Assembly (NCBI GenBank): GCA_963855995.1
Contig: OY979717.1
Coordinates: 4,891,728 to 4,955,727 of the forward strand
Length of the DNA stretch: 64,000 nt
Direction of reading: 5' to 3'
Source: Muricea muricata
Taxonomy: Eukaryota > Cnidaria > Anthozoa > Malacalcyonacea > Plexauridae
Below, piece after piece: positions 1 to 64,000 of the stretch (position 1 is the stretch's first letter; each line of letters starts with the position of its first letter). A model generated the notes under the pieces. It was not told the DNA's origin. It saw only the letters and a program-made list of their open reading frames with translations, and searched no databases. Position numbers and translations under genes: made by a program.

Positions 1-330
1 GTTCAGGCTGGTGTTCCTCATCAAAAATCTTGCAGTTGTCGACATTTTCAAGACTTTATTAATTTTCCGTTCCTGTCCAAGGCCAAGTGTACAATGAATA
101 ACTTGTACATCTTTGAATAAATCGTAAAAGTCCCAAAAAATTCATCAAAATCATTCTCATTGACAAAAAAAATTCACTGCGAAAAAGATCAGATCAATAT
201 CACATCCAGGGGGTGTGAAAACTGCCGCGGGCTCAAAATTGAGCCTGGCGAGCGGTTACTACCTTTAGCCGTTGCCATAGATATGGCGTCAAATGGCGTG
301 AGATGGCGTCAAATGGCGTGATGATTCGTC
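1..330. other. Unassigned sequence with a short tandem duplication
   Basis: No gene is recognised. The only structure seen is a 20-bp unit (ATGGCGTCAAATGGCGTGAG-like) repeated twice in tandem near 284-322, just before the hAT-type element. Confidence 0.4.
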
Positions 331-1318
331 CAGTGAACTCTATACATGGAAGGCTAACTCCAGCTCAAAAAGTGTAACACAAAATGGCGGAATTTGAAAG
401 CATTTTTTGGCGTCATTTTCAGTCCCCTAACATGCGCGGTCAACTACAATATCTATATTTTTCTCACTTTTTTACAGTACTTTGAAGCAAAACTGGTATA
501 AATTGTGAATAAAAAGTTAAATGCTTTTGTGTGTTGCGGGAGAGTATAAATTCTATTTCGGTTCACTTAAAAAACGGGATATTAAAGCGGGAAGAGTGCA
601 AAATACCCCAGGTTGTTGTTGTTTTCAGAGATGACTAAAATACAAAAAATACAAAACATGCAGTCGACCCGCTATTAAATAAAAAAAAAATTCATTCTGC
701 TTTTAAAACTTATGTAACAGCTTATTATAAAGTGATCAGCTTAAATTAAAGTGATCAGTTCACAAAAATGCAAAGAAATATGCGAAACTCACTGTCATTT
801 GACGCCCGGAAAAAATCTCCAAGTCCTTCAACTTCGTTGAATGGTAGTCTTATTTCAGCAAAATTGGCCGTGAATGCACAATTAACGTAAAAACAAGGAT
901 AACAAACATCCAATGCAAAAATATTTAAACTTGTAAACCAAACTCATAAGTACATTTTGTACTCGTAAACCAGAACAAAGTTTGAAATGTATTTGTTTAA
1001 ATCACAATGAAAAATACAGATTTACTCACACACAGTGAAAAAAATCAGCAGGCAGATCGGCTATGTGCAGAAAAATCAGGTTATTACGAAATGAATGCAG
1101 TTTCATTCCTGTCTTGCTGTTTTAAAATGGAAAAAACCCATTCCGAAAGACTTTCCGCTACAAAAAAACCAAACAAAAATTTGCAAAAATATTTGACCAC
1201 GCACGTAAGGGGACTGAAAATGACGCCCAAAAATGCCTTCAATTTCCGCCATTTTGTGTTACACTTTTTGATTACGTAATTGACTGAAGTTAGCCTTCCA
1301 TATATATAGAGTTCACTG
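331..1318. mobile_element. Non-autonomous hAT-type element with 8-bp target duplication
   Basis: The ends are inverted repeats beginning CAGTGAACTCTATA (331) and ending TATAGAGTTCACTG (1318). The inverted similarity runs about 120 bp inwards, including the stretch around AAAATGGCGGAATTT at ~382 and its inverse near 1240-1256. The element is flanked by a perfect 8-bp direct repeat GATTCGTC at 323-330 and 1319-1326. An 8-bp duplication and termini starting CAG are usual for hAT elements. No transposase is coded; the short ORFs inside cross the repeat arms and are not believed. Confidence 0.82.
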
Positions 1319-3565
1319 GATTCGTCAGAAATCCTCCATGTTTTCGGCTTCAAATGCTTGACTGAAGAGAGATCAGGCGGTTCGCAAGAATCTAGCCAGT
1401 ATAATTTCTCGCAGATTGGTCGGCAGGCGCAGTAATTATACTGACAGATTGGACCAATCTCGCCAATCTCGACAAGAAACATACAATCTAGTACCAGATT
1501 CCGGTAAATACTAGATAGCGCGGGCAATATGGCGGCTAAAAAGTATAGAGGCGCGGAGAGAGAGAAAAACTTCCTTTGGAGATTCTGTGGATTCAATGCC
1601 AAAGTAGAAATTGATTTTAACGGCTGAAATGCCGAACAACTGAAAGACTTTTAACTGTTTTAGCACTGTACTGTGTAGATTAGTGGAATCTAAATTTTAA
1701 AGACACAGCGATATTTAGCAAATGTTTTTATACTAGAAATGTGACTTCTATACAACATCATGGTCATATAGATATCGTTATGGAAAACTATTCCTGCAAA
1801 ATTCCAATCAGAATAGATTTTATTGTAGTGTATGTGATCGTCTATAAACGAAGTAACCGCTGTGAATCTATTTTGTAGACATTGCCCATTGGTAATCCAT
1901 TGTATTTATGTGTACATATATTTATTAACAATTCTGCCATAATTTAGATATTCTGATAGAAACATTAATACTGAGTCTTGATCCATATTTTTATGCTTGT
2001 ATAGTGCAAACTCAAACGGTTTAAGAGTATTTTATTAAAGTATTACTATGAGATTTTATTTATGCTCATCACTATATTGAATCATCAATTAGCCTGTAAG
2101 AATTCCAATCTTGTATAATATAAATACTGTGATTTGGTTTATGGTCATGTCAATATCACCATATTGAACCATGACCCAGTAAGAATTCCAATCTTGTCCA
2201 GCATTGATACTAGGAGTTTGGATTTCATTTTCACATCACCATATGCAAAGAGATTGGAATTCTTATGGCATCATGGTTCCATATAGTGATACTGGCATGA
2301 CCATAAATCCATTCTCAGTATTTATATTAGATGAGATTGAAATTCTCACGGCATCATGATTCTGTATATTGATATCAGTGACAAGACCATAAATCCAATG
2401 ATGCAATGTCGCAGTACTTATACATGATTTGATTGGAATTCTTACTTTCTAATAGTTCCATATAGACAATATAGTGATATAGACATGACCATATAAATCC
2501 AATCTAACAGAATTTATACTAGATGGGATTGGCACCTTAAAAGCGTCATGGTTGTATATAGTGACATCGACATGACCATATAAACCCAATCTTATAGTAA
2601 TTATGCTAGATGAGATGGGAATTCTCACAACCAAATGGTTCCATATAGTGATGTTGGTATGACCATAATAAATCCAATCTCAATGTCTCATTATTTATAC
2701 TCGACAAGATTGGAATTCTCACAACCTCATTGTTGCATATAGTGATATCAGCATGACCATAATAAATCCAATCTTGTCTAATGTAAATACTATGAGATAT
2801 GCGTTATGGTCATGTTGATATCATTATATTGAACCATGAAGTTGTGAGAATTCCAATTTTGTCTAATATAAATACTGTGAGACTGGATTTATATGGTCAT
2901 GCTGATACCATTATATTGAACCATGAGGTTGTGAGAATTCCAATTTTGCCTAATATAAATACTATGAGACATGATTTATTGACATGTTGATATCACTATA
3001 TTGAACCATGAGGTTGTGAGAATTCCAATTTTGTCTAATATAAATACTGTGAGACTGGATTTATATGGTCATGTTGATACCACTATATTGAACTATGGAG
3101 GTTTTGAAAATTCCAATCTCGTCTAGTATAAATACTACGAGATATGATTTATGGTAATATCATTATCACTATATGGAATCACGACGCCATAAGAATTACA
3201 ATCTCGTCTAGTGTGAGACTAGATTTATGGACATGTCTGTATCGCTTTATGGAACCACGAGTTTTTGAGAATTCCAATCTCGTCTAGTATAAATACTATG
3301 AGATTGGATTTATGGTCATACCGTTATTACTACATGGAACCACGACGCCGTAAGAATTCCAATCTCATCTAGTATAAATACTACGAGATTGGATTTATGG
3401 TCATATCATTATCACCACATGGAACCATAAGCCACCAGACTATATATGAAACCATGATTCCGTAAGAATTCCAATCTCGTCTAGTATAAATACTACGAGA
3501 TTGGATTTATGGTCATATCATTATCACTATACGGAACCACGACGACGTAAAAATCCCATTATCAC

Positions 3566-3853
3566 TATATGTTAGAGTTAAATACCGAGAAGGAGGGATT
3601 TATGGCGTATACAGCCCGCGAGGACGCGCAGCGTCCGAGGGCTGTATACGCCATAAATCCCGACTTTCGAGGTATGTAACTAACTTATTTTATTTTTGAG
3701 GAGGTTTTCTAGTAGAGTCTTTCGACTTTAAACAATTTAAGTCGAAATTCGTCGAGATTTTTCCACAAGTTTGATCTAATTATTTATTCAAGAACTGTAT
3801 CTGAGATACAGCCCGCGGTACATCAGAGAAAACCGAGACAAAAATAAAATAAG
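3566..3853. mobile_element. Insertion with palindromic head inside the left satellite array
   Basis: The array unit is broken between CTATATG and GAACC by ~288 bp of unrelated sequence. The first ~120 bp form a palindrome, with arms meeting at ~3628: GGGATTTATGGCGTATACAG at 3595-3614 faces its exact inverse ending at ~3660. The outer stems AAATACCGAG and CTTTCGAGGTAT are imperfectly paired. The right arm has no counterpart, so this insertion came after the arms formed, or was lost on the right. Confidence 0.65.
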
Positions 3854-4803
3854 GAACCATAAGCCACCAGACTATATATGGAACCATGATTCCGTAAGAA
3901 TTCCAATCTCGTCTAGTATCAATACTATAAGATTGGATTTATGGCCATATAATTATATGTATAGGGAACTACGACGCCGTAAAAAGTCCAATCTCGTCTA
4001 GTATAAATACTATGAGATTGGATTTATGGTCATATCTTTATTACTACATGGAGCCACGACGCCGTAAAAATTCCAATCTCATCTAGTATCAATACTATGA
4101 GATTGGATTTATGGTCATATCATCACCACATGGAACCACGACGCCGTAAAAATTCCAATCTCATCTAGTATCAATACTATGAGATTGGATTTATGGCCAT
4201 ATAATTATATGTATAGGGAACTACGACGCCGTAAAAAGTCCAATCTCGTCTAGTATAAATACTATGAGATTGGATTTATGGTCATATCTTTATTACTACA
4301 TGGAGCCACGACGCCGTAAAAATTCCAATCTCATCTAGTATCAATGCTATGAGATTGGATTTATGGCCATATAATTATATGTATAGGGAACTACGACGCC
4401 GTAAAAAGTCCAATCTCGTCTAGTATAAATACTATGAGATTGGATTTATGGTCATATCTTTATTACTACATGCAACCACGACGCCGTAAAAATTCCAATC
4501 TCATCTAGTATCAATACTATGAGATTGGATTTATGGCCATATATGTATAGGGAACTACGACGCCGTAAAAATTCCAATCTCGTCTAGTATAAATACTACG
4601 AGATTGGATTTATGGTCATATCTTTATTACTACATGCAACCACGACGGCGTAAAAATTCCAATCTCATCTGGCATAAATACTACGAGATTGGATTTATGG
4701 TCATATGATCATCACCATATGGAAACATGACGCCGCAAGAATTCCAATCTCGTCTAGTATAAATACTACGAGATTGGATTTATGGTCATAACATTATCAC
4801 TAT

Positions 4804-5295
4804 TAGTCTGGTGGCTTAGCGTCAAAAATTTGCAAGATCGTGACAAAGCTGACAAAGTCAGTATTCTCTTTCCCCGCGACTCCTCATGACAATTGAAATT
4901 TTTTTGGGGGTGTAATGAAGAAGTTCAAAAATTTATCACTCCCGGGGGGGGGGGGGGGGGTGAAAAATGTACTTTTTTGAAATAGGTTGCGAACGTTTGT
5001 TCATGTCACACTTAATTATCAAAGTATTTAATAATAAGGAGTTTGGTTTTTTTGTCAGACATGGACCTATAGGGCATATAAAAGTCTGTTTGATGTTTTC
5101 AAATTAGATATTATTGACTGGCAGAGAAAAATTGCCAACCGTTAACGTGCCATCTCATTGAGGTAACACCCCCCTGACTTGAAAATTTTAGGCACCCCTT
5201 GTTAACTTCACTAGGATGCATAGTTAATCAATTGTAGAAAGGGTGCCCAAGTTTGTCACCGCCAGTAACCATTTTTACCAGAAGCCACCAGACTA
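4804..5295. mobile_element. Short TIR element inside the left satellite array
   Basis: A 492-bp insertion has 14-bp terminal inverted repeats TAGTCTGGTGGCTT and AAGCCACCAGACTA. It is flanked by TAT on both sides, and the array unit continues on each side. It includes a G-run near 4943-4962. It is absent from the mirrored right arm. The last ~15 bp of the same element also occur alone in two other array units (near 3430 and 3855). Confidence 0.7.
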
Positions 5296-5689
5296 TATAT
5301 GGAACCATGATTCTGTAAGAATTCCAATCTCGTGTAGTATAAATACTACGAGATTGGATTTATGGTCATATCATTATCACTATATGGAACCATGACGCCG
5401 TAAGAATTCCAATCTCATCTAGTATAAACACTACGAGATTGGATTTATGGTCATATCATTATCACTATATGGAACCATGACGCTGTAAGAATTCCAATCT
5501 CGTCTAGTATAAATACTGTGAGATTGGATTTATGGTCAAATCAGATTTAAAATTAGGGTTTTAATCGAGAATTTATTCATTCATATCACCATAAATACAA
5601 TCACACATTTATATATACTAGACGAGATTGCAGTTCTTACAAGCAAGACGAATAAATTCTCAATGAAAACCCCAATTTTAAACCTAATG

Positions 5690-8600
5690 ACCATAAACCA
5701 ACCTCTTAGTAATTCTACTAGACGAGATTGGAATTCTTACGGGGTTATGGTTCCATATAGTGATAATCATATCACCATAAATCCAGCCTCGTAGTATTTA
5801 TACTAGACGAGATTACACTTCTTACGGCGTCATGCCTCCATATGGTGATGATCATATGACCATAAATCCAATCTCGTTGTATTTATACTACATGAGATTG
5901 GAATTTTTACGGGGTCGTGGTTCCATCATCCATGTAGTGATAATGATCATATGACCATAAATCCAATCTCGTAGTATTTATACTAGACGAGATTGGAATT
6001 CTTACGGCGTCATGGTTCCATATAGTGATAATGATATGACCATAAATTCAATCTCGTGGTATTTATACTAGACGAGATTGGAATTCTTACGGCGTCCTGG
6101 TTCCATGTAGTGGTAATATGACCATAAATCCAATCTCGTAGTATTTATACTACATGAGATTGGAATTTTTACGGGGTCGTGGTTCCACGTAGTGATAATG
6201 ATATGACCATAAATCCAATCTCGTAGTATTTATACTACATGAGATTGGAATTCTTACGGCGTCCTGGTTCCATGTAGTCATAATGATATGACCATAAATC
6301 CAATCTCGTAGTATTTATACTACATGAGATTGGAATTTCTACGGGGTCGTGGCTCCATGTAGTAATAACGATATGACCATAAATCCAATCTCATAGTATT
6401 TATACTAGACGAGATTGAAATTTTTACGGCGTCGTAGTTCCATATAGTGATAATTATATGACCATAAATCCAATCTCATAGTATTTATGCTAGACGAGAC
6501 TGGAATTCTTACGGGGTCATGGTTCCATTTCGTGATGATATGACCACAAGTCTAGTCACGTAGTATTTATACTAGACGAGATTGGAATTCTTACGGCGTC
6601 GTGGTTCCATGTAGTGATAATGATATGACCATAAATCCAACCTCATAGTATTTATACTGCACGAGATTGGAATTCTTACGTCGTCATGGTCCATTTAGTG
6701 ATAATGATATGACCATAAATCCAATCACGTAGTATTTATACTACATGAGATTGGAATTTTTACGGCGTCGTAGTTCCATATAGTGATAATTATATGACCA
6801 TAAATCCAATCTCATGGTATTTATACTAGACGAGATTGGAATTCTTACGGGGTCATGGTTCCATATAGTGATAATGATATGACCATAAGTCCAATCTCGT
6901 AGTATTTATACTAGACGAGATTGGAATTCTTACGGCGTCGTGGTTCCATGTAGTGATAATGATATGACCATAAATCCAACCTCATAGTATTTATACTGCA
7001 CGAGATTGGAATTCTTACGTCGTCATGGTCCATTTAGTGATAATGATATGACCATAAATCCAATCACGTAGTATTTATACTACATGAGATTGGAATTTTT
7101 ACGGCGTCGTAGTTCCATATAGTGATAATTATATGACCATAAATCCAATCTCATGGTATTTATACTAGACGAGATTGGAATTCTTACGGGGTCATGGTTC
7201 CATATAGTGATAATGATATGACCATAAGTCCAATCTCGTAGTATTTATACTAGACGAGATTGGAATTTTTACGGCGTCGTAGTTCCCTATAGTGATAATT
7301 ATATGACCATAAATCCAATCTCATAGTATTTATGCTAGACGAGACTGGAATTCTTACGGGGTCATGGTTCCATTTCGTGATGATATGACCACAAGTCCAG
7401 TCACGTAGTATTTATACTAGACGAGATTGGAATTCTTACGGCGTCGTGGTTCCATGTAGTGATAATGATATGACCATAAATCCAACCTCATAGTATTTAT
7501 ACTAGACGAGATTGGAATTCTTACGGCGTCGTAGTTCCATATAGTGATAATTATATGACCATAAATCCAATCTCTTAGTATTTACACTAGACGAGATTGG
7601 AATTCTTACGGGGTCATGGTTCCATATAGTGATAATGATATGACCATAAGTCCAATCTCGTAGTATTTATACTAGACGAGATTGGAATTTTTACGGCGTC
7701 GTAGTTCCGTATAGTGATAATTATATAACCATAAATCCAATCTCGTAGTATTTATACTAGACGAGATTGGAATTCTCAAAAACTCGTGGTTCCATAAAGC
7801 GATACAGACATGTCCATAAATCCAGTCTCACACTAGACGAGATTGTAATTCTTATGGCGTCGTGATTCCATATAGTGATAATGATATTACCATAAATCAT
7901 ATCTCATAGTATTTATATTAGGCAAAATTGGAATTCTCACAACTTCATGGTTTAATATAGTGGTATCAACATGACCATATAAATCCAGTCTCACAGTATT
8001 GATATTAGACAAAGTTGGAATTCTCACAACTTCATGGTTCAATGTAGTGATATCAACATGACCATAACGCATATGTCATAGTATTTACATTAGACAAGAT
8101 TGGATATCTTACAACCTCGTGGTTCAATATAGTGGTATCAACATGACCATAAATCCAGTCTCATAGCATTTATATTAGACAAGATTGGATTTATTATGGT
8201 CATGCTGATATCACTATATGCAACAATGAGGTTGTGAGAATTCCAATCTTGTCCAGTATAAATAATGAGACATTGAGATTAGATTTATTATGGTCATACC
8301 AACATCACTATATGGCACCATTAGGTTGTGAGAATTCCAATCTCATCTAGCTTAATTACTATAAGATTGGGTTTATATGGTTATGTCGATGTCACTATAT
8401 ACAACCATGACGCTTTTAAGATGCCAATCCCATCTAGTATAAATTCTGTTAGATTGGATTTATATGGTCATGTCTATATCACCATATTGTCTATATGGCA
8501 CTATTAGAAAGTAAGAATTCCAATCAAATCATGTATAAGTACTGCGACATTGCATCATTGGATTTATGGTCGTGTCACTGATATCAATATATAGAACCAT

Positions 8601-8900
8601 GACGCTGTAAGAATTTCAATCTCATCTAATATAAATACTGAGATTGGATTTATGGTCATCCAGTATCACTATATGGAACCATGATGCCATAAGAATTCCA
8701 ATCTCTTGGCATATAGTGATATGAAAATGAAAACCAAACTCCTAGTATCAATACTAGACAAGATTGGAATTCTTACTGGGTCATGGTTCAATATGGTGAT
8801 ATTGACATGACCATAAACCAATCACAGTATTTATATTATACAAGATTGGAATTCTTACAGGGTAATTGATGATTCAATATAGTGATGAGCACAAATAAAA
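5690..8900. repeat. Satellite array, right arm (mirror image)
   Basis: These are the same ~85-bp units as in the left arm, reversed from ~5690 to ~8200, forward at ~8210-8720, then reversed again to ~8900. Several higher-order blocks recur inside the arm: for example ~6560-6890 and ~6900-7240 share the same order of unit variants, which points to duplication of blocks of four units. The short open frames here are by-products of the repeat and are not genes. Confidence 0.9.
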
Positions 8901-9623
8901 TCTCATAGTAATACTTTAATAAAATACTCTTAAACCGTTTGAGTTTGCACTATACAAGCATAAAAATATGCATCAAGACTCAGTATTAATGTTTCTATAA
9001 GAATATCTAAATTATGGCAGAATTGTTAATAAATATATGAACACATATTAAATACAATGGATTACCAATGGGCAATGTCTACTAAGTAGATTCACAGCGG
9101 TTACTTCGTTTATAGAAGATCACATAGACTACAATAAAATTTATTCTGATTGGAATTTTGCAGGAATAGTTTTCCATAACGATATCTACATGACCATGAT
9201 GCTGTATAGAAGTCACATTTCTAGTATAAAAATATTTGCTAAATATCGCTGTGTCTTTAAAATTTAGATTCCACTAATCTACACAGTACAGTGCTTTACA
9301 GTTAAAAGTCTTTCAGTTGTTCGGCATTCCAGCCGATAAATCAATTTCTACTTTGGCATTGAATCCACAGAATCTCCAAAGGAAGTTTTTCTCTCTCTCC
9401 GCGCCTCTATACTTTTTAGCCGCCATATTGCCCGCGCTATTTAGTATTTACCGGAATCTGGTACTAGATTGTATGTTTCTTGTCGAGATTGGCGAGATTG
9501 GTCCAATCTGTCAGTATAATTACTGCGCCTGCCGACCAATCTGAGAGTAATTATACTGGCTAGATTCTTGCGAAACGAGTGAGAGATTGGCGTGCTCTCT
9601 CCAGATATAATATAACTCAATGG

Positions 9624-10722
9624 TATTTATTCTTGTCTTACTCTGTCTACAACTTTATTGATGCGCGCGGTCCAGTTCAATGCACGGTCAGCTTGTGATG
9701 CATCAGTGTTTACGCCATGTATATATATTTTCCTAAGGTTGGCAAGTAAATACCTAAATTGCACACGTAGCCCCGACGAAATGGTACAAAAACTACACAA
9801 ATACGATTGAAAACACAAAATAAACACTTCAAAAATAGACTAGGATAATTTTACTAAACTGCCAGCCACTTTTTTGGGCGAAAACAACAATGAAAATCAG
9901 GTAAAATTCGCAAAGTTTTTTTAACATTTTGTTGAATTTTTCGCTGTGACTATGCGTGGTCCAGGTCGCCTGACATAATTTCAAACGGTTTTCCCGTTTA
10001 ACTGACGACGACAAGATTTCATTGGCTTTCGAAATTTTTCCAGCTTTAAAAACCAATGAAATCTTGTCGTCGTCAGTTAAACGGGAAACCGTTTGAAATT
10101 ATGTCAGGCGACCTGGACCACGCATAGTCACAGCGAAAAATTCAACAAAATGTTAAAAAACTTTGCGAATTTTACCTGATTTTTATTGTTGTTTTCGCCC
10201 AAAAAAGTGGCTGGCAGTTTAGTAAAATTATCCGAGTCTATTTTTGAAGTGTTTATTTTGTGTTTTCAATCGTATTTGTGTAGTTTTTGTACCATTTAGT
10301 CGGGGCTACGTGTGCAATTTAGGTATTTACTTGCCAACCTTAGGAAAATATATATACATGATGTAATTAACAAATAGACGCAGTCGAGTGCGTGACTTTT
10401 TGTTCTTCACACGCTATGGCGTCATCTGTGATCTATTACAGTACAGACGCACAAAAAAATGAAATCTATTTGTTTTATATTATAATAAAGTTGACAAAAA
10501 TCATGCGAAAACACGCGAAATAAATTAGCTAAATTAGATCACGCCATCAGTTGACGTCATCCGTGCGTGTGTACTTTAATAACACACAGCTCGCGACCAA
10601 TGAAAATGCAGAATGAACACGTATTATTATATAAACGTTGATGCATCACAAGCTGACCGCGCATTGAACTGGACCGCGCGCATCAATAAAGTTGTAGACA
10701 GAGTAACACAAGAATAAATACA
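9624..10722. mobile_element. Foldback element with ~400-bp arms and a one-armed extra segment
   Basis: 9624-10032 is repeated in inverted order by ~10049-10722, with a spacer of only a few tens of bases around AAATTTTTCCAGCTTT. The arms differ at few positions over several hundred bases. The right arm has ~275 extra bases (about 10362-10637) between TATACATG and TTGATGCATCAC that the left arm lacks. The extra segment holds two inverse stretches (GATCACGCCATCAGTTGACG and CGCTATGGCGTCATCTGTGATC). No coding capacity is seen. Confidence 0.8.
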
Positions 10723-11299
10723 CATTTTTTGAACCAAAAATATACCATCAATTAGTGGGCTACCTATGCTTAATCTTTGGTAATAGGACAATATTTGCAA
10801 AATTTAAGTATTCTCGAAAACGCTTGTTCGATTTAAAATTTCGATAGTTCGCTCACTATCGCATCAAAATCTTTATGTAATATGTCAAAATTTAAGTTAG
10901 ACCTTTCTGGATACGATGCCATTTATTTTTCATTGTGATAACAGCTCTAGTTTCTGCTATATTAAACAGCGATCCTTTTTTGAGACACCAGGTGAATAGT
11001 TAGGTGGAAGTTAGGCCGATGTTGGCTGTGTTGATTTCCGGTAGTGTATAGGCTGCATGAGTCTAATTTATCCATGACCACAGAACGATGATTTATCATA
11101 ATTGTGTCACTATAACAAATCCTTTGGGAATTTAATTCTATTCTGAGACAAACTTTCTACATACTAATTCTATTCTTTTTATATTGAAATATACGAAACT
11201 GCGAAAAAACGAACAATAAAAGATGAGAAAAGGATTTTGGCTGGTTGGTTACATCATAAACAAATTACATGAAGTTTTTCGAAAAATAAATACAAAAAT
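10723..11299 (+). promoter_or_regulatory. Sequence upstream of nardilysin exon 1
   Basis: This ~575-bp unique stretch lies between the foldback element and the nardilysin start codon. It must hold the 5' untranslated region and probably the promoter, but no TATA box or other motif could be assigned with confidence. Confidence 0.3.
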
Positions 11300-14200
11300 A
11301 TGGAGGTCGATGTTAATAATCCAGATGTAACAGAACAACAGGTTATCAAATCTTTGAATGATCGTCGTGATTACAGGTATTTCATTTAAAATATAGCGCA
11401 ATATTTTAGAATGTGCTCATCTAAGTTGTATTTGATTTAATTTTTAATTGTGGCTAGAAGACTATTTTTTCCAGCACTGTACTGACACTGACAGTACTGT
11501 TAAATTATGGGATTTATATAAAATCTCGTTTATAATATTATTTACAGACTCTTGTTAAAATAGACTAACTCACTAAGAATTATAAAATTATCTAATTGAT
11601 GTGTAAATTGTATTAGAATTCGGGCACACGTATTGCTATTTGAATTGAATAAGTTTAATATGAATAAAACAACAATACAATATTACAGATGATAACTTCG
11701 CAGTTCGTACAACAATCGAACAACGTGTTCCGAGTCACGTGATGACGTGATCCCTTTTTAACCAATCAATGTCAGTAACAATGTTTAGCATAATTATCAT
11801 ATTTAACACTCCCACTTGATATTTATGCTGAAATAACAGTTTAACATACAACTCTAAATCGTTCAAATAACATCAATTCCCAATAACTTTCGTAATTTCT
11901 GAAAACTTGGTTTGGCAAGTCCCTTCGTCATAATGTCCGCCACCATCTCGTTGGTAGGACAATACTCTATCATTATTTCCTTCGAAATTACACGCTCACG
12001 TACAAAATGATGTGAAATGTCAATGTGTTTGGTCCGACCGTGGTACTTTGCATTCTTCGTGAGCTCAATCGCTCCTTGATTATCTTCGTAAACAATTGTT
12101 GGTGTAGCCATCCTTTTACCTAGATCCTCCATTAAACGCCGTAACCAAATTGCTTCTTGTGTTGCTGCACTTAAAGCAACATATTCCGCTTCCGTCGATG
12201 ATCTTGCGACAGTAGCTTGCTTTCGACTTGACCAACTAATAGCGCTATTACCAAGTTGAAATACATAACCCGAGGTTGATTTCCGCGTATCAATATCTCC
12301 TGCCCAATCTGAATCACAGTACCCGATTAGGTCTTTCTCTTCTTTGTTGCTAGAATATTTGATGCCATAGTTCATTGTCCCTTTTAAGTATCTCAAGACT
12401 CTCTTAACGCCCATCCAATGCTCTTTGCTAGGCTTGCTCATGTACTGGGAAAGGATTCTCACTGCAGCTGCTATATCTGGTCTTGTTATAACAGACATGT
12501 ACGTCAAGCATCCAATTGCCTGTTGGTATGTTTGAGTGTCAAAACTTTCGTCATCACTGGATAATTCATGGAACTTCTTGCCTGGCTCTAACGGTGTTGC
12601 AATTGGTTTGCAAGATTCCATACCAAATCTTTTAAGCACTTTTTCGGTGTAACTCTGCTGACTGATAGACAAGGTCTTTGCTCTTCTGTCTCTCTTAATC
12701 AACATTCCTAGTAGGTAGTGCGCTTCACCTCTGTCATCCATTTTGAATCGTTGACACAACGCCGCTTTCTCAGAATTTAACATATCTATATCATTCGATA
12801 CTGGAATGAGATCATCAACGTATACGCCAAGTATAACAAAACTGACATGTCCGTCATGATTCTTAATCGACTTTACGTAGATGCATCCATCAGCACCACT
12901 CTTGTGATAGCCAGCTGACTTTAAGTATTCGTCCAATGTGGTATTCCAACAGCGAGCTGATTGTTTTAATCCATAGATACTTCTTCTTAATTTACAAACG
13001 TAATTTGGCTTATCTTCATCTACGAATCCTTCCGGTTGTGACATATAGATGTCATAATCCAATTCACCATTTAAAAAAGCTGTTTTAACATCCATTTGAT
13101 GTATTTCGAGATCGTGTTCGTTCGCTAATGCTAAAAGTGTTCTCAACGATGTGTGTTTGGCGACCGGGGAAAATACCTCTTCGTAATCTGTTCCTCTGGT
13201 CTGTGTGTAGCCTTGCGCGACCAATCTCACCTTAAAACGATCAACGGATCCATCTTCGTTTCTTTTAACTTTATAGACCCAACGAAAACCAACGACACTT
13301 TGATTTTCTTCCGGGTGCACCAGTTCCCATGTCTCGTTCTCTATCAACGATGTATACTCTGAGATCATTGCATCTTTCCAATGTTTCGAATTTTCAGAGT
13401 TCAGTGCATCTTCTATTCCATTCGGCTCATCAATTTCCGATGTAAGGCTATCAATTGCTGGACAAGCATCACCACTAAACCTCTTTGGAATTCTTCGTCG
13501 TCTCATTGGACCAAGGTTTCTTACATTTTCCATGAACGAATCTTCATAAGTTTTTGATGATGACTACGTTTGCATTTCTCCCACTTGCTCGACATTTTCT
13601 GTACTTTCGGGTTGATGATAATTGGTTTCTGCGCTTCACTTTCTTCATTTCCTGGATTGATTGCCATGTCCTCTGGTTCAAATAATGTCTCTCTAACTTC
13701 ATCATTTTCCCTTTCAACATTTTTTTCTGATCTCACAATCTCTTCATGATTCTGCTCTTCATTTTCTTCATTATCTTCTCCGATTAATGTTGTATTATCT
13801 TTCTGCATAACATCGTCCTGCTTGGACTTTTCACAAAATGGAAATTTGCTTTCGAAAAATGTGACATCGTGACTTATCATAAACCGATTCCTTTTCACGT
13901 CATACACCTTGTATCCTTTCGTTCCATCTGGATAACCGATAAAGATTGCTTCGTAGGACTTCTGATCTAGCTTTCGACGATTGCTGTTAGGTATATGCAC
14001 ATAACATTTGCATCCTAATACACGGAGATGAGAAACGTCCGGTTTCTTCCCAAACAAACACTCGTAGGGAGTTTTGTCCTTTAGACAAGTAGTTGGACTT
14101 CGATTATGGATGTATACTGCAGTGTTACATGCTTCCGCCCAAAAATCTAAGGGAAGTCCTGCATGGTATATCATTTATCGGGCTGACTCCACTATTGTGC

Positions 14201-17200
14201 GGTTTAATCGCTCCGCAACTCCATTTTGTTCAGGACAATATGGACTTGTGAGCTCGTGCATAATTCCCTTCTCAGCACAGTACTTGATAAAATTGTTAGA
14301 AACGTACTCACCACCATTGTCACTCCTTAATACCTTGACATGTCCTCGATTCCCACTTTGATTCTCTACAAGGGTAACATACTCCTGAAATTTGGACAGA
14401 ACTTCATCTTTTCGCTTAATAAGATAGACGGTAGTATATCTTGAATAATCATCCGTAAAAGTTACCATATAACGACTCCCACCTTTTGACTCGACTTGCA
14501 TTGGTCCACACACGTCGCTATGAATTATCTCATATGGTCTTGTGGGTCGATTGTTACTTTGCTTTGGAAATGGATTTCTATGTGATTTTCCTAAAACACA
14601 CCCTTCACATTTACTTTCTGCATGTTGGCTTGTGGTGCAATTCATTCTTGTAACCATTTCTTTCTTTGCTAGTTGATCAACAGAATTGTTATTTAAATGA
14701 CCCAATCGCTGATGCCATACTTCAGCTATTTGATCAGTTGCAGCCTGTGCTAATTCCACAGTACTCACAGTGTACAGAGTTCCATTAACCAGTTTCCCAA
14801 TAACATAATCTTTATCCTCTTTTGACGCAATACATTCTTCATTCTTAAACTTGACTTCTGCACCCATTTAGATCATTGCTGGAACTGACAACAAGTTCTT
14901 TGCTAATTTTGGCACATATAATACTTTATGTAACTCTAAATGAAAATCAGTTCCCATAGGTAGTTTGACCATTCCTTCACCCAATGCTTTAATAGCTGTA
15001 TTGTTACCCAAATAAATGTCTGTAGGTGTTTTATACTGAGTATAATTCATCAGAAGGCTTTTATCATGTGTCATGTGCTTGGTTGCTGCTGAGTCTATAA
15101 ACCACTCACTTGTTGGTTCAGTACTTGATATAAGGGCTATGCCTCCTCCTTCAGCTACATTGGAATGTTCTCCTTTGCTATTACTTCTGTTAAGTGGACA
15201 ATTCCTGACAATATGTCCCACTTGATTACATTTGTAGCACACAATCCCATCTTTATTTTGAACTCCTTGGCGTGCCGCTGTTTGCTGAAATTTATCTGGT
15301 GACTTGCAATCCTGTTGTACCCGAGCACCTCGAGAATTCTCTGGACGTCGACTATATTCTTGATTTTTACCTCGACCGAAATTTGGTTTCCTCCTTGCAA
15401 ATAAAGCACTATCTTGGCTTCTGTGGCCATCACTCTTGTCCTTTCTTTTCAAATATTCCTCGATAAGCAAACCTTTAATGTTGTCCCAATCCATTTCTTT
15501 AGCATCACGAGCATTTAAACTTGTAAGAAAATTGTCATAAGATTCTGGCAAACTGCCCAATACGACAGTGGCAAATTTTCTTGTAGAAATGTCTCCCTTC
15601 ATCTCCCGTAACTGTTTTGCTAAAGAGGTCATATAGGTTAAATGCTTCATTAAATCGCCTCCTTCCTGCATACTTGCAGCGTAGAACTTGCGGTTTAAGC
15701 GTACAATTTGAGTAATCGATACAAATTCAAATTGTTTTTGCAGATTTTGCCATGCAACTAGCGGATCCGTAGTACCGGAAATGTGAATTTGAATGTGTTT
15801 CTCCACGTTCAATGCAATCAGGGAATACGCTTTGTCCGAACGTAATTGAAAAGCATATTTCACAGCAGTCGTAGCAGTTTCGGCAGGCGGTTCTTCTTTT
15901 CCTTCCTGTGTAAAACCCCATAATCCACGTTCCATTAGAACTAACTTCAGGTTGTACTTCCACGATTGATAATTCTTGCCAGATAACTTTTCGATCTTTG
16001 TGATTTCCGCCATGTTTACTCGACTGGAAATACGATTTTCTGAATGATTTCACGCCCGACAGGACAAATATACACGTTTAAAGAAACATTATCACACGTC
16101 CTGGGCCCATAATCTATTAGAATTCGGGCACACGTATTGCTATTTGAATTGAATAAGTTTAATATGAATAAAACAACAATACAATATTACAGATGATAAC
16201 TTCGCAGTTCGTACAACAATCGAACAACGTGTTCCGAGTCACGTGATGACGTGATCCCTTTTTAACCAATCAATGTCAGTAACAACGTTTAGCATAATTA
16301 TCATATTTAACAAATTGTAGCCTAATATGGTAGTTGCCAATTTTGTTGTTAAACTGTCTGACTTTTATTCTTATGGGAGTGCTTTTTAAGAGTTTTTGTT
16401 CTCAATCTACAGGTATATTAATATGTTTTCTGAGGTTTACATAAACTAGAGTGTAAAGACTTGAATGGGCGCAATGTTTACAATGAATATAAGATTGACC
16501 CTCTTGGATTGTTATAAACAAAAAACAACTTTTAAAATATTACATCTTGTTCAGGAAAGTTAACATGACGTTTCAGGACGTTGCAGTTATTTAAAATCGC
16601 GGGCGCCTTTTTGTTGTTGTTGGCGCGAAAAAACATGTTAGTAAAAATATAAAGACAAATTTTCTGTTTATTCGTTTAATTTTCGAGCTTTAAGACATTC
16701 ACGTTGACTGTTCCAGTATTGTCGGGAACAAATGGTCCTTTGGGAGCCGGATCTTGGCTAGATTTGATTGGTAATTTGGATAATTTAACGGAATTTTCGG
16801 CGAAAAATTGATGGCGGACAAATCCAATATGGCGACAAATGTTAGTGACAATGTCAAATCGGCTAACGAAGATCCAGTGAACGCTGATAAAGACCTACAA
16901 GACACTGAAATTAATGACCATGACAACCAATTGACCGAGGGAAACAAATCTGAAGCTGCAAGCGCAGTAAGTAAAAAGATTTCAACCTTAAAAAACAATA
17001 AAAAAGCAGCGAAAAGTAGACTGACTAGAACGAAGAAAACGCTACATGATATGCTGCAAAATCGACCAGAGGATGCACCACTGCCAAGTAAAAGTAGTTT
17101 ACGCATATTATCGACGAAACTGAGTTCGGAAATGAACATTATATCTAAGATAATCTGCAGTCTAAGAGAAATCTATGCAACAAGTGAAGAGGACGAGGAT

Positions 17201-20200
17201 AACGTAACAGTCGTTGAGTCGCTAGACAAAGAATTGGACGATATCGGGGCGTTAGTGGATTCTCTAACGAGCAGTATAAAGGAGCATATTGAGCAGAGAC
17301 TCGCACAAGGAGAAAATGAGTCCGTCTCACATTCTCATAAATCTAATAAGAGTGGTGGGAAGTCAGTTCAAAGTAAAATGTCATCATTGGGAAAAAGCGA
17401 GGCGTCCCAATTGCCAGCTATTGTGGAACAAAAACAGTTGGAGGCTAAAGAGGCAGAAGAGAGATTACTTCAAATGGAGCAAGAACAAAAGGAAAAAGAA
17501 AAGGAGCTGCAAAACGTTGCAGGTGAATTACAGCTGACGAAGCAACGCACAGAGGAAGCCAGAAAAGTGGCAAAATTAAACAAATCTAGAGCGGAACAGG
17601 CTGAACGACTACTGGTGGAAAACGATGCGGATACAGTGAAAGACTTTCTGGCTGATCATGATCTTGAGAACAAACTGCCGTCGAAAGAGGCTAGTGGACG
17701 TCCAATCGGAGCACGTACCTTAGCTCCAATCAAGCTGAAGGGTGTCGATATCCCCAAATTTTCTGGCGAAGATAAAGCTGACTACGAACCGTGGAAAGCT
17801 GCGTTTATGTCCATGGTTGACATCCAAAATATATCGGTCGGTGAGAAGATGCTCCGGTTACAGGGCAGTCTGTCGGGAAAGGCACTAACAATGATAAAGG
17901 ACTTGGGATATTCGGAAGCAGCGTACGAGAGAGCTAAGTTCAAATTAGAGAAAAAATATGGAGGGGAAAAGCGTCTACAAATCAAGCATCTCACCACCTT
18001 GCGCAGCTGGCCCAAAGTTCGGTCTCGACATCTAAAAGACGTGGAAGAATTTCAAGCGCTGCTCGAACGGATTCTAATAACTGTTAAAGACTGTGGCTCT
18101 CTGCAAGACCAGAGTCTTAATTTGTCTGCTAAAGAAAAGTTATCCGAGGAAGATATTCAGGCCTACAAGTTTTGGTTGTTGGACCACTCTCGCGAAGATT
18201 GCTTTGAATCCCTGGTAGAGTGGGTTGAGCTCAAAGCTGAAGTTATGGAGGAGGCAAGAGAAGAGACCGATAGAGGCCAAAAACCGGACAAGCATGGGGA
18301 TTCGCACCACGAAAGAAAACGGTTTAGAGGCTTTAATAGCAGAAATCCAACAAAAGGATGCGTTGTAAACACCTGCAAGGAAGACCATCCACCCTGGGTA
18401 TGTGAGGCGTTTAAGAAACTTTCCGTGAAGAACAGAAAGGAGCTTATAACGAAGGCAGGTCGTTGTTATCGATGCCTGGCCGCAGGTCACCTCAGCAAAA
18501 GTTGTCAAAGAGCCCGACGATGTGGTGTCGAAGGATGCCAAAGTAGCAATCACAGCCCTTACCTTCACGAGAGCATCCCTTCCGACCAAGTTGACAGATC
18601 CAACCAAACGACCCCACCACGAGCACCCCCCTTTGTGCCGAGACAAAATAGCCTAAACAGCCCCACTGATGACTTCAGTGCCCAACAAAGAACGCATAAA
18701 ACAAGCAACGTCGACAGTGTGTCCTTAATGGTTCTCCCTGCCTTGATCTCCAACGGACGAAAGAGTCTAAAGGTAAACGTGATGTTGGATCCTTGCTCCA
18801 CGAGTTCGTACATTACCGAAGCGGCAGCAAACGAGTTAGAATTGAACGGGCAACCGTTAAATTTAACGATTGCTGGAACAGGAGGCACCGAAGTCCAAAA
18901 GCAGTCTCGTCGTGTAGAGCTTTCAGTTGTTAATCTCAATGGTCGGTTCACGGCTCCATTACAGGCATACGTACTTGATGACGTGGCAAACGACACCCCT
19001 GCCATCCACTGGTCAAAATTAAAGGAAAGATGGCCGCACCTTCGAGATGTTCCCTTTGAAAATGTGTCACGGCGACGCAGAATTGACGCAATGATTGGGA
19101 GTGACCATCCGATCTTTCACATGGTTTTAAACGAGATTCCTGGAGCAGAGCCGAATGATCCAATCGGGCGTTTGACAAATTTAGGATGGGTATGCTTCGG
19201 TCCAACATTGGTCGAGAACTTTCGGCGTGATTCGCATTCGTATTTTTCCCGTACGTATCGTAGTCGAGTAGCCGATCAACGACAACCACCTGATGATGCG
19301 ATTCGTAAGTTTTGGGAGCTCGACGCCATTGGGATTAAAGAAGACACACGCCCAGCGATGACCGCCGAGGAAAATGCAGCCGTTAAGAAAGTGAGCGAGA
19401 CCCTAAAGTTCTTAAATGGGCGCTATGAAATTGGAATACCGTGGAAAGATGAAGAGCCAAATTTTGTCAACAACTACGAGGCTGCGTTCGCACGACTCGA
19501 AAGCCTGGAAAAGTCGCTAAGGAAAAAGGGACGGGAGGTCATGCAAGCTTACAACCATATCTTTGAAGAATATGAGAGAAAAGGGTACATACAGGAAGTA
19601 CGAAAGTCCGACGTAAAAGAGCAATGGTTCCTGCCACATTTTCCGGTATTAAGACCCGAGAAAGAGACGACGAAAGTACGAACAGTGTTTGATGCGGCCA
19701 TGGAACATGAAGGCAAAAGTTTGAACAGCGCTATTCGACCAGGGCCAAAGCTCCAGAGAGAAATAGTTGACGTCCTTATTCGCTTTCGCAAAGCACCCGT
19801 CGCCCTCACAGCAGATATCGCAGAGATGTTCCTCCAAGTAAGCCTGCGAGAACAAGACCGTCCATACCATCGGTTCTTGTGGCGAAACTACGATTCGACG
19901 CGACAGCCTAAAGTATACGAATTCCGACGTCTCCTATTTGGTAACACGGCGTCACCCTTCTGCGCCCAATACGTGCTTCACACCCATGCACAGACTCATG
20001 CTGCAGAGTTTCCAGCAGCAGCAGAAGCGGTAGATGATTCGATGTATGTTGACGATCTGCTGGATTCCTGCGAGACAGTCCAAGATGCAATCACCTTGCA
20101 GTCAGAATTGTCCGACTTGCTAGCCTCTGGAGGCTTCAGGCTTCGAAAGTGGGCCTCCAACAATCTAGAAGTTCTCTGCCATATTCCCGAAGAAGACCGT

Positions 20201-23200
20201 CTTCCCAGTTTGGAAATCAATGAGCAAGAAACACCTTCGACGAAAACACTGGGAGTCTCGTGGAACGCTAAGGCGGACATCTTCACATTCTTGGTAAAGC
20301 GGCGAGATCCAAACGAAGTACCAACGAAGAGAAATGTCATTAGTACCATAGCGGCACTGTACGATCCGTTGCAATTCTTGTCACCGTTTGTTATGAGGGC
20401 CAAGGTGTTATTACAAGAGATTTGGACAGCGGGAATAACCTGGGACGACGTTCTACCAGATGAACTACGACGAAAATGGGAACAGTGGCTCAGTGAACTT
20501 CCTCAGTTATCAAACGTAGCAGTTCCACGTTGCTTGCGTAGAGCTAACCCCAACCAGACCCAATTGCATCTTTTCTCTGACGCATCAAACGCTGCTTATG
20601 CGGCCGTCGCCTATTTGGTTTGTCAATACCGAGACTATACCATTTCATCTTGTCTAATTGCATCGAAGTGTCGCGTGGCCCCGGTGAAAGCCATAACAAT
20701 ACCACGATTAGAGTTGATGGGGGCAATCCTCTCCGCTCGTCTGAGCCAAACCATCCTGAATGTGTAGACCGTAGACAGGGTTCTTTTCTGGACAGATTCA
20801 GAGAACGTTTGGCACTGGGTGCGAAACCAGAGCCGCGAATTTAAACCTTTCGTAGCAAATCGTATTGGAGAAATCCAGCGCTTGAGCGACCCCGACCAGT
20901 GGCACCATGTCCCAGGTGCGTTGAATCCAGCGGATTTGGCAACGAGAGGGCTCTCCGCAGAACAGTTGGCGTTAAGTGAATTTTGGATGGAAGGACCAAA
21001 ATTTCTGAAGGACGGTGAACCTGCTTGGCCGACACCAAAAGACCAAAAGTTGCCAGTGCCAGAGAGCTTTGAAAGACGAGCCACTACGCAGTCGCACCTG
21101 ACGCAGGATCATGATTTCCCTAGCATTGACCTGTGCCGTTTCTCCAGCCTGGAACATCTGTTGCGCGTTACTGGGTGGATAAGACGCTTTATAACCAATT
21201 GCAAGACTTTGGAACTCACCGATAGGAATTATAGTAAGACGCTTTCAATGGCAGAGATCTCGGAGGCAGAGCGACTTTGGATCAGGAAAGTTCAAGCTGA
21301 GGCCTTTCCAAAAGGCGTACGAGAAGGCTCGCTAGCTCGACTAAGTCCAATGAAGGGAAGTGATGGAGTACTGCGCATCGACGGTCGTTTACGGTATGCT
21401 GACGAACTGCCCTACAGTACGAGATGTCCCGTCCTGTTGCCCAAAGACCACCACTTTACACAACTGATTGTTCTCCACGCCCATAGGACCCTGGGACACG
21501 GCTTCGGTACGGAACACACACTCACTCAATTACGCACCAAGTTTTGGATTCCTCAAGGACGACGTGTTGTGCGAAACGTTGTCGAGCGTTGTCCAGAATG
21601 TCGTCGAAGATTCTCCACGAAACCCGCAGGTCAAATGATGGCCCCGTTGCCGAGGAGTAGATTGAGTTCGATGAGAGCTTTCGAAAAGGTCGGCGTCGAT
21701 TACGCTGGCCCGTTTAAGACGAAGCAAGGTCGTGGAACCATTCGAGCGAAGCGCTATCTGTGTCTTTTTACATGTTTAACCACACGGGCAGTCCACCTCG
21801 AGATGTCTTACTCGTTGGACACAGATTCTTTCATCAATGCGTTTTACCGTATGACATCACGGAGGGGGACGCCTCGGTACGTTATCAGCGACAACGGGAC
21901 AAATTTCGTGGGAGCCGAGCGAGAGCTAAGAGAACTGGTCGAATCCCTCAACAAAGAAAAGATAATCCAACAAACTACGAAGTTTCACCCAGTGGAATGG
22001 GAGTTTAACCCGCCGATTGCCCCTCACTTTGGAGGTGTCTTCGAGGCGCTAGTAAAGAGTGCAAAGAAGGCCATCAGGGCTATACTAGGCGACGCTGATG
22101 TTTGGGACGAAGAGCTTCACACTGCTATATGCGGGGCAGAGCGGTTGATGAATTCCAGACCAATTACCTACGTGAGTTCAGACCATAACGACCTGTCTCC
22201 ACTAACCCCTAACCACTTTCTTGCGGGCCAGTTGGGTGGGCAATTCGCGCCTGAAGCACTGGATGAAACGGTTTACAACCCAAAGAAGAGATGGCATCGC
22301 GTGCAACAACTTCTAAAGATGTTTTGGAAAAGATGGAGGAGAGAGTTTTTGCCAAGGATCAACTTGCGAAACAAGTGGTTCCACCCAAGACATAACCTGA
22401 AAAAAGGAGATGTTGTGATGATGATAGAACCTGACGCAAGCCGAGGTGATTGGCCACTTGGCCGGGTGACGGAGGTGTACCCAGGAGGAGATGGACTTGT
22501 ACGAGTAGTAAGAGTAAAGTCGAGGAACAATGAGTATGTAAGACCCATTCACCGAATATGTCCTTTAGAATATGTAGAAGAAGAGCAGTGACGCACGAAC
22601 AGTGACGTTCAAAACTTATGTTTATATTGTTAAATTTGACGTTGACGGACAGTAGGTTTCGATAACACCCCTGCTAACCGAAAAACGAATGCACTGCATT
22701 CGGGAGGGGGATGTTCAGGAAAGTTAACATGACGTTTCAGGACGTCGCAGTTATTTAAAATCGCGGGCGCCTTTTTGTTGTTGTTGGCGCGAAAAAACAT
22801 GTTAGTAAAAATATAAAGACAAATTTTCTGTTTATTCGTTTAATTTTCGAGCTTTAAGACATTCACGTTGACTGTTCCAGTATTGTCGGGAACACATCTA
22901 GATGATCTAGACTCTAGTCACCTGGTAAATCAAATTGACAGAATTTAGTTGCATGGTATGCTAAAGTATGTATATACTTTGCTAACCTAACAAGTCATAC
23001 AGACCAAGGGGAATTACAAGTAGACTCACTGCATGCTATGTTGATATTGCAGTGTGATATTAATGCTGGTGATCTTTTAAAAAGTGCAGTGTGTTCCTAA
23101 TGCTGGTGACATTTTAAAAAGCTCCAAACCCAGAAACTTGATTTTTTTATCAAGAGGTCTTTTCTTTCATAGCTTTTAGCATCTCAGCAAATATGAGATT

Positions 23201-26200
23201 TTAAACTTTACTTGTGTGTTCCAGTTGGCTCTTGGTGACGCCTGATGCATCACAAGCCTTTTTTTCCTTTCTGAGTGACTTAATTAACCTGTTTGTAAAC
23301 AAACATTTCACTACAAAATCTGACTGAAGAGCAATATTATTGAAGCATGGTTTTTTATGGTAAAAGTTTGCTTAATAAAGCAAAGTTACCTCCTCGGAAG
23401 CTAATGTTACGCAAAGCATTCATTTAATAACAACCGGCAAGTAGTTTCTATACAACAATTGATTTAAATTGATTTTGTTATTCGCCATTTTTCACCCTGG
23501 TAAATACTGAAAATATTCGATATATGACCATCACACACTATATTTAATATATTGTAACATGAATCAACTTTCTATTATACAAATAATGAATGTTTATGAG
23601 TGCAATGGTAAGAATATTTTCATGCGGTGAAAGATTGATTATTCCATTCCACAAGGCGATAGCCAAGTTGAATGGAAGAGTCAATCTTTCACCGAATGAA
23701 AATATTCTTACTATTGCACGAATAAAAACATTCATTATTTGTTTTATATAATACCAAACTATTGTTTTTCAAAGCCAATTTATTCAACATTTAAAACCAA
23801 TGTTTAAAACAACACGAATTTGAGTCGTATTTTAGTATTTGAATTATTTCACATTCATCTCAATACCGAAACCAAACCATACGAAGAGCTTTTTGACGGA
23901 TGGAAATTGTGAGAGTGCAATGGAGACACTATTGCACTCCATTGCACTCTTGGAGAATGGAACTTTTTATTTAATATCACCTGACCATAATCAACCAATG
24001 AAACGACCAGAATTTAATGAGGTATTATATAACATTTAACATTCCAGATTAACAAAAAGTTTAAATACGTCTGTCTAACGTTTTGGTTTCCTCTACAGAA
24101 ACCATTACCATTACCATTATAAGACTAGTCTTTTATAATGGTTTCCGTAGAGGAGACCGTAACGTAATCTGGAAGAATAAATGAATAATAAAATGTTTCA
24201 ACCTGAATTTAACCTATTAACTATAAATCAACTGGGAATCAACTTTTGTGTTTTGTCTATACAAAAAATTAAAACTATAGCTTATCAACTGAGCAAAACT
24301 CAGTGGCGTAACAATAAGATAAGATTCCCTGGGCTACGGAGAACACTTTTGGACACTATTTTATCTTGGAACTGCCTAGTACTGGGCTATAGAAAATAAA
24401 AGTTTAAAAGCTACATTAAACCTTTGCCTTATAGGTCTCTACAACGTTTCCCAGGTGCCCCTCCCCCCAATTAATTGGATGCCCCTTGGTATAGCCAGCC
24501 GAAGCCCAAAGGAGTTATGTTCTGGCCAAATTTCTTTTTTTGCAATCAAGTACATGCACGTCTCTGTTTTTCGTTTAGTGTGTAGTTATATCTTTCTTTG
24601 TGGTCAACAGGGACACGAGTGATTGCATAAGGGTGCAAGTCCTGTGTACCTATTTCTTTTCTCAACTAATACCGATATACGATATTGAGTGTATATGATT
24701 CAATATAGCACTCTATTATTGTTTGCCTTCTGTTGAGTCCATTGAAATCATTTTTCATCTCGCTGTTTTTTCAAATTCCTGACGTTGATCACGTTGTATA
24801 GTGTTCTACAGTTGGACAATGATTTAACCGCGTTGTTGATATCAGATACACTGATAAGACAAAACAGGAATAATCAAACTACACTTGAGAAAGAGAGAGA
24901 CAGTACAGCTTACAAGAAAAATTCAATTGAAGTCGAGAGTGACAGTGACGATGAAACAATCAGCGAAGACAATGAGAGTGATGTTGATGATACTGGTACT
25001 GATAATGGTGACGTTGAAGATGATGATGATTATGACGATGATGATAATGATGATGATCATCATCATCGTCGTCATATTGATGATAACAGTGATGGTGAAA
25101 AGAGAGTACATAAAAAGGATGTTATTCCGTCTACTAAAAGAGAAACAAAGCTGGTAAGTACTTTGAAAGTTTTTGATAGAAATATTACGAGAACCGGTTA
25201 CTTCAGTAATAACATACTGTCTGAGAGGCCAATTGACATATCTTTAGGCAGCAGCTGCACTCTGTGTTGGTGTTGGAAGTTTCAGTGACCCAGAAGAATT
25301 ACCTGGTCTTGCTCACTTTTTAGAACACAGTAAGTTTACTTTGATTATTTACAAGTAAGTACAATTCTTACTACATTTTAATTAAGGGTCTTCATTAAAG
25401 AAGAAATTTCTCTGTCTCCATGAGTTTGTTTTTTATTCAATTAACAGTGGTATTTATGGGAAGTGCAAAGTATCCTGATGAAAATGCGTTCGATGCATTT
25501 ATAAAGAAACATGGGGGCAGTACAAATGCTTTCACAGAATGCGAAAGAGTAAGTATACTATTTAACATTATTTTTCATGTTTTTGTGCATTACTTTTTGT
25601 GCATTATGTATAATGGTGCTAAACTATGGAACTCTATTCCAAACGAAATTTGGGAAAGCAAATCCCTATCATGCATTCAAAAGAAAATTGCTGGTCACAA
25701 TTTCTAAGTTTCCCTATACTGTACATAATAACTTTATACTGCTTGTAAATAACTATGCTAACTAAATTTTGTAAATAGCTATTCGACTGCATTTAAAATT
25801 ACCATTACTTGTAGATAACTAAATATGTAACTTTTACTATTTTTGTAATTCTTTTTTACACGCCCCCTGTGGAAATCAGCTTCGGTTGACAGGGTTAGCG
25901 TGGGTAAATAAAGTTTTTCTATCTATCTATCTTCTATCTACTTTCCAGTAAATATTTCCATTGATCTCCATTTCATGATAGTTATTAGTGGGGTAGACGC
26001 TGTCACCTCTTGATTTTCTGCCAAATAGACAATAATGTAATTTAATCGCTATTTACGTGTTTGCAAACCGAAATTAAAATTACTTTAAAAGCAAATTTAT
26101 CGTAATTAAAGGTCCAGAATTAATTACAGTGTTTTTAATGATATAATCCGCCATATTAATCCGTAATCAAACCAAAATATCGATTAATTTGTTTCATTTA

Positions 26201-29200
26201 TTTTACAGACTGTTTTCAAATTTGATGTCCGTCCTAAATATTTTAAAGAATCTTTGGATAGGTATGAATCTCTTCTTAGCACATGCATCTTCAGCACGGA
26301 CTTTTGTAGCATTTAAAGTAATATGCTATTTTCATTCAGGTTTGCCCAGTTTTTTATTTCTCCGTTGATGAAAAAAGACAGTATGGATCGCGAAGTTAAA
26401 GCAGTGGATAGTGGTAAGGCAACCTCGTTCCTAGGTCCTCTTTGTGGTGACACATGTGGTGGACAGAGGCCCTGGCAAAGGCTGGTTGCCACATGACCAA
26501 ATTTTCCAATATATTCGGAAAATTTATTACAGAAATCAAGCACTCGCTAATTTTTTACAAATATTTTCCAACTATGTTAGAATGTCGTTTTGTGGCTGTT
26601 CATACTTCATTTCTTCCTTCTTTCACCCTCCTTTCTCCCCTCCCCCCCCCCCCATCCTCCCAGAAGTATACAAAAAGGGCAATGAGCACATTCCTCAAAA
26701 TCTAATTAGTATTCTAAAAATCCCTTACTCAGCATTTTCATAAAACCGAATTCATATTCAGAAAAAATGCATACTCAGCATTTCTACAAATATTAATATT
26801 AATAACTGTTACGCTCTTTTTTACCGAAACACCTATGGTCTCATTACTTGCTTTCGTCGTACCCCTGGTTCCCCTTACTGAAGACGCTCTTATACCTGTC
26901 TTTGTTGTAAAAATTTGTAAAAACGTAGCGGCTTAGGATTTTACTAGCCGTTAGAATCCAGTTGCATCCCTTGCTTTTTGTTCTTACAGTTACCCTTATC
27001 CACAAGATCCATTCCGCTCTTCTTCTTTTGCTGCCTGATATACAGGGTATATCAAAAAACGTTTACTGTTGGCAAACGTTTGCTAATGCAAAGAGCGTTC
27101 AGTGTTTTTTATAAAATATTGTAATTCTGAGTAGTTTAGCTCCTTCGGGAACATCTAAACATTTTTTTAGAAAACTGAATTTTTGACTTAAGGTGGCGGC
27201 TTACAATGATTAGCCACTTTTAAAATGCCTGCACAAAGATGGATTGCTGAAACGAGACTTGGTTATGTTATTGAAGTTTCAGTGGATTGTGACGTTCTTA
27301 ATGCTCATCTTTGACCAGGCTGTCCTAAGAATCAAACTGATTTATATTTAAATAAACAACTGAAAATCATTTAGATTACAACAAAAATTCATTGTATTCG
27401 TGAAACTGTTGTAGCAATGGACCTTTAACCTTTTAGACGAAATTTTGAAAAAAATTGAAACAGGAAAAATATTTCCCTATTATGAAAGACCATCCTAAAC
27501 TTAGTAAAATTGCAAAGTTTGGTTGTGAAATGTTCTAAAACATGGAAAATAAAGCCTTGCGAATTTGTCAAATTTTGTATGCACTTGTAGTGCGGGTGGA
27601 AAATAATACCTAGTTGATACCCTTGGGCATTCATTTCTCACGGATAATTCAAAACTAAAGAAAATTTGCCAACTTCGCAACGCTATATTTTCTATAGTTT
27701 ACAACATTTTACAACCAAATTTTGCAGTTTTACTAAGTTTAGGATGATCGTTCAAGCTGTGGTAGTATTTTTTTTCCTATTTCGATTTTTATCAAAATTT
27801 CGTCTAAAATGTTAAAGGTCCATTGTGTTCATAAATATATAGGCACTGATCAGTCTTGTTTCTGCAGTGGCATACTCGCAGTGCATCCACAACGTATATA
27901 TACATAATATTTGGAAAGGGAGGAAACTCTTTAATCATAACCATATATACAACAAATTCAAAATACACAAAACATCAAATAAAATGGCTCAAATCATAAC
28001 CATATATACAACAAATTCGAAATACACAAAACATCAAATAAAATGGCTCAAAGAAAGCCCTGACAATCAGTGAACAATATTCTCATAAAACATTAGAAAA
28101 GACAAACGATGAAGCGAAAAGATGTCCAAAACATTCGCCTAATTATCGAGATTTTTCGGGTATGATGCTGGATGTATTCGCCCGTTTAAGGAACGAATCT
28201 GTTTGGTCGAAAAACTAAACAAACTTGCTCGCACTTTCGTGAATCCGGGGGATGTTGAGATTTTAAAATAGGCTGAAAAGAGGCGTGAATCTATTGGTCG
28301 AAATGCTCTTCTCAACTCTCAGGCTACATACTTGCAAAGTTACTGTAAATCTTAACCCTACAGGTGTTCAGGACCATTTGGTACAGTGTACCTCTTGTCA
28401 TCGTTGGCTGATAGTACTACTTTGGTAATGCATGCGGTAGTAATCTGATGCTGTCTAGGCACGTCTTTTCTGAAGGAGTGCAACTTTGATCTTAATCCTA
28501 CAAACTCAACAATCTGATCACCATCAGCCTCATTTTTCATCATGGCAAGGACTTTCTTGTTAACTCTAGCCAGAATGTTTACTCATGATCTTTTTGATAG
28601 TTGCTGGTGTCAAACCTTGTATACTCATATCAGCTTTAATGTTTTCGTAGAAGTCTTCAGTCTGAATACTGGTAAGGATAATTTCCCTGGCTGGCTTTAA
28701 AACACTTAATTATGTGTTTAAACCTAGCTTATCTGAGTTGGCTACCAACTTCTCAGGGGAAGTTTTCATAAAGCTCATTGCTTCTACAAACTTTAACCTA
28801 GAGTGAATCCTGTATCTCTTTGTCATCATCTGTAGTGATGGTGTGTACATGAACGGCTTTGTGAAAAGTTATGTACTTCTCTTTGTTACAGGGAATACAG
28901 CCAATATCTGATAACCGGAACGATCTCTGTGTCCTGTGAGAATAAGGACATAATCTCATTCTTGATCATTCTTTATGTCATCTTCACAGGTCTTCGAATG
29001 GTTTCCGGTACGTAGCCAACCAACCAATCATACCACCTGACAGTCAACCACTTGAGGTTGGTTAATGGAACCCGGTGTGTACTTTGAAAGCTTAAGAACA
29101 TCTACTCCTATGTTCGGAAGCTCGGTTGTGAAAAGGTTTCTCGAGTCTGTCATACTTCTTTATTTGCACTATGAACGCATTGGCTTAAAAAGGTTTCAAT

Positions 29201-30298
29201 ATCAATTTAGTCGTGGTGCACGTGCTGTCATGGATGCAGGTCACATGAACATTGGGAAAATGAACTCAAGCGATTACGTCATGGGTGCCTCGGGAACAAA
29301 GAGCGCAACAGTTTTGGAAAATGCTGAGAAACGAATTGATATTTGTGGAAGTGTTGAAAGAGCATTTTTCCGAATATTAGTTATCTTTTGAGCTTATTCC
29401 CTTGTTTGTATACTACTACCCCTTTTCTTCAAGGACTACTTTCAGTGTACGCCGGTACATCATTTTAAATAGAAATAAATATTTATAGAATTTAGAACAA
29501 ATTATCAAGATGACGATACAAGAAGAATGCAACTTTTTGGTAGTTTGACGACCGAAGCTGGTCATCCAGTTGGAAAGTTTGTTTGGGGTCAGTTTCTTTT
29601 TATACTCTGAAATGAAGTTGCCAGACTGAAACTGTAAATTCTTGTACATTTTAGGAAATGAAGAATCGCTAAGCACAAATCCTGTAAAGCTGGTATGAGA
29701 ATATTACTAAAGTTTTGATAAATCGTATATATGATGTTTGTATAACATGCAGTTGATATACAAGAGATTTTTAAACGCTGGCCTTCCTTTATGGGCGTTG
29801 TTTGGAAAAGTGGGCCGAATGGATAAAATGTGCAATTAAACTCAAGTACGAAGTTTGATTAGCTGATAAGAGCTCATGTGTGTGTTTGTGTGTGGAGGTT
29901 GCAGTGGCCAATGCAAACTTTTATTGTAAGATTGTTTGCATTGTGTAGTACTTGCCCAACAGCATGAGTGGTACTGTGATTCACAAATGTACTAATACGC
30001 ACAATTTCTCCTATCCCAGGGCATTGATGTCAACAACTATTTGCAATTATTTTGGAAGAAAATGTACTCATCACACAAGATGACATTGACAGTGATTTCT
30101 AATGGTAATAGCTAATGTATATACTTACATATCATGACATTTCCTGTTTGTTTCCAGTTTGCATACATCTATATTCTTCGTTTAATTTAAGATATATTTT
30201 AAATTAGAAATCGTTGATTATTTTAACTTGTTATTTGCAGAGACATTAGATACTTTAGAGGAATTGGTAACTAATATTTTTTCGCAAATTCCAAAGCG
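11300..30298 (+). CDS. NRDC: Nardilysin, M16 metalloprotease (N-terminal part, ten exons)
   Basis: Nardilysin cleaves peptides before Arg in dibasic sites and uses an inverted HxxEH zinc motif. The exons seen are 11300-11376, 24802-25153, 25248-25329, 25448-25548, 26209-26261, 26340-26413, 29489-29587, 29655-29692, 30020-30104 and 30241-30298 (last donor uncertain). All junctions have AG/GT borders and matching phases. Exon 2 carries the long Asp/Glu-rich stretch (24940-25100) that sets nardilysin apart from insulin-degrading enzyme. Exon 3 encodes HFLEH, with His and Glu for zinc and catalysis. Exons 6-7 join at AVDSE, whose last Glu is the usual third zinc ligand. Exon 10 ends at FSQIPK. 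The remaining two thirds of the protein (second half of the N-domain and the C-domain) was not found downstream, where repeats take over. The start ATG is the first in-frame codon of exon 1. Family identity is secure; completeness is not. Confidence 0.9.
11611..11808 (-). repeat. Copia 3' LTR
   Basis: This 198-bp terminal repeat matches 16115-16312 except for one base (T for C near 11792). Confidence 0.93.
11863..13533 (-). CDS. Copia reverse transcriptase and RNase H
   Basis: This 556-residue frame is uninterrupted. The RVT_2-type reverse transcriptase begins around WVYKVKRNEDGS. The catalytic motifs are QMDVKTAFLNGEL and YVDDLI. RNase H follows, with CDSDWAGD, STEAEYVAL and the TKHIDISHHF motif. 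It ends just before the 3' LTR. It is shifted relative to the integrase piece upstream, so the polyprotein of this copy is broken once here. Confidence 0.93.
   Translation of the reverse strand: MENVRNLGPMRRRRIPKRFSGDACPAIDSLTSEIDEPNGIEDALNSENSKHWKDAMISEYTSLIENETWELVHPEENQSVVGFRWVYKVKRNEDGSVDRFKVRLVAQGYTQTRGTDYEEVFSPVAKHTSLRTLLALANEHDLEIHQMDVKTAFLNGELDYDIYMSQPEGFVDEDKPNYVCKLRRSIYGLKQSARCWNTTLDEYLKSAGYHKSGADGCIYVKSIKNHDGHVSFVILGVYVDDLIPVSNDIDMLNSEKAALCQRFKMDDRGEAHYLLGMLIKRDRRAKTLSISQQSYTEKVLKRFGMESCKPIATPLEPGKKFHELSSDDESFDTQTYQQAIGCLTYMSVITRPDIAAAVRILSQYMSKPSKEHWMGVKRVLRYLKGTMNYGIKYSSNKEEKDLIGYCDSDWAGDIDTRKSTSGYVFQLGNSAISWSSRKQATVARSSTEAEYVALSAATQEAIWLRRLMEDLGKRMATPTIVYEDNQGAIELTKNAKYHGRTKHIDISHHFVRERVISKEIMIEYCPTNEMVADIMTKGLAKPSFQKLRKLLGIDVI
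13521..14174 (-). CDS. Copia integrase C-terminal region and linker to reverse transcriptase
   Basis: These 217 residues continue the integrase (YHAGLPLDFWAEACNTAVYI, then KTPYECLFGKKPDVSHLRVLGC), followed by an acidic linker. A frameshift near 13521-13533 moves the reading to another frame, which carries the reverse transcriptase. Confidence 0.85.
   Translation of the reverse strand: MIYHAGLPLDFWAEACNTAVYIHNRSPTTCLKDKTPYECLFGKKPDVSHLRVLGCKCYVHIPNSNRRKLDQKSYEAIFIGYPDGTKGYKVYDVKRNRFMISHDVTFFESKFPFCEKSKQDDVMQKDNTTLIGEDNEENEEQNHEEIVRSEKNVERENDEVRETLFEPEDMAINPGNEESEAQKPIIINPKVQKMSSKWEKCKRSHHQKLMKIRSWKM
14175..14867 (-). CDS. Copia integrase, N-terminal and core part
   Basis: These 230 residues are in the same frame as Gag. 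The HHCC zinc-binding part runs HQRLGHLNNNS to CEGC. The catalytic core shows all three acidic residues: Asp in HSDVCGPM, Asp in RSDNGGEY and Glu in NGVAERLNRT. The frame ends at TAA just after ESAR, where Copia integrase normally continues, and reopens with ATG. It is one piece of a polyprotein rather than a separate gene. Confidence 0.88.
   Translation of the reverse strand: MGAEVKFKNEECIASKEDKDYVIGKLVNGTLYTVSTVELAQAATDQIAEVWHQRLGHLNNNSVDQLAKKEMVTRMNCTTSQHAESKCEGCVLGKSHRNPFPKQSNNRPTRPYEIIHSDVCGPMQVESKGGSRYMVTFTDDYSRYTTVYLIKRKDEVLSKFQEYVTLVENQSGNRGHVKVLRSDNGGEYVSNNFIKYCAEKGIMHELTSPYCPEQNGVAERLNRTIVESAR
14868..16013 (-). CDS. Copia Gag and protease region
   Basis: This 381-residue reading frame starts shortly after the 5' LTR. 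Residues ~1-200 resemble the Copia Gag (UBN2-type) core. A CCHC zinc knuckle CYKCNQVGHIVRNC begins near residue 258. An aspartic protease motif WFIDSAATKHM lies near residue 302. The frame stops at TAA (14868-14870) after VPAMI and reopens at once in the same frame with ATG, so the stop lies between the protease and the pre-integrase domain of one ancestral polyprotein. Confidence 0.9.
   Translation of the reverse strand: MAEITKIEKLSGKNYQSWKYNLKLVLMERGLWGFTQEGKEEPPAETATTAVKYAFQLRSDKAYSLIALNVEKHIQIHISGTTDPLVAWQNLQKQFEFVSITQIVRLNRKFYAASMQEGGDLMKHLTYMTSLAKQLREMKGDISTRKFATVVLGSLPESYDNFLTSLNARDAKEMDWDNIKGLLIEEYLKRKDKSDGHRSQDSALFARRKPNFGRGKNQEYSRRPENSRGARVQQDCKSPDKFQQTAARQGVQNKDGIVCYKCNQVGHIVRNCPLNRSNSKGEHSNVAEGGGIALISSTEPTSEWFIDSAATKHMTHDKSLLMNYTQYKTPTDIYLGNNTAIKALGEGMVKLPMGTDFHLELHKVLYVPKLAKNLLSVPAMI
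16115..16312 (-). repeat. Copia 5' LTR
   Basis: This is the 198-bp partner of 11611-11808. It holds the promoter end of the element and is followed on the right by the AATTG target duplication. Confidence 0.93.
16548..16730 (+). repeat. BEL/Pao 5' LTR
   Basis: This 183-bp terminal repeat is flanked on the left by CATCT and matches 22712-22894 with one difference. Confidence 0.94.
16811..20767 (+). CDS. BEL/Pao Gag, protease, reverse transcriptase, first part of RNase H
   Basis: The frame starts at the ATG at 16811, 80 bases after the LTR. The first ~290 residues are charged with coiled-coil stretches (many Lys and Glu, ~200-260), as in BEL Gag. A CCHC knuckle CYRCLAAGHLSKSC begins near residue 552, with a second Cys/His cluster after it. 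A retropepsin-like motif VMLDPCSTSSYI lies near residue 657, with Asp kept but Pro in place of the usual Ser/Thr. The reverse transcriptase has the catalytic YVDDLL near residue 1079. RNase H starts with LHLFSDASNAAYAA. A TAG at 20765-20767 interrupts RNase H, and the same frame continues after it. Confidence 0.93.
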   Translation: MADKSNMATNVSDNVKSANEDPVNADKDLQDTEINDHDNQLTEGNKSEAASAVSKKISTLKNNKKAAKSRLTRTKKTLHDMLQNRPEDAPLPSKSSLRILSTKLSSEMNIISKIICSLREIYATSEEDEDNVTVVESLDKELDDIGALVDSLTSSIKEHIEQRLAQGENESVSHSHKSNKSGGKSVQSKMSSLGKSEASQLPAIVEQKQLEAKEAEERLLQMEQEQKEKEKELQNVAGELQLTKQRTEEARKVAKLNKSRAEQAERLLVENDADTVKDFLADHDLENKLPSKEASGRPIGARTLAPIKLKGVDIPKFSGEDKADYEPWKAAFMSMVDIQNISVGEKMLRLQGSLSGKALTMIKDLGYSEAAYERAKFKLEKKYGGEKRLQIKHLTTLRSWPKVRSRHLKDVEEFQALLERILITVKDCGSLQDQSLNLSAKEKLSEEDIQAYKFWLLDHSREDCFESLVEWVELKAEVMEEAREETDRGQKPDKHGDSHHERKRFRGFNSRNPTKGCVVNTCKEDHPPWVCEAFKKLSVKNRKELITKAGRCYRCLAAGHLSKSCQRARRCGVEGCQSSNHSPYLHESIPSDQVDRSNQTTPPRAPPFVPRQNSLNSPTDDFSAQQRTHKTSNVDSVSLMVLPALISNGRKSLKVNVMLDPCSTSSYITEAAANELELNGQPLNLTIAGTGGTEVQKQSRRVELSVVNLNGRFTAPLQAYVLDDVANDTPAIHWSKLKERWPHLRDVPFENVSRRRRIDAMIGSDHPIFHMVLNEIPGAEPNDPIGRLTNLGWVCFGPTLVENFRRDSHSYFSRTYRSRVADQRQPPDDAIRKFWELDAIGIKEDTRPAMTAEENAAVKKVSETLKFLNGRYEIGIPWKDEEPNFVNNYEAAFARLESLEKSLRKKGREVMQAYNHIFEEYERKGYIQEVRKSDVKEQWFLPHFPVLRPEKETTKVRTVFDAAMEHEGKSLNSAIRPGPKLQREIVDVLIRFRKAPVALTADIAEMFLQVSLREQDRPYHRFLWRNYDSTRQPKVYEFRRLLFGNTASPFCAQYVLHTHAQTHAAEFPAAAEAVDDSMYVDDLLDSCETVQDAITLQSELSDLLASGGFRLRKWASNNLEVLCHIPEEDRLPSLEINEQETPSTKTLGVSWNAKADIFTFLVKRRDPNEVPTKRNVISTIAALYDPLQFLSPFVMRAKVLLQEIWTAGITWDDVLPDELRRKWEQWLSELPQLSNVAVPRCLRRANPNQTQLHLFSDASNAAYAAVAYLVCQYRDYTISSCLIASKCRVAPVKAITIPRLELMGAILSARLSQTILNV
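20768..22591 (+). CDS. BEL/Pao end of RNase H, integrase and C-terminal domain (after in-frame TAG)
   Basis: This is the direct in-frame continuation of the Gag-Pol frame. It opens with LFWTDSENVWHWV, the next RNase H motif. The integrase zinc domain has HAHRTLGHG and CPECRR. The catalytic core has Asp in VGVDYAGPF, Asp in ISDNGTNFVG and Glu in GGVFEALVKSAKK. The end carries the DUF5641-type domain (KGDVVMMIEPDASRGDWPLG). The first internal ATG is at 20819, but translation would depend on readthrough of the TAG. Everything else in the frame is open. Confidence 0.92.
   Translation, partial: TVDRVLFWTDSENVWHWVRNQSREFKPFVANRIGEIQRLSDPDQWHHVPGALNPADLATRGLSAEQLALSEFWMEGPKFLKDGEPAWPTPKDQKLPVPESFERRATTQSHLTQDHDFPSIDLCRFSSLEHLLRVTGWIRRFITNCKTLELTDRNYSKTLSMAEISEAERLWIRKVQAEAFPKGVREGSLARLSPMKGSDGVLRIDGRLRYADELPYSTRCPVLLPKDHHFTQLIVLHAHRTLGHGFGTEHTLTQLRTKFWIPQGRRVVRNVVERCPECRRRFSTKPAGQMMAPLPRSRLSSMRAFEKVGVDYAGPFKTKQGRGTIRAKRYLCLFTCLTTRAVHLEMSYSLDTDSFINAFYRMTSRRGTPRYVISDNGTNFVGAERELRELVESLNKEKIIQQTTKFHPVEWEFNPPIAPHFGGVFEALVKSAKKAIRAILGDADVWDEELHTAICGAERLMNSRPITYVSSDHNDLSPLTPNHFLAGQLGGQFAPEALDETVYNPKKRWHRVQQLLKMFWKRWRREFLPRINLRNKWFHPRHNLKKGDVVMMIEPDASRGDWPLGRVTEVYPGGDGLVRVVRVKSRNNEYVRPIHRICPLEYVEEEQ
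22712..22894 (+). repeat. BEL/Pao 3' LTR
   Basis: This 183-bp partner of 16548-16730 is preceded by a purine tract and followed by CATCT. Confidence 0.94.
22900..23570. other. Nardilysin intron 1 sequence, no gene seen
   Basis: This is AT-rich unique sequence. A partial tandem duplication (TAATGCTGGTGA, then CTTTTAAAAAG or CATTTTAAAAAG) lies at about 23050-23122. Nothing else is recognised. Confidence 0.4.
23575..23748. mobile_element. Palindromic MITE-like element
   Basis: The ~174-bp inverted repeat has arms AATAATGAATGTTT...GGTGAAAGATTGA and its inverse, with a spacer of ~40 bp (TTCCATTCCACAAGG...). It sits in nardilysin intron 1. No coding capacity. Confidence 0.72.
24044..24171. mobile_element. 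Small palindromic element
   Basis: The ~128-bp palindrome is centred on ACTAGT at ~24125. Inner arms are GGTTTCCTCTACAGAAACC and its near inverse; outer arms are TTCCAGATTA and TAATCTGGAA. The left arm has a ~20-base extra stretch. A shorter perfect hairpin (GAGTGCAATGGAG...ACTCCATTGCACTC) lies just upstream at 23911-23948. 24172-24801 beyond it is intron sequence with nothing recognised. Confidence 0.65.
25600..25945 (+). mobile_element. 5'-truncated CR1-like LINE tail in nardilysin intron
   Basis: It encodes the last ~35 residues of a LINE reverse transcriptase (GAKLWNSIPNEIWESKSLS) and a 3' end ACGCCCCCTGTGGAAATCAG...TAAATAAAGTT, followed by (TCTA)n. The same C-terminus and 3' end occur in the large LINE ending near 52980, so the two belong to one family. 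The open frame that joins it to the preceding nardilysin exon is chance. Confidence 0.82.
27415..27825. mobile_element. Palindromic MITE, family A copy 1
   Basis: This 411-bp inverted repeat begins CAATGGACCTTTAAC and ends with the inverse. Arms of ~170 bp share ATTTTGA-AAAA-TTGAAA, a CCTAAACTTAGTAAAA-TGC block and the CCTTGCGAATTTG block. A second copy lies at 58678-59086, in the UROD gene. Confidence 0.8.
27934..28051. repeat. 59-bp tandem duplication
   Basis: Two adjacent copies of a 59-bp unit (starting ATCATAACCATATATACAAC) differ at one base. It lies inside nardilysin intron 6. Confidence 0.85.
28340..28800 (-). pseudogene. Decayed fragment of type-B DNA polymerase (Polinton/adintovirus-like)
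   Basis: On the minus strand, pieces in different frames resemble the C-terminal end of protein-primed type-B DNA polymerases found in Polinton and adintovirus-like elements: TEDFYENIKADM (near 28640), then NKKVLAMMKNEADGDQIVEF-GLRSK (~28490-28570), then VVLSANDDKRY (~28390). Frame breaks separate the pieces and the catalytic centre is not seen. This rests on remembered motif order and is tentative. It would be an old integrated copy, non-functional, inside nardilysin intron 6. Confidence 0.42.
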
Positions 30299-30908
30299 GT
30301 TTGCATATATTTTTTTATTTTTCTGACATGCATAGAAATGCTTGTAGCTTACAATACCCATAATTTTTTCGATAAAGTGTAAAATCGCAGAGAAACACTT
30401 GCTGCGTTTGCATCTTTCCCCTTTTTTCAAAGTACCAATTGAGCATATTATTGAAACATTAGTTAATTAATTCCAAATAACAAATAATTAGAAAAAAATA
30501 TATAATAAATTTGTTAACGTAAGTTTCGTTTTTGGGTCACTCTGTGGTAAAAAAGTGATAGTAATTGTGGTAGAGTATATAGTAAATAAAATGAGCTCAA
30601 TATTATTAAAGATTCTAAATACTGCAACATAATTTGTTGTACATTCTTCCGCCATTTTGCACCCTTTACATACCCGTGATTTCTGTCGATGATCGCATAT
30701 ATTGTATGAATTAAACGTGAAATCTAACGTTTGATGCATGACTATGATTTTTTTACTTTTTCTTTACAATTTTATTTAAATACATAAAAAAAAATCTTCA
30801 GTTTACAAATGGTAAGTTAAACTATATATTAAAGAAGAATGAGAATATATATATATAAATATGAATACCATGAACTGGTTTCCAAGATTGCCGTGTGGGA
30901 GTAAATTA
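30299..30908. other. No gene recognised downstream of the last nardilysin exon
   Basis: AT-rich sequence with homopolymer runs. The next nardilysin exon, expected to continue after FSQIPK, was looked for here and not seen. Confidence 0.4.
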
Positions 30909-31366
30909 TTAGTTACTGTAATATTCCGCTATTGCTTTTCTGAATTGAGCAAATGATTGTAGCTTTCTTATATCTTGGGGTAGACTATTCCAAAGTACTG
31001 CCCCACTATAGCAAAAGCTTCGTTTTAAATAATTTGTTCGTGGCTTAGGCAAATTTAACCGCATTTCGGAATTTCTTATATTGTAACCAATACCACGAAG
31101 AGAGAACATATTTTGGAGGTGTACGGGCACATTTCCTTTTAACGTCTTAAACATCAGGCCAGCTTTGAGCTTTTCACGACGCAATGCATCTTACAACTAA
31201 GTGTTTCGCCAAGGCCATCCCAGACCGAGCAGCATTGCAATAATCAAAATGGGGTTGAATCAAAGCTTGGTAAACTTGGACAGCTGTATTTGTCGTTATA
31301 TACGGTCTAATTTGCTTTAAAGTGTAACAGCTTGCCTTCTTCTTCTATTTTGATAAGGCAAAACAA
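30909..31366 (-). mobile_element. LINE 3' fragment (C-terminal reverse transcriptase), minus strand
   Basis: The minus strand encodes the end of a CR1-like LINE protein: LMFKTLKGNVPVHL, then LPKPRTNYLKRSF and GAVLWNSLPQDIRKLQSF, the same arrangement as the LINE at 52600-52815. More LINE reverse-transcriptase sequence (HFDYCNAA, VYQALIQP) lies between 31200 and 31310 in another frame. It ends abruptly at the Gypsy LTR. Confidence 0.8.
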
Positions 31367-31769
31367 TGCACGAGGAGCGGACCGTTATAATATAACTTTA
31401 TTAAATCATGATCAATCTAGCTCTTTATTGACTTCGATAGGAGTTCTTTACTCTCTCTCCTTCGACTTTATGATTTATCTCTGACTCATTCTCGACTACT
31501 CTTTGCACGAAAGGAACTCGTCTTTTATAATAACGCAAGCCACTTTTCGTGATTGACGTTACTACAGGTATGTTTACATTGACTTATCCAATGAGAGTTA
31601 AGAGCTCATATCTCAGTCCCAGTCTACTGTTCAACTATTACATACTCTGTAAATATTAGATAGTTCTTTTTGAAGATAAATATCAATAGTATAGATTAGA
31701 TTGTAAAATTAGATATAAATATGACATTAAAGAAAATGTCATGCTCTACATCTCTATATAATTTTTACA
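31367..31769 (-). repeat. Gypsy 3' LTR (single, partner lost)
   Basis: The limits are inferred from TG...CA ends (TGCACGAGG at 31367, TTTTTACA at 31769) and the adjacent purine tract on the minus strand. It has AATAAA-type signals near its downstream end. No second LTR is in the window because the 5' part is truncated, so the limits are not confirmed by comparison. Confidence 0.62.
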
Positions 31770-32297
31770 GTGGAATTTCCCCTTAACAAAGAAGAATTCG
31801 AGGACGTTATTTGGTCAAGCCTCTGAGTAAACATTGCGAAGGCTTCTTCTTCGGCCAGGGCGATGCCAAGCCAAGGAAGTAGCAATTATGAAATGTGACA
31901 GCAACCTGCGTATGCTAACTCAGGGACCTGTCTAAATACATAACAATGGTAACTCATTGTTACAATGCAAACTTCATTAAGCTTATGTCAAAATAGTACA
32001 CCTCTGTGCATTAAACTGTGATATTGAATTTACGCTTGTCAAGTTCCACAAGCCAAAGGTCAATAAAACCTGCATTCGTACATTGTTCTATTGTATGATC
32101 TAACTTTTGTATTTACTCAAACATCACTACCTAATTAGATCATGTTCACAATTCTATTCAAAATAATTCAACTAATAATATACGATTTGCTCTTCACCCC
32201 TTTGACTTACACATACACTCGCGTCTCATATATTTTTATCACAAAATTATACTTTATTTTACACATGCATGTTCACTTTTATAACAATTCCCACAGG

Positions 32298-33503
32298 CTA
32301 GAAAATAGCACGTCCTCGTGCTGAACAAAGACTGAGTATGTGTAGCAACAGAAAAAAAACCAAAAAACCCGAAAAAAAAACAGTTTCAAAGCACTGCGCA
32401 GCTTTGATAACGCGGACGGTTGCCAGCCGTCTACAACTGCCAATCCTAATGACGCAGGGGCGACTACAAATAGTACATATTAATTTTGATACCATTGAAA
32501 TAATATAAGAGTAAAACATGAAAACACAAGTCGACGTGACAACAGCAGGAAAAAGAGGTACACACACGCATTGAAGACAGAGGCAAAAATATAGCTTGTC
32601 TTCGTAAACCTGAGTAACCCGATCAGAAGGCATGCAAGACTGAGAAAGAGATCGCTGACGTCCGCAGTCGACACACTCTTCAGGTTCGTAGACTGAAAAC
32701 TGGTCTAATTCATGGACACTGTTTGGTTCGTCGTCGTTGTTACTTATACTACTTGTATTGTCATCGGTTGTAGCCTGTTTTGTGCGTTTTGTGTTGCAGC
32801 GTGTGCGGCGGATGTAGGTGTACGCTAAAAAGAGGCTAAGTAACAAGAGAGCCCCCCAAAGTAAGGACCCACTTAAACCACCTATAACTTGGTGGAAAAA
32901 TGAGCCAGCACCTTTGCCTGTGCTTTCTATAGCTTTGCCCGAAGAAGTTAGAACAGTACCGGACGCCTGGATAATTGCGTGAATAACTTTCGAGTCTAGA
33001 TCACCGAAGCCGGATAAACCGTCATGCAGAGCGCTTCCTAATGCCTTTACAATATGACTGCCGCCTGAACCTATGCCAGCCAAGGTGGAACCTATGACGC
33101 GTCCTATATCCAATGCAATGCTATCACTAGAGGCAGACTGTATTGCTTGCAATTCATCGAGGGTATCTTGACTGCGCGCAAGAATATCTAAAAGAGAAAA
33201 CTCGTCTAAAGGTTCGTCAACATAATGTAATAGATGGGAATTAACTCCAGGTAACTTTAGAACATGATTTGAAAAGGATGGTAGAAATATTTTAGTGTAA
33301 TTTACTGGGCTAATGGTGGCATTCTGATTTATCAGCCAAAGGTTACCATGAACATCTGTGACATATGTTGATTTTGGAATATCACCACAATTAAGAACAG
33401 GTGAATGGGCTTGTATACGATGATCCGTAAGTTGTAGGAACTTAACCTGTTGAGTAACATGCATAAAAACAGGGAATTTAGCATAGCAGGTGCCGTTATT
33501 CAT
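32298..33503 (-). pseudogene. C-terminal half of the Gypsy envelope-like region
   Basis: This open frame of ~400 residues is on the far side of the LINE insertion. It has several N-glycosylation motifs near its start, a Gly/Ala/Ser-rich stretch of ~100 residues, one strong membrane anchor (LLWGALLLLSLFLAYTYI, near 32830-32880) and a cytoplasmic tail. Further hydrophobic stretches near the end (32310-32560) may be read past the true end. The layout is that of a type I fusion-like glycoprotein, but the family is not recognised and the gene is disrupted. Confidence 0.6.
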
Positions 33504-33508
33504 TCAAG

Positions 33509-34285
33509 TCTTTATTAAAATTATAGACACAACAAACGTGTGACTTTACAACAATAATAATCTTTAACTGATCTATAATATATTTACATGATTAATAGGA
33601 ATTTAGAATATTGGCTGAAGTTACAAAGCTAGAAAACACGAAAGTTCATATTTAAAAATTATTAAAAAGACATCTATTTACAAAACATCGCTTGAACCTT
33701 TCAGTTTTAATTTGAGGAAGTATATAGTTATGATTTTGTGTCCTTAAAGTTCTATGTTTCATTTCTGGAAGAAGATCATGAAGGACATGTTCAGTATCTT
33801 TAGTAATTTTTCGGAATAAAGCTCTATCTTTCTCCTCTATTAGTGAAGACATTTCGTATTCTTTGGTGGTGTACCCATACCTACGAGCTCGTCTGAAGAA
33901 CTGGTCTATCTGTTTCAGATATTTTTTCAAGAGCGCAGAGCCCCATACTTCGATTGCATAAGTAAACAAGGATAAAATCAACGTTTCAAATAGTTTGGTC
34001 AATTGATCTCCAGCATAACCATATGATTTGCATACTCTTAGGATATACATTCGCCCGCTGGCTTTGGACAGTAATTCATCTACGTGCAAATCCCAACAAC
34101 AAGGATCATCTTGAAACTTAATACCAAGTAGTTTCATCCATTTCTTTCGTCTAATCCCATCAATTGGAGGAGGTAGCTGTTTCAATGATCCCTTACTGAT
34201 GACAATTTCCCAAGTTTTGGAAAAATTTAAGATCATTCTGTTTTCTTTTGCCCAATCACTAATATGTCCTATGTTATATGTCCTA
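33509..34285 (-). mobile_element. 5'-truncated LINE inserted in the Gypsy envelope-like region
   Basis: The minus strand encodes the C-terminal third of a LINE reverse transcriptase (DWAKENRMILNFSKTWE, then LFETLILSLFTYAIEVWGS, ARRYGYTT), followed by a short 3' end at ~33509-33650. It splits the envelope-like frame. A ~5-bp match (ATAAC on the minus strand) at the two junctions may be the target duplication. It is more diverged than, and different from, the family at 42.9-53 kb. Confidence 0.75.
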
Positions 34286-34289
34286 TTCC

Positions 34290-36375
34290 AAAAGACTTCA
34301 TATTGGGTGATATTGTGACATTGCGACATTAAATACGCATCACCTTGCGGGCTGATTATGTAGCCTGGGGCAGGCGCTATCCACTCAGAGCTACTAGTTG
34401 GAAATCGTTGAATCATCCAACGATGAATTCGATACATTTGCTGACGGTGGAGACAAATGTTTGCCCATGCACTAATCATGTTACTGCGTTCGTGTGCAAT
34501 CAGTGCGGCCAATTGTACGTTTAGTATTTCGTTCTGGAGTCGTAATTTAATAACGTCTTCTGAGTCTTTTACTAAAGCAGTTAAAATTCCGTTTTTCTTC
34601 AAAAAGCGCATGTCCTTTTCAATGTCATGAAGGACGTGAGAGCTTGCGGAAGTATTTGTAACAACGAGCCCCGAATCAAGGTAAAGTAGGTGATCTTCCG
34701 GTATTCGTTTCACGATTGTACCACCGACAGTGGCTTTAGGAACTAATATATAATCGTCTAATTGTTGTGCCGGAAAACGACCAATTGGGTGGTAATTGCG
34801 AAAATCGTGTCTTACATGGTTCCAAACAATTTGGGATTTTGGCATTTCTTTTGGTGTGCAGTGACGAGATCGATAATTGCAATGGGTGTGGGTGACACGT
34901 TGTGAAATAAGATGGTCTGATCCTCTCAATTGTGCGGGGTAGGCAACCATTTTGAAATGAGTGTAAGTGCGTGATTTTGTTTTCATCCATGAACAAGAAT
35001 ATTTATCAGGGCTAGAAGTACGCCACTCTCCGTGTGAGTGTTTGTGAAGCTTACCATAACGTGTAGTGTGTGTAAGCATTGCTCGTTGGCACTCATATCT
35101 TGAAACAGGGACAAGTGATAACCGACTATGTTTGCTTTTATGACCAAAAAAAGATTCATGGCATGTCATCCGTAATCGTTGAGCCGTACAATGATAGATA
35201 GGAAAATCAGTGCGTTTAGGGGAAAATTGCCAAACTTTTGCTGTGAAATGTTTTATTCGTGAGTCACTAAGATGCATGCGGTGTTTGCAGTTCATGTGAT
35301 TATCAAATTTGTACAAAGCAGTATGGTAAACACGAGAACAGTCATACAAACGACCTAAGTTAATGGCTAGTGTTCCGTTAATCATGCAAACCAAGGTGAA
35401 TATCACAAGTGCAATGCAGACATAGGAAGGCAATGAGTTGTTGGATCTACGCGGTTTATTATCAATTGTAGGAGGCGTAAGGAGTGCAGAGGTTGCGGAA
35501 AGTACCCGCAATTCAGCAATCGGTTGGTTCGGGTCGACCATGTCAAATTCTGGAACCCATGAATTATGTTTACTTGGATATCCTACCCATTTAACTAGAT
35601 ATTCGGTTTGGCCTTTTCGCTGGCGAGTATTGAGAATTTTTTCGATTTCAAACACATCAGAATCTACTGGTTCGGGCAGGGTTGGTCTTGGTGCATGCGG
35701 ATCTAAATCATTGGTTGTTACAGGCTCTTTGGGCATTGTGGTTTCACTCGCAAAACTATCTTCAGGCAGTTCTGATTCATCAAGCATTAAATCATCATGC
35801 TTAATATCAACGTCGGGCGAATGAGTTGGGCGGCCATCTGGATCAAAATACAATTTCATGCGGTTAACATGAACAGGATCAGACAGTAGACGATTAGCTT
35901 GAGTGCGCAGTTGAAAATTGACTGGAGACAATTGTTTGACAATGCGAAAAGGTCCGTGCCATTTGTACAGGAGTTTCTTTGACAATCCCTTTTTTGTTTT
36001 GGGTGTATAAATCCACACCTTTTGGCCGACTTTGTACTTTGTTGGTTTAGCTTGTTGGTCATAATGCGCTTTCATGGTCTGTTGTGTGCGTTCAATATTA
36101 AGTTTCGCTAAGCGCTGTGCCTCCTCAAGTTGGGTGACAATGCGCTCGCGGTGGGTGGCTATAGATGTCGCAAGCTTATCTACATTTGGTGGTAAGAGCT
36201 TTATGTCAACGGGAAAACGCGGCTCTCTGCCATATAACAAGTAAAACGGTGAGTCACCAGTCGATGCGGATGGTGAAGTGCGATAAGCAAAAAGTATGGA
36301 GGGAAGGAACTCATCCCAGTTGCGCTGATTTGCGGAGACATACATGGTGAGAGATAAATGCGTTAAACCGCTCAA
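34290..36375 (-). pseudogene. Gypsy integrase C-terminus, chromodomain, then envelope-like region
   Basis: The frame enters after the indels with SANQRNWDEFLPSILFAYRT and continues through the integrase C-terminal domain (KVGQKVWIYTP, LYKWHGPFRI). A chromodomain follows near 35560-35660 (FEIEKILNTRQRKGQTEYLV). A hydrophobic segment at ~35350-35420 and a Cys/His-rich, presumably extracellular stretch come next without any stop between polymerase and envelope-like parts. A LINE fragment interrupts the frame at ~34290. The envelope assignment rests on its position, the hydrophobic segment and the layout, not on a recognised family. Confidence 0.75.
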
Positions 36376-37641
36376 CTAAGAGTCACATTGAGAATGATAT
36401 GCGGTCGTGTTTAATTTGGTCGTGGACATAAGCTTGCAAACTTCGCGCACTAGCGTGGACAAGAAATTTTTTCCTCTATCTGAAAGCAACGTGCGAGGTG
36501 AGCCATGGCGGCAAAGGATCTCTTCGACTAACAGTTTAGCGATAACGGGCGCATCGGTTGTACGTACGGCAAAAGCCTCTGGCCACTTTGTTAAATAATC
36601 AGAGAAAACTATGACATATCGGTTTCCTGAATACGATTCCGGATAGGGCCCTAAACAGTCCACTGCTATGCGATCAAATGCTCCTTCAACAGGAATGGGC
36701 AGCAAGGGCGCCTTATGACGTTTCCGAGGTGTTTTACGCATAGCGCAAGGAGCACAGGATCGACACCAATGCTGTACGTCCTTAAATAGGCCTGGCCAAA
36801 AGTAGCGAGTACGAATTTTGGTATACGTTTTTTCTATACCTAAGTGTCCTCCCAAAGGGTCATCATGCATGGACTTCAAAACTTCAAAACGCAAGGCTGA
36901 TGGGACAACTAATTGGACAGTAGTGTCTGCTCTTTTGCGACCTGTGGGGATCCATAAATGTTGCAAGACACCATTATCATCGATCAAGTAATGATCAATT
37001 TCAGCCAAAATCTTACGACAGATGTTGTCGTCCTCAGGCAAGGTTTTAGATTCAAGATATTGAATAATATATAGGAATTCAGTATCTTTACGTTGCATTT
37101 CGCGCACGTGCTCATTTTGGTCAATAGTGAGAGAGTATAAATTTGCATGCTCGCTGGGATAAGGACGACGAGACAAAGCGTCGGCATTGCCATTATTCAC
37201 ACCCGGTCTATCCTTAATCTCAAAATCGAACTGCTGTATGAATAAAGACCAACGGGCTAAACGGCCAGTAACATCTTTAATATTCATAAGCCAGCGAAGG
37301 GCGTGATGATCTGTGTGAACCGTAAAACGCTGACCATATAGGTAAGGCTGGAATTTCTTTATTCCGCCAATTACCGCAAGTGCCTCGCGCTCAGTGGCTG
37401 AATATGCTTGCTCGGTATGACTTAAATTTCGTCCTGCGTAGGCAATAACCACCTCTCGATTATCTTGTATTTGCCCAAGAATCATTCCTAACCCTTCTAA
37501 ACTTGCATCAACATAAAGCTCAAATGGTTTACTAAAGTCGGGAAAACAAAGTATTGGTGCTGATACTAATGCATGCTTAAGAAGTGCAAATGCACTGTGA
37601 CACGCCGGGGACCAAATAAATTTTTCGTTTTTCCGAAGCAA
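36376..37641 (-). pseudogene. Gypsy RNase H and integrase (zinc domain and first part of core)
   Basis: These 421 residues begin in the connection to RNase H (FELYVDASLEGLGMILGQ, TEREALAVI, HTDHHALRWL). The integrase zinc domain follows (HDDPLGGHLGIEKTY, CRSCAPCAMRK), then the core with Asp in AVDCLGPYP and Asp in SDRGKNF. The frame is lost at 36376, just before the third catalytic residue, because of small indels at ~36350-36380. The reverse transcriptase catalytic part that should precede it is absent. Confidence 0.87.
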
Positions 37642-37692
37642 CTTTGTTAGTGGATGAGCAATTTTTGAAAAATCTTTGACAAAGCGTCGGTA

Positions 37693-38166
37693 ATAATAAT
37701 ATATTATACCTCATACTTAGCTCGTCCAATCAGAATGTTCTATTAGTAGCACGTGTCCATAGTATTTTTCTGCGAATACCATGCTATAGGAAATTCTGAT
37801 CCTAGGTTTTTTCCCCGAGGCATGGTATTCGGCCGAATATCCCGTGAGATTCGACTTTTGAATCTCACGCGACATCCCGCGAGAGCTACACGCGCCGATT
37901 AAAAACAATGAAAAATGGCGGGAGCACACAAGAGTGTATGGATATTCTACGGTGTTTTTTAAGTGGTTTCACTGGAAATTTTACAAAACAAGATGTTCAA
38001 AATACGGCAAAATTACCCAGCACTATTTACTTGATGCCCTTTAGCAAAGAAGTTTGGAAAAATTGTTTATGTAAGTGAAAAACGAAATCTCGTATTCTCG
38101 AAGGTATGTTGACAAGTTGTCCTGGACTTGAACAGTTGTATACTTTCGGTATAATATATCATTTAT
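37693..38166. other. Unassigned sequence beyond the Gypsy truncation point
   Basis: It holds short inverted stretches (GAATACCATGC with GCATGGTATTC; GTGAGATTCGACTTTTGAATCTCAC at 37842-37870), and TATATTATACC at its left edge is inverted at ~38149-38160. It may be another small palindromic element; no gene. Confidence 0.4.
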
Positions 38167-38282
38167 AGACCCTCCGCTTGGGTGATTTGGCAAAATATTA
38201 ACCCTCAGTGATGATATTTCCCTCGGGAAATATCATCACTTCGGGTTAATATTTTGCCGAATCACCCTCGCTTCGGGTCTAT
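38167..38282. mobile_element. 116-bp almost perfect palindrome
   Basis: TATAGACCCTCCGCTTGGGTG at the left is mirrored by the right end, with the turn at CCCTCGGG (~38220-38228). The arms pair nearly all the way with no spacer. MITE-like; no coding capacity. Confidence 0.7.
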
Positions 38283-38308
38283 AACTGATAAATATATATA
38301 TACATATA

Positions 38309-38996
38309 GTCAGGGAGGCAGAGGTACAAAAATACATGTCTACTTACCATATCGAGGGACAATTTCATTTTGCTCTTAAATTGTCCGTTACATGCCTAAT
38401 ATAACAATTCTGAATGTTGTTTGGCCCAATTTTTCTTGTGGGCTCCAGCCAACACGTTTTTTCTTAAATTTTCTATAAAAGTATATTATTGTCAAAAAAG
38501 GCGAAATTTCGGACTCATTTCTAGGAAAAACCACTTACGTTATCGAAAAGGTAATAAAAAACTACATATGACACATTATTATGGTTACTTTTATTTTCCA
38601 CATTTTTGTTGAGTTATGAGCGTTCGAAAACTTATTTTCAGACTAGTGCCCAGGAAATTAGCATCATTTTAGGACATTTTCTCGTTTTGAAGCAGCAATA
38701 ACTCGAAAACAGCTTGAAAAACCAGGGTGTCCATAATGATGTCTTATATGTTGTTTTTTATAAGCTTTCTGATGATACAAGTCATTTTTCAAATGAATGA
38801 ACTTGAAAGTTTGCTATTTTTGACCACATAATAGTTTTATAATAAAACTGAAGAAAAACGTGTTGATCGAAGCCCACAAGATAAATTCGGCCATACAACA
38901 TTCAGAATTGTTATATTAGGTATGTAACAGACAATTTAAGAGCAAAATGGATTTGTCCCTCGAGAAGGTAGGTAAAATGACCTCTGCCTCCCTGAC
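38309..38996. mobile_element. Non-autonomous TIR element (688 bp) flanked by TA
   Basis: Terminal inverted repeats begin GTCAGGGAGGCAGAGGT and extend ~150 bp inwards with some mismatches (for example GGGCTCCAGCCAACACGTTTTTTCTT at left, inverted at right). TA dinucleotides flank both sides, as with Tc1/mariner-like elements. No transposase is present. Confidence 0.75.
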
Positions 38997-39016
38997 TAAT
39001 ACATACGTACATACAT

Positions 39017-40208
<1,192 letters not shown>

Positions 40209-41756
40209 TCACGAAAAAGGTTCTGTACAATCTTTGATTTGGTATTTTTTCGCAAAAGTTTCAAACACACTCAAGAGTACTGCAGTAAAATAACACACTG
40301 ACATTACCCCTCCTAACGTAAGAGCAAGAAGATGAAGTTTCCAATGATTATACCATGCTGTAGTAATCAGAGTGTTGTGCCAGTAAATATGAATAAATAT
40401 TGATACACAATTTGCAACAAAACTTATCCCAATCCCAATCAGCACTCTTATTATGATAAACTCTTCCAGAATTTTGCGTGGATTGACATGGTAATAACTT
40501 GTTAAATATAGCACCAAATAAGCTTGACTCAGTATTATGGCTGTACTCTGATAGAGCATAATCTGAATTTCTTTGTCAACTTTCAAACGACAATGATGAC
40601 TTGATTCTTCTAGCTCTCCAAGTTGTGGACATGATCTGCATTTACGTTCGAAACATTTCCAAATTCCAATGAAAACTTTTTGCCTTATTCTGACTGTTGC
40701 TGTTTGGAAAACCTGTAATGCGCCACGAAACACTGAAAGTGCAATGAAAAAGCCCAGTTCCTTCACTCCTGCTTGCATGATGCAGTATAACAATAAACTG
40801 ATACTGTTAACAAAATATACCAGAACAAAAGTGCGTTGTTCTTCAATAAATAATAAGCTTCGCAATGCTAAGTTTTCTGATATTACCATCGGTAGAAGAA
40901 TTAAAGTTGGGGTAAGCATGGCAATTATTGCTCGCAGTATCACGCTCTCTGTATTACGAAACCAGGGCACAAACAGATACCTATATCCCATTGCTATGAG
41001 GAATCCAAGGAAGAACTGAGTTGAAAGAATAGCGAAAACGTTTCGTTTTCTCAAGCGATTGGTATTCGTAGAAAATATTTCACACACTTTTTTGGCCGCT
41101 ATATAACTGGAATAGATCACTCCAAAGAGGAAAACTGCATTTCCAGGGTACCTATATATCGTTTGAGTAAAGTCTATATTCACTTGAAACAAAGCTGTTT
41201 TGTATATCACAACGGTTAAACCAAGAATAAAACCGAGCAGCAAAGTGGATGAGTAATGTGACTTAAATTTTTTCCAACCAAATAGCAAGATCAACATGAA
41301 TTGAAACCAGAAATTAAGAGCAAAACCTTCAACATCGTGTCCAGCAATCACAAATTTCATAACGTCTTTAGGCAATGACTTATTGTTTACGAGCTGTTGG
41401 TAACAAATACTGGAGGTATTAACGTCTAAGTATAACACAGAAATCATTACTAAGCTGACAGGAATGACTGCAGCGGTTATCGTAAAACTTGTAAACAAAC
41501 TTGTTTTACAAGAACTTAACAATCTTCTTGTTGGTTGTTGATCTGGATGTCGGATAGAAATGCTGCCATAGTTTGTAATCGTGTGTTCTAGTCCAGAACT
41601 TGATTCAGTATCTGAAGAATCAACTCCAACGAAGCGGCCATTAACATCTTCGCTGTTTAGCGGTCTGGCAGCTTGTTCAATCAACGGTCGCACTGATTCT
41701 GAACTGAAGAGAAATAGAAGCCCAACAACGATCTTGTCTAAGAGTTCTTGTAGCAT
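40209..41756 (-). CDS. Multi-pass membrane protein of unknown function, intronless
   Basis: The 515-residue frame is complete, with no intron and no break. About eleven hydrophobic segments are seen, at roughly residues 88-112, 150-166, 170-190, 205-223, 243-262, 272-293, 307-330, 333-352, 400-425, 433-460 and 473-497. Residues 20-85 form a polar, Ser/Asp-rich N-terminal part, which suggests a cytoplasmic tail. A Cys-containing loop (CFERKCRSC) lies near residue 367. Length and topology would fit a transporter or receptor-like protein, but no family motif is recognised and no function is assigned. The start is the first ATG of the frame. Codon use and intactness point to a host gene rather than a transposon gene. 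The lack of introns next to intron-rich genes may mean it arose by retroposition. Confidence 0.72.
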   Translation of the reverse strand: MLQELLDKIVVGLLFLFSSESVRPLIEQAARPLNSEDVNGRFVGVDSSDTESSSGLEHTITNYGSISIRHPDQQPTRRLLSSCKTSLFTSFTITAAVIPVSLVMISVLYLDVNTSSICYQQLVNNKSLPKDVMKFVIAGHDVEGFALNFWFQFMLILLFGWKKFKSHYSSTLLLGFILGLTVVIYKTALFQVNIDFTQTIYRYPGNAVFLFGVIYSSYIAAKKVCEIFSTNTNRLRKRNVFAILSTQFFLGFLIAMGYRYLFVPWFRNTESVILRAIIAMLTPTLILLPMVISENLALRSLLFIEEQRTFVLVYFVNSISLLLYCIMQAGVKELGFFIALSVFRGALQVFQTATVRIRQKVFIGIWKCFERKCRSCPQLGELEESSHHCRLKVDKEIQIMLYQSTAIILSQAYLVLYLTSYYHVNPRKILEEFIIIRVLIGIGISFVANCVSIFIHIYWHNTLITTAWYNHWKLHLLALTLGGVMSVCYFTAVLLSVFETFAKKYQIKDCTEPFS

Positions 41757-41829
41757 ACTGTACCTTGTTTTACTATGGTTTTACATATTCCCACTTTTGT
41801 GCATTTACTGCATAAATACAACACGCGTC

Positions 41830-41874
41830 ACAGGTAGCCCGATAAGCAAGTGCAGCAGCTTATCGGGCTACTGT
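41830..41874. promoter_or_regulatory. Strong hairpin upstream of the membrane protein gene
   Basis: GTAGCCCGATAAGC and its exact inverse are separated by 10 bases; with the outer ACAG/CTGT the stem reaches 17 pairs with one bulged G. It lies ~75 bp before the start codon of the minus-strand gene, in a likely 5' untranslated or promoter region. Confidence 0.55.
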
Positions 41875-41897
41875 GCACGCGCATGCACTGTTACATC

Positions 41898-41943
41898 ATG
41901 TCTGAAAATGTTGTAGTTTTGGTACTGGATGTCAGGAAGAACA
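41898..41943 (+). other. Possible first coding exon of a divergent gene
   Basis: An ATG followed by an open stretch encoding MSENVVVLVLDVRKN runs into a good donor GTGAGT at 41944. It starts 142 bp from the minus-strand membrane gene, as a divergent gene pair would. No second exon was recognised. The sequence is too short to name a family. Confidence 0.25.
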
Positions 41944-42017
41944 GTGAGTACAACGACGCGTAACTTTATGCTGATGCCTATGTTTTTAGGTGCATTGGAG
42001 CGTTTCACTAAGAACAT

Positions 42018-42336
42018 TCTGCTATTACAGCCGATTTCACAAAACTTTTGCCAAAATATTCCAAATGCGTAAGTTATTAATCAATAATTCAAATCCGCAA
42101 GTTCGTTGCGAACTTCAAAAGTTCATATTGAATTACACAAGCCGGTTTGTAAACAAAGCCTTTGATTGGTCCATGAATTGAATTAATCCAATCAAATGCT
42201 TTGTTTAAATTTATAAAACTTGTTTGTAAATTTCAATATGAACTTTGAACTTCGCAACGATCTTGGCGAACTTTGGAACGAAATTTGGAATATTTTGGCA
42301 AAAGTTTTATGAAATCGACTGTAATATCAACTATTC
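42018..42336. mobile_element. Palindromic MITE-like element (~320 bp)
   Basis: The arms read inward from CTATTACAGCCGATTTCACA and its inverse (TGAAATCGACTGTAATA) and share AAAACTTTTGCCAAAATATTCC and the GCGAACTTCAAAAGTTCATATT block. The turn is near CATGAATTGAATTAATCC (~42173-42190). The short open frames inside follow the arms and are not genes. 42337-42872 has nothing certain; an open stretch of ~48 codons at 42630-42780 is not recognised. Confidence 0.72.
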
Positions 42337-42929
42337 TTGGAATTACGTCATTTACTTTCAGGAATCCATGTCCTATGGCTGGTGTTTCTCGGTAGTCATA
42401 AACATGAAACATGAAAAGTTTTGTATCTAGAAATTGTTCTTTTCACAGTCAACGAAAATATTTGCAAAGCAAAACTATAGTATAGATAGTAATGTTAATA
42501 TTTAACTAAATATTCATATTTTGAGTTGTAAACACGCTACCATATTTGGGCATGAGAGACAGACAGCACTAGGCAAGGAAAGAAACAATATAAAATATCT
42601 GTTGTGAAAAGGCAATAAACGAATATAAATAAAGAAATATCTAAGAAGGAGATATTAGAGCAACTAAATCGTCGGGCTGGCTACGCTGCCGAGTTTAATA
42701 CAGTTGAGGCTGATCTTCACTCAGTACTAGTGGCGAAGCGAAACCTAATAAGAAATGACTTGCATATAGACCAATGGCCATAGTCCAGCTTTTCAACTGC
42801 ATGAGGTCAAGTTTTCTTTGACAAGTAATTACACAGTGACATACATGTATGCAGTAGCTACTGCTTTTTTCTTTGTTTAAGAAAATATTGCCAATTTATT
42901 GCTACACAAACCAGCAGTTAGGTAGAGTA

Positions 42930-43324
42930 GATCATATGTCAAGCAACAATATGAGCAGTGATTTCTTAACAACTCACAGCTCAATCCCAAATGAAAGAGG
43001 TTTCAAAATGGCTTTTCTAAATATAGTGAGTTTACTAAAAAAAATAGATGAAATTAATTGTTCAATGGCAAACAAATTCATTGATCTCATTGCATTTAAT
43101 GAAACAAGACTTGATGCAAATATAACCGATAACATGATTAATATAGATGGCTATGATATTGTCAAAAAAGACCGATCAAGAAATGGTGGTGGGGTTTGTA
43201 TTTACTTGCGTAGCTCCATCAGTTATAAAGTAAGAAATGATCTGGTTCCAACTGAACTGGAAGCGGTCTGTATTGAAATTACTAAGCCGCATAGCAAACC
43301 ATTTCTTGTAACCACAGTCTACAG
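42930..43324 (+). pseudogene. LINE endonuclease, N-terminal part
   Basis: The frame is open from before 42930 to the hAT MITE at 43325. Residues expected of the exonuclease-endonuclease-phosphatase fold are seen: N in FLNI, E in FNETRLD. It continues at 50304 once both insertions are left out, and the reading frame is kept. Confidence 0.82.
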
Positions 43325-43469
43325 CAGGGTTGCCAGATTTCTTGAATAATTAAGCCAAACCATCATTAGTGCTGTCACAAAAACAAAGAAAACAAAAGGC
43401 AAATACAATGAAAAACAAAGAGCATTGTAAAAAGTTTGGCTAATTTATGCATGCAATCTGGCAACCCTG
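43325..43469. mobile_element. hAT-type MITE (145 bp) with 8-bp target duplication
   Basis: The ends are CAGGGTTGCCAGAT and ATCTGGCAACCCTG, with arms extending to TTAAGCCAAACC / GTTTGGCTAA. A perfect 8-bp duplication GTCTACAG lies at 43317-43324 and 43470-43477. It sits in the LINE endonuclease; leaving it out together with one duplication restores the LINE frame. Confidence 0.93.
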
Positions 43470-43488
43470 GTCTACAGACCACCCAGTG

Positions 43489-43763
43489 TATGGAAAGCCA
43501 AAGCTGACAAAAGTGTGCTGAGATGTATATTTCTATTGTTGAGTTAGTGATATGAGTACTGAACGCAGTGAAATCGTATTGAAATGTTTATAGTGATAAC
43601 TGAAATAAATATATGACGTGGCGAGAGCAATATAAGATCATTTGAGTTTTATAAGTTGATAGTCGAGAAGTATATGACAAAAAAGATAGTACGAGAAAAA
43701 TATGTGTATTGAAATAGATAAGACGAGAAAAATATATATGATGAAACAGATAAGACGAGAATT
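43489..43763 (+). repeat. Left terminal inverted repeat of the HECT/DD35E transposon
   Basis: 275 bp matching the inverse of 50021-50297. The inner end holds short tandem sub-repeats (GATAGTACGAGAAAAATAT, GATAAGACGAGAAAAATAT, GATAAGACGAGAATT). It probably carries the promoter of the HECT gene, whose ATG is 75 bp further in. Confidence 0.92.
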
Positions 43764-43837
43764 TAAGGAAGGTCAGCGGAAGCTGTAAATCTCGTTATCG
43801 TTACTTCATGAGCCTAATATACTATTGAATTAGCATA

Positions 43838-46800
43838 ATGGCGGCAAACAATCGTGCAGTTATTCGCAATTTGGTTGATCGAGTAAATGAGCTTTCAGAG
43901 ATAATATCGCCGCAATCAACTGCTTCAGTGAATGCTGAAGTGAGAAGTGTGTTTTCACCGAGAACGTCTTCTCCAAATGCGCCTTCAAATGTGGAACCCT
44001 TGCCGAATTCCCTGATGCATTCGCAAGCTGAACAGTCAGATGCTCAACCTTCACGTGCTTTACCGAGTCAACAACGACGTACAACAGATGTTACTCGTCA
44101 GTTATCAGAATTTCAATCCGATCGTGCGTCTGAAAATCGTCTTCCCATCCGTAGAAATACCACTTTCCAGGCAAGGCGTTATTTCCCAGCTTCAAGGCCA
44201 AGCACGAATTATCAAAATCGTCGAAGGGGAAATCGAGTGCAAGGACAGACACCAGATAACAGACCATTCCTGCGAGACCTAATTCTTTTAAGTGGTCCAC
44301 AGGACGAGGTTGTACCACGACAAGGAACTCGTTTAGTATTAACAGAAAATGGCCATTTTATCTCAGGTGTACGGTTTACCAAAGACCTTTCTGCTGCTGC
44401 AGTTGAGACCCGCATTATCGAAGCTTATAATGGAAAAATTCCTTCAAATGTGGACATAGAAATAATGACATCTGTTCACTCAAGTTTGACCACTCCCAAC
44501 CTAGCACCAGGACAGCTTCTGGATGGTGTGATGATTCATAGAATTTTTAGGCAAAAGCCTTTATATATTCGTCCTAGTCAACGTTTATTGGACACAGGAC
44601 ATGAAAAACAGGTACTGAAGTGTTCAGGTGCTGGCTGGTGTATGTTTGTTAGTGGAATGTCCACAAATGTTTCTTTTAAATTGTTTAACTAATTTGTTTT
44701 ACTTTCTGTAACTATAATTAAAAAATGCATTTTACATTATATTTTAGCACAAGAGGACTAACAACATTGATGAACTGGAATATGCAAGTACTGGTATGTA
44801 CCGAGCATAGGCAGGATTCTTGCTGAGGGCTAAGCCCCAGAGATATTTTGGAAAACTGTTGTAATTTAACAGAAATATATTCTTCCACTGTAACCCATGG
44901 TAATATAATTTTAAGGTCATTCATCATACAGGTCTGCAAGTGATATAAGAATTTAAACAGTAAGTATCATGCCAGTGATCCTTTAAGGTTAGTAGTTTTG
45001 AGACTCATCAGTTGCAAGAATCAGTGCTGTCGATTGTCACTGGTCAAATGATTGTCTGTCAAGAGCAAATAAGTAACCACAAACCATAGTAATGTGCTGC
45101 GGAAACCTGGTCAAGTGTGACATAGCTGGATGTAAACATAAAAATGTAAATTAAAACATGCAAAGGATCACTGGCTAGCATGATACTCACTCTTTGATTT
45201 CACTGAGTCAATGGGTATTTTCCATGCTGTTTTAAAAAGTGAAAATTGTGGTGGATAAATGAAACACAAAGAAAAGGACATTATACCAAACCTACTACTA
45301 CTTGACTGTTTCCAGTCAAGGGTGAAAGTTAGGTTTTAATCGCTTCCCCCATGGGGAGAGGGAGTAAAACCCAAACAAACCAATTAACCAAAACTCTAAA
45401 CTTGTGATACCACAAGGAATATACTTCTGCACCAAATAATTTGATTTGAGGGAGTATATAACTGTATGTTTTTAGTGCAAAGTAAACCTCAAAAAACTTT
45501 CAAAGAAACATTGCAGTATTGTGATGAGTGGTGAACAAAATGTTTTCAGACCACATTAATTAAGTCGCAAAGTCATAACAATGTTTCCTTAGTCATGCCT
45601 ATTCAGAAACTTTGCACTATCCTTGGATCCCTAGTTTTTTATAAAACTGCATTTGCCTGGTGTTTTTAACAGCATTTAATGCCGATTATTATAGTGACCG
45701 GTGAAGTCAGTCAAAATGAGACATCAGAGTCAACCACAGATGATGTGCTGCCGTCAGAACCTGATGATTGTTTCACTGTTATCATGGACATATTGGAAGA
45801 ACCAGAAAATTCATCAGAAATATCTCTTTTCTGTGATCAACAAGCAACAATTCGTAAATTTAAACAATTTTATTTGAAATTTTTGGAATTGAACTTTGTT
45901 TTAAGGCAATTCCAAGCATATTCATCCCCCATCCTGGGCAAACCCAGGGGGATAGCAAGCATGTGAAAATGCCCTGCAGAGGGACTACAAAATCTGTTGC
46001 AATGCCTTTACTCCAAGGACAGCTGGAATATACATAGACAGTGTCAAGGAGATGCTTCTGTTTAGAAGATTTCGATGTTGTTGAAGTCAAATTAAATAAC
46101 TGTTCTGATACTGAAATTGTTGGGGGGGGGGGTCGTATTGGTGGGTAAAAGAATCGTCAACTTTAAATGCCTTGCCCCCAAGAAATGGTGTGCATTCGAA
46201 AATGTGCCCAAAATGTGCTTGGCAGTAGAATGCCCTAAGGGGAATGGCCATGAGTTGACTCTGATACATTACTTTTTGTTATATATTTATATGAGTGCAT
46301 AAATACTTAGTAATCTTTTTGTTTTCAGATCAAGAGGCTAATTTAATTGATCCAGTTACGACATCAGGTATGTAAATGAATATTATTTACCATGTAGTAA
46401 TCTCACACATACTGCAACTAATACCTATAAGAAAGCAGCTTATTTTCTAAATGGCTGGGGAAAACTGTTTAAGATAATTTTGTCTAGACTAGCAAAAGTC
46501 TGGACTAACAAAAATATACTTGGACGCTCAGAATATGCGATTCAGTTTTCGTGTTTAAAAACATTGCTGCACTCACCAGGGTAAATATTATGTCCGACAC
46601 TTAAACCAATTGCGCTAGATTACTTTATCGATATATTACTCTGTGTATTACTCTTTATTGATATATTTATTATTCTTAATTGCAGATTATCAGCTTATTT
46701 TATTTTTCTTCAGAAAGAGATTCGATTGACATCCAGTGGCAACCACGACCTGTTGAGGATAGAACAGTACAAAAAATCACCGTGCATCGAGCCACAATTC

Positions 46801-47771
46801 GATCCGATATCATATCTATTTTCAAAGTTCCAGATGTGATCAGTTATAATCTTTATGCAACAGTTATCGACATGAGAGGGGAAGAAGAAGCTGGGAGAGG
46901 CATTGGTGTAATGCGTGATATTCTTACCCAATTTTGGCATGAGGTTTACAATGCCTTAACGATTGGTGCAAGCGAGCGTTCACCTATAATAAGGCATGAC
47001 ATGCAGAAGGATGAGTGGCAAGCTTTGGCTAGAGTTATTCTATATGGGTTTTCCACCCTTAATTACTTTCCTCTTCGAATGTCACCAGTAATCATTTCTA
47101 CTTGTTTATTTGGTGAAGAAATTTTGAGTAGGCAGTTTCTGCTCGAAGCATTTCGTAAGTATGTTACCAGCGAAGATCAAAAAGTGTTTGATGCATGTTT
47201 GAGTGATGAATGTGATGTCAATGACGAAGACATTATAGACTTTTTAACCGCATGGAAGTGTTGCAGAGTTCCAACGAAAGATAATATCAAAGATATCATT
47301 TTCGAGTTAGCGCACCAAGAACTGGTGCAGAAACCGCGGTACGTTGTACATTGTTGGGCGCCCATAATGAAGATGCTCCAGTTTCATGAAAGCTTCCAGA
47401 CTCTCGATGGAGTCCTTCGACTTTTCTTGGAGAAGCAGCCAACTGCCAAGAGGCTACTGAAATCACTGGAAGTAGAAACATCAAATGAAATTGAGCGGTT
47501 AACTTTAGACCACCTGAAACGATACGTAAGGTCGCTGGAAGGAAAAGCAATTGAAAGATTTCTTCACTTCATTACTGGCGCAGATTGTTTAACTGGCCAT
47601 CCTATTAAAGTTATATTCAACTCACTTTCTGGACTTCAGCGCCGACCTATCTCGCATACCTGTGGGCCCACATTAGAAGTTCCTACCACTTACGAGAGCT
47701 ATGCTGACGTTGCATCTGAATTTAACAATGTCTTAAAAGACGAACAAGCATGGTCATTCGATATTATTTAA
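43838..47771 (+). CDS. Transposon-encoded HECT-domain E3 ubiquitin ligase, five exons
   Basis: A consistent model uses exons 43838-44611, 44748-44793, 45695-45853, 46329-46367 and 46714-47771. All have AG/GT borders and matching phases, giving ~691 residues without a stop. The first ~130 residues are polar and probably disordered; residues ~140-258 form a conserved-looking folded part (PFLRDLILLSGPQ to IRPSQRLLDTG). A short acidic linker comes from exons 2-4. The last exon is HECT-like: VIDMRGEEEAGRGIGVMRDILTQFW early on, and near the end RRPISHTCGPTLEVPTTYESY, which carries the catalytic Cys (codon 47661-47663, ~residue 656). HECT ligases accept ubiquitin on this Cys and pass it to a substrate. 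It resembles host G2/M-phase HECT (G2E3-like) sequences. The short exons 2 and 4 are the least certain part. Confidence 0.8.
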
Positions 47772-48071
47772 ACTAAAATGACGCCATTGATGTTGAGTTT
47801 TTTAAACTTTTTTAGACAAAAACATATAACAACCATATTTTAAAAGATTTGATGAAGTTGTAACTTTTCACTGGGCTCAACTTCGGGTTGCTTAGTATCT
47901 ATAATGTTCTTAAAAACTGTTGGGTTACTTGTGTTTCATTTATAATTGTTTAAGTTCGTTTTCGTACAGATATAATGAAATATATATTATGAATGTATAA
48001 TTGTTATTTCAAAGTACTGAGATTAAAAAAAAAACGGTAACGTCAGTTTTGTCTTGACTAAACATTATTTT

Positions 48072-48338
48072 CAGTGGCGGCACCACACTAAACTGAATTG
48101 GGGGGGGGGATGAAGGGCAAAGGAATGTTTTTTTTTGTTGGGGGGGGGGGCAAAGTTGTTTTCAAGCGTAATACGAATGATAGTCAATAGATTGGCCATA
48201 ATTTTAATAAAACTTAGACGAATTGCGAAACATTGTAGCAATTTTTTTGGGGGGGTGGAGCAAACTTGGGGGCAGGACACAAGTTTGGATGGGGACAAAT
48301 GACCCCCTTTGCCCTCCCCTTCTCTGGCGCCGCCACTG
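48072..48338. mobile_element. hAT-like MITE between the two transposon genes
   Basis: The ends CAGTGGCGGCACCAC and GTGGCGCCGCCACTG-like (TGGCGCCGCCACTG) are inverted repeats of the kind common in hAT MITEs. The interior is G/C-run rich (several runs of 8-10 G). A clean 8-bp duplication was not found. It lies in the spacer between the HECT and transposase stop codons and does not break either. Confidence 0.6.
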
Positions 48339-48450
48339 ATTTGGCTTTCATGCATGCATTCTTGTCCACGCAAGCCGATTTGATATCACTTATTAGATTA
48401 GAAAAAATACAGTTTTTATTGCATCTATATGTTTTTTAGTCCCCGAATAT

Positions 48451-49971
48451 TTATTCTCTTTCTTGGTTATGAAGTTCATTCACAATGTCCAGTGCACTTA
48501 AATAATTTTCTATTCCATGATTTCCGTCGTCGTTTAAGGGGTCAACACGATCACATAAATACGTTAGTTGTTCGTCAGTAAATTCCACTAAGGAATTTGG
48601 CACAATCATGTTGTTTGATACTACATCTGGAACTGGACCACCATAGTCGACACCGTACTCGTTGAAGTTCACTAGTGGAGATTCATCTGTTAAGGGTATC
48701 ATATTTGATTGCCATATCGCCAAGGGAGACTGATTCCTGGATGTTCTAAGGCCATGATGATTCCATTGCTGCCTGAATTCAAACAACGAGGCATTGATTC
48801 GAGGTAAGAAAATGAAATGAAGGCAAAATAAGTGTATTTCGTCCAAAGGATCAAGCAACATGTTATCTTCCATGAACTTAAAAATACCAATGTACAATGC
48901 GGATGACACTCTATTCACTTCCGCCCACAATCTTTCAATTCTTTGATTGTGAACGGAACGTCCTGCGATAAAACTCCCTCTATTTTCACCACGGCGTGCG
49001 ATCATTTCTCGTGCGACATCCACGTTCTCGACTCCACGATCGCCTCTTACTCTTGAAGGCAGCCCAAAATCGTCCACTCCTTTTCTAAAAAGCTCAAGAA
49101 CGGTTTGAGCACAGTTGTTAGTACAACAAGTAAGATAAACTACAGTTCTACTAAATCCATCGATACAACCATGTATGACAAAGCGCCATGTTATCATCTT
49201 ATGGTTTGAATCAATGTGCCAAAGATAGTTGGGTCCAGGGACACTGTAAACTCTCCTGCAAATCGCGTATCTTCGGCGCATTTGTCTACCAATTGGGTCA
49301 ACCCTCAAAAGACTTTCCCTCACTCTTTCTCTTTGAACATTAACATTTCGTGCCTTCAGACTTCCGATTACGTATACTTCTCCACTGTAGGGAGTAAGGT
49401 GAAGAATGTTTTCGATATGAGTATCCAATTCTTCATCGAAAATTTCTGAGAAACTATCGAAAATTCCGTATTCGATCCTTCTACGACTCAGCGTTCGTTC
49501 TGATGCACCCAAAAAGGCAGCAATCGTTTTCCAGTTCATGCCTGTGTCCCTGAGTTGTTCTATTTGATCTTTGGTTATATCATAGGCTGGGCGGCCACCT
49601 GTACTTGGTAAAAATGATGTAACGGCTCTGCACCTTTCACGATCTTCTGATTGTAGAACAGCACTTATGTTACCCATCTCTGTTTCAATTCCATTTATCA
49701 ATTCTTCAAGCAACCAGCTAATCGAGGGCCTTTCACTTGCTTCACCATCCAACTGAAATCCACTAGTTGTATACAAGACGCTGTTATTGACAGCAAAGAA
49801 AATGGCTGTCACAATAGGCAAGCTTTGTTCAAGCTTTTGTTTGCAATGCTGTAAATTTACAGGATCTCTGAGGTAAAGGGACTGCTGAATGTGAAAAAAT
49901 AAACTGTCAAGCATTCCAAAAAAATCTGCGAGTTCTTCACAAGAATCATTAACACTGTTTGCAGTCGCCAT
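48451..49971 (-). CDS. Integrase-type DD35E transposase
   Basis: The frame gives 506 residues from the ATG at 49971; it is open further upstream to an ATG at 50082 inside the terminal repeat, so the start is uncertain. After an N-terminal helical part, a helix-turn-helix lies around [29 protein letters not shown] (written in two parts: [12 protein letters not shown], then [16 protein letters not shown]). The rve-type core has Asp in [10 protein letters not shown] (49210-49212), Asp in [10 protein letters not shown] (49039-49041) and Glu in [10 protein letters not shown] (48934-48936). Spacing is 57 residues between the Asp residues and 35 between the second Asp and Glu, the DD35E pattern of retroviral integrases and IS3 transposases. 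All three are kept. It converges on the HECT gene and should excise and insert the element. Confidence 0.88.
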
Positions 49972-50020
49972 GTTTTCAACAATGGCGAAGTGTTCGGTTG
50001 GGTCGTTTAGCGTTTTAATT

Positions 50021-50297
50021 AATTCTCGTCTTATCTGTTTCATCATATATACTTTTCTCGTCTTATCTATTTCAATATACATATTTTTCTCGTACTATCT
50101 TTTTTGTCATATACTTCTCGACTATCAACTTATAAAACTCAAATGATCTTATATTGCTCTCGCCACGTCATATATTTATTTCAGTTATCACTATAAACAT
50201 TTCAATACGATTTCACTGCGTTCTAAGTACTCATACCACTAACTCAACAATAGAAATATACATCTCAGCACACTTTTGTCAGCTTTGGCTTTCCATA
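50021..50297 (-). repeat. Right terminal inverted repeat of the HECT/DD35E transposon
   Basis: 277 bp, the inverse of 43489-43763 with ~98-99% identity by eye. The open frame of the transposase runs a short way into it. It probably carries the transposase promoter. Confidence 0.92.
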
Positions 50298-50303
50298 CCA
50301 GTG

Positions 50304-51121
50304 AATCATCAGAATTCTTTGATCATTTTCAAAAACTGATCAAAGCTATTGATAATGAAAACAAAGAAATGTATACCCTGGGTGATCTGAACTGTGATAT
50401 GTTAAAAACAGATAGTGATTCAAACATGCCAACAAAGAAATTAAAGTCCTTATATGAATTATACCAGTTAACACAACTGATAGATGAAGCTACTCGAGTG
50501 ACTATGACAACCACCAGTCTTATCGATCATATTGTCACTAATACACCAGAGAAAATCTCTGATTCTGGTGTGATTCACACAGGTATTAGTGATCATAGCA
50601 TGGTATTTGCAATCAGGAAAATTTCTGTCATTATAAAGAAACAAGAAAATACTCTTGAAATTAGAAACATGAAAAATTTTGATGAGAAAAAATTTGCTGA
50701 AAAACTGCTAAAACAACACTGGGAATATGTATATTTTTTTGCTGAAGATCCAAATGCCATGTGGGAAATTTGGAAGAAATTATTTCTAGAGGTCCTAGAC
50801 CAACATGCACCACTTCAACACAAAAAGATAAGATCAAACAAAGTCCCTTGGATTACAAGTGATATAAAGAAACTTATGAATACAAGGGACAATTTTAAAC
50901 GAAACGCCATTTTGACAAACAATGAAAATGACTGGTTAAACTTTAAAACAACCAGAAACAAAGTAAATATAGAACTAAGAAATGCCAAAAAAGATTACTA
51001 TTCCTCGAAAATAGCTGGTCAAAAATTTAATCCAAAGAAAGCTTGGAAAAGTATAAACAACTTATTAGGTAGGCAAAACAAACCAACTGTGATAAATGAA
51101 CTACCGACTACGTGTAGGTGA
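50304..51121 (+). pseudogene. LINE endonuclease C-terminal part and linker
   Basis: It continues directly from the interrupted frame with SSEFFDHF, then TLGDLNCDMLKT, the SLIDHIVTN motif and GISDHSMVFAIRK (the SDH motif of the endonuclease). A linker follows until a frameshift near 51096-51121. Confidence 0.85.
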
Positions 51122-52815
51122 AAATAATTTAGCAAATCATAAAGATATTGCGGAGGGTTTTAATGAATATTTTTCAAATATTGGCCCAAATCTAGCTAGC
51201 AACATAGATTCTACAAGTTACAATTTTGAAACGCATGTCAAAAATGCTAAATCAGAGTTTGCTGCATTCCAGCATGTTACTGTCAGTCATGTCTCTCGTC
51301 TTTTACATGGACTTTCCAGCAATAAAGCAACTGGAATTGATAAAATTTCATGCAAAATCATTAAATTAGCCGCACCTGTCATTTCAGATTCGTTGACACT
51401 TATTTTCAATCGGGCTATGGCTCTATCTGCTTTTCCTGATGAATGGAAAGTGGCTAGAGTAATTCCTTTGTATAAAAGTGGCCAAAGTAATATCCCTGGA
51501 AACTACAGACCAATATCAGTTTTACCAGCCATTAGTAAAATTATGGAGCGAGCGAATATTATATGACCAACTTTATAGCTATTTAACAAAATTTGAGCTT
51601 CTCAGTGATTCCCAATTTGGATTTCGAAAATTTCACTCCACAGCGAGTGCATTATTAGACTGTACTAATGAATGGTATGTGAATCTAAACAGAAAAATGT
51701 TTAACCTGGTAGTTTTAATTGATCTAAAAAAAGCCTTTGATACTGTTGATCACCAAATTTTGTTGAGAAAATTAGAGCTTTATGGAGTAAGGGGACAAGC
51801 TTTAACTTTGCTCCAATCGTATCTCACTAACCGAAATCAGAAGTGCCAAATAAAGAACTCCTTTTCATCTGAGCGCCTAATCAAATGTGGTGTACCACAA
51901 GGCTCTATCTTAGGGCCATTATTCTTTTTGTTGTACATCAACGATTTGCCTCACTGTGTAAACAAAACAAAGCCACGGATGTTTGCTGATGACAAAAACC
52001 TGACTGCTTCAGCAAATTCTTTGACTGACCTAGAGGCTGCGGCAAATTCTGATTTGGAGAACCTTAGAAAATGGTTAATAGCCAATAAACTTAGCCTCAA
52101 TGTAGCAAAAACTGAGTTTATGTTGATTGGCTCAAAACCAATAATAAAAAATATCTCTACTTCTCATCCAAATGTTTTCATTGAAAATCAACAAATTAAA
52201 AAAGTAAGCGAATGTAAAACTCTTGGAGTAACAATTGACCAGCATTTATCTTGGAAACGTAATACTGACAAAATTTGCAAAAAAGTAACAGCAGGAATCT
52301 CTGCTATTCGTCGCATCAAACCATTTGTTGATCAAGATACACTTGTTTTGATATATAACGCAATTGTTCGTCCGTACTTTGACTACTGCTGTGAAGTATG
52401 GGATGTATTTGGCGAAACCCAATCAAAACGGCTCCAAAAACTGCAAAATAGAGCAGCTAGAATTATTCTGAATTTAAGCAATGACGTACATCACACGATT
52501 GCTTTACATGCTTTGGGCTGGGAGCCACTCCAAACAGAAAGGAAGAAAGCTAAAGCAAAGATGATGTACAAGGTTTTAAACAAAACGGGTCCCAAATCAC
52601 TCACAAATCTATTTACGTATAAGAGTGAGAAAACTAATTATCACCTTCGGGACATTTCAAGTGGTCTCTGGTTACCCAAACCACGTACAAATAACATGAA
52701 AAAAAGTTTTATGTACGACGGGGCACATCTTTGGAATTCTATACCAAAAGATATTAGGGAAAGCAAGTCGCTTTCTTCCTTTCGAAATAGAATCGCTGCT
52801 CATATCAGTGCGTAA
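51096..52815 (+). pseudogene. LINE reverse transcriptase, frameshifted
   Basis: Two overlapping frames (51096-51566 and 51478-52815) carry the domain. The motifs are NKATGIDKISCKIIK, NYRPISVLP, FGFRKFHSTASA, LIDLKKAFDTVDH, GVPQGSILGPLFFLLYIND and MFADDKN (the catalytic FADD). A C-terminal region with RPYFDYCCEVWD and GAHLWNSIPKDIRESKSL follows. The frame shift lies near 51550, between ISKIMER and ILYDQLY. Confidence 0.88.
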
Positions 52816-52980
52816 AAACTTGTAGTCATTTACCTGTAAATAATCTAAAACTTTCCTATGTCTTAAACTTATATATTTTGTAAATAGCTTATATTATTCC
52901 ACATGTAAAATTATTTTCTGGCACACGCCCCCCGTGGAAATCAGCTGCGGTTGACGGGGTCAGCGTGTATAAATAAAGTT

Positions 52981-53130
52981 ATACTACTACTACTACCACT
53001 ACCACTACCACTACCACTACCACTACCACTACCACTACCACTACCACTACCACTACCACTACCACTACCACTACCACTACCACTACCACTACCACTACCA
53101 CTACCACTACCACTACCACTACCACTACCA

Positions 53131-53178
<48 letters not shown>
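52981..53178. repeat. (CTACCA)n and (CTA)n microsatellite at the LINE 3' end
   Basis: The tract starts with (CTA)4, runs through about 25 perfect CTACCA units and ends with (CTA)n, directly after the LINE 3' end TAAATAAAGTTATA. It extends the LINE's own terminal repeat. The Ser-Gly and Leu-Pro reading frames across it are not genes. Confidence 0.94.
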
Positions 53179-53907
53179 GTTAAATTTACCAAGGAAAACT
53201 TGTCATTGAAAAATTGTTACACTGGTAAATGAACTTGTCAAGGAAAACACGCTAGTCGTCTGTACGCAGCTTTGGATTAATATAAACTATGTATTAAAAT
53301 ATGTTCAGACTGCGTGCATGCGCCGGCGTCACAGTTATTTAATACTTTTTGTGAATGCACTGGAAAGGCAGGCCAAATTATGCGCTAATGACATTTGTGA
53401 TACAGCCTGACTTGGACCCTTTAAATTCGATCTGAAATAGGAATATATCCAGGACTTACAATTTACATATCTTAAACAATAACGAAAATCAAAGTATAAC
53501 TTAAATTTATTATCGCAATTCGCAAATGATCGGTATTCTCGGATCTTCACCAGTGCTAATAAAGAGGGAACTTAGTAAAGAACGAAAAATGTTTATAGTT
53601 GTATTTCTTAGTAAAACGGCAAATACCATTAAAAATTATCATTGAATGTTTTGATAAAACTGCGACGAAAAAATTGTTAATCCAATCGTCGAGACACCTA
53701 ATTTGCACATGACAAAAAACCCTAAATATCTCTAAAACCTATGCTAAAACCTGGCAAGATATCGAGAAATGTTGTGCTGTCTGATTAAAAATCGTCATCG
53801 CACTGGCACCAACATGCAATGGCAATATTTCTGCAGTCAAAAATAACGCAAACATTTAGGTTGTTTTTGCTTTGTTATACCCAAAAGGTGTTCTGTTTTT
53901 TAAAAAA
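53179..53907. other. No gene recognised
   Basis: Unique AT-rich sequence between the LINE tail and the MULE-like foldback. The first coding exon(s) of UROD were looked for here (the RQAGRYLPE part) and not seen. Confidence 0.4.
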
Positions 53908-53916
53908 TACAAAGCC

Positions 53917-54325
53917 GAGATAATCTAATTGGCGGGCCTCGCGAGTCGCGACTAAAAGGCGCGACTCAAGACAAAAAGGCGCGACTCAACAAAAAAGCGC
54001 GACTCAACAAAAAGGCGCGAGTCACCAAATTTAGCTGAGGAGGGAGCGCGTAGCACGACAATAAGCGTACTGTTTTGCTATATTAAAACTATTCTCACTC
54101 ACTGGGACTGTATCTACTTCACCAAATTTAGCTAAAGCGCGAGCCCGAAGGGCGAGTAATTGTCGCGCTACGCGCTCCCTCTTTAGCTAAATTTGGTGGA
54201 GAGTCGCGCTTTTTGTTGAGTCGCGCTTTTTTGTTGAGTCGCGCTTTTTTTGTTGAGTCGCGCCTTTTAGTCGCGACTCGCGCCTTTTAGTCGCGACTCG
54301 CGAGGCGCGCCAATTAGATTATCTC
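53917..54325. mobile_element. MULE-like foldback element with 9-bp target duplication
   Basis: This 409-bp palindrome begins GAGATAATCTAATTGGCG and ends with the inverse. Each arm carries a run of GCGCGACTCAACAAAAA-type units (about five left, five right), then ACCAAATTTAGCT and GAGGGAGCGCGTAGC. A perfect 9-bp direct repeat TACAAAGCC lies at 53908-53916 and 54326-54334. A 9-bp duplication is typical of Mutator-like elements. No coding capacity. Confidence 0.88.
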
Positions 54326-54357
54326 TACAAAGCCGTGAAACTGAAGGGAACAGGTAA

Positions 54358-55950
54358 TTTGCGAGCTGTGAAGTTGCGAGCTGTGAAGTTGCGAGTTGCG
54401 AGTTGCGAGTTGCGAGCTGCGAGTTGCGAGCTGCGAGCTGCGAGCTGCGAGCTGTGAGTTGGACAGATCATGCAATAAAATATTTTAACTGTTATGATTT
54501 TGTGTTCAATATAAACCACTGAGTTTTGACTGTAGTTTGCCCAATGCCGGCGTTTTTTTCCATGTTTGCCTTTTCAAACATTGCAGCTTCACAATTAACC
54601 TGAAAGTGTGTGTCAAATTGAGCCCCAAAATTTCAATCATTCGTAAAACGAGTTGTTCCCCCTACGTCAATAATCACAATGTTACTCAGTCTTACTCAGT
54701 CTAGTTTTTCAATAATTTGGACATGGGAATAGATATTTAAAATGGTCAAATATGCCTGAGTGGTTGCATCTAATTAAAATAAACTGGATGTGACCGGATG
54801 AACTGGATGAAAACACTCGCGGGGAGCTTGCGATGTGACTCTTGCGAGAGTGGGAAAGAGCCTTCATGCCTTCAAAAAAGGGAATTTCAGGTAGTTGTCC
54901 AATTCAAGAAAAACCTCAGGCAATACTTTCCCGTACACACCTCGCACTCGGTTAATATGTCCTTAATACTAAACGCTTGAGACATCAAAATTTTCCTCTT
55001 TTCCAGCATGAGTTGGGAGATAATTTTTTAACTGTTTATGAACTAAAATTGTTTAACCAAGTTGTTTCGTGTGCAAAGGCAAGGATGTTTATCATAAAAA
55101 TTTTATTCATTATATAAATAATAATGGATCAGAATAACAGACTACCAGAATATATGATAACATGAAAATTGTCATTATAGCCATAAAAAATAACTGCCAT
55201 GCATTATTCAGATTAAGCTAACCGCATTAATTAAGGAATAGCTTGAAAAAATGATGTGATAAATAATCATATACTCGTTTAAAGCCTAAACAGGCTAAGT
55301 ATTAAGTATAAATTTATAAATATAAACGAAAATATACCTCATACGTACCACCCACGGTGACCACGCGATGTTTTATTCAGTATCAGTGCTTCCATTTTCA
55401 AAAACACAAATTTCTGTTTGAATTATGTTGGACATTTCCGTGAAATTCCCTTTTTTGAAGGCATGAAGGCTCTTTCCCACTCTCGCAAGAGTCACATCAC
55501 AAGCTCCCTGCGAGTGTTTTCATCCAGTTCATCCAGTCACATCCAGTTTATTTTATTTAGATGCAACCACTTAGGCATATTTGACCATTTTAAATATCTA
55601 TTCCCATGTCCAAATTATTTAAAAACTAGACTGAGTAAGACTGAGTAACATTGTGATCATTGACGTAAGGGGGACAACTCGTTTTACGAATGATTGAAAT
55701 TTTGGAGCTCAATTTGAAAAAAATTTTCAAATCAATTGTGGAGCTGCAATGTTTGAAAAGGCAAACATGAAAAAAAACGCCGGCATTGGGCAAATTGCAG
55801 TCAAAACTCAGTGGTTATATTGAATACAACATCATAAAAGTTAAAATATTTTATTGCATGATCTGTCCAACTCGCAGCTCGCAGCTCGCAGCTCGCAACT
55901 CGCAACTCGCAGCTCGCAACTCGCAACTCGCAACTTCACAGCTAGCAGAT
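54358..55950. mobile_element. Foldback element with heptamer repeats at its ends
   Basis: Left arm ~54358-54896 is mirrored by ~55432-55950. The outermost ~90 bp of each arm are tandem heptamers GCGAGYT (left) and their inverse (right). Inner arm blocks include AAAATATTTTAACTGTTATG and CTTTCCCACTCTCGCAAGAG. The middle ~535 bp (54897-55431) is unique. Near-identical direct repeats GAAACTGAAG(G)GAACAGGT flank it at ~54337-54355 and ~55955-55972, an unusually long possible target duplication. No genes. Confidence 0.82.
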
Positions 55951-55972
55951 TAACTAAACTCGAAACTGAAGG

Positions 55973-56446
55973 AACAGGTTTCTAAATAAAAGTAAAGCGT
56001 ACCAGGCGTATCACATGGATGTGCGTATAGCATTAGCAACTTTAGCGCTCTTGCCTGTGTTTCCAATGTATCCTGCGACTATCTGTGTCGAGATTTTGAG
56101 GCAATATTTTGGTGAAGTTTATACGTAACTGTGTACACGAGCAGCATAGCCTTAATGCGAATCTTCCTTCTGATGCAAAATACAACACTTCACTAAGCGA
56201 AAATGATCCTAATTTTTTTACCTTTATATTGTAGTCTTTACTCCTGGGTTCAAAGTGTATACTTAAATAAATTCTCCATGAAGACGTAACATTATAATGA
56301 TGCATGTCATTGAGAACTTTAAATTGTAATCCTATACCGAACGTATACCTAACTGATGGGTAAAACTATCAAAGAATTTCTATAACTATATGTGTAACTA
56401 GTTACAATATTTTACAATAGCTAAATCTGTTTCAATTTTTTTTCAG
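55973..56446. other. Intron or upstream sequence of UROD, no feature seen
   Basis: Unique sequence leading to the acceptor at 56445-56446 with a poly-T tract (TTTCAATTTTTTTTCAG). No exon was recognised in it. Confidence 0.45.
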
Positions 56447-59400
56447 AGTTTCTTAAGTTTAAAGAGGAACATGGTAATGATTTTTTCCATATTGTCCAAA
56501 CACCAAAGCTTGCATGTGAAATCACACTTCAGGTATTTATTCTCAGTTTATTCTTTGCCTTTGGATGTTTATAATGTAGCATCAAGTTGTTTCGTATTTG
56601 TATACGAGTAATTACAATTTTATAGTATTACAAGTAAAAATTTGTATAGTTAAGTACTATATACTACAGCAAATTATGAATATGTAGATCCCTTCACAGG
56701 TTTCTCTGATGGTGTTAATATTTTTATATACGGCTTGAAATTTTTTTTCAATCCGACAGCTAACCCAAGCCGTACATAAAAATATTAATAGCATCAGAGG
56801 TGCCTGCGGAGAAGGCTACTGAATAGGAGTCCTTACTAATCTTGCACCCGCATTCCCTGCATGCGTCATCATTGGTTAGAACTTGAGGGCAAGTAAAGTG
56901 AAGCCCTAATGAGTCCAATCTTAACTCTAATCCTAACACTAAGTTTAAAGTTGTAAAAGTCAAAAATGGTAACAACTCTCGAATCATTTCTCACATACCC
57001 GGAATTGTAGAAATTTCAATAATTTTTATTTTCAGCCTATACGACGGTTTGATTTGGATGCTGCTATAATATTTTCAGATATTTTGGTAATTCCACAGGT
57101 ATATCAGTCTACTATATAAAGGCATATAAATGATAAAACCCCATTTCCATTCATTTACTTTAAAATTCGTTTGCATATTTATTAAATCTAGGCCCTTGGT
57201 ATGACATGTGAAATGGTTAAGGGTAAAGTAAGTCATTGTTTTTTTTTTTTCAACATGAGTACGGTGTATATAATATTTTTACAGCAGACATTGAATATGT
57301 GTCTCAACCAGGAGAGTTAAAAATACTTTAATTAACCACAAAGAGAATCGAACACACGACCTTGATGTTACTAGCTTCATGCTAGCGTCATGTGCTGAAT
57401 GTCGTAAACATAACTCGTTTATTATATCAGTCCAGCTCTGAACAATACTTAGTTCGACAATGATATGTAATACGGTGATTTTGTCCACTTAGTATTAACA
57501 ACTATTGTACTCGTAATATGAGTGCTGGAGGGTGTAGCTCTGTTGGAGAAGGTTTAGGCGGCTGCATTTACTCGGCAAGCCAGCTAGCAGTTACCTCCAC
57601 TGGGCTGCTGTCTTATAGGTAGAAGAGACATCCGGGCCATCCAATTTGACAAATATGATTGATGCCGAGAATTAACCCCTCCAACGCCTTCCTCGCGAGA
57701 AGGGGATTCGAAGCATGAACCCACTCCAAAGGCGTTCGCAACCCAGGCACCGGTCTCAAACAAGATGACAAGCCGATCGAAGAATGAGGTAAGGGGGGAG
57801 TTAAATGCAGCACAGATAACAGTCACCAAACCACCGTTTCCAAATCTCGGTGACATGATCTGGAATTTCCGCAACCGCTGCCAAGGTAGCTGGCTATACG
57901 AACTCTGCGACGTGAGCAATTGCTCAGTACTTAGGCGGTCGCGGGGATGGAACAGAGAGCCATTCATTAACCAAGGACGGCGAGACCGGTGAACTGTTGG
58001 AACAAATGAACAAGGAGCCAGGTGTGGAGCCCCGGTGGAGGAACGACAGGGGCGAATTTCGCGCCAGGAACGGGGTTTTTTTATTTCAAATGAACAATCA
58101 GGTTTTAGGAAAAATTATTCGAGTGAAACGTCCTTACTTGCAGTTGCCAACAGATGGTGCTGCAATATGAACAAAGGTCTTTTGAATGGAGTTTTATTTC
58201 TGGATTTAAAAAAAGCATTTGATTGTGTAAATCATCAAATCTTATTAAACAAACAAGACGCCTGCTAAGGCGTTCACTCCGCCTGCCAAACGAAAATGGG
58301 CACAAGGCCAGGCAGGGCTGTAACTAGAGAGTTCATTGGGGGTGGGGTACATTCACTTATTTCTGTTCTGCCCAACTAATTCCTTTTTAAATCAATTATT
58401 AGGGTACCTTCCAAGGCATTTTAAGACATTGCTAGCACATCTTATATAATCAGTAAGATAACCAAAAATCAATGTCTGAGTGACCTGCCAGGCACTCTGT
58501 CCAGAGTCCTAGTAGGATTGCATTTTTTAGAATTTAATTTAGATTAAAGACTTTCATAGTACATACGTTAAACAAGATTCTTTTGCCATAATACCACCAA
58601 CATATAACTGTTTTATTTTGCAAGTAAAGAAAATTTTACTAAAAGTGTATACAATACATCAATCTATTAAATCCATCAATGGACCTTTCCCCCTTTAAGA
58701 CAAAATTTTGAAAAAATCGAAATAGGCAAAAATATCACCATAGCTTGAAAGAGCATCCCAAGTTTACTAAAGTTGCGAAGTTTGGTTGTGAAATGTTGCA
58801 AACTGTAGAAAATATAGCCTTGCAAATTTGGCAAATTTTGTATATATTTGTGTTACGCGTAGGAAAATGATAATCAAAAGTACCAACTGATTATCACTTT
58901 TCCGCCCGTAATACAAATATATACAAAATTTGCCAACTTCGCAAGGCTATATTTTCTACATTTTACAACATTTCACAACCAAACTCGGCAATCTTACTAA
59001 ACTTAGGGTGCTCTTTCAAGCTGTGGTGATATTTTTGCCTATTTTGAATTTTCTCAAAATTTCATGTAAAAGGGGAAAGGTCCATTTATTAAATCTATCT
59101 ATTCTGTAGCACAATGCATGAAGTCTCCACGACATAATTTGTTGGGAAAATGTTGGCTAGCCTTTTGATATATTGACAAGCTTTGAATTAGATATTTGAT
59201 GTGTTGATAAGGTGTCAGGTAAATATTTGGCATGTTTATAAAATGTTGGTAAGGATTTTGACTAGTTGACAAGTTTTCGAGCAGACTTTTGACATGTTGA
59301 TAAGATCTGAGTTAGTCTTTTGATATGTGGACAAGCTTTGAAATGGACTTTTGACATGTTGATATGCTCCTAGTTAGACTTTTGGCATGTTGACAAGATG

Positions 59401-62400
59401 TTGGTTAGGTTTTTGGCTTGTTGACAAGATGTCAGGCTTTTGGCTTGTTGACAAGATGTTGGTTAGGCTTTTGGCTTGTTGACAAGATGCCAGTAAGGCT
59501 TTTGGCTTGGTGACAAGATGTCGGTTAGACTTTGACCTGTACATGCCCACAAGTTGTCAGTTAGACTTTCAACATGCTGACAAAGTATTTACTTCCAGAA
59601 AGCTTCAGGTGTCAGTTAAAACATTGGTATATAGGCAGGGTGTCTAATAAAGTTTTGGCAAATTGAGAAAGTGCCAGTTGAAATTTTACTAAATTTAAGT
59701 TAAATTTTGTTCTTTTTTTTATTTTGCATTTTTGAGTTTTTTTCTTGCTATTTTAATAATAGATGGTTTGCAATCGACGCCATCTTGGTTGGCTTTTGAA
59801 ACACATGGCAACCACAAAGTATCTATTCATTATTTCCGATCCTATCGAGCCATACATCTCTAAAGTATCATTCATAATACGCTAAAACTAACGATCAAAT
59901 AGTAAATTGACACAAGTACTTCGCTGCAAACAGCTGAAGTAATTTGCAGAGTCAACCAAGATGGCGCCCAATGACACGAAATGACGTCATGTGCAAACCA
60001 AGAATTATAGCAACGATCTGTACAGTAATCGACTTAAAAGTATTTCTGTGATCTGTATTTTCTGTGATATCCAATTTGAAATCCTTTCTCTGAGTCAACT
60101 ATTCAACAATAAACATGTCAATTTTTTTATAAAGAAAGTTATTATACATAAATACTATAGATAAAGACTAAAATGCCGCACTCAGCTATGACTGTTGACG
60201 TTTTAACAAAACAAGTGGTAAAATCGCTCATAAAAACAACAAAAATTAAAAATTAGACTAAGCTGTTAAGTCTGAAGTCTCCACGATATAATTTGTTGGG
60301 AACTTTTGACTAACATATGTATTTCTGGAATTGGAATGTAAAATGTCTCTTACCTTTTATAATTATATGAGATCCCACAAGCAAATAAATCATTTTGCAC
60401 GAAATATTGGCATCTCAACTTAGGTAGAAATAGAAAACCAACGTGTTTAGAATTAGGAACACATTTCCTGGACTCACTCCTTAATCATGGAATGATGGAG
60501 TTTATCAAAATTTGCCGTTTTAAAACATTTCTGGAGCAATTTTTTGATAAAGAACCTTCCTGTTCCTTTTTGTTCACTATTACATGTTAAAAATTGTGTT
60601 TTGTATATAGATACTTCAGTAGAATTTGCGTTTGATTCTTGTGTAGAAATTTCTAAATTTCCTTAAAACTAGGAATACAACACAAAATGACGGAAGCACG
60701 CTCTCATCGCTCCTCGGTAAAGTTTCGCGGTGGAGTTTGTCGTTTTAAAACATTTTGCATGGGAATTTTTGCACGTAAAACCTTCTTGCGGTTTAGATGT
60801 TGTAGCATACATGTTAAAATGTGTGTTTTGTTGACACATTCCGCTGGAAATTGAGTTTAAACGCCGTGTTTAGGTCGGCTCACGCGGCTTGTGCCCAGCG
60901 GTATCACCAATGAGCGGCGGCACCGACTTCTGACACCGAAAAAAAAAACAGAAACGGGGCGAATTTAAAACTCCGCCTCGCCTACGGCAGGCGGAGTAAT
61001 TAGCAATGTATGGAGTTCGTGCATGGTCGGACGTTAAATTGGTTTGAGTCATATCTCTCCAACAGAAAACAAACTTGCAAATTAAACAACATATTTTCCG
61101 AAATGAGACAAACTAAAATTGGTGTGTGCCGCAAGAATCCAATCTGGGACCTTTATTGTTTCTTGCTCATGTCAACGACTTGCCTAGCTGCCTAGATAAT
61201 GCTAGTGCAAGTATGTTTGCTGAAGACACAAATATCAGCAACTGGTCAAACAGTACAGGAACTCCAAAATAATTTGAATAACAACTTAGAAAAAGTACAT
61301 CATTGGCTCCTCGCAAATAAATTAACTCTTAGTTATAATAAAACAGAGTATATGATTTTTGGTCAAGACAAAAAATTTTAAATATTTAGGAAGAACCAGT
61401 AATAAGCATAGGTAATGAAACGATTAAGACAATTAGCAAATGTAAAACTCTTGGTGTTATAATTGATGATAAATTGTTATGGAAGTACAATGAAGTCTGT
61501 GCCAAAGTTTCAAAAGATTTTGGAATATTGAGAAGGGTCAAAGCGTTTGTAACTCAACCTGTTATGCAATCCATACATAACAGCTTAATCCTTCCATATT
61601 TAGATTATTGTAATATGGTGTGGGAAAATACAGCTAAATATAACCTGCAAATGATTCCAAAAATTCAAAATAGAGCAGGTTATCGATTATGGTTTCAATT
61701 AACGTGCGATCAGGCCTTTGTTTTTCGCGTAGTATAGAGCATGATCACGCCTTAGGCATGTAATAGGCCAACTATTATAGGCCATGTACTAAAACCCCCG
61801 AAACGTCCAAACAAATTAAACGAAGCGACCGCCGACGAAATAATGTCGATCAATATGTGACACTGTGACCGACACAGTTAGTTGATAAAATATCATTGAA
61901 TTTATGTAGGGACCTCATTTTCCGGAACCGTTGAGAGAACCGGAAGATATTAAGGTTGGTCTATTTCTGTAATATTTATGTGTTGCATTGTGGGAGGCAG
62001 AAATTTGTAAGCATATGCTTGTAAAATGGTAAAAATACGTGGCTAAGATCAAAATTTAACCGCTCATTGACGCGGACGGATGGTTAATCTGGGACTACAG
62101 TTGACTATAGTAAAGTTTAGATGTTTAATAATGACTGTTGTTATAGTTGCCACCAGGCCTTAAAATATCGGTCGGTCACGGACATTTGTCCGACCCATTC
62201 GTGAAATTGTCCGACGAAGAGTGAAAAACACCGGACATTCTGTCCGACCGAAGAAACATTGCGGATTAATTTTTGTCCGACTTAACTATATTAATGTTCG
62301 ACCAAACCACAGACGAAACACTAACTTTTGTTGACTTATCGGCCCGTAAATATCTGAAAATCAGAGCTGTCATATCATCCGCCTGAGCTTTACAGGTCGA

Positions 62401-63065
62401 ATTCAGTTTAAGTGAATTTAGATTGAGAGGGTATTAGGTTCTTGCAGAGTTTCCATGCGGCGTAAGTTAATCGTAACGACGCATGACTGTCTGACATTTA
62501 CTATCGGTGCAATTAGTGCCATCGGTATCGCCGTCCGACATAATTTAAGGAATGTCAGACCCATTCTGATAGACACCGGACATTTTGACAGACGAATTGC
62601 TAGACGATGTTTTAAGGCCTATGCTACTGTTGCTGAATATATTAGGTAGACTATTCCTTTGTTAAATTTTATGCAGAGACTGAACGAAAATGTCATTGTT
62701 GAAGAAACACTGAGTTACGTGATGGATGCAATAACATTAACAAGACACACACTGGAAGGAAAAGTGCCTTTAATTGGCTTCTCCGGAGCACCCGTAAGTT
62801 TTTCTTTTGTAGTAATCTAACCGTCGGTCTAGTTTGTAAATAAATATATTTTGCTGACGTTATAATGCCTTTTCCGATTTTTCATGTATCACGTAATGTG
62901 CAGTGGACATTGATGGCGTATATGATTGAAGGTGGAGGAAGTAAGACGATGTCGAACGCTAAGAAATGGTTGTATAAACACAATGAAGCGACGTCATTGT
63001 TATTGCAGAAACTGACGAATGTTATTGTTGATTATCTTGTCGCACAAGTGAAGGCTGGAGCACAG
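56447..63065 (+). CDS. UROD: Uroporphyrinogen decarboxylase (internal part, six exons)
   Basis: UROD decarboxylates the four acetate side chains of uroporphyrinogen III to give coproporphyrinogen III, in the cytosolic part of haem synthesis. The exons seen are 56447-56532, 57036-57098, 57192-57227, 61910-61954, 62677-62793 and 62904-63065, all with AG/GT borders and matching phases. They cover about residues 50-200 of a protein usually ~360 long. [21 protein letters not shown] carries the catalytic Asp (read as [11 protein letters not shown], then SDILVIPQ), and [14 protein letters not shown] and [13 protein letters not shown] (with the substrate-binding Tyr) follow. The first exon(s) with the RQAGRYLP motif were not found upstream; later exons lie past the window end. 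The intron at 57228-61909 is packed with repeats. Confidence 0.93.
57330..57420 (-). ncRNA. tRNA-like fragment, possibly a SINE head
   Basis: On the minus strand, GACGCTAGCATGAAGCTAGT could form an anticodon-type stem, followed by a spacer and GGTCGTGTGTTCGATTC, which contains a B-box-like GTTCGATTC. The 5' half (A box, acceptor stem) is not clear, so this is not called a functional tRNA. It is inside a UROD intron. Confidence 0.35.
57500..58075. other. GC-richer unassigned repeat-like stretch in UROD intron
   Basis: This ~570-bp stretch is less AT-rich than its surroundings. It has an A-box-like TAGCTCTGTTGG (~57534, + strand) and a B-box-like GCTTCGAATCCCC on the minus strand (~57702-57714). 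It may be a composite of tRNA-derived SINE pieces. The open frames in it are not recognised. Confidence 0.35.
58076..58258 (+). pseudogene. LINE reverse transcriptase fragment, first half
   Basis: It encodes [19 protein letters not shown], then [20 protein letters not shown], the palm part of a CR1-like reverse transcriptase. It stops at an insertion at ~58259 and continues at ~61003. It lies in the UROD intron. Confidence 0.82.
58678..59086. mobile_element. Palindromic MITE, family A copy 2
   Basis: This 409-bp inverted repeat starts AATGGACCTTTCCCC and ends with its inverse, related along its length to 27415-27825. It is flanked by 13-bp direct repeats TATTAAATCYATC (58665-58677 and 59087-59099) with one mismatch, which may be a target duplication or a chance repeat of a TATC-rich target. 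Confidence 0.8.
59150..59640. repeat. Minisatellite with degenerate ~40-45-bp units
   Basis: About ten to twelve diverged units run around TTGTTGACAAGATGTTGGTT, AGGCTTTTGGC. The units in the middle (59380-59520) are most alike. It lies within the UROD intron. Confidence 0.82.
59641..60440. other. No gene recognised
   Basis: This is part of the composite insertion. A short inverted pair GACGCCATCTTGGTTG (~59777) and CAACCAAGATGGCG (~59954) is the only structure seen besides the direct repeat noted with the insertion. Confidence 0.4.
61003..61678 (+). pseudogene. LINE reverse transcriptase fragment, second half
   Basis: It continues the fragment ending at 58258: [21 protein letters not shown], a degraded PQGS region, then [11 protein letters not shown] (Glu in place of the second-to-last catalytic Asp region), [20 protein letters not shown] and [13 protein letters not shown]. 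Several frame breaks. It ends abruptly at ~61678 inside the NRA motif, where other sequence begins. Confidence 0.8.
61740..61909. other. End of UROD intron before the fourth visible exon
   Basis: Sequence of unknown origin joining the LINE fragment to the acceptor at 61908-61909. Confidence 0.4.
62153..62627. mobile_element. Probable TIR element rich in GTCCGAC motifs, in UROD intron
   Basis: AGGCCTTAAAATAT at the left edge is matched by ATGTTTTAAGGCCT at the right. Inside, GTCCGAC / GTCGGA motifs recur about ten times on both strands, with GGACATTTTG-like stretches in inverse arrangement. Ends and target duplication are not certain. It lies between the exons ending 61954 and starting 62677. 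Confidence 0.55.
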
Positions 63066-63616
63066 GTATGTCGGTAGTGAATTACGTTTGAGTCAATATA
63101 GAAACCAGTTTTAAGTTTCAGTCAATAGAAAACAGTTTAGACTGTAGGGAAAACACGAGACTAAGGGCTCGAAGAGCTGCTTTCCAGTTTAGCATTTTTT
63201 ACAGGTACGTACACTGGTGGAAAATTTTAAACTAACCAATTCCCGTTTAACAAACTGAATTACTAATGCATACTAATTGTAAGGAATCCTGAATTTTCTC
63301 CATCACAAATTTGTTCATTTGCGTGCGTGTGAAAACGAGTAACTAAAAAACAACCCTTTTGCAGTGGAAATATACATAATATACACATGTTTCGATGGCC
63401 TCATCCAAACACGCTTGGCATGTTGCGAGAGTTAAGAAAAGCTTGAAAAACACGAGCCACAGTCTTTTCTCTCTAGCTTTTCTCAACTGGAGCAATGTCC
63501 TAAAGTGTTTAGATTTTACATAACTCAATGTAAGCACGGAAAATTCCCCCCCACTTGTAAACACGGAATTTTTTTGTATCCTTCGGGCTTTTAACATTGC
63601 TATATTATAAAAAAAA
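63066..63616. other. UROD intron, no feature seen
   Basis: This follows the donor GTATGT at 63066. The next UROD exon (expected to begin with the FESHAG motif) was not recognised up to 64000. Confidence 0.5.
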
Positions 63617-63787
63617 TTATAAAGCATTTTCCCGTGTTGATATTCAGTTATATCAACACTCGTGGAAATTAGAAAAACTTGAAATTGTGCATGGGAATTA
63701 AAACACAATTTCCACACAATCTCTGGTTTTTCCAATTTCCACTCGTGTCGATATAACTGTATATCAACACGGAAAAATGTTTTATAT
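63617..63787. mobile_element. Palindromic MITE-like element
   Basis: This ~170-bp inverted repeat has arms ATAAAGCATTTTCCCGTG...GTGGAAATTAGAAAAAC and the near inverse, with a spacer of ~50 bases. A related short pair (AAGCACGGAAAATTCC / AAACACGGAATTTT) lies just upstream. No coding capacity. Confidence 0.72.
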
Positions 63788-64000
63788 TTCTTAAATATAT
63801 ATCAGTCAATAAAGTAGTTAGCGCGCGGGGTGCTTTGGTAGTTCTTGAACCTCCCCCAAGCACCCCCGCTTCTTTGCTACTTTGGTACCTGATGTTTATA
63901 CATGATTGCACATGATTAAAAGCACATAAAGCGCCTGGGTGCGAGGCTGCATTATTAGTATGTCATGAATGCCTCTTGAATCGTCTTTCAGAACCCCATA
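63788..64000. other. Window end, no gene recognised
   Basis: A short inverted pair, GGGGTGCTTTGGTAG and AAGCACCCCCGC, is the only structure. The last bases TCTTTCAG could be a splice acceptor, but the following nine bases are too few to judge. Confidence 0.35.

Follow-up and report, generated by a model that had tools for sequence, protein, structure and literature searches.

An IS3EU/GingerRoot-type DNA transposon in Muricea muricata pairs its transposase with a predicted HECT ubiquitin ligase

Structure of the element and its surroundings

The window analysed here, a 64,000-nucleotide stretch of the Muricea muricata genome (contig OY979717.1, positions 4,891,728 to 4,955,727), contains a DNA transposon of the IS3EU type at 43489..50297, 6809 bp long and with termini TATGG..CCATA. 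Its left terminal inverted repeat (TIR; 43489..43763, 275 bp) and right TIR (50021..50297, 277 bp) each carry 32-bp direct repeats close to their inner ends, and the pair is 98.2% identical over 277 aligned columns. The left end of the element reads TATGGAAAGCC and the right end GGCTTTCCATA. Target site duplications (TSDs) of CCAGTG flank the element at 43483..43488 and 50298..50303, recognised both as repeated bases and from the open empty site. When the element was removed together with one TSD and an adjoining MITE-like insert, the rebuilt empty site formed an open LINE endonuclease frame (...VTTVYRPPSESSEFFDHF...). Because this frame reopens on removal, the element ends and the TSD are correct and the insertion is real. 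The exact borders given in a preliminary description of this DNA (6809 bp, TIRs of about 275 bp, TSD CCAGTG) were therefore borne out by the TIR alignment and the restored LINE frame, and the two convergent genes that it reported, both open, are present in the element. The small MITE-like insert (window 43318-43477), which lies in the same LINE as the IS3EU element, shows a 7-bp duplication, TCTACAG, and its inverted repeats are imperfect.

Several other elements were seen in the window. A Copia-type LTR element with gag and RVT_2 lies at 11863-16046 (minus strand), and a BEL/Pao-type LTR element with long open frames (Peptidase_A17, RVT_1, DUF5641) at 16784-22588 (plus strand). A Ty3/gypsy-type element with an integrase and a chromodomain occupies 33652-37707 (minus strand); its last ORF matches the rhabdovirus spike glycoprotein fusion domain (PF00974, 1.2e-6) and is envelope-like. 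Two further ORFs on the minus strand, of 400 aa (32298-33500) and 522 aa (40209-41777), had no Pfam match at E ≤ 0.001.

The transposase gene of the IS3EU element (48451..49971, minus strand) encodes 506 aa, with a PF24764 integrase core (1e-78 in Pfam) and a weak N-terminal HTH match. In NCBIfam the protein matched IS481 (4e-10) and IS3 (4e-4), both under the cut-offs of those families. Of the catalytic residues, D254 is retained by 118 of 120 homologues, and D311 and E346 by 117 each. The retention of D, D and E described earlier thus holds, but the 57 and 35 residues placed between them are coordinate differences; 56 residues actually lie between D254 and D311 and 34 between D311 and E346. 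By the usual way of counting DDE spacing this is a DD34E transposase, and the label DD35E has to be replaced.

Judged from sequence, the element agrees in its termini, the length of its TSD and its kind of transposase with the IS3EU/GingerRoot superfamily as it is described in the main text of Kojima and Bao (2023, PMC10045372), with TA..TA termini, a usually 6-bp TSD, and an integrase-like DDE transposase that has no HHCC motif. The window element shares the terminal TA (TATGG..CCATA), the 6-bp TSD (CCAGTG) and an IS3/IS481-type DDE core, and no HHCC-type zinc-finger match was listed for it either. It differs in carrying a HECT gene, as neither HECT nor ubiquitin appears in the main text of PMC10045372.

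The HECT gene and its catalytic domain

The second gene is predicted on the plus strand. Exon 1 (43838..44611, 258 codons) comprises an N-terminal helix, a low-confidence linker and, tentatively, a beta-grasp domain (ubiquitin/PB1-like) around residues 139-252. Exons 2 (44748..44793), 3 (45695..45853, skippable in frame) and 4 (46329..46367) are splice-site predictions, and exon 5 (46714..47771) holds a complete bilobal HECT domain with the C-terminus ...AWSFDII. The five-exon model of the preliminary description survives as an open version with GT-AG introns and a predicted frame of 691 aa, but a four-exon alternative is equally in frame, and homologue support within the gene is confined to exons 1 and 5.

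With PF00632, the window's own exon 5 scored 16.5 bits and did not reach the curated cut-off of 23.9, while 23 of the 29 members of an alignment of relatives (A2, window's exon included) matched the family at E ≤ 0.01. As the window exon misses the Pfam cut-off, membership of the HECT family is claimed through fold and catalytic cysteine. A profile search also matched solved HECTs, and AREL1, TOM1, HUWE1, UBR5 and further HECTs were the solved structures matched by profile or by fold. The predicted structure of exon 5 has a bilobal HECT fold (model pLDDT 93), and HECT ligases headed the PDB matches to this model; with the solved HECTs listed there it shares 11-16% identity. The predicted catalytic Cys (codon 47661..47663, plus strand; residue 316 of the exon-5 frame, in HTCG) aligns with the Cys in the AREL1 stretch AHTCFNQL. 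It was kept in 91 of the 93 homologues covering the site (97 homologues in total), together with the preceding Thr (87/93) and, among the 88 homologues covering that position, the Phe four from the end (77/88). The preliminary description suggested a likeness to G2/M-type HECT ligases; no PHD or RING family was listed among the proteins scanned with Pfam. The fold model, the relatives' PF00632 matches and the retained Cys support the earlier claim that the accessory gene ends in a HECT domain with its catalytic Cys, and by fold and Cys, rather than by Pfam, the modelled product of the second gene is a member of the HECT family. The bilobal fold and catalytic Cys are shared with the host HECT E3 ligases UBR5, HUWE1, AREL1 and TOM1; the window protein differs from these in its low identity in structural alignments (11-16%), in being borne by an element and in the tentative beta-grasp domain in front. 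We put the probability at roughly 0.85 that this is a complete and little decayed IS3EU/GingerRoot-type DNA transposon with two tail-to-tail genes, one of which encodes a HECT E3 ligase of its own, and that the pairing is old and apparently kept by selection.

Recurrence of the gene pair

The window's genome (453 Mb, 74 contigs) was searched with the transposase and with HECT exon 5. This gave at least 94 transposase matches, merged to 84 loci, and at least 120 HECT matches; in the transposase search, 85 out of 1259 candidates had been scored. A HECT match lay within 8 kb at 24 of the 84 listed loci, window counted, against 0.36 expected, and 23 of these 24 pairs were arranged tail-to-tail. 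Pairing was done first with 68 of the 120 HECT matches, and the remainder (53, one of them a repeat) added no pair. The paired loci are not independent, since many of them are near-identical copies. By identity of the transposase, pairs were found at 17 of 30 loci (≥50%), 6 of 19 (45-49%) and 1 of 35 (<45%).

The first HECT query thus gave no match within 8 kb at 60 of the 84 transposase loci. A HECT profile and divergent queries revealed convergent HECT ORFs adjoining L019, L027, L033 and, weakly, L032, which brought the number of the 30 best transposase loci with a convergent HECT to 26 (one, L032, weak); with all queries and the loci read further counted together, a HECT or HECT-like gene lay beside the transposase at 30 of 84 loci. 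Because these queries recovered further convergent HECTs, the fall in pairing with identity reflects, at least in part, query sensitivity. Three loci negative with the first query were read further, and each contained a divergent HECT-like gene in convergent orientation (3/3). At L069 (C4:9.08M, the same locus as L033) the N-lobe matched AREL1 with E 0.001 and the C-lobe scored 21.0 bits against the cut-off of 23.9. At L070 (C2:30.96M) the N-lobe matched AREL1 at 1.7e-4, but Pfam gave no match and neither a C-lobe nor the Cys was found at the locus. At L071 (C12:7.40M) the C-lobe scored 26.4 bits, over the Pfam cut-off, and the N-lobe match was weak. These divergent HECTs, those at L069 and L070 above all, count as partial evidence for the pairing.

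The remaining four of these top loci (L022, L025, L028, L031) showed no convergent HECT in the stretch read; L031 has a HECT nearby on the same strand as the transposase. Conversely, of the 30 top-ranking HECT matches, 9 (L038, L040, L042, L044, L057-L060, L063) lacked, by a count made by eye, any listed transposase at a distance of 8 kb or less. Among the window's 562 ORFs outside the element, the HECT profile had no match. One profile match, at L030, lay on the wrong side of its transposase within an inverted array. Two such arrays were seen (G000:C2:7753607-7764796 with L046, L030, L047 and L031, and G000:C3:21402220-21410609 with L045, L029 and L048), each with two opposite HECT matches and with IS3EU transposase matches lying between these or alongside, which suggests a composite or inverted-duplicate structure.

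A related family, that of L067, has a complete structure, with 5547 bp, TIRs, the TSD TTAGAC and both transposase and HECT genes. In the window's own family the nearest copies are damaged: in the one on C12 the left 2.2 kb is gone and the transposase is incomplete, and that at C1:61.7M contains stops. Many copies differ little from others of their own family; several families were therefore mobile recently, and the changes between such copies are too few to reveal selection. Between the window and the C12 copy, the HECT exon shows one synonymous and four nonsynonymous differences, as expected in the absence of selection after insertion. Across the 8 HECT loci compared, differences at codon positions 1/2/3 were 0.42/0.30/0.62, and across the 10 transposase loci they were 0.46/0.33/0.65; in these hand-chosen samples position 3 is near saturation, and intact genes are favoured, since only matches without inner stops were taken. 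At three HECT loci of this sample (C2:4.77M, C1:85.26M, C1:94.53M) no transposase is listed close by, and two of these are near identical. In these sequences the pattern of constraint on HECT is similar to that on the transposase, and the pairing is old and appears to be kept by selection. The preliminary description had proposed that the ligase would be a one-off capture if other copies lacked HECT; the outcome was the opposite, with HECT genes tail-to-tail in several families within this one genome, where HECT is a recurrent and apparently selected partner of the transposase.

Pairs probably recur in other assemblies as well. Comparison of the best 120 of 1662 transposase matches with 97 HECT proteins gave four pairs of matches on contigs of equal size (6314, 8672, 1255001 and 2603702 bp). 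The joint chance expectation for the two short-contig pairs (6314 and 8672 bp) is 0.08, whereas those on contigs above 1 Mb imply a common contig and not adjacency; on contigs under 3 kb there were 0 coinciding pairs against 0.6 expected. The HECT ORF on the 6314-bp contig (P0147) ends before the Cys, and the 2.6-Mb pair comes from Dendronephthya gigantea (LOC114522227 and LOC114522251). Transposase and HECT distances among the window and the four pairs were correlated (r = 0.94), a value reached by the observed order alone of 120. The named relatives of the HECT protein belong to octocorals and stony corals, with a distant one in a scallop.

Possible roles of the ligase

From the inner end of a TIR copy it is 50-75 bp inward to the start of either gene, so one sequence common to the TIRs could act as a promoter for both. 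The ligase, if active, would aid the element by ubiquitylating a target, and the tentative beta-grasp region would be a natural candidate for binding a substrate or partner. Of the helper proteins known from DNA transposons, many have DNA or its methylation as their target. For the ligase, the likeliest target may be a host silencing, repair or restriction factor, a proposal to which we give about an even chance. By analogy, fungal IS3EU elements support a helper role. In the account of them in PMC12730594 they have TAYGG..CCRTA ends, a 6-bp TSD and TIRs above 30 bp, and all that carry TET have TET/JBP between the transposase and an alpha-kinase, the kinase lying opposite to the transposase; the TET/JBP dioxygenases, in those authors' view, likely aid escape from methylation silencing. 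The window element matches them in its ends, 6-bp TSD and a gene for a protein-modifying enzyme opposite to the transposase, and its HECT partner may parallel their alpha-kinase, but it has a HECT ligase, in an animal genome, in place of alpha-kinase and TET/JBP. Kolobok elements, as presented in the relevant part of PMC9587614, likewise form one superfamily with separate lineages that have separate accessory genes; these are, however, mostly nucleases and a helicase, ubiquitin goes unmentioned there, and the transposase superfamily is another one. A literature search found no paper joining IS3EU and HECT; Repbase and the original GingerRoot paper lay outside its scope, and prior notice there is possible.

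The ligase could instead be directed at the transposase of the element itself, or at the transposase complex, and so hold down copy number or set the time of transposition. This is possible though clearly less probable than a host target: co-expression is plausible with both genes beginning near copies of one TIR, and the two proteins co-diverge as interacting partners would, yet plain linkage predicts such co-divergence equally well, and the TET/JBP genes of fungal IS3EU, as covered in PMC12730594, point to host-directed helpers. A HECT protein without ligase activity, working as a binding or scaffold protein, would agree with the weak Pfam score of the window exon and its distance from the listed solved HECTs (11-16% identity), but is unlikely given the bilobal fold and the retention of the Cys (91/93), the Thr before it (87/93) and the Phe four from the end (77/88). 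That a single element picked up HECT as a functionless passenger is very improbable, for although the window family has few copies, the others being damaged, and 9 of the 30 top-ranking HECT matches are without a listed transposase in the 8 kb around them, the gene recurs tail-to-tail in several families, co-diverges with the transposase and has a similar codon-position pattern.

On balance we lean slightly towards a broader reading, in which the HECT ligase is the ancestral core second gene of animal IS3EU elements, kept about as strictly as the transposase. IS3EU elements across kingdoms would then rely on a protein-modifying enzyme (an alpha-kinase in fungi, a ubiquitin ligase in animals), against host control or for the regulation of transposition, and some multiplied HECT-type genes of animals would be misread transposon genes. 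The binding partners of a ubiquitin ligase kept by a transposon could reveal an opposing animal factor or a ubiquitylation-dependent step of the transposase. In corals, and perhaps also in fish, what is tallied as a host HECT gene may belong to a transposon. In Cottus, an unclassified repeat candidate with increased copy number matches G2E3, a HECT-type ligase (PMC5638112); the passage concerned ties no transposase to it. IS3EU-type transposases were also seen at L001-L003, on short contigs of a bacterial metagenome-assembled genome of a sponge symbiont (Cycloclasticus), which probably reflects host contamination of a public genome.
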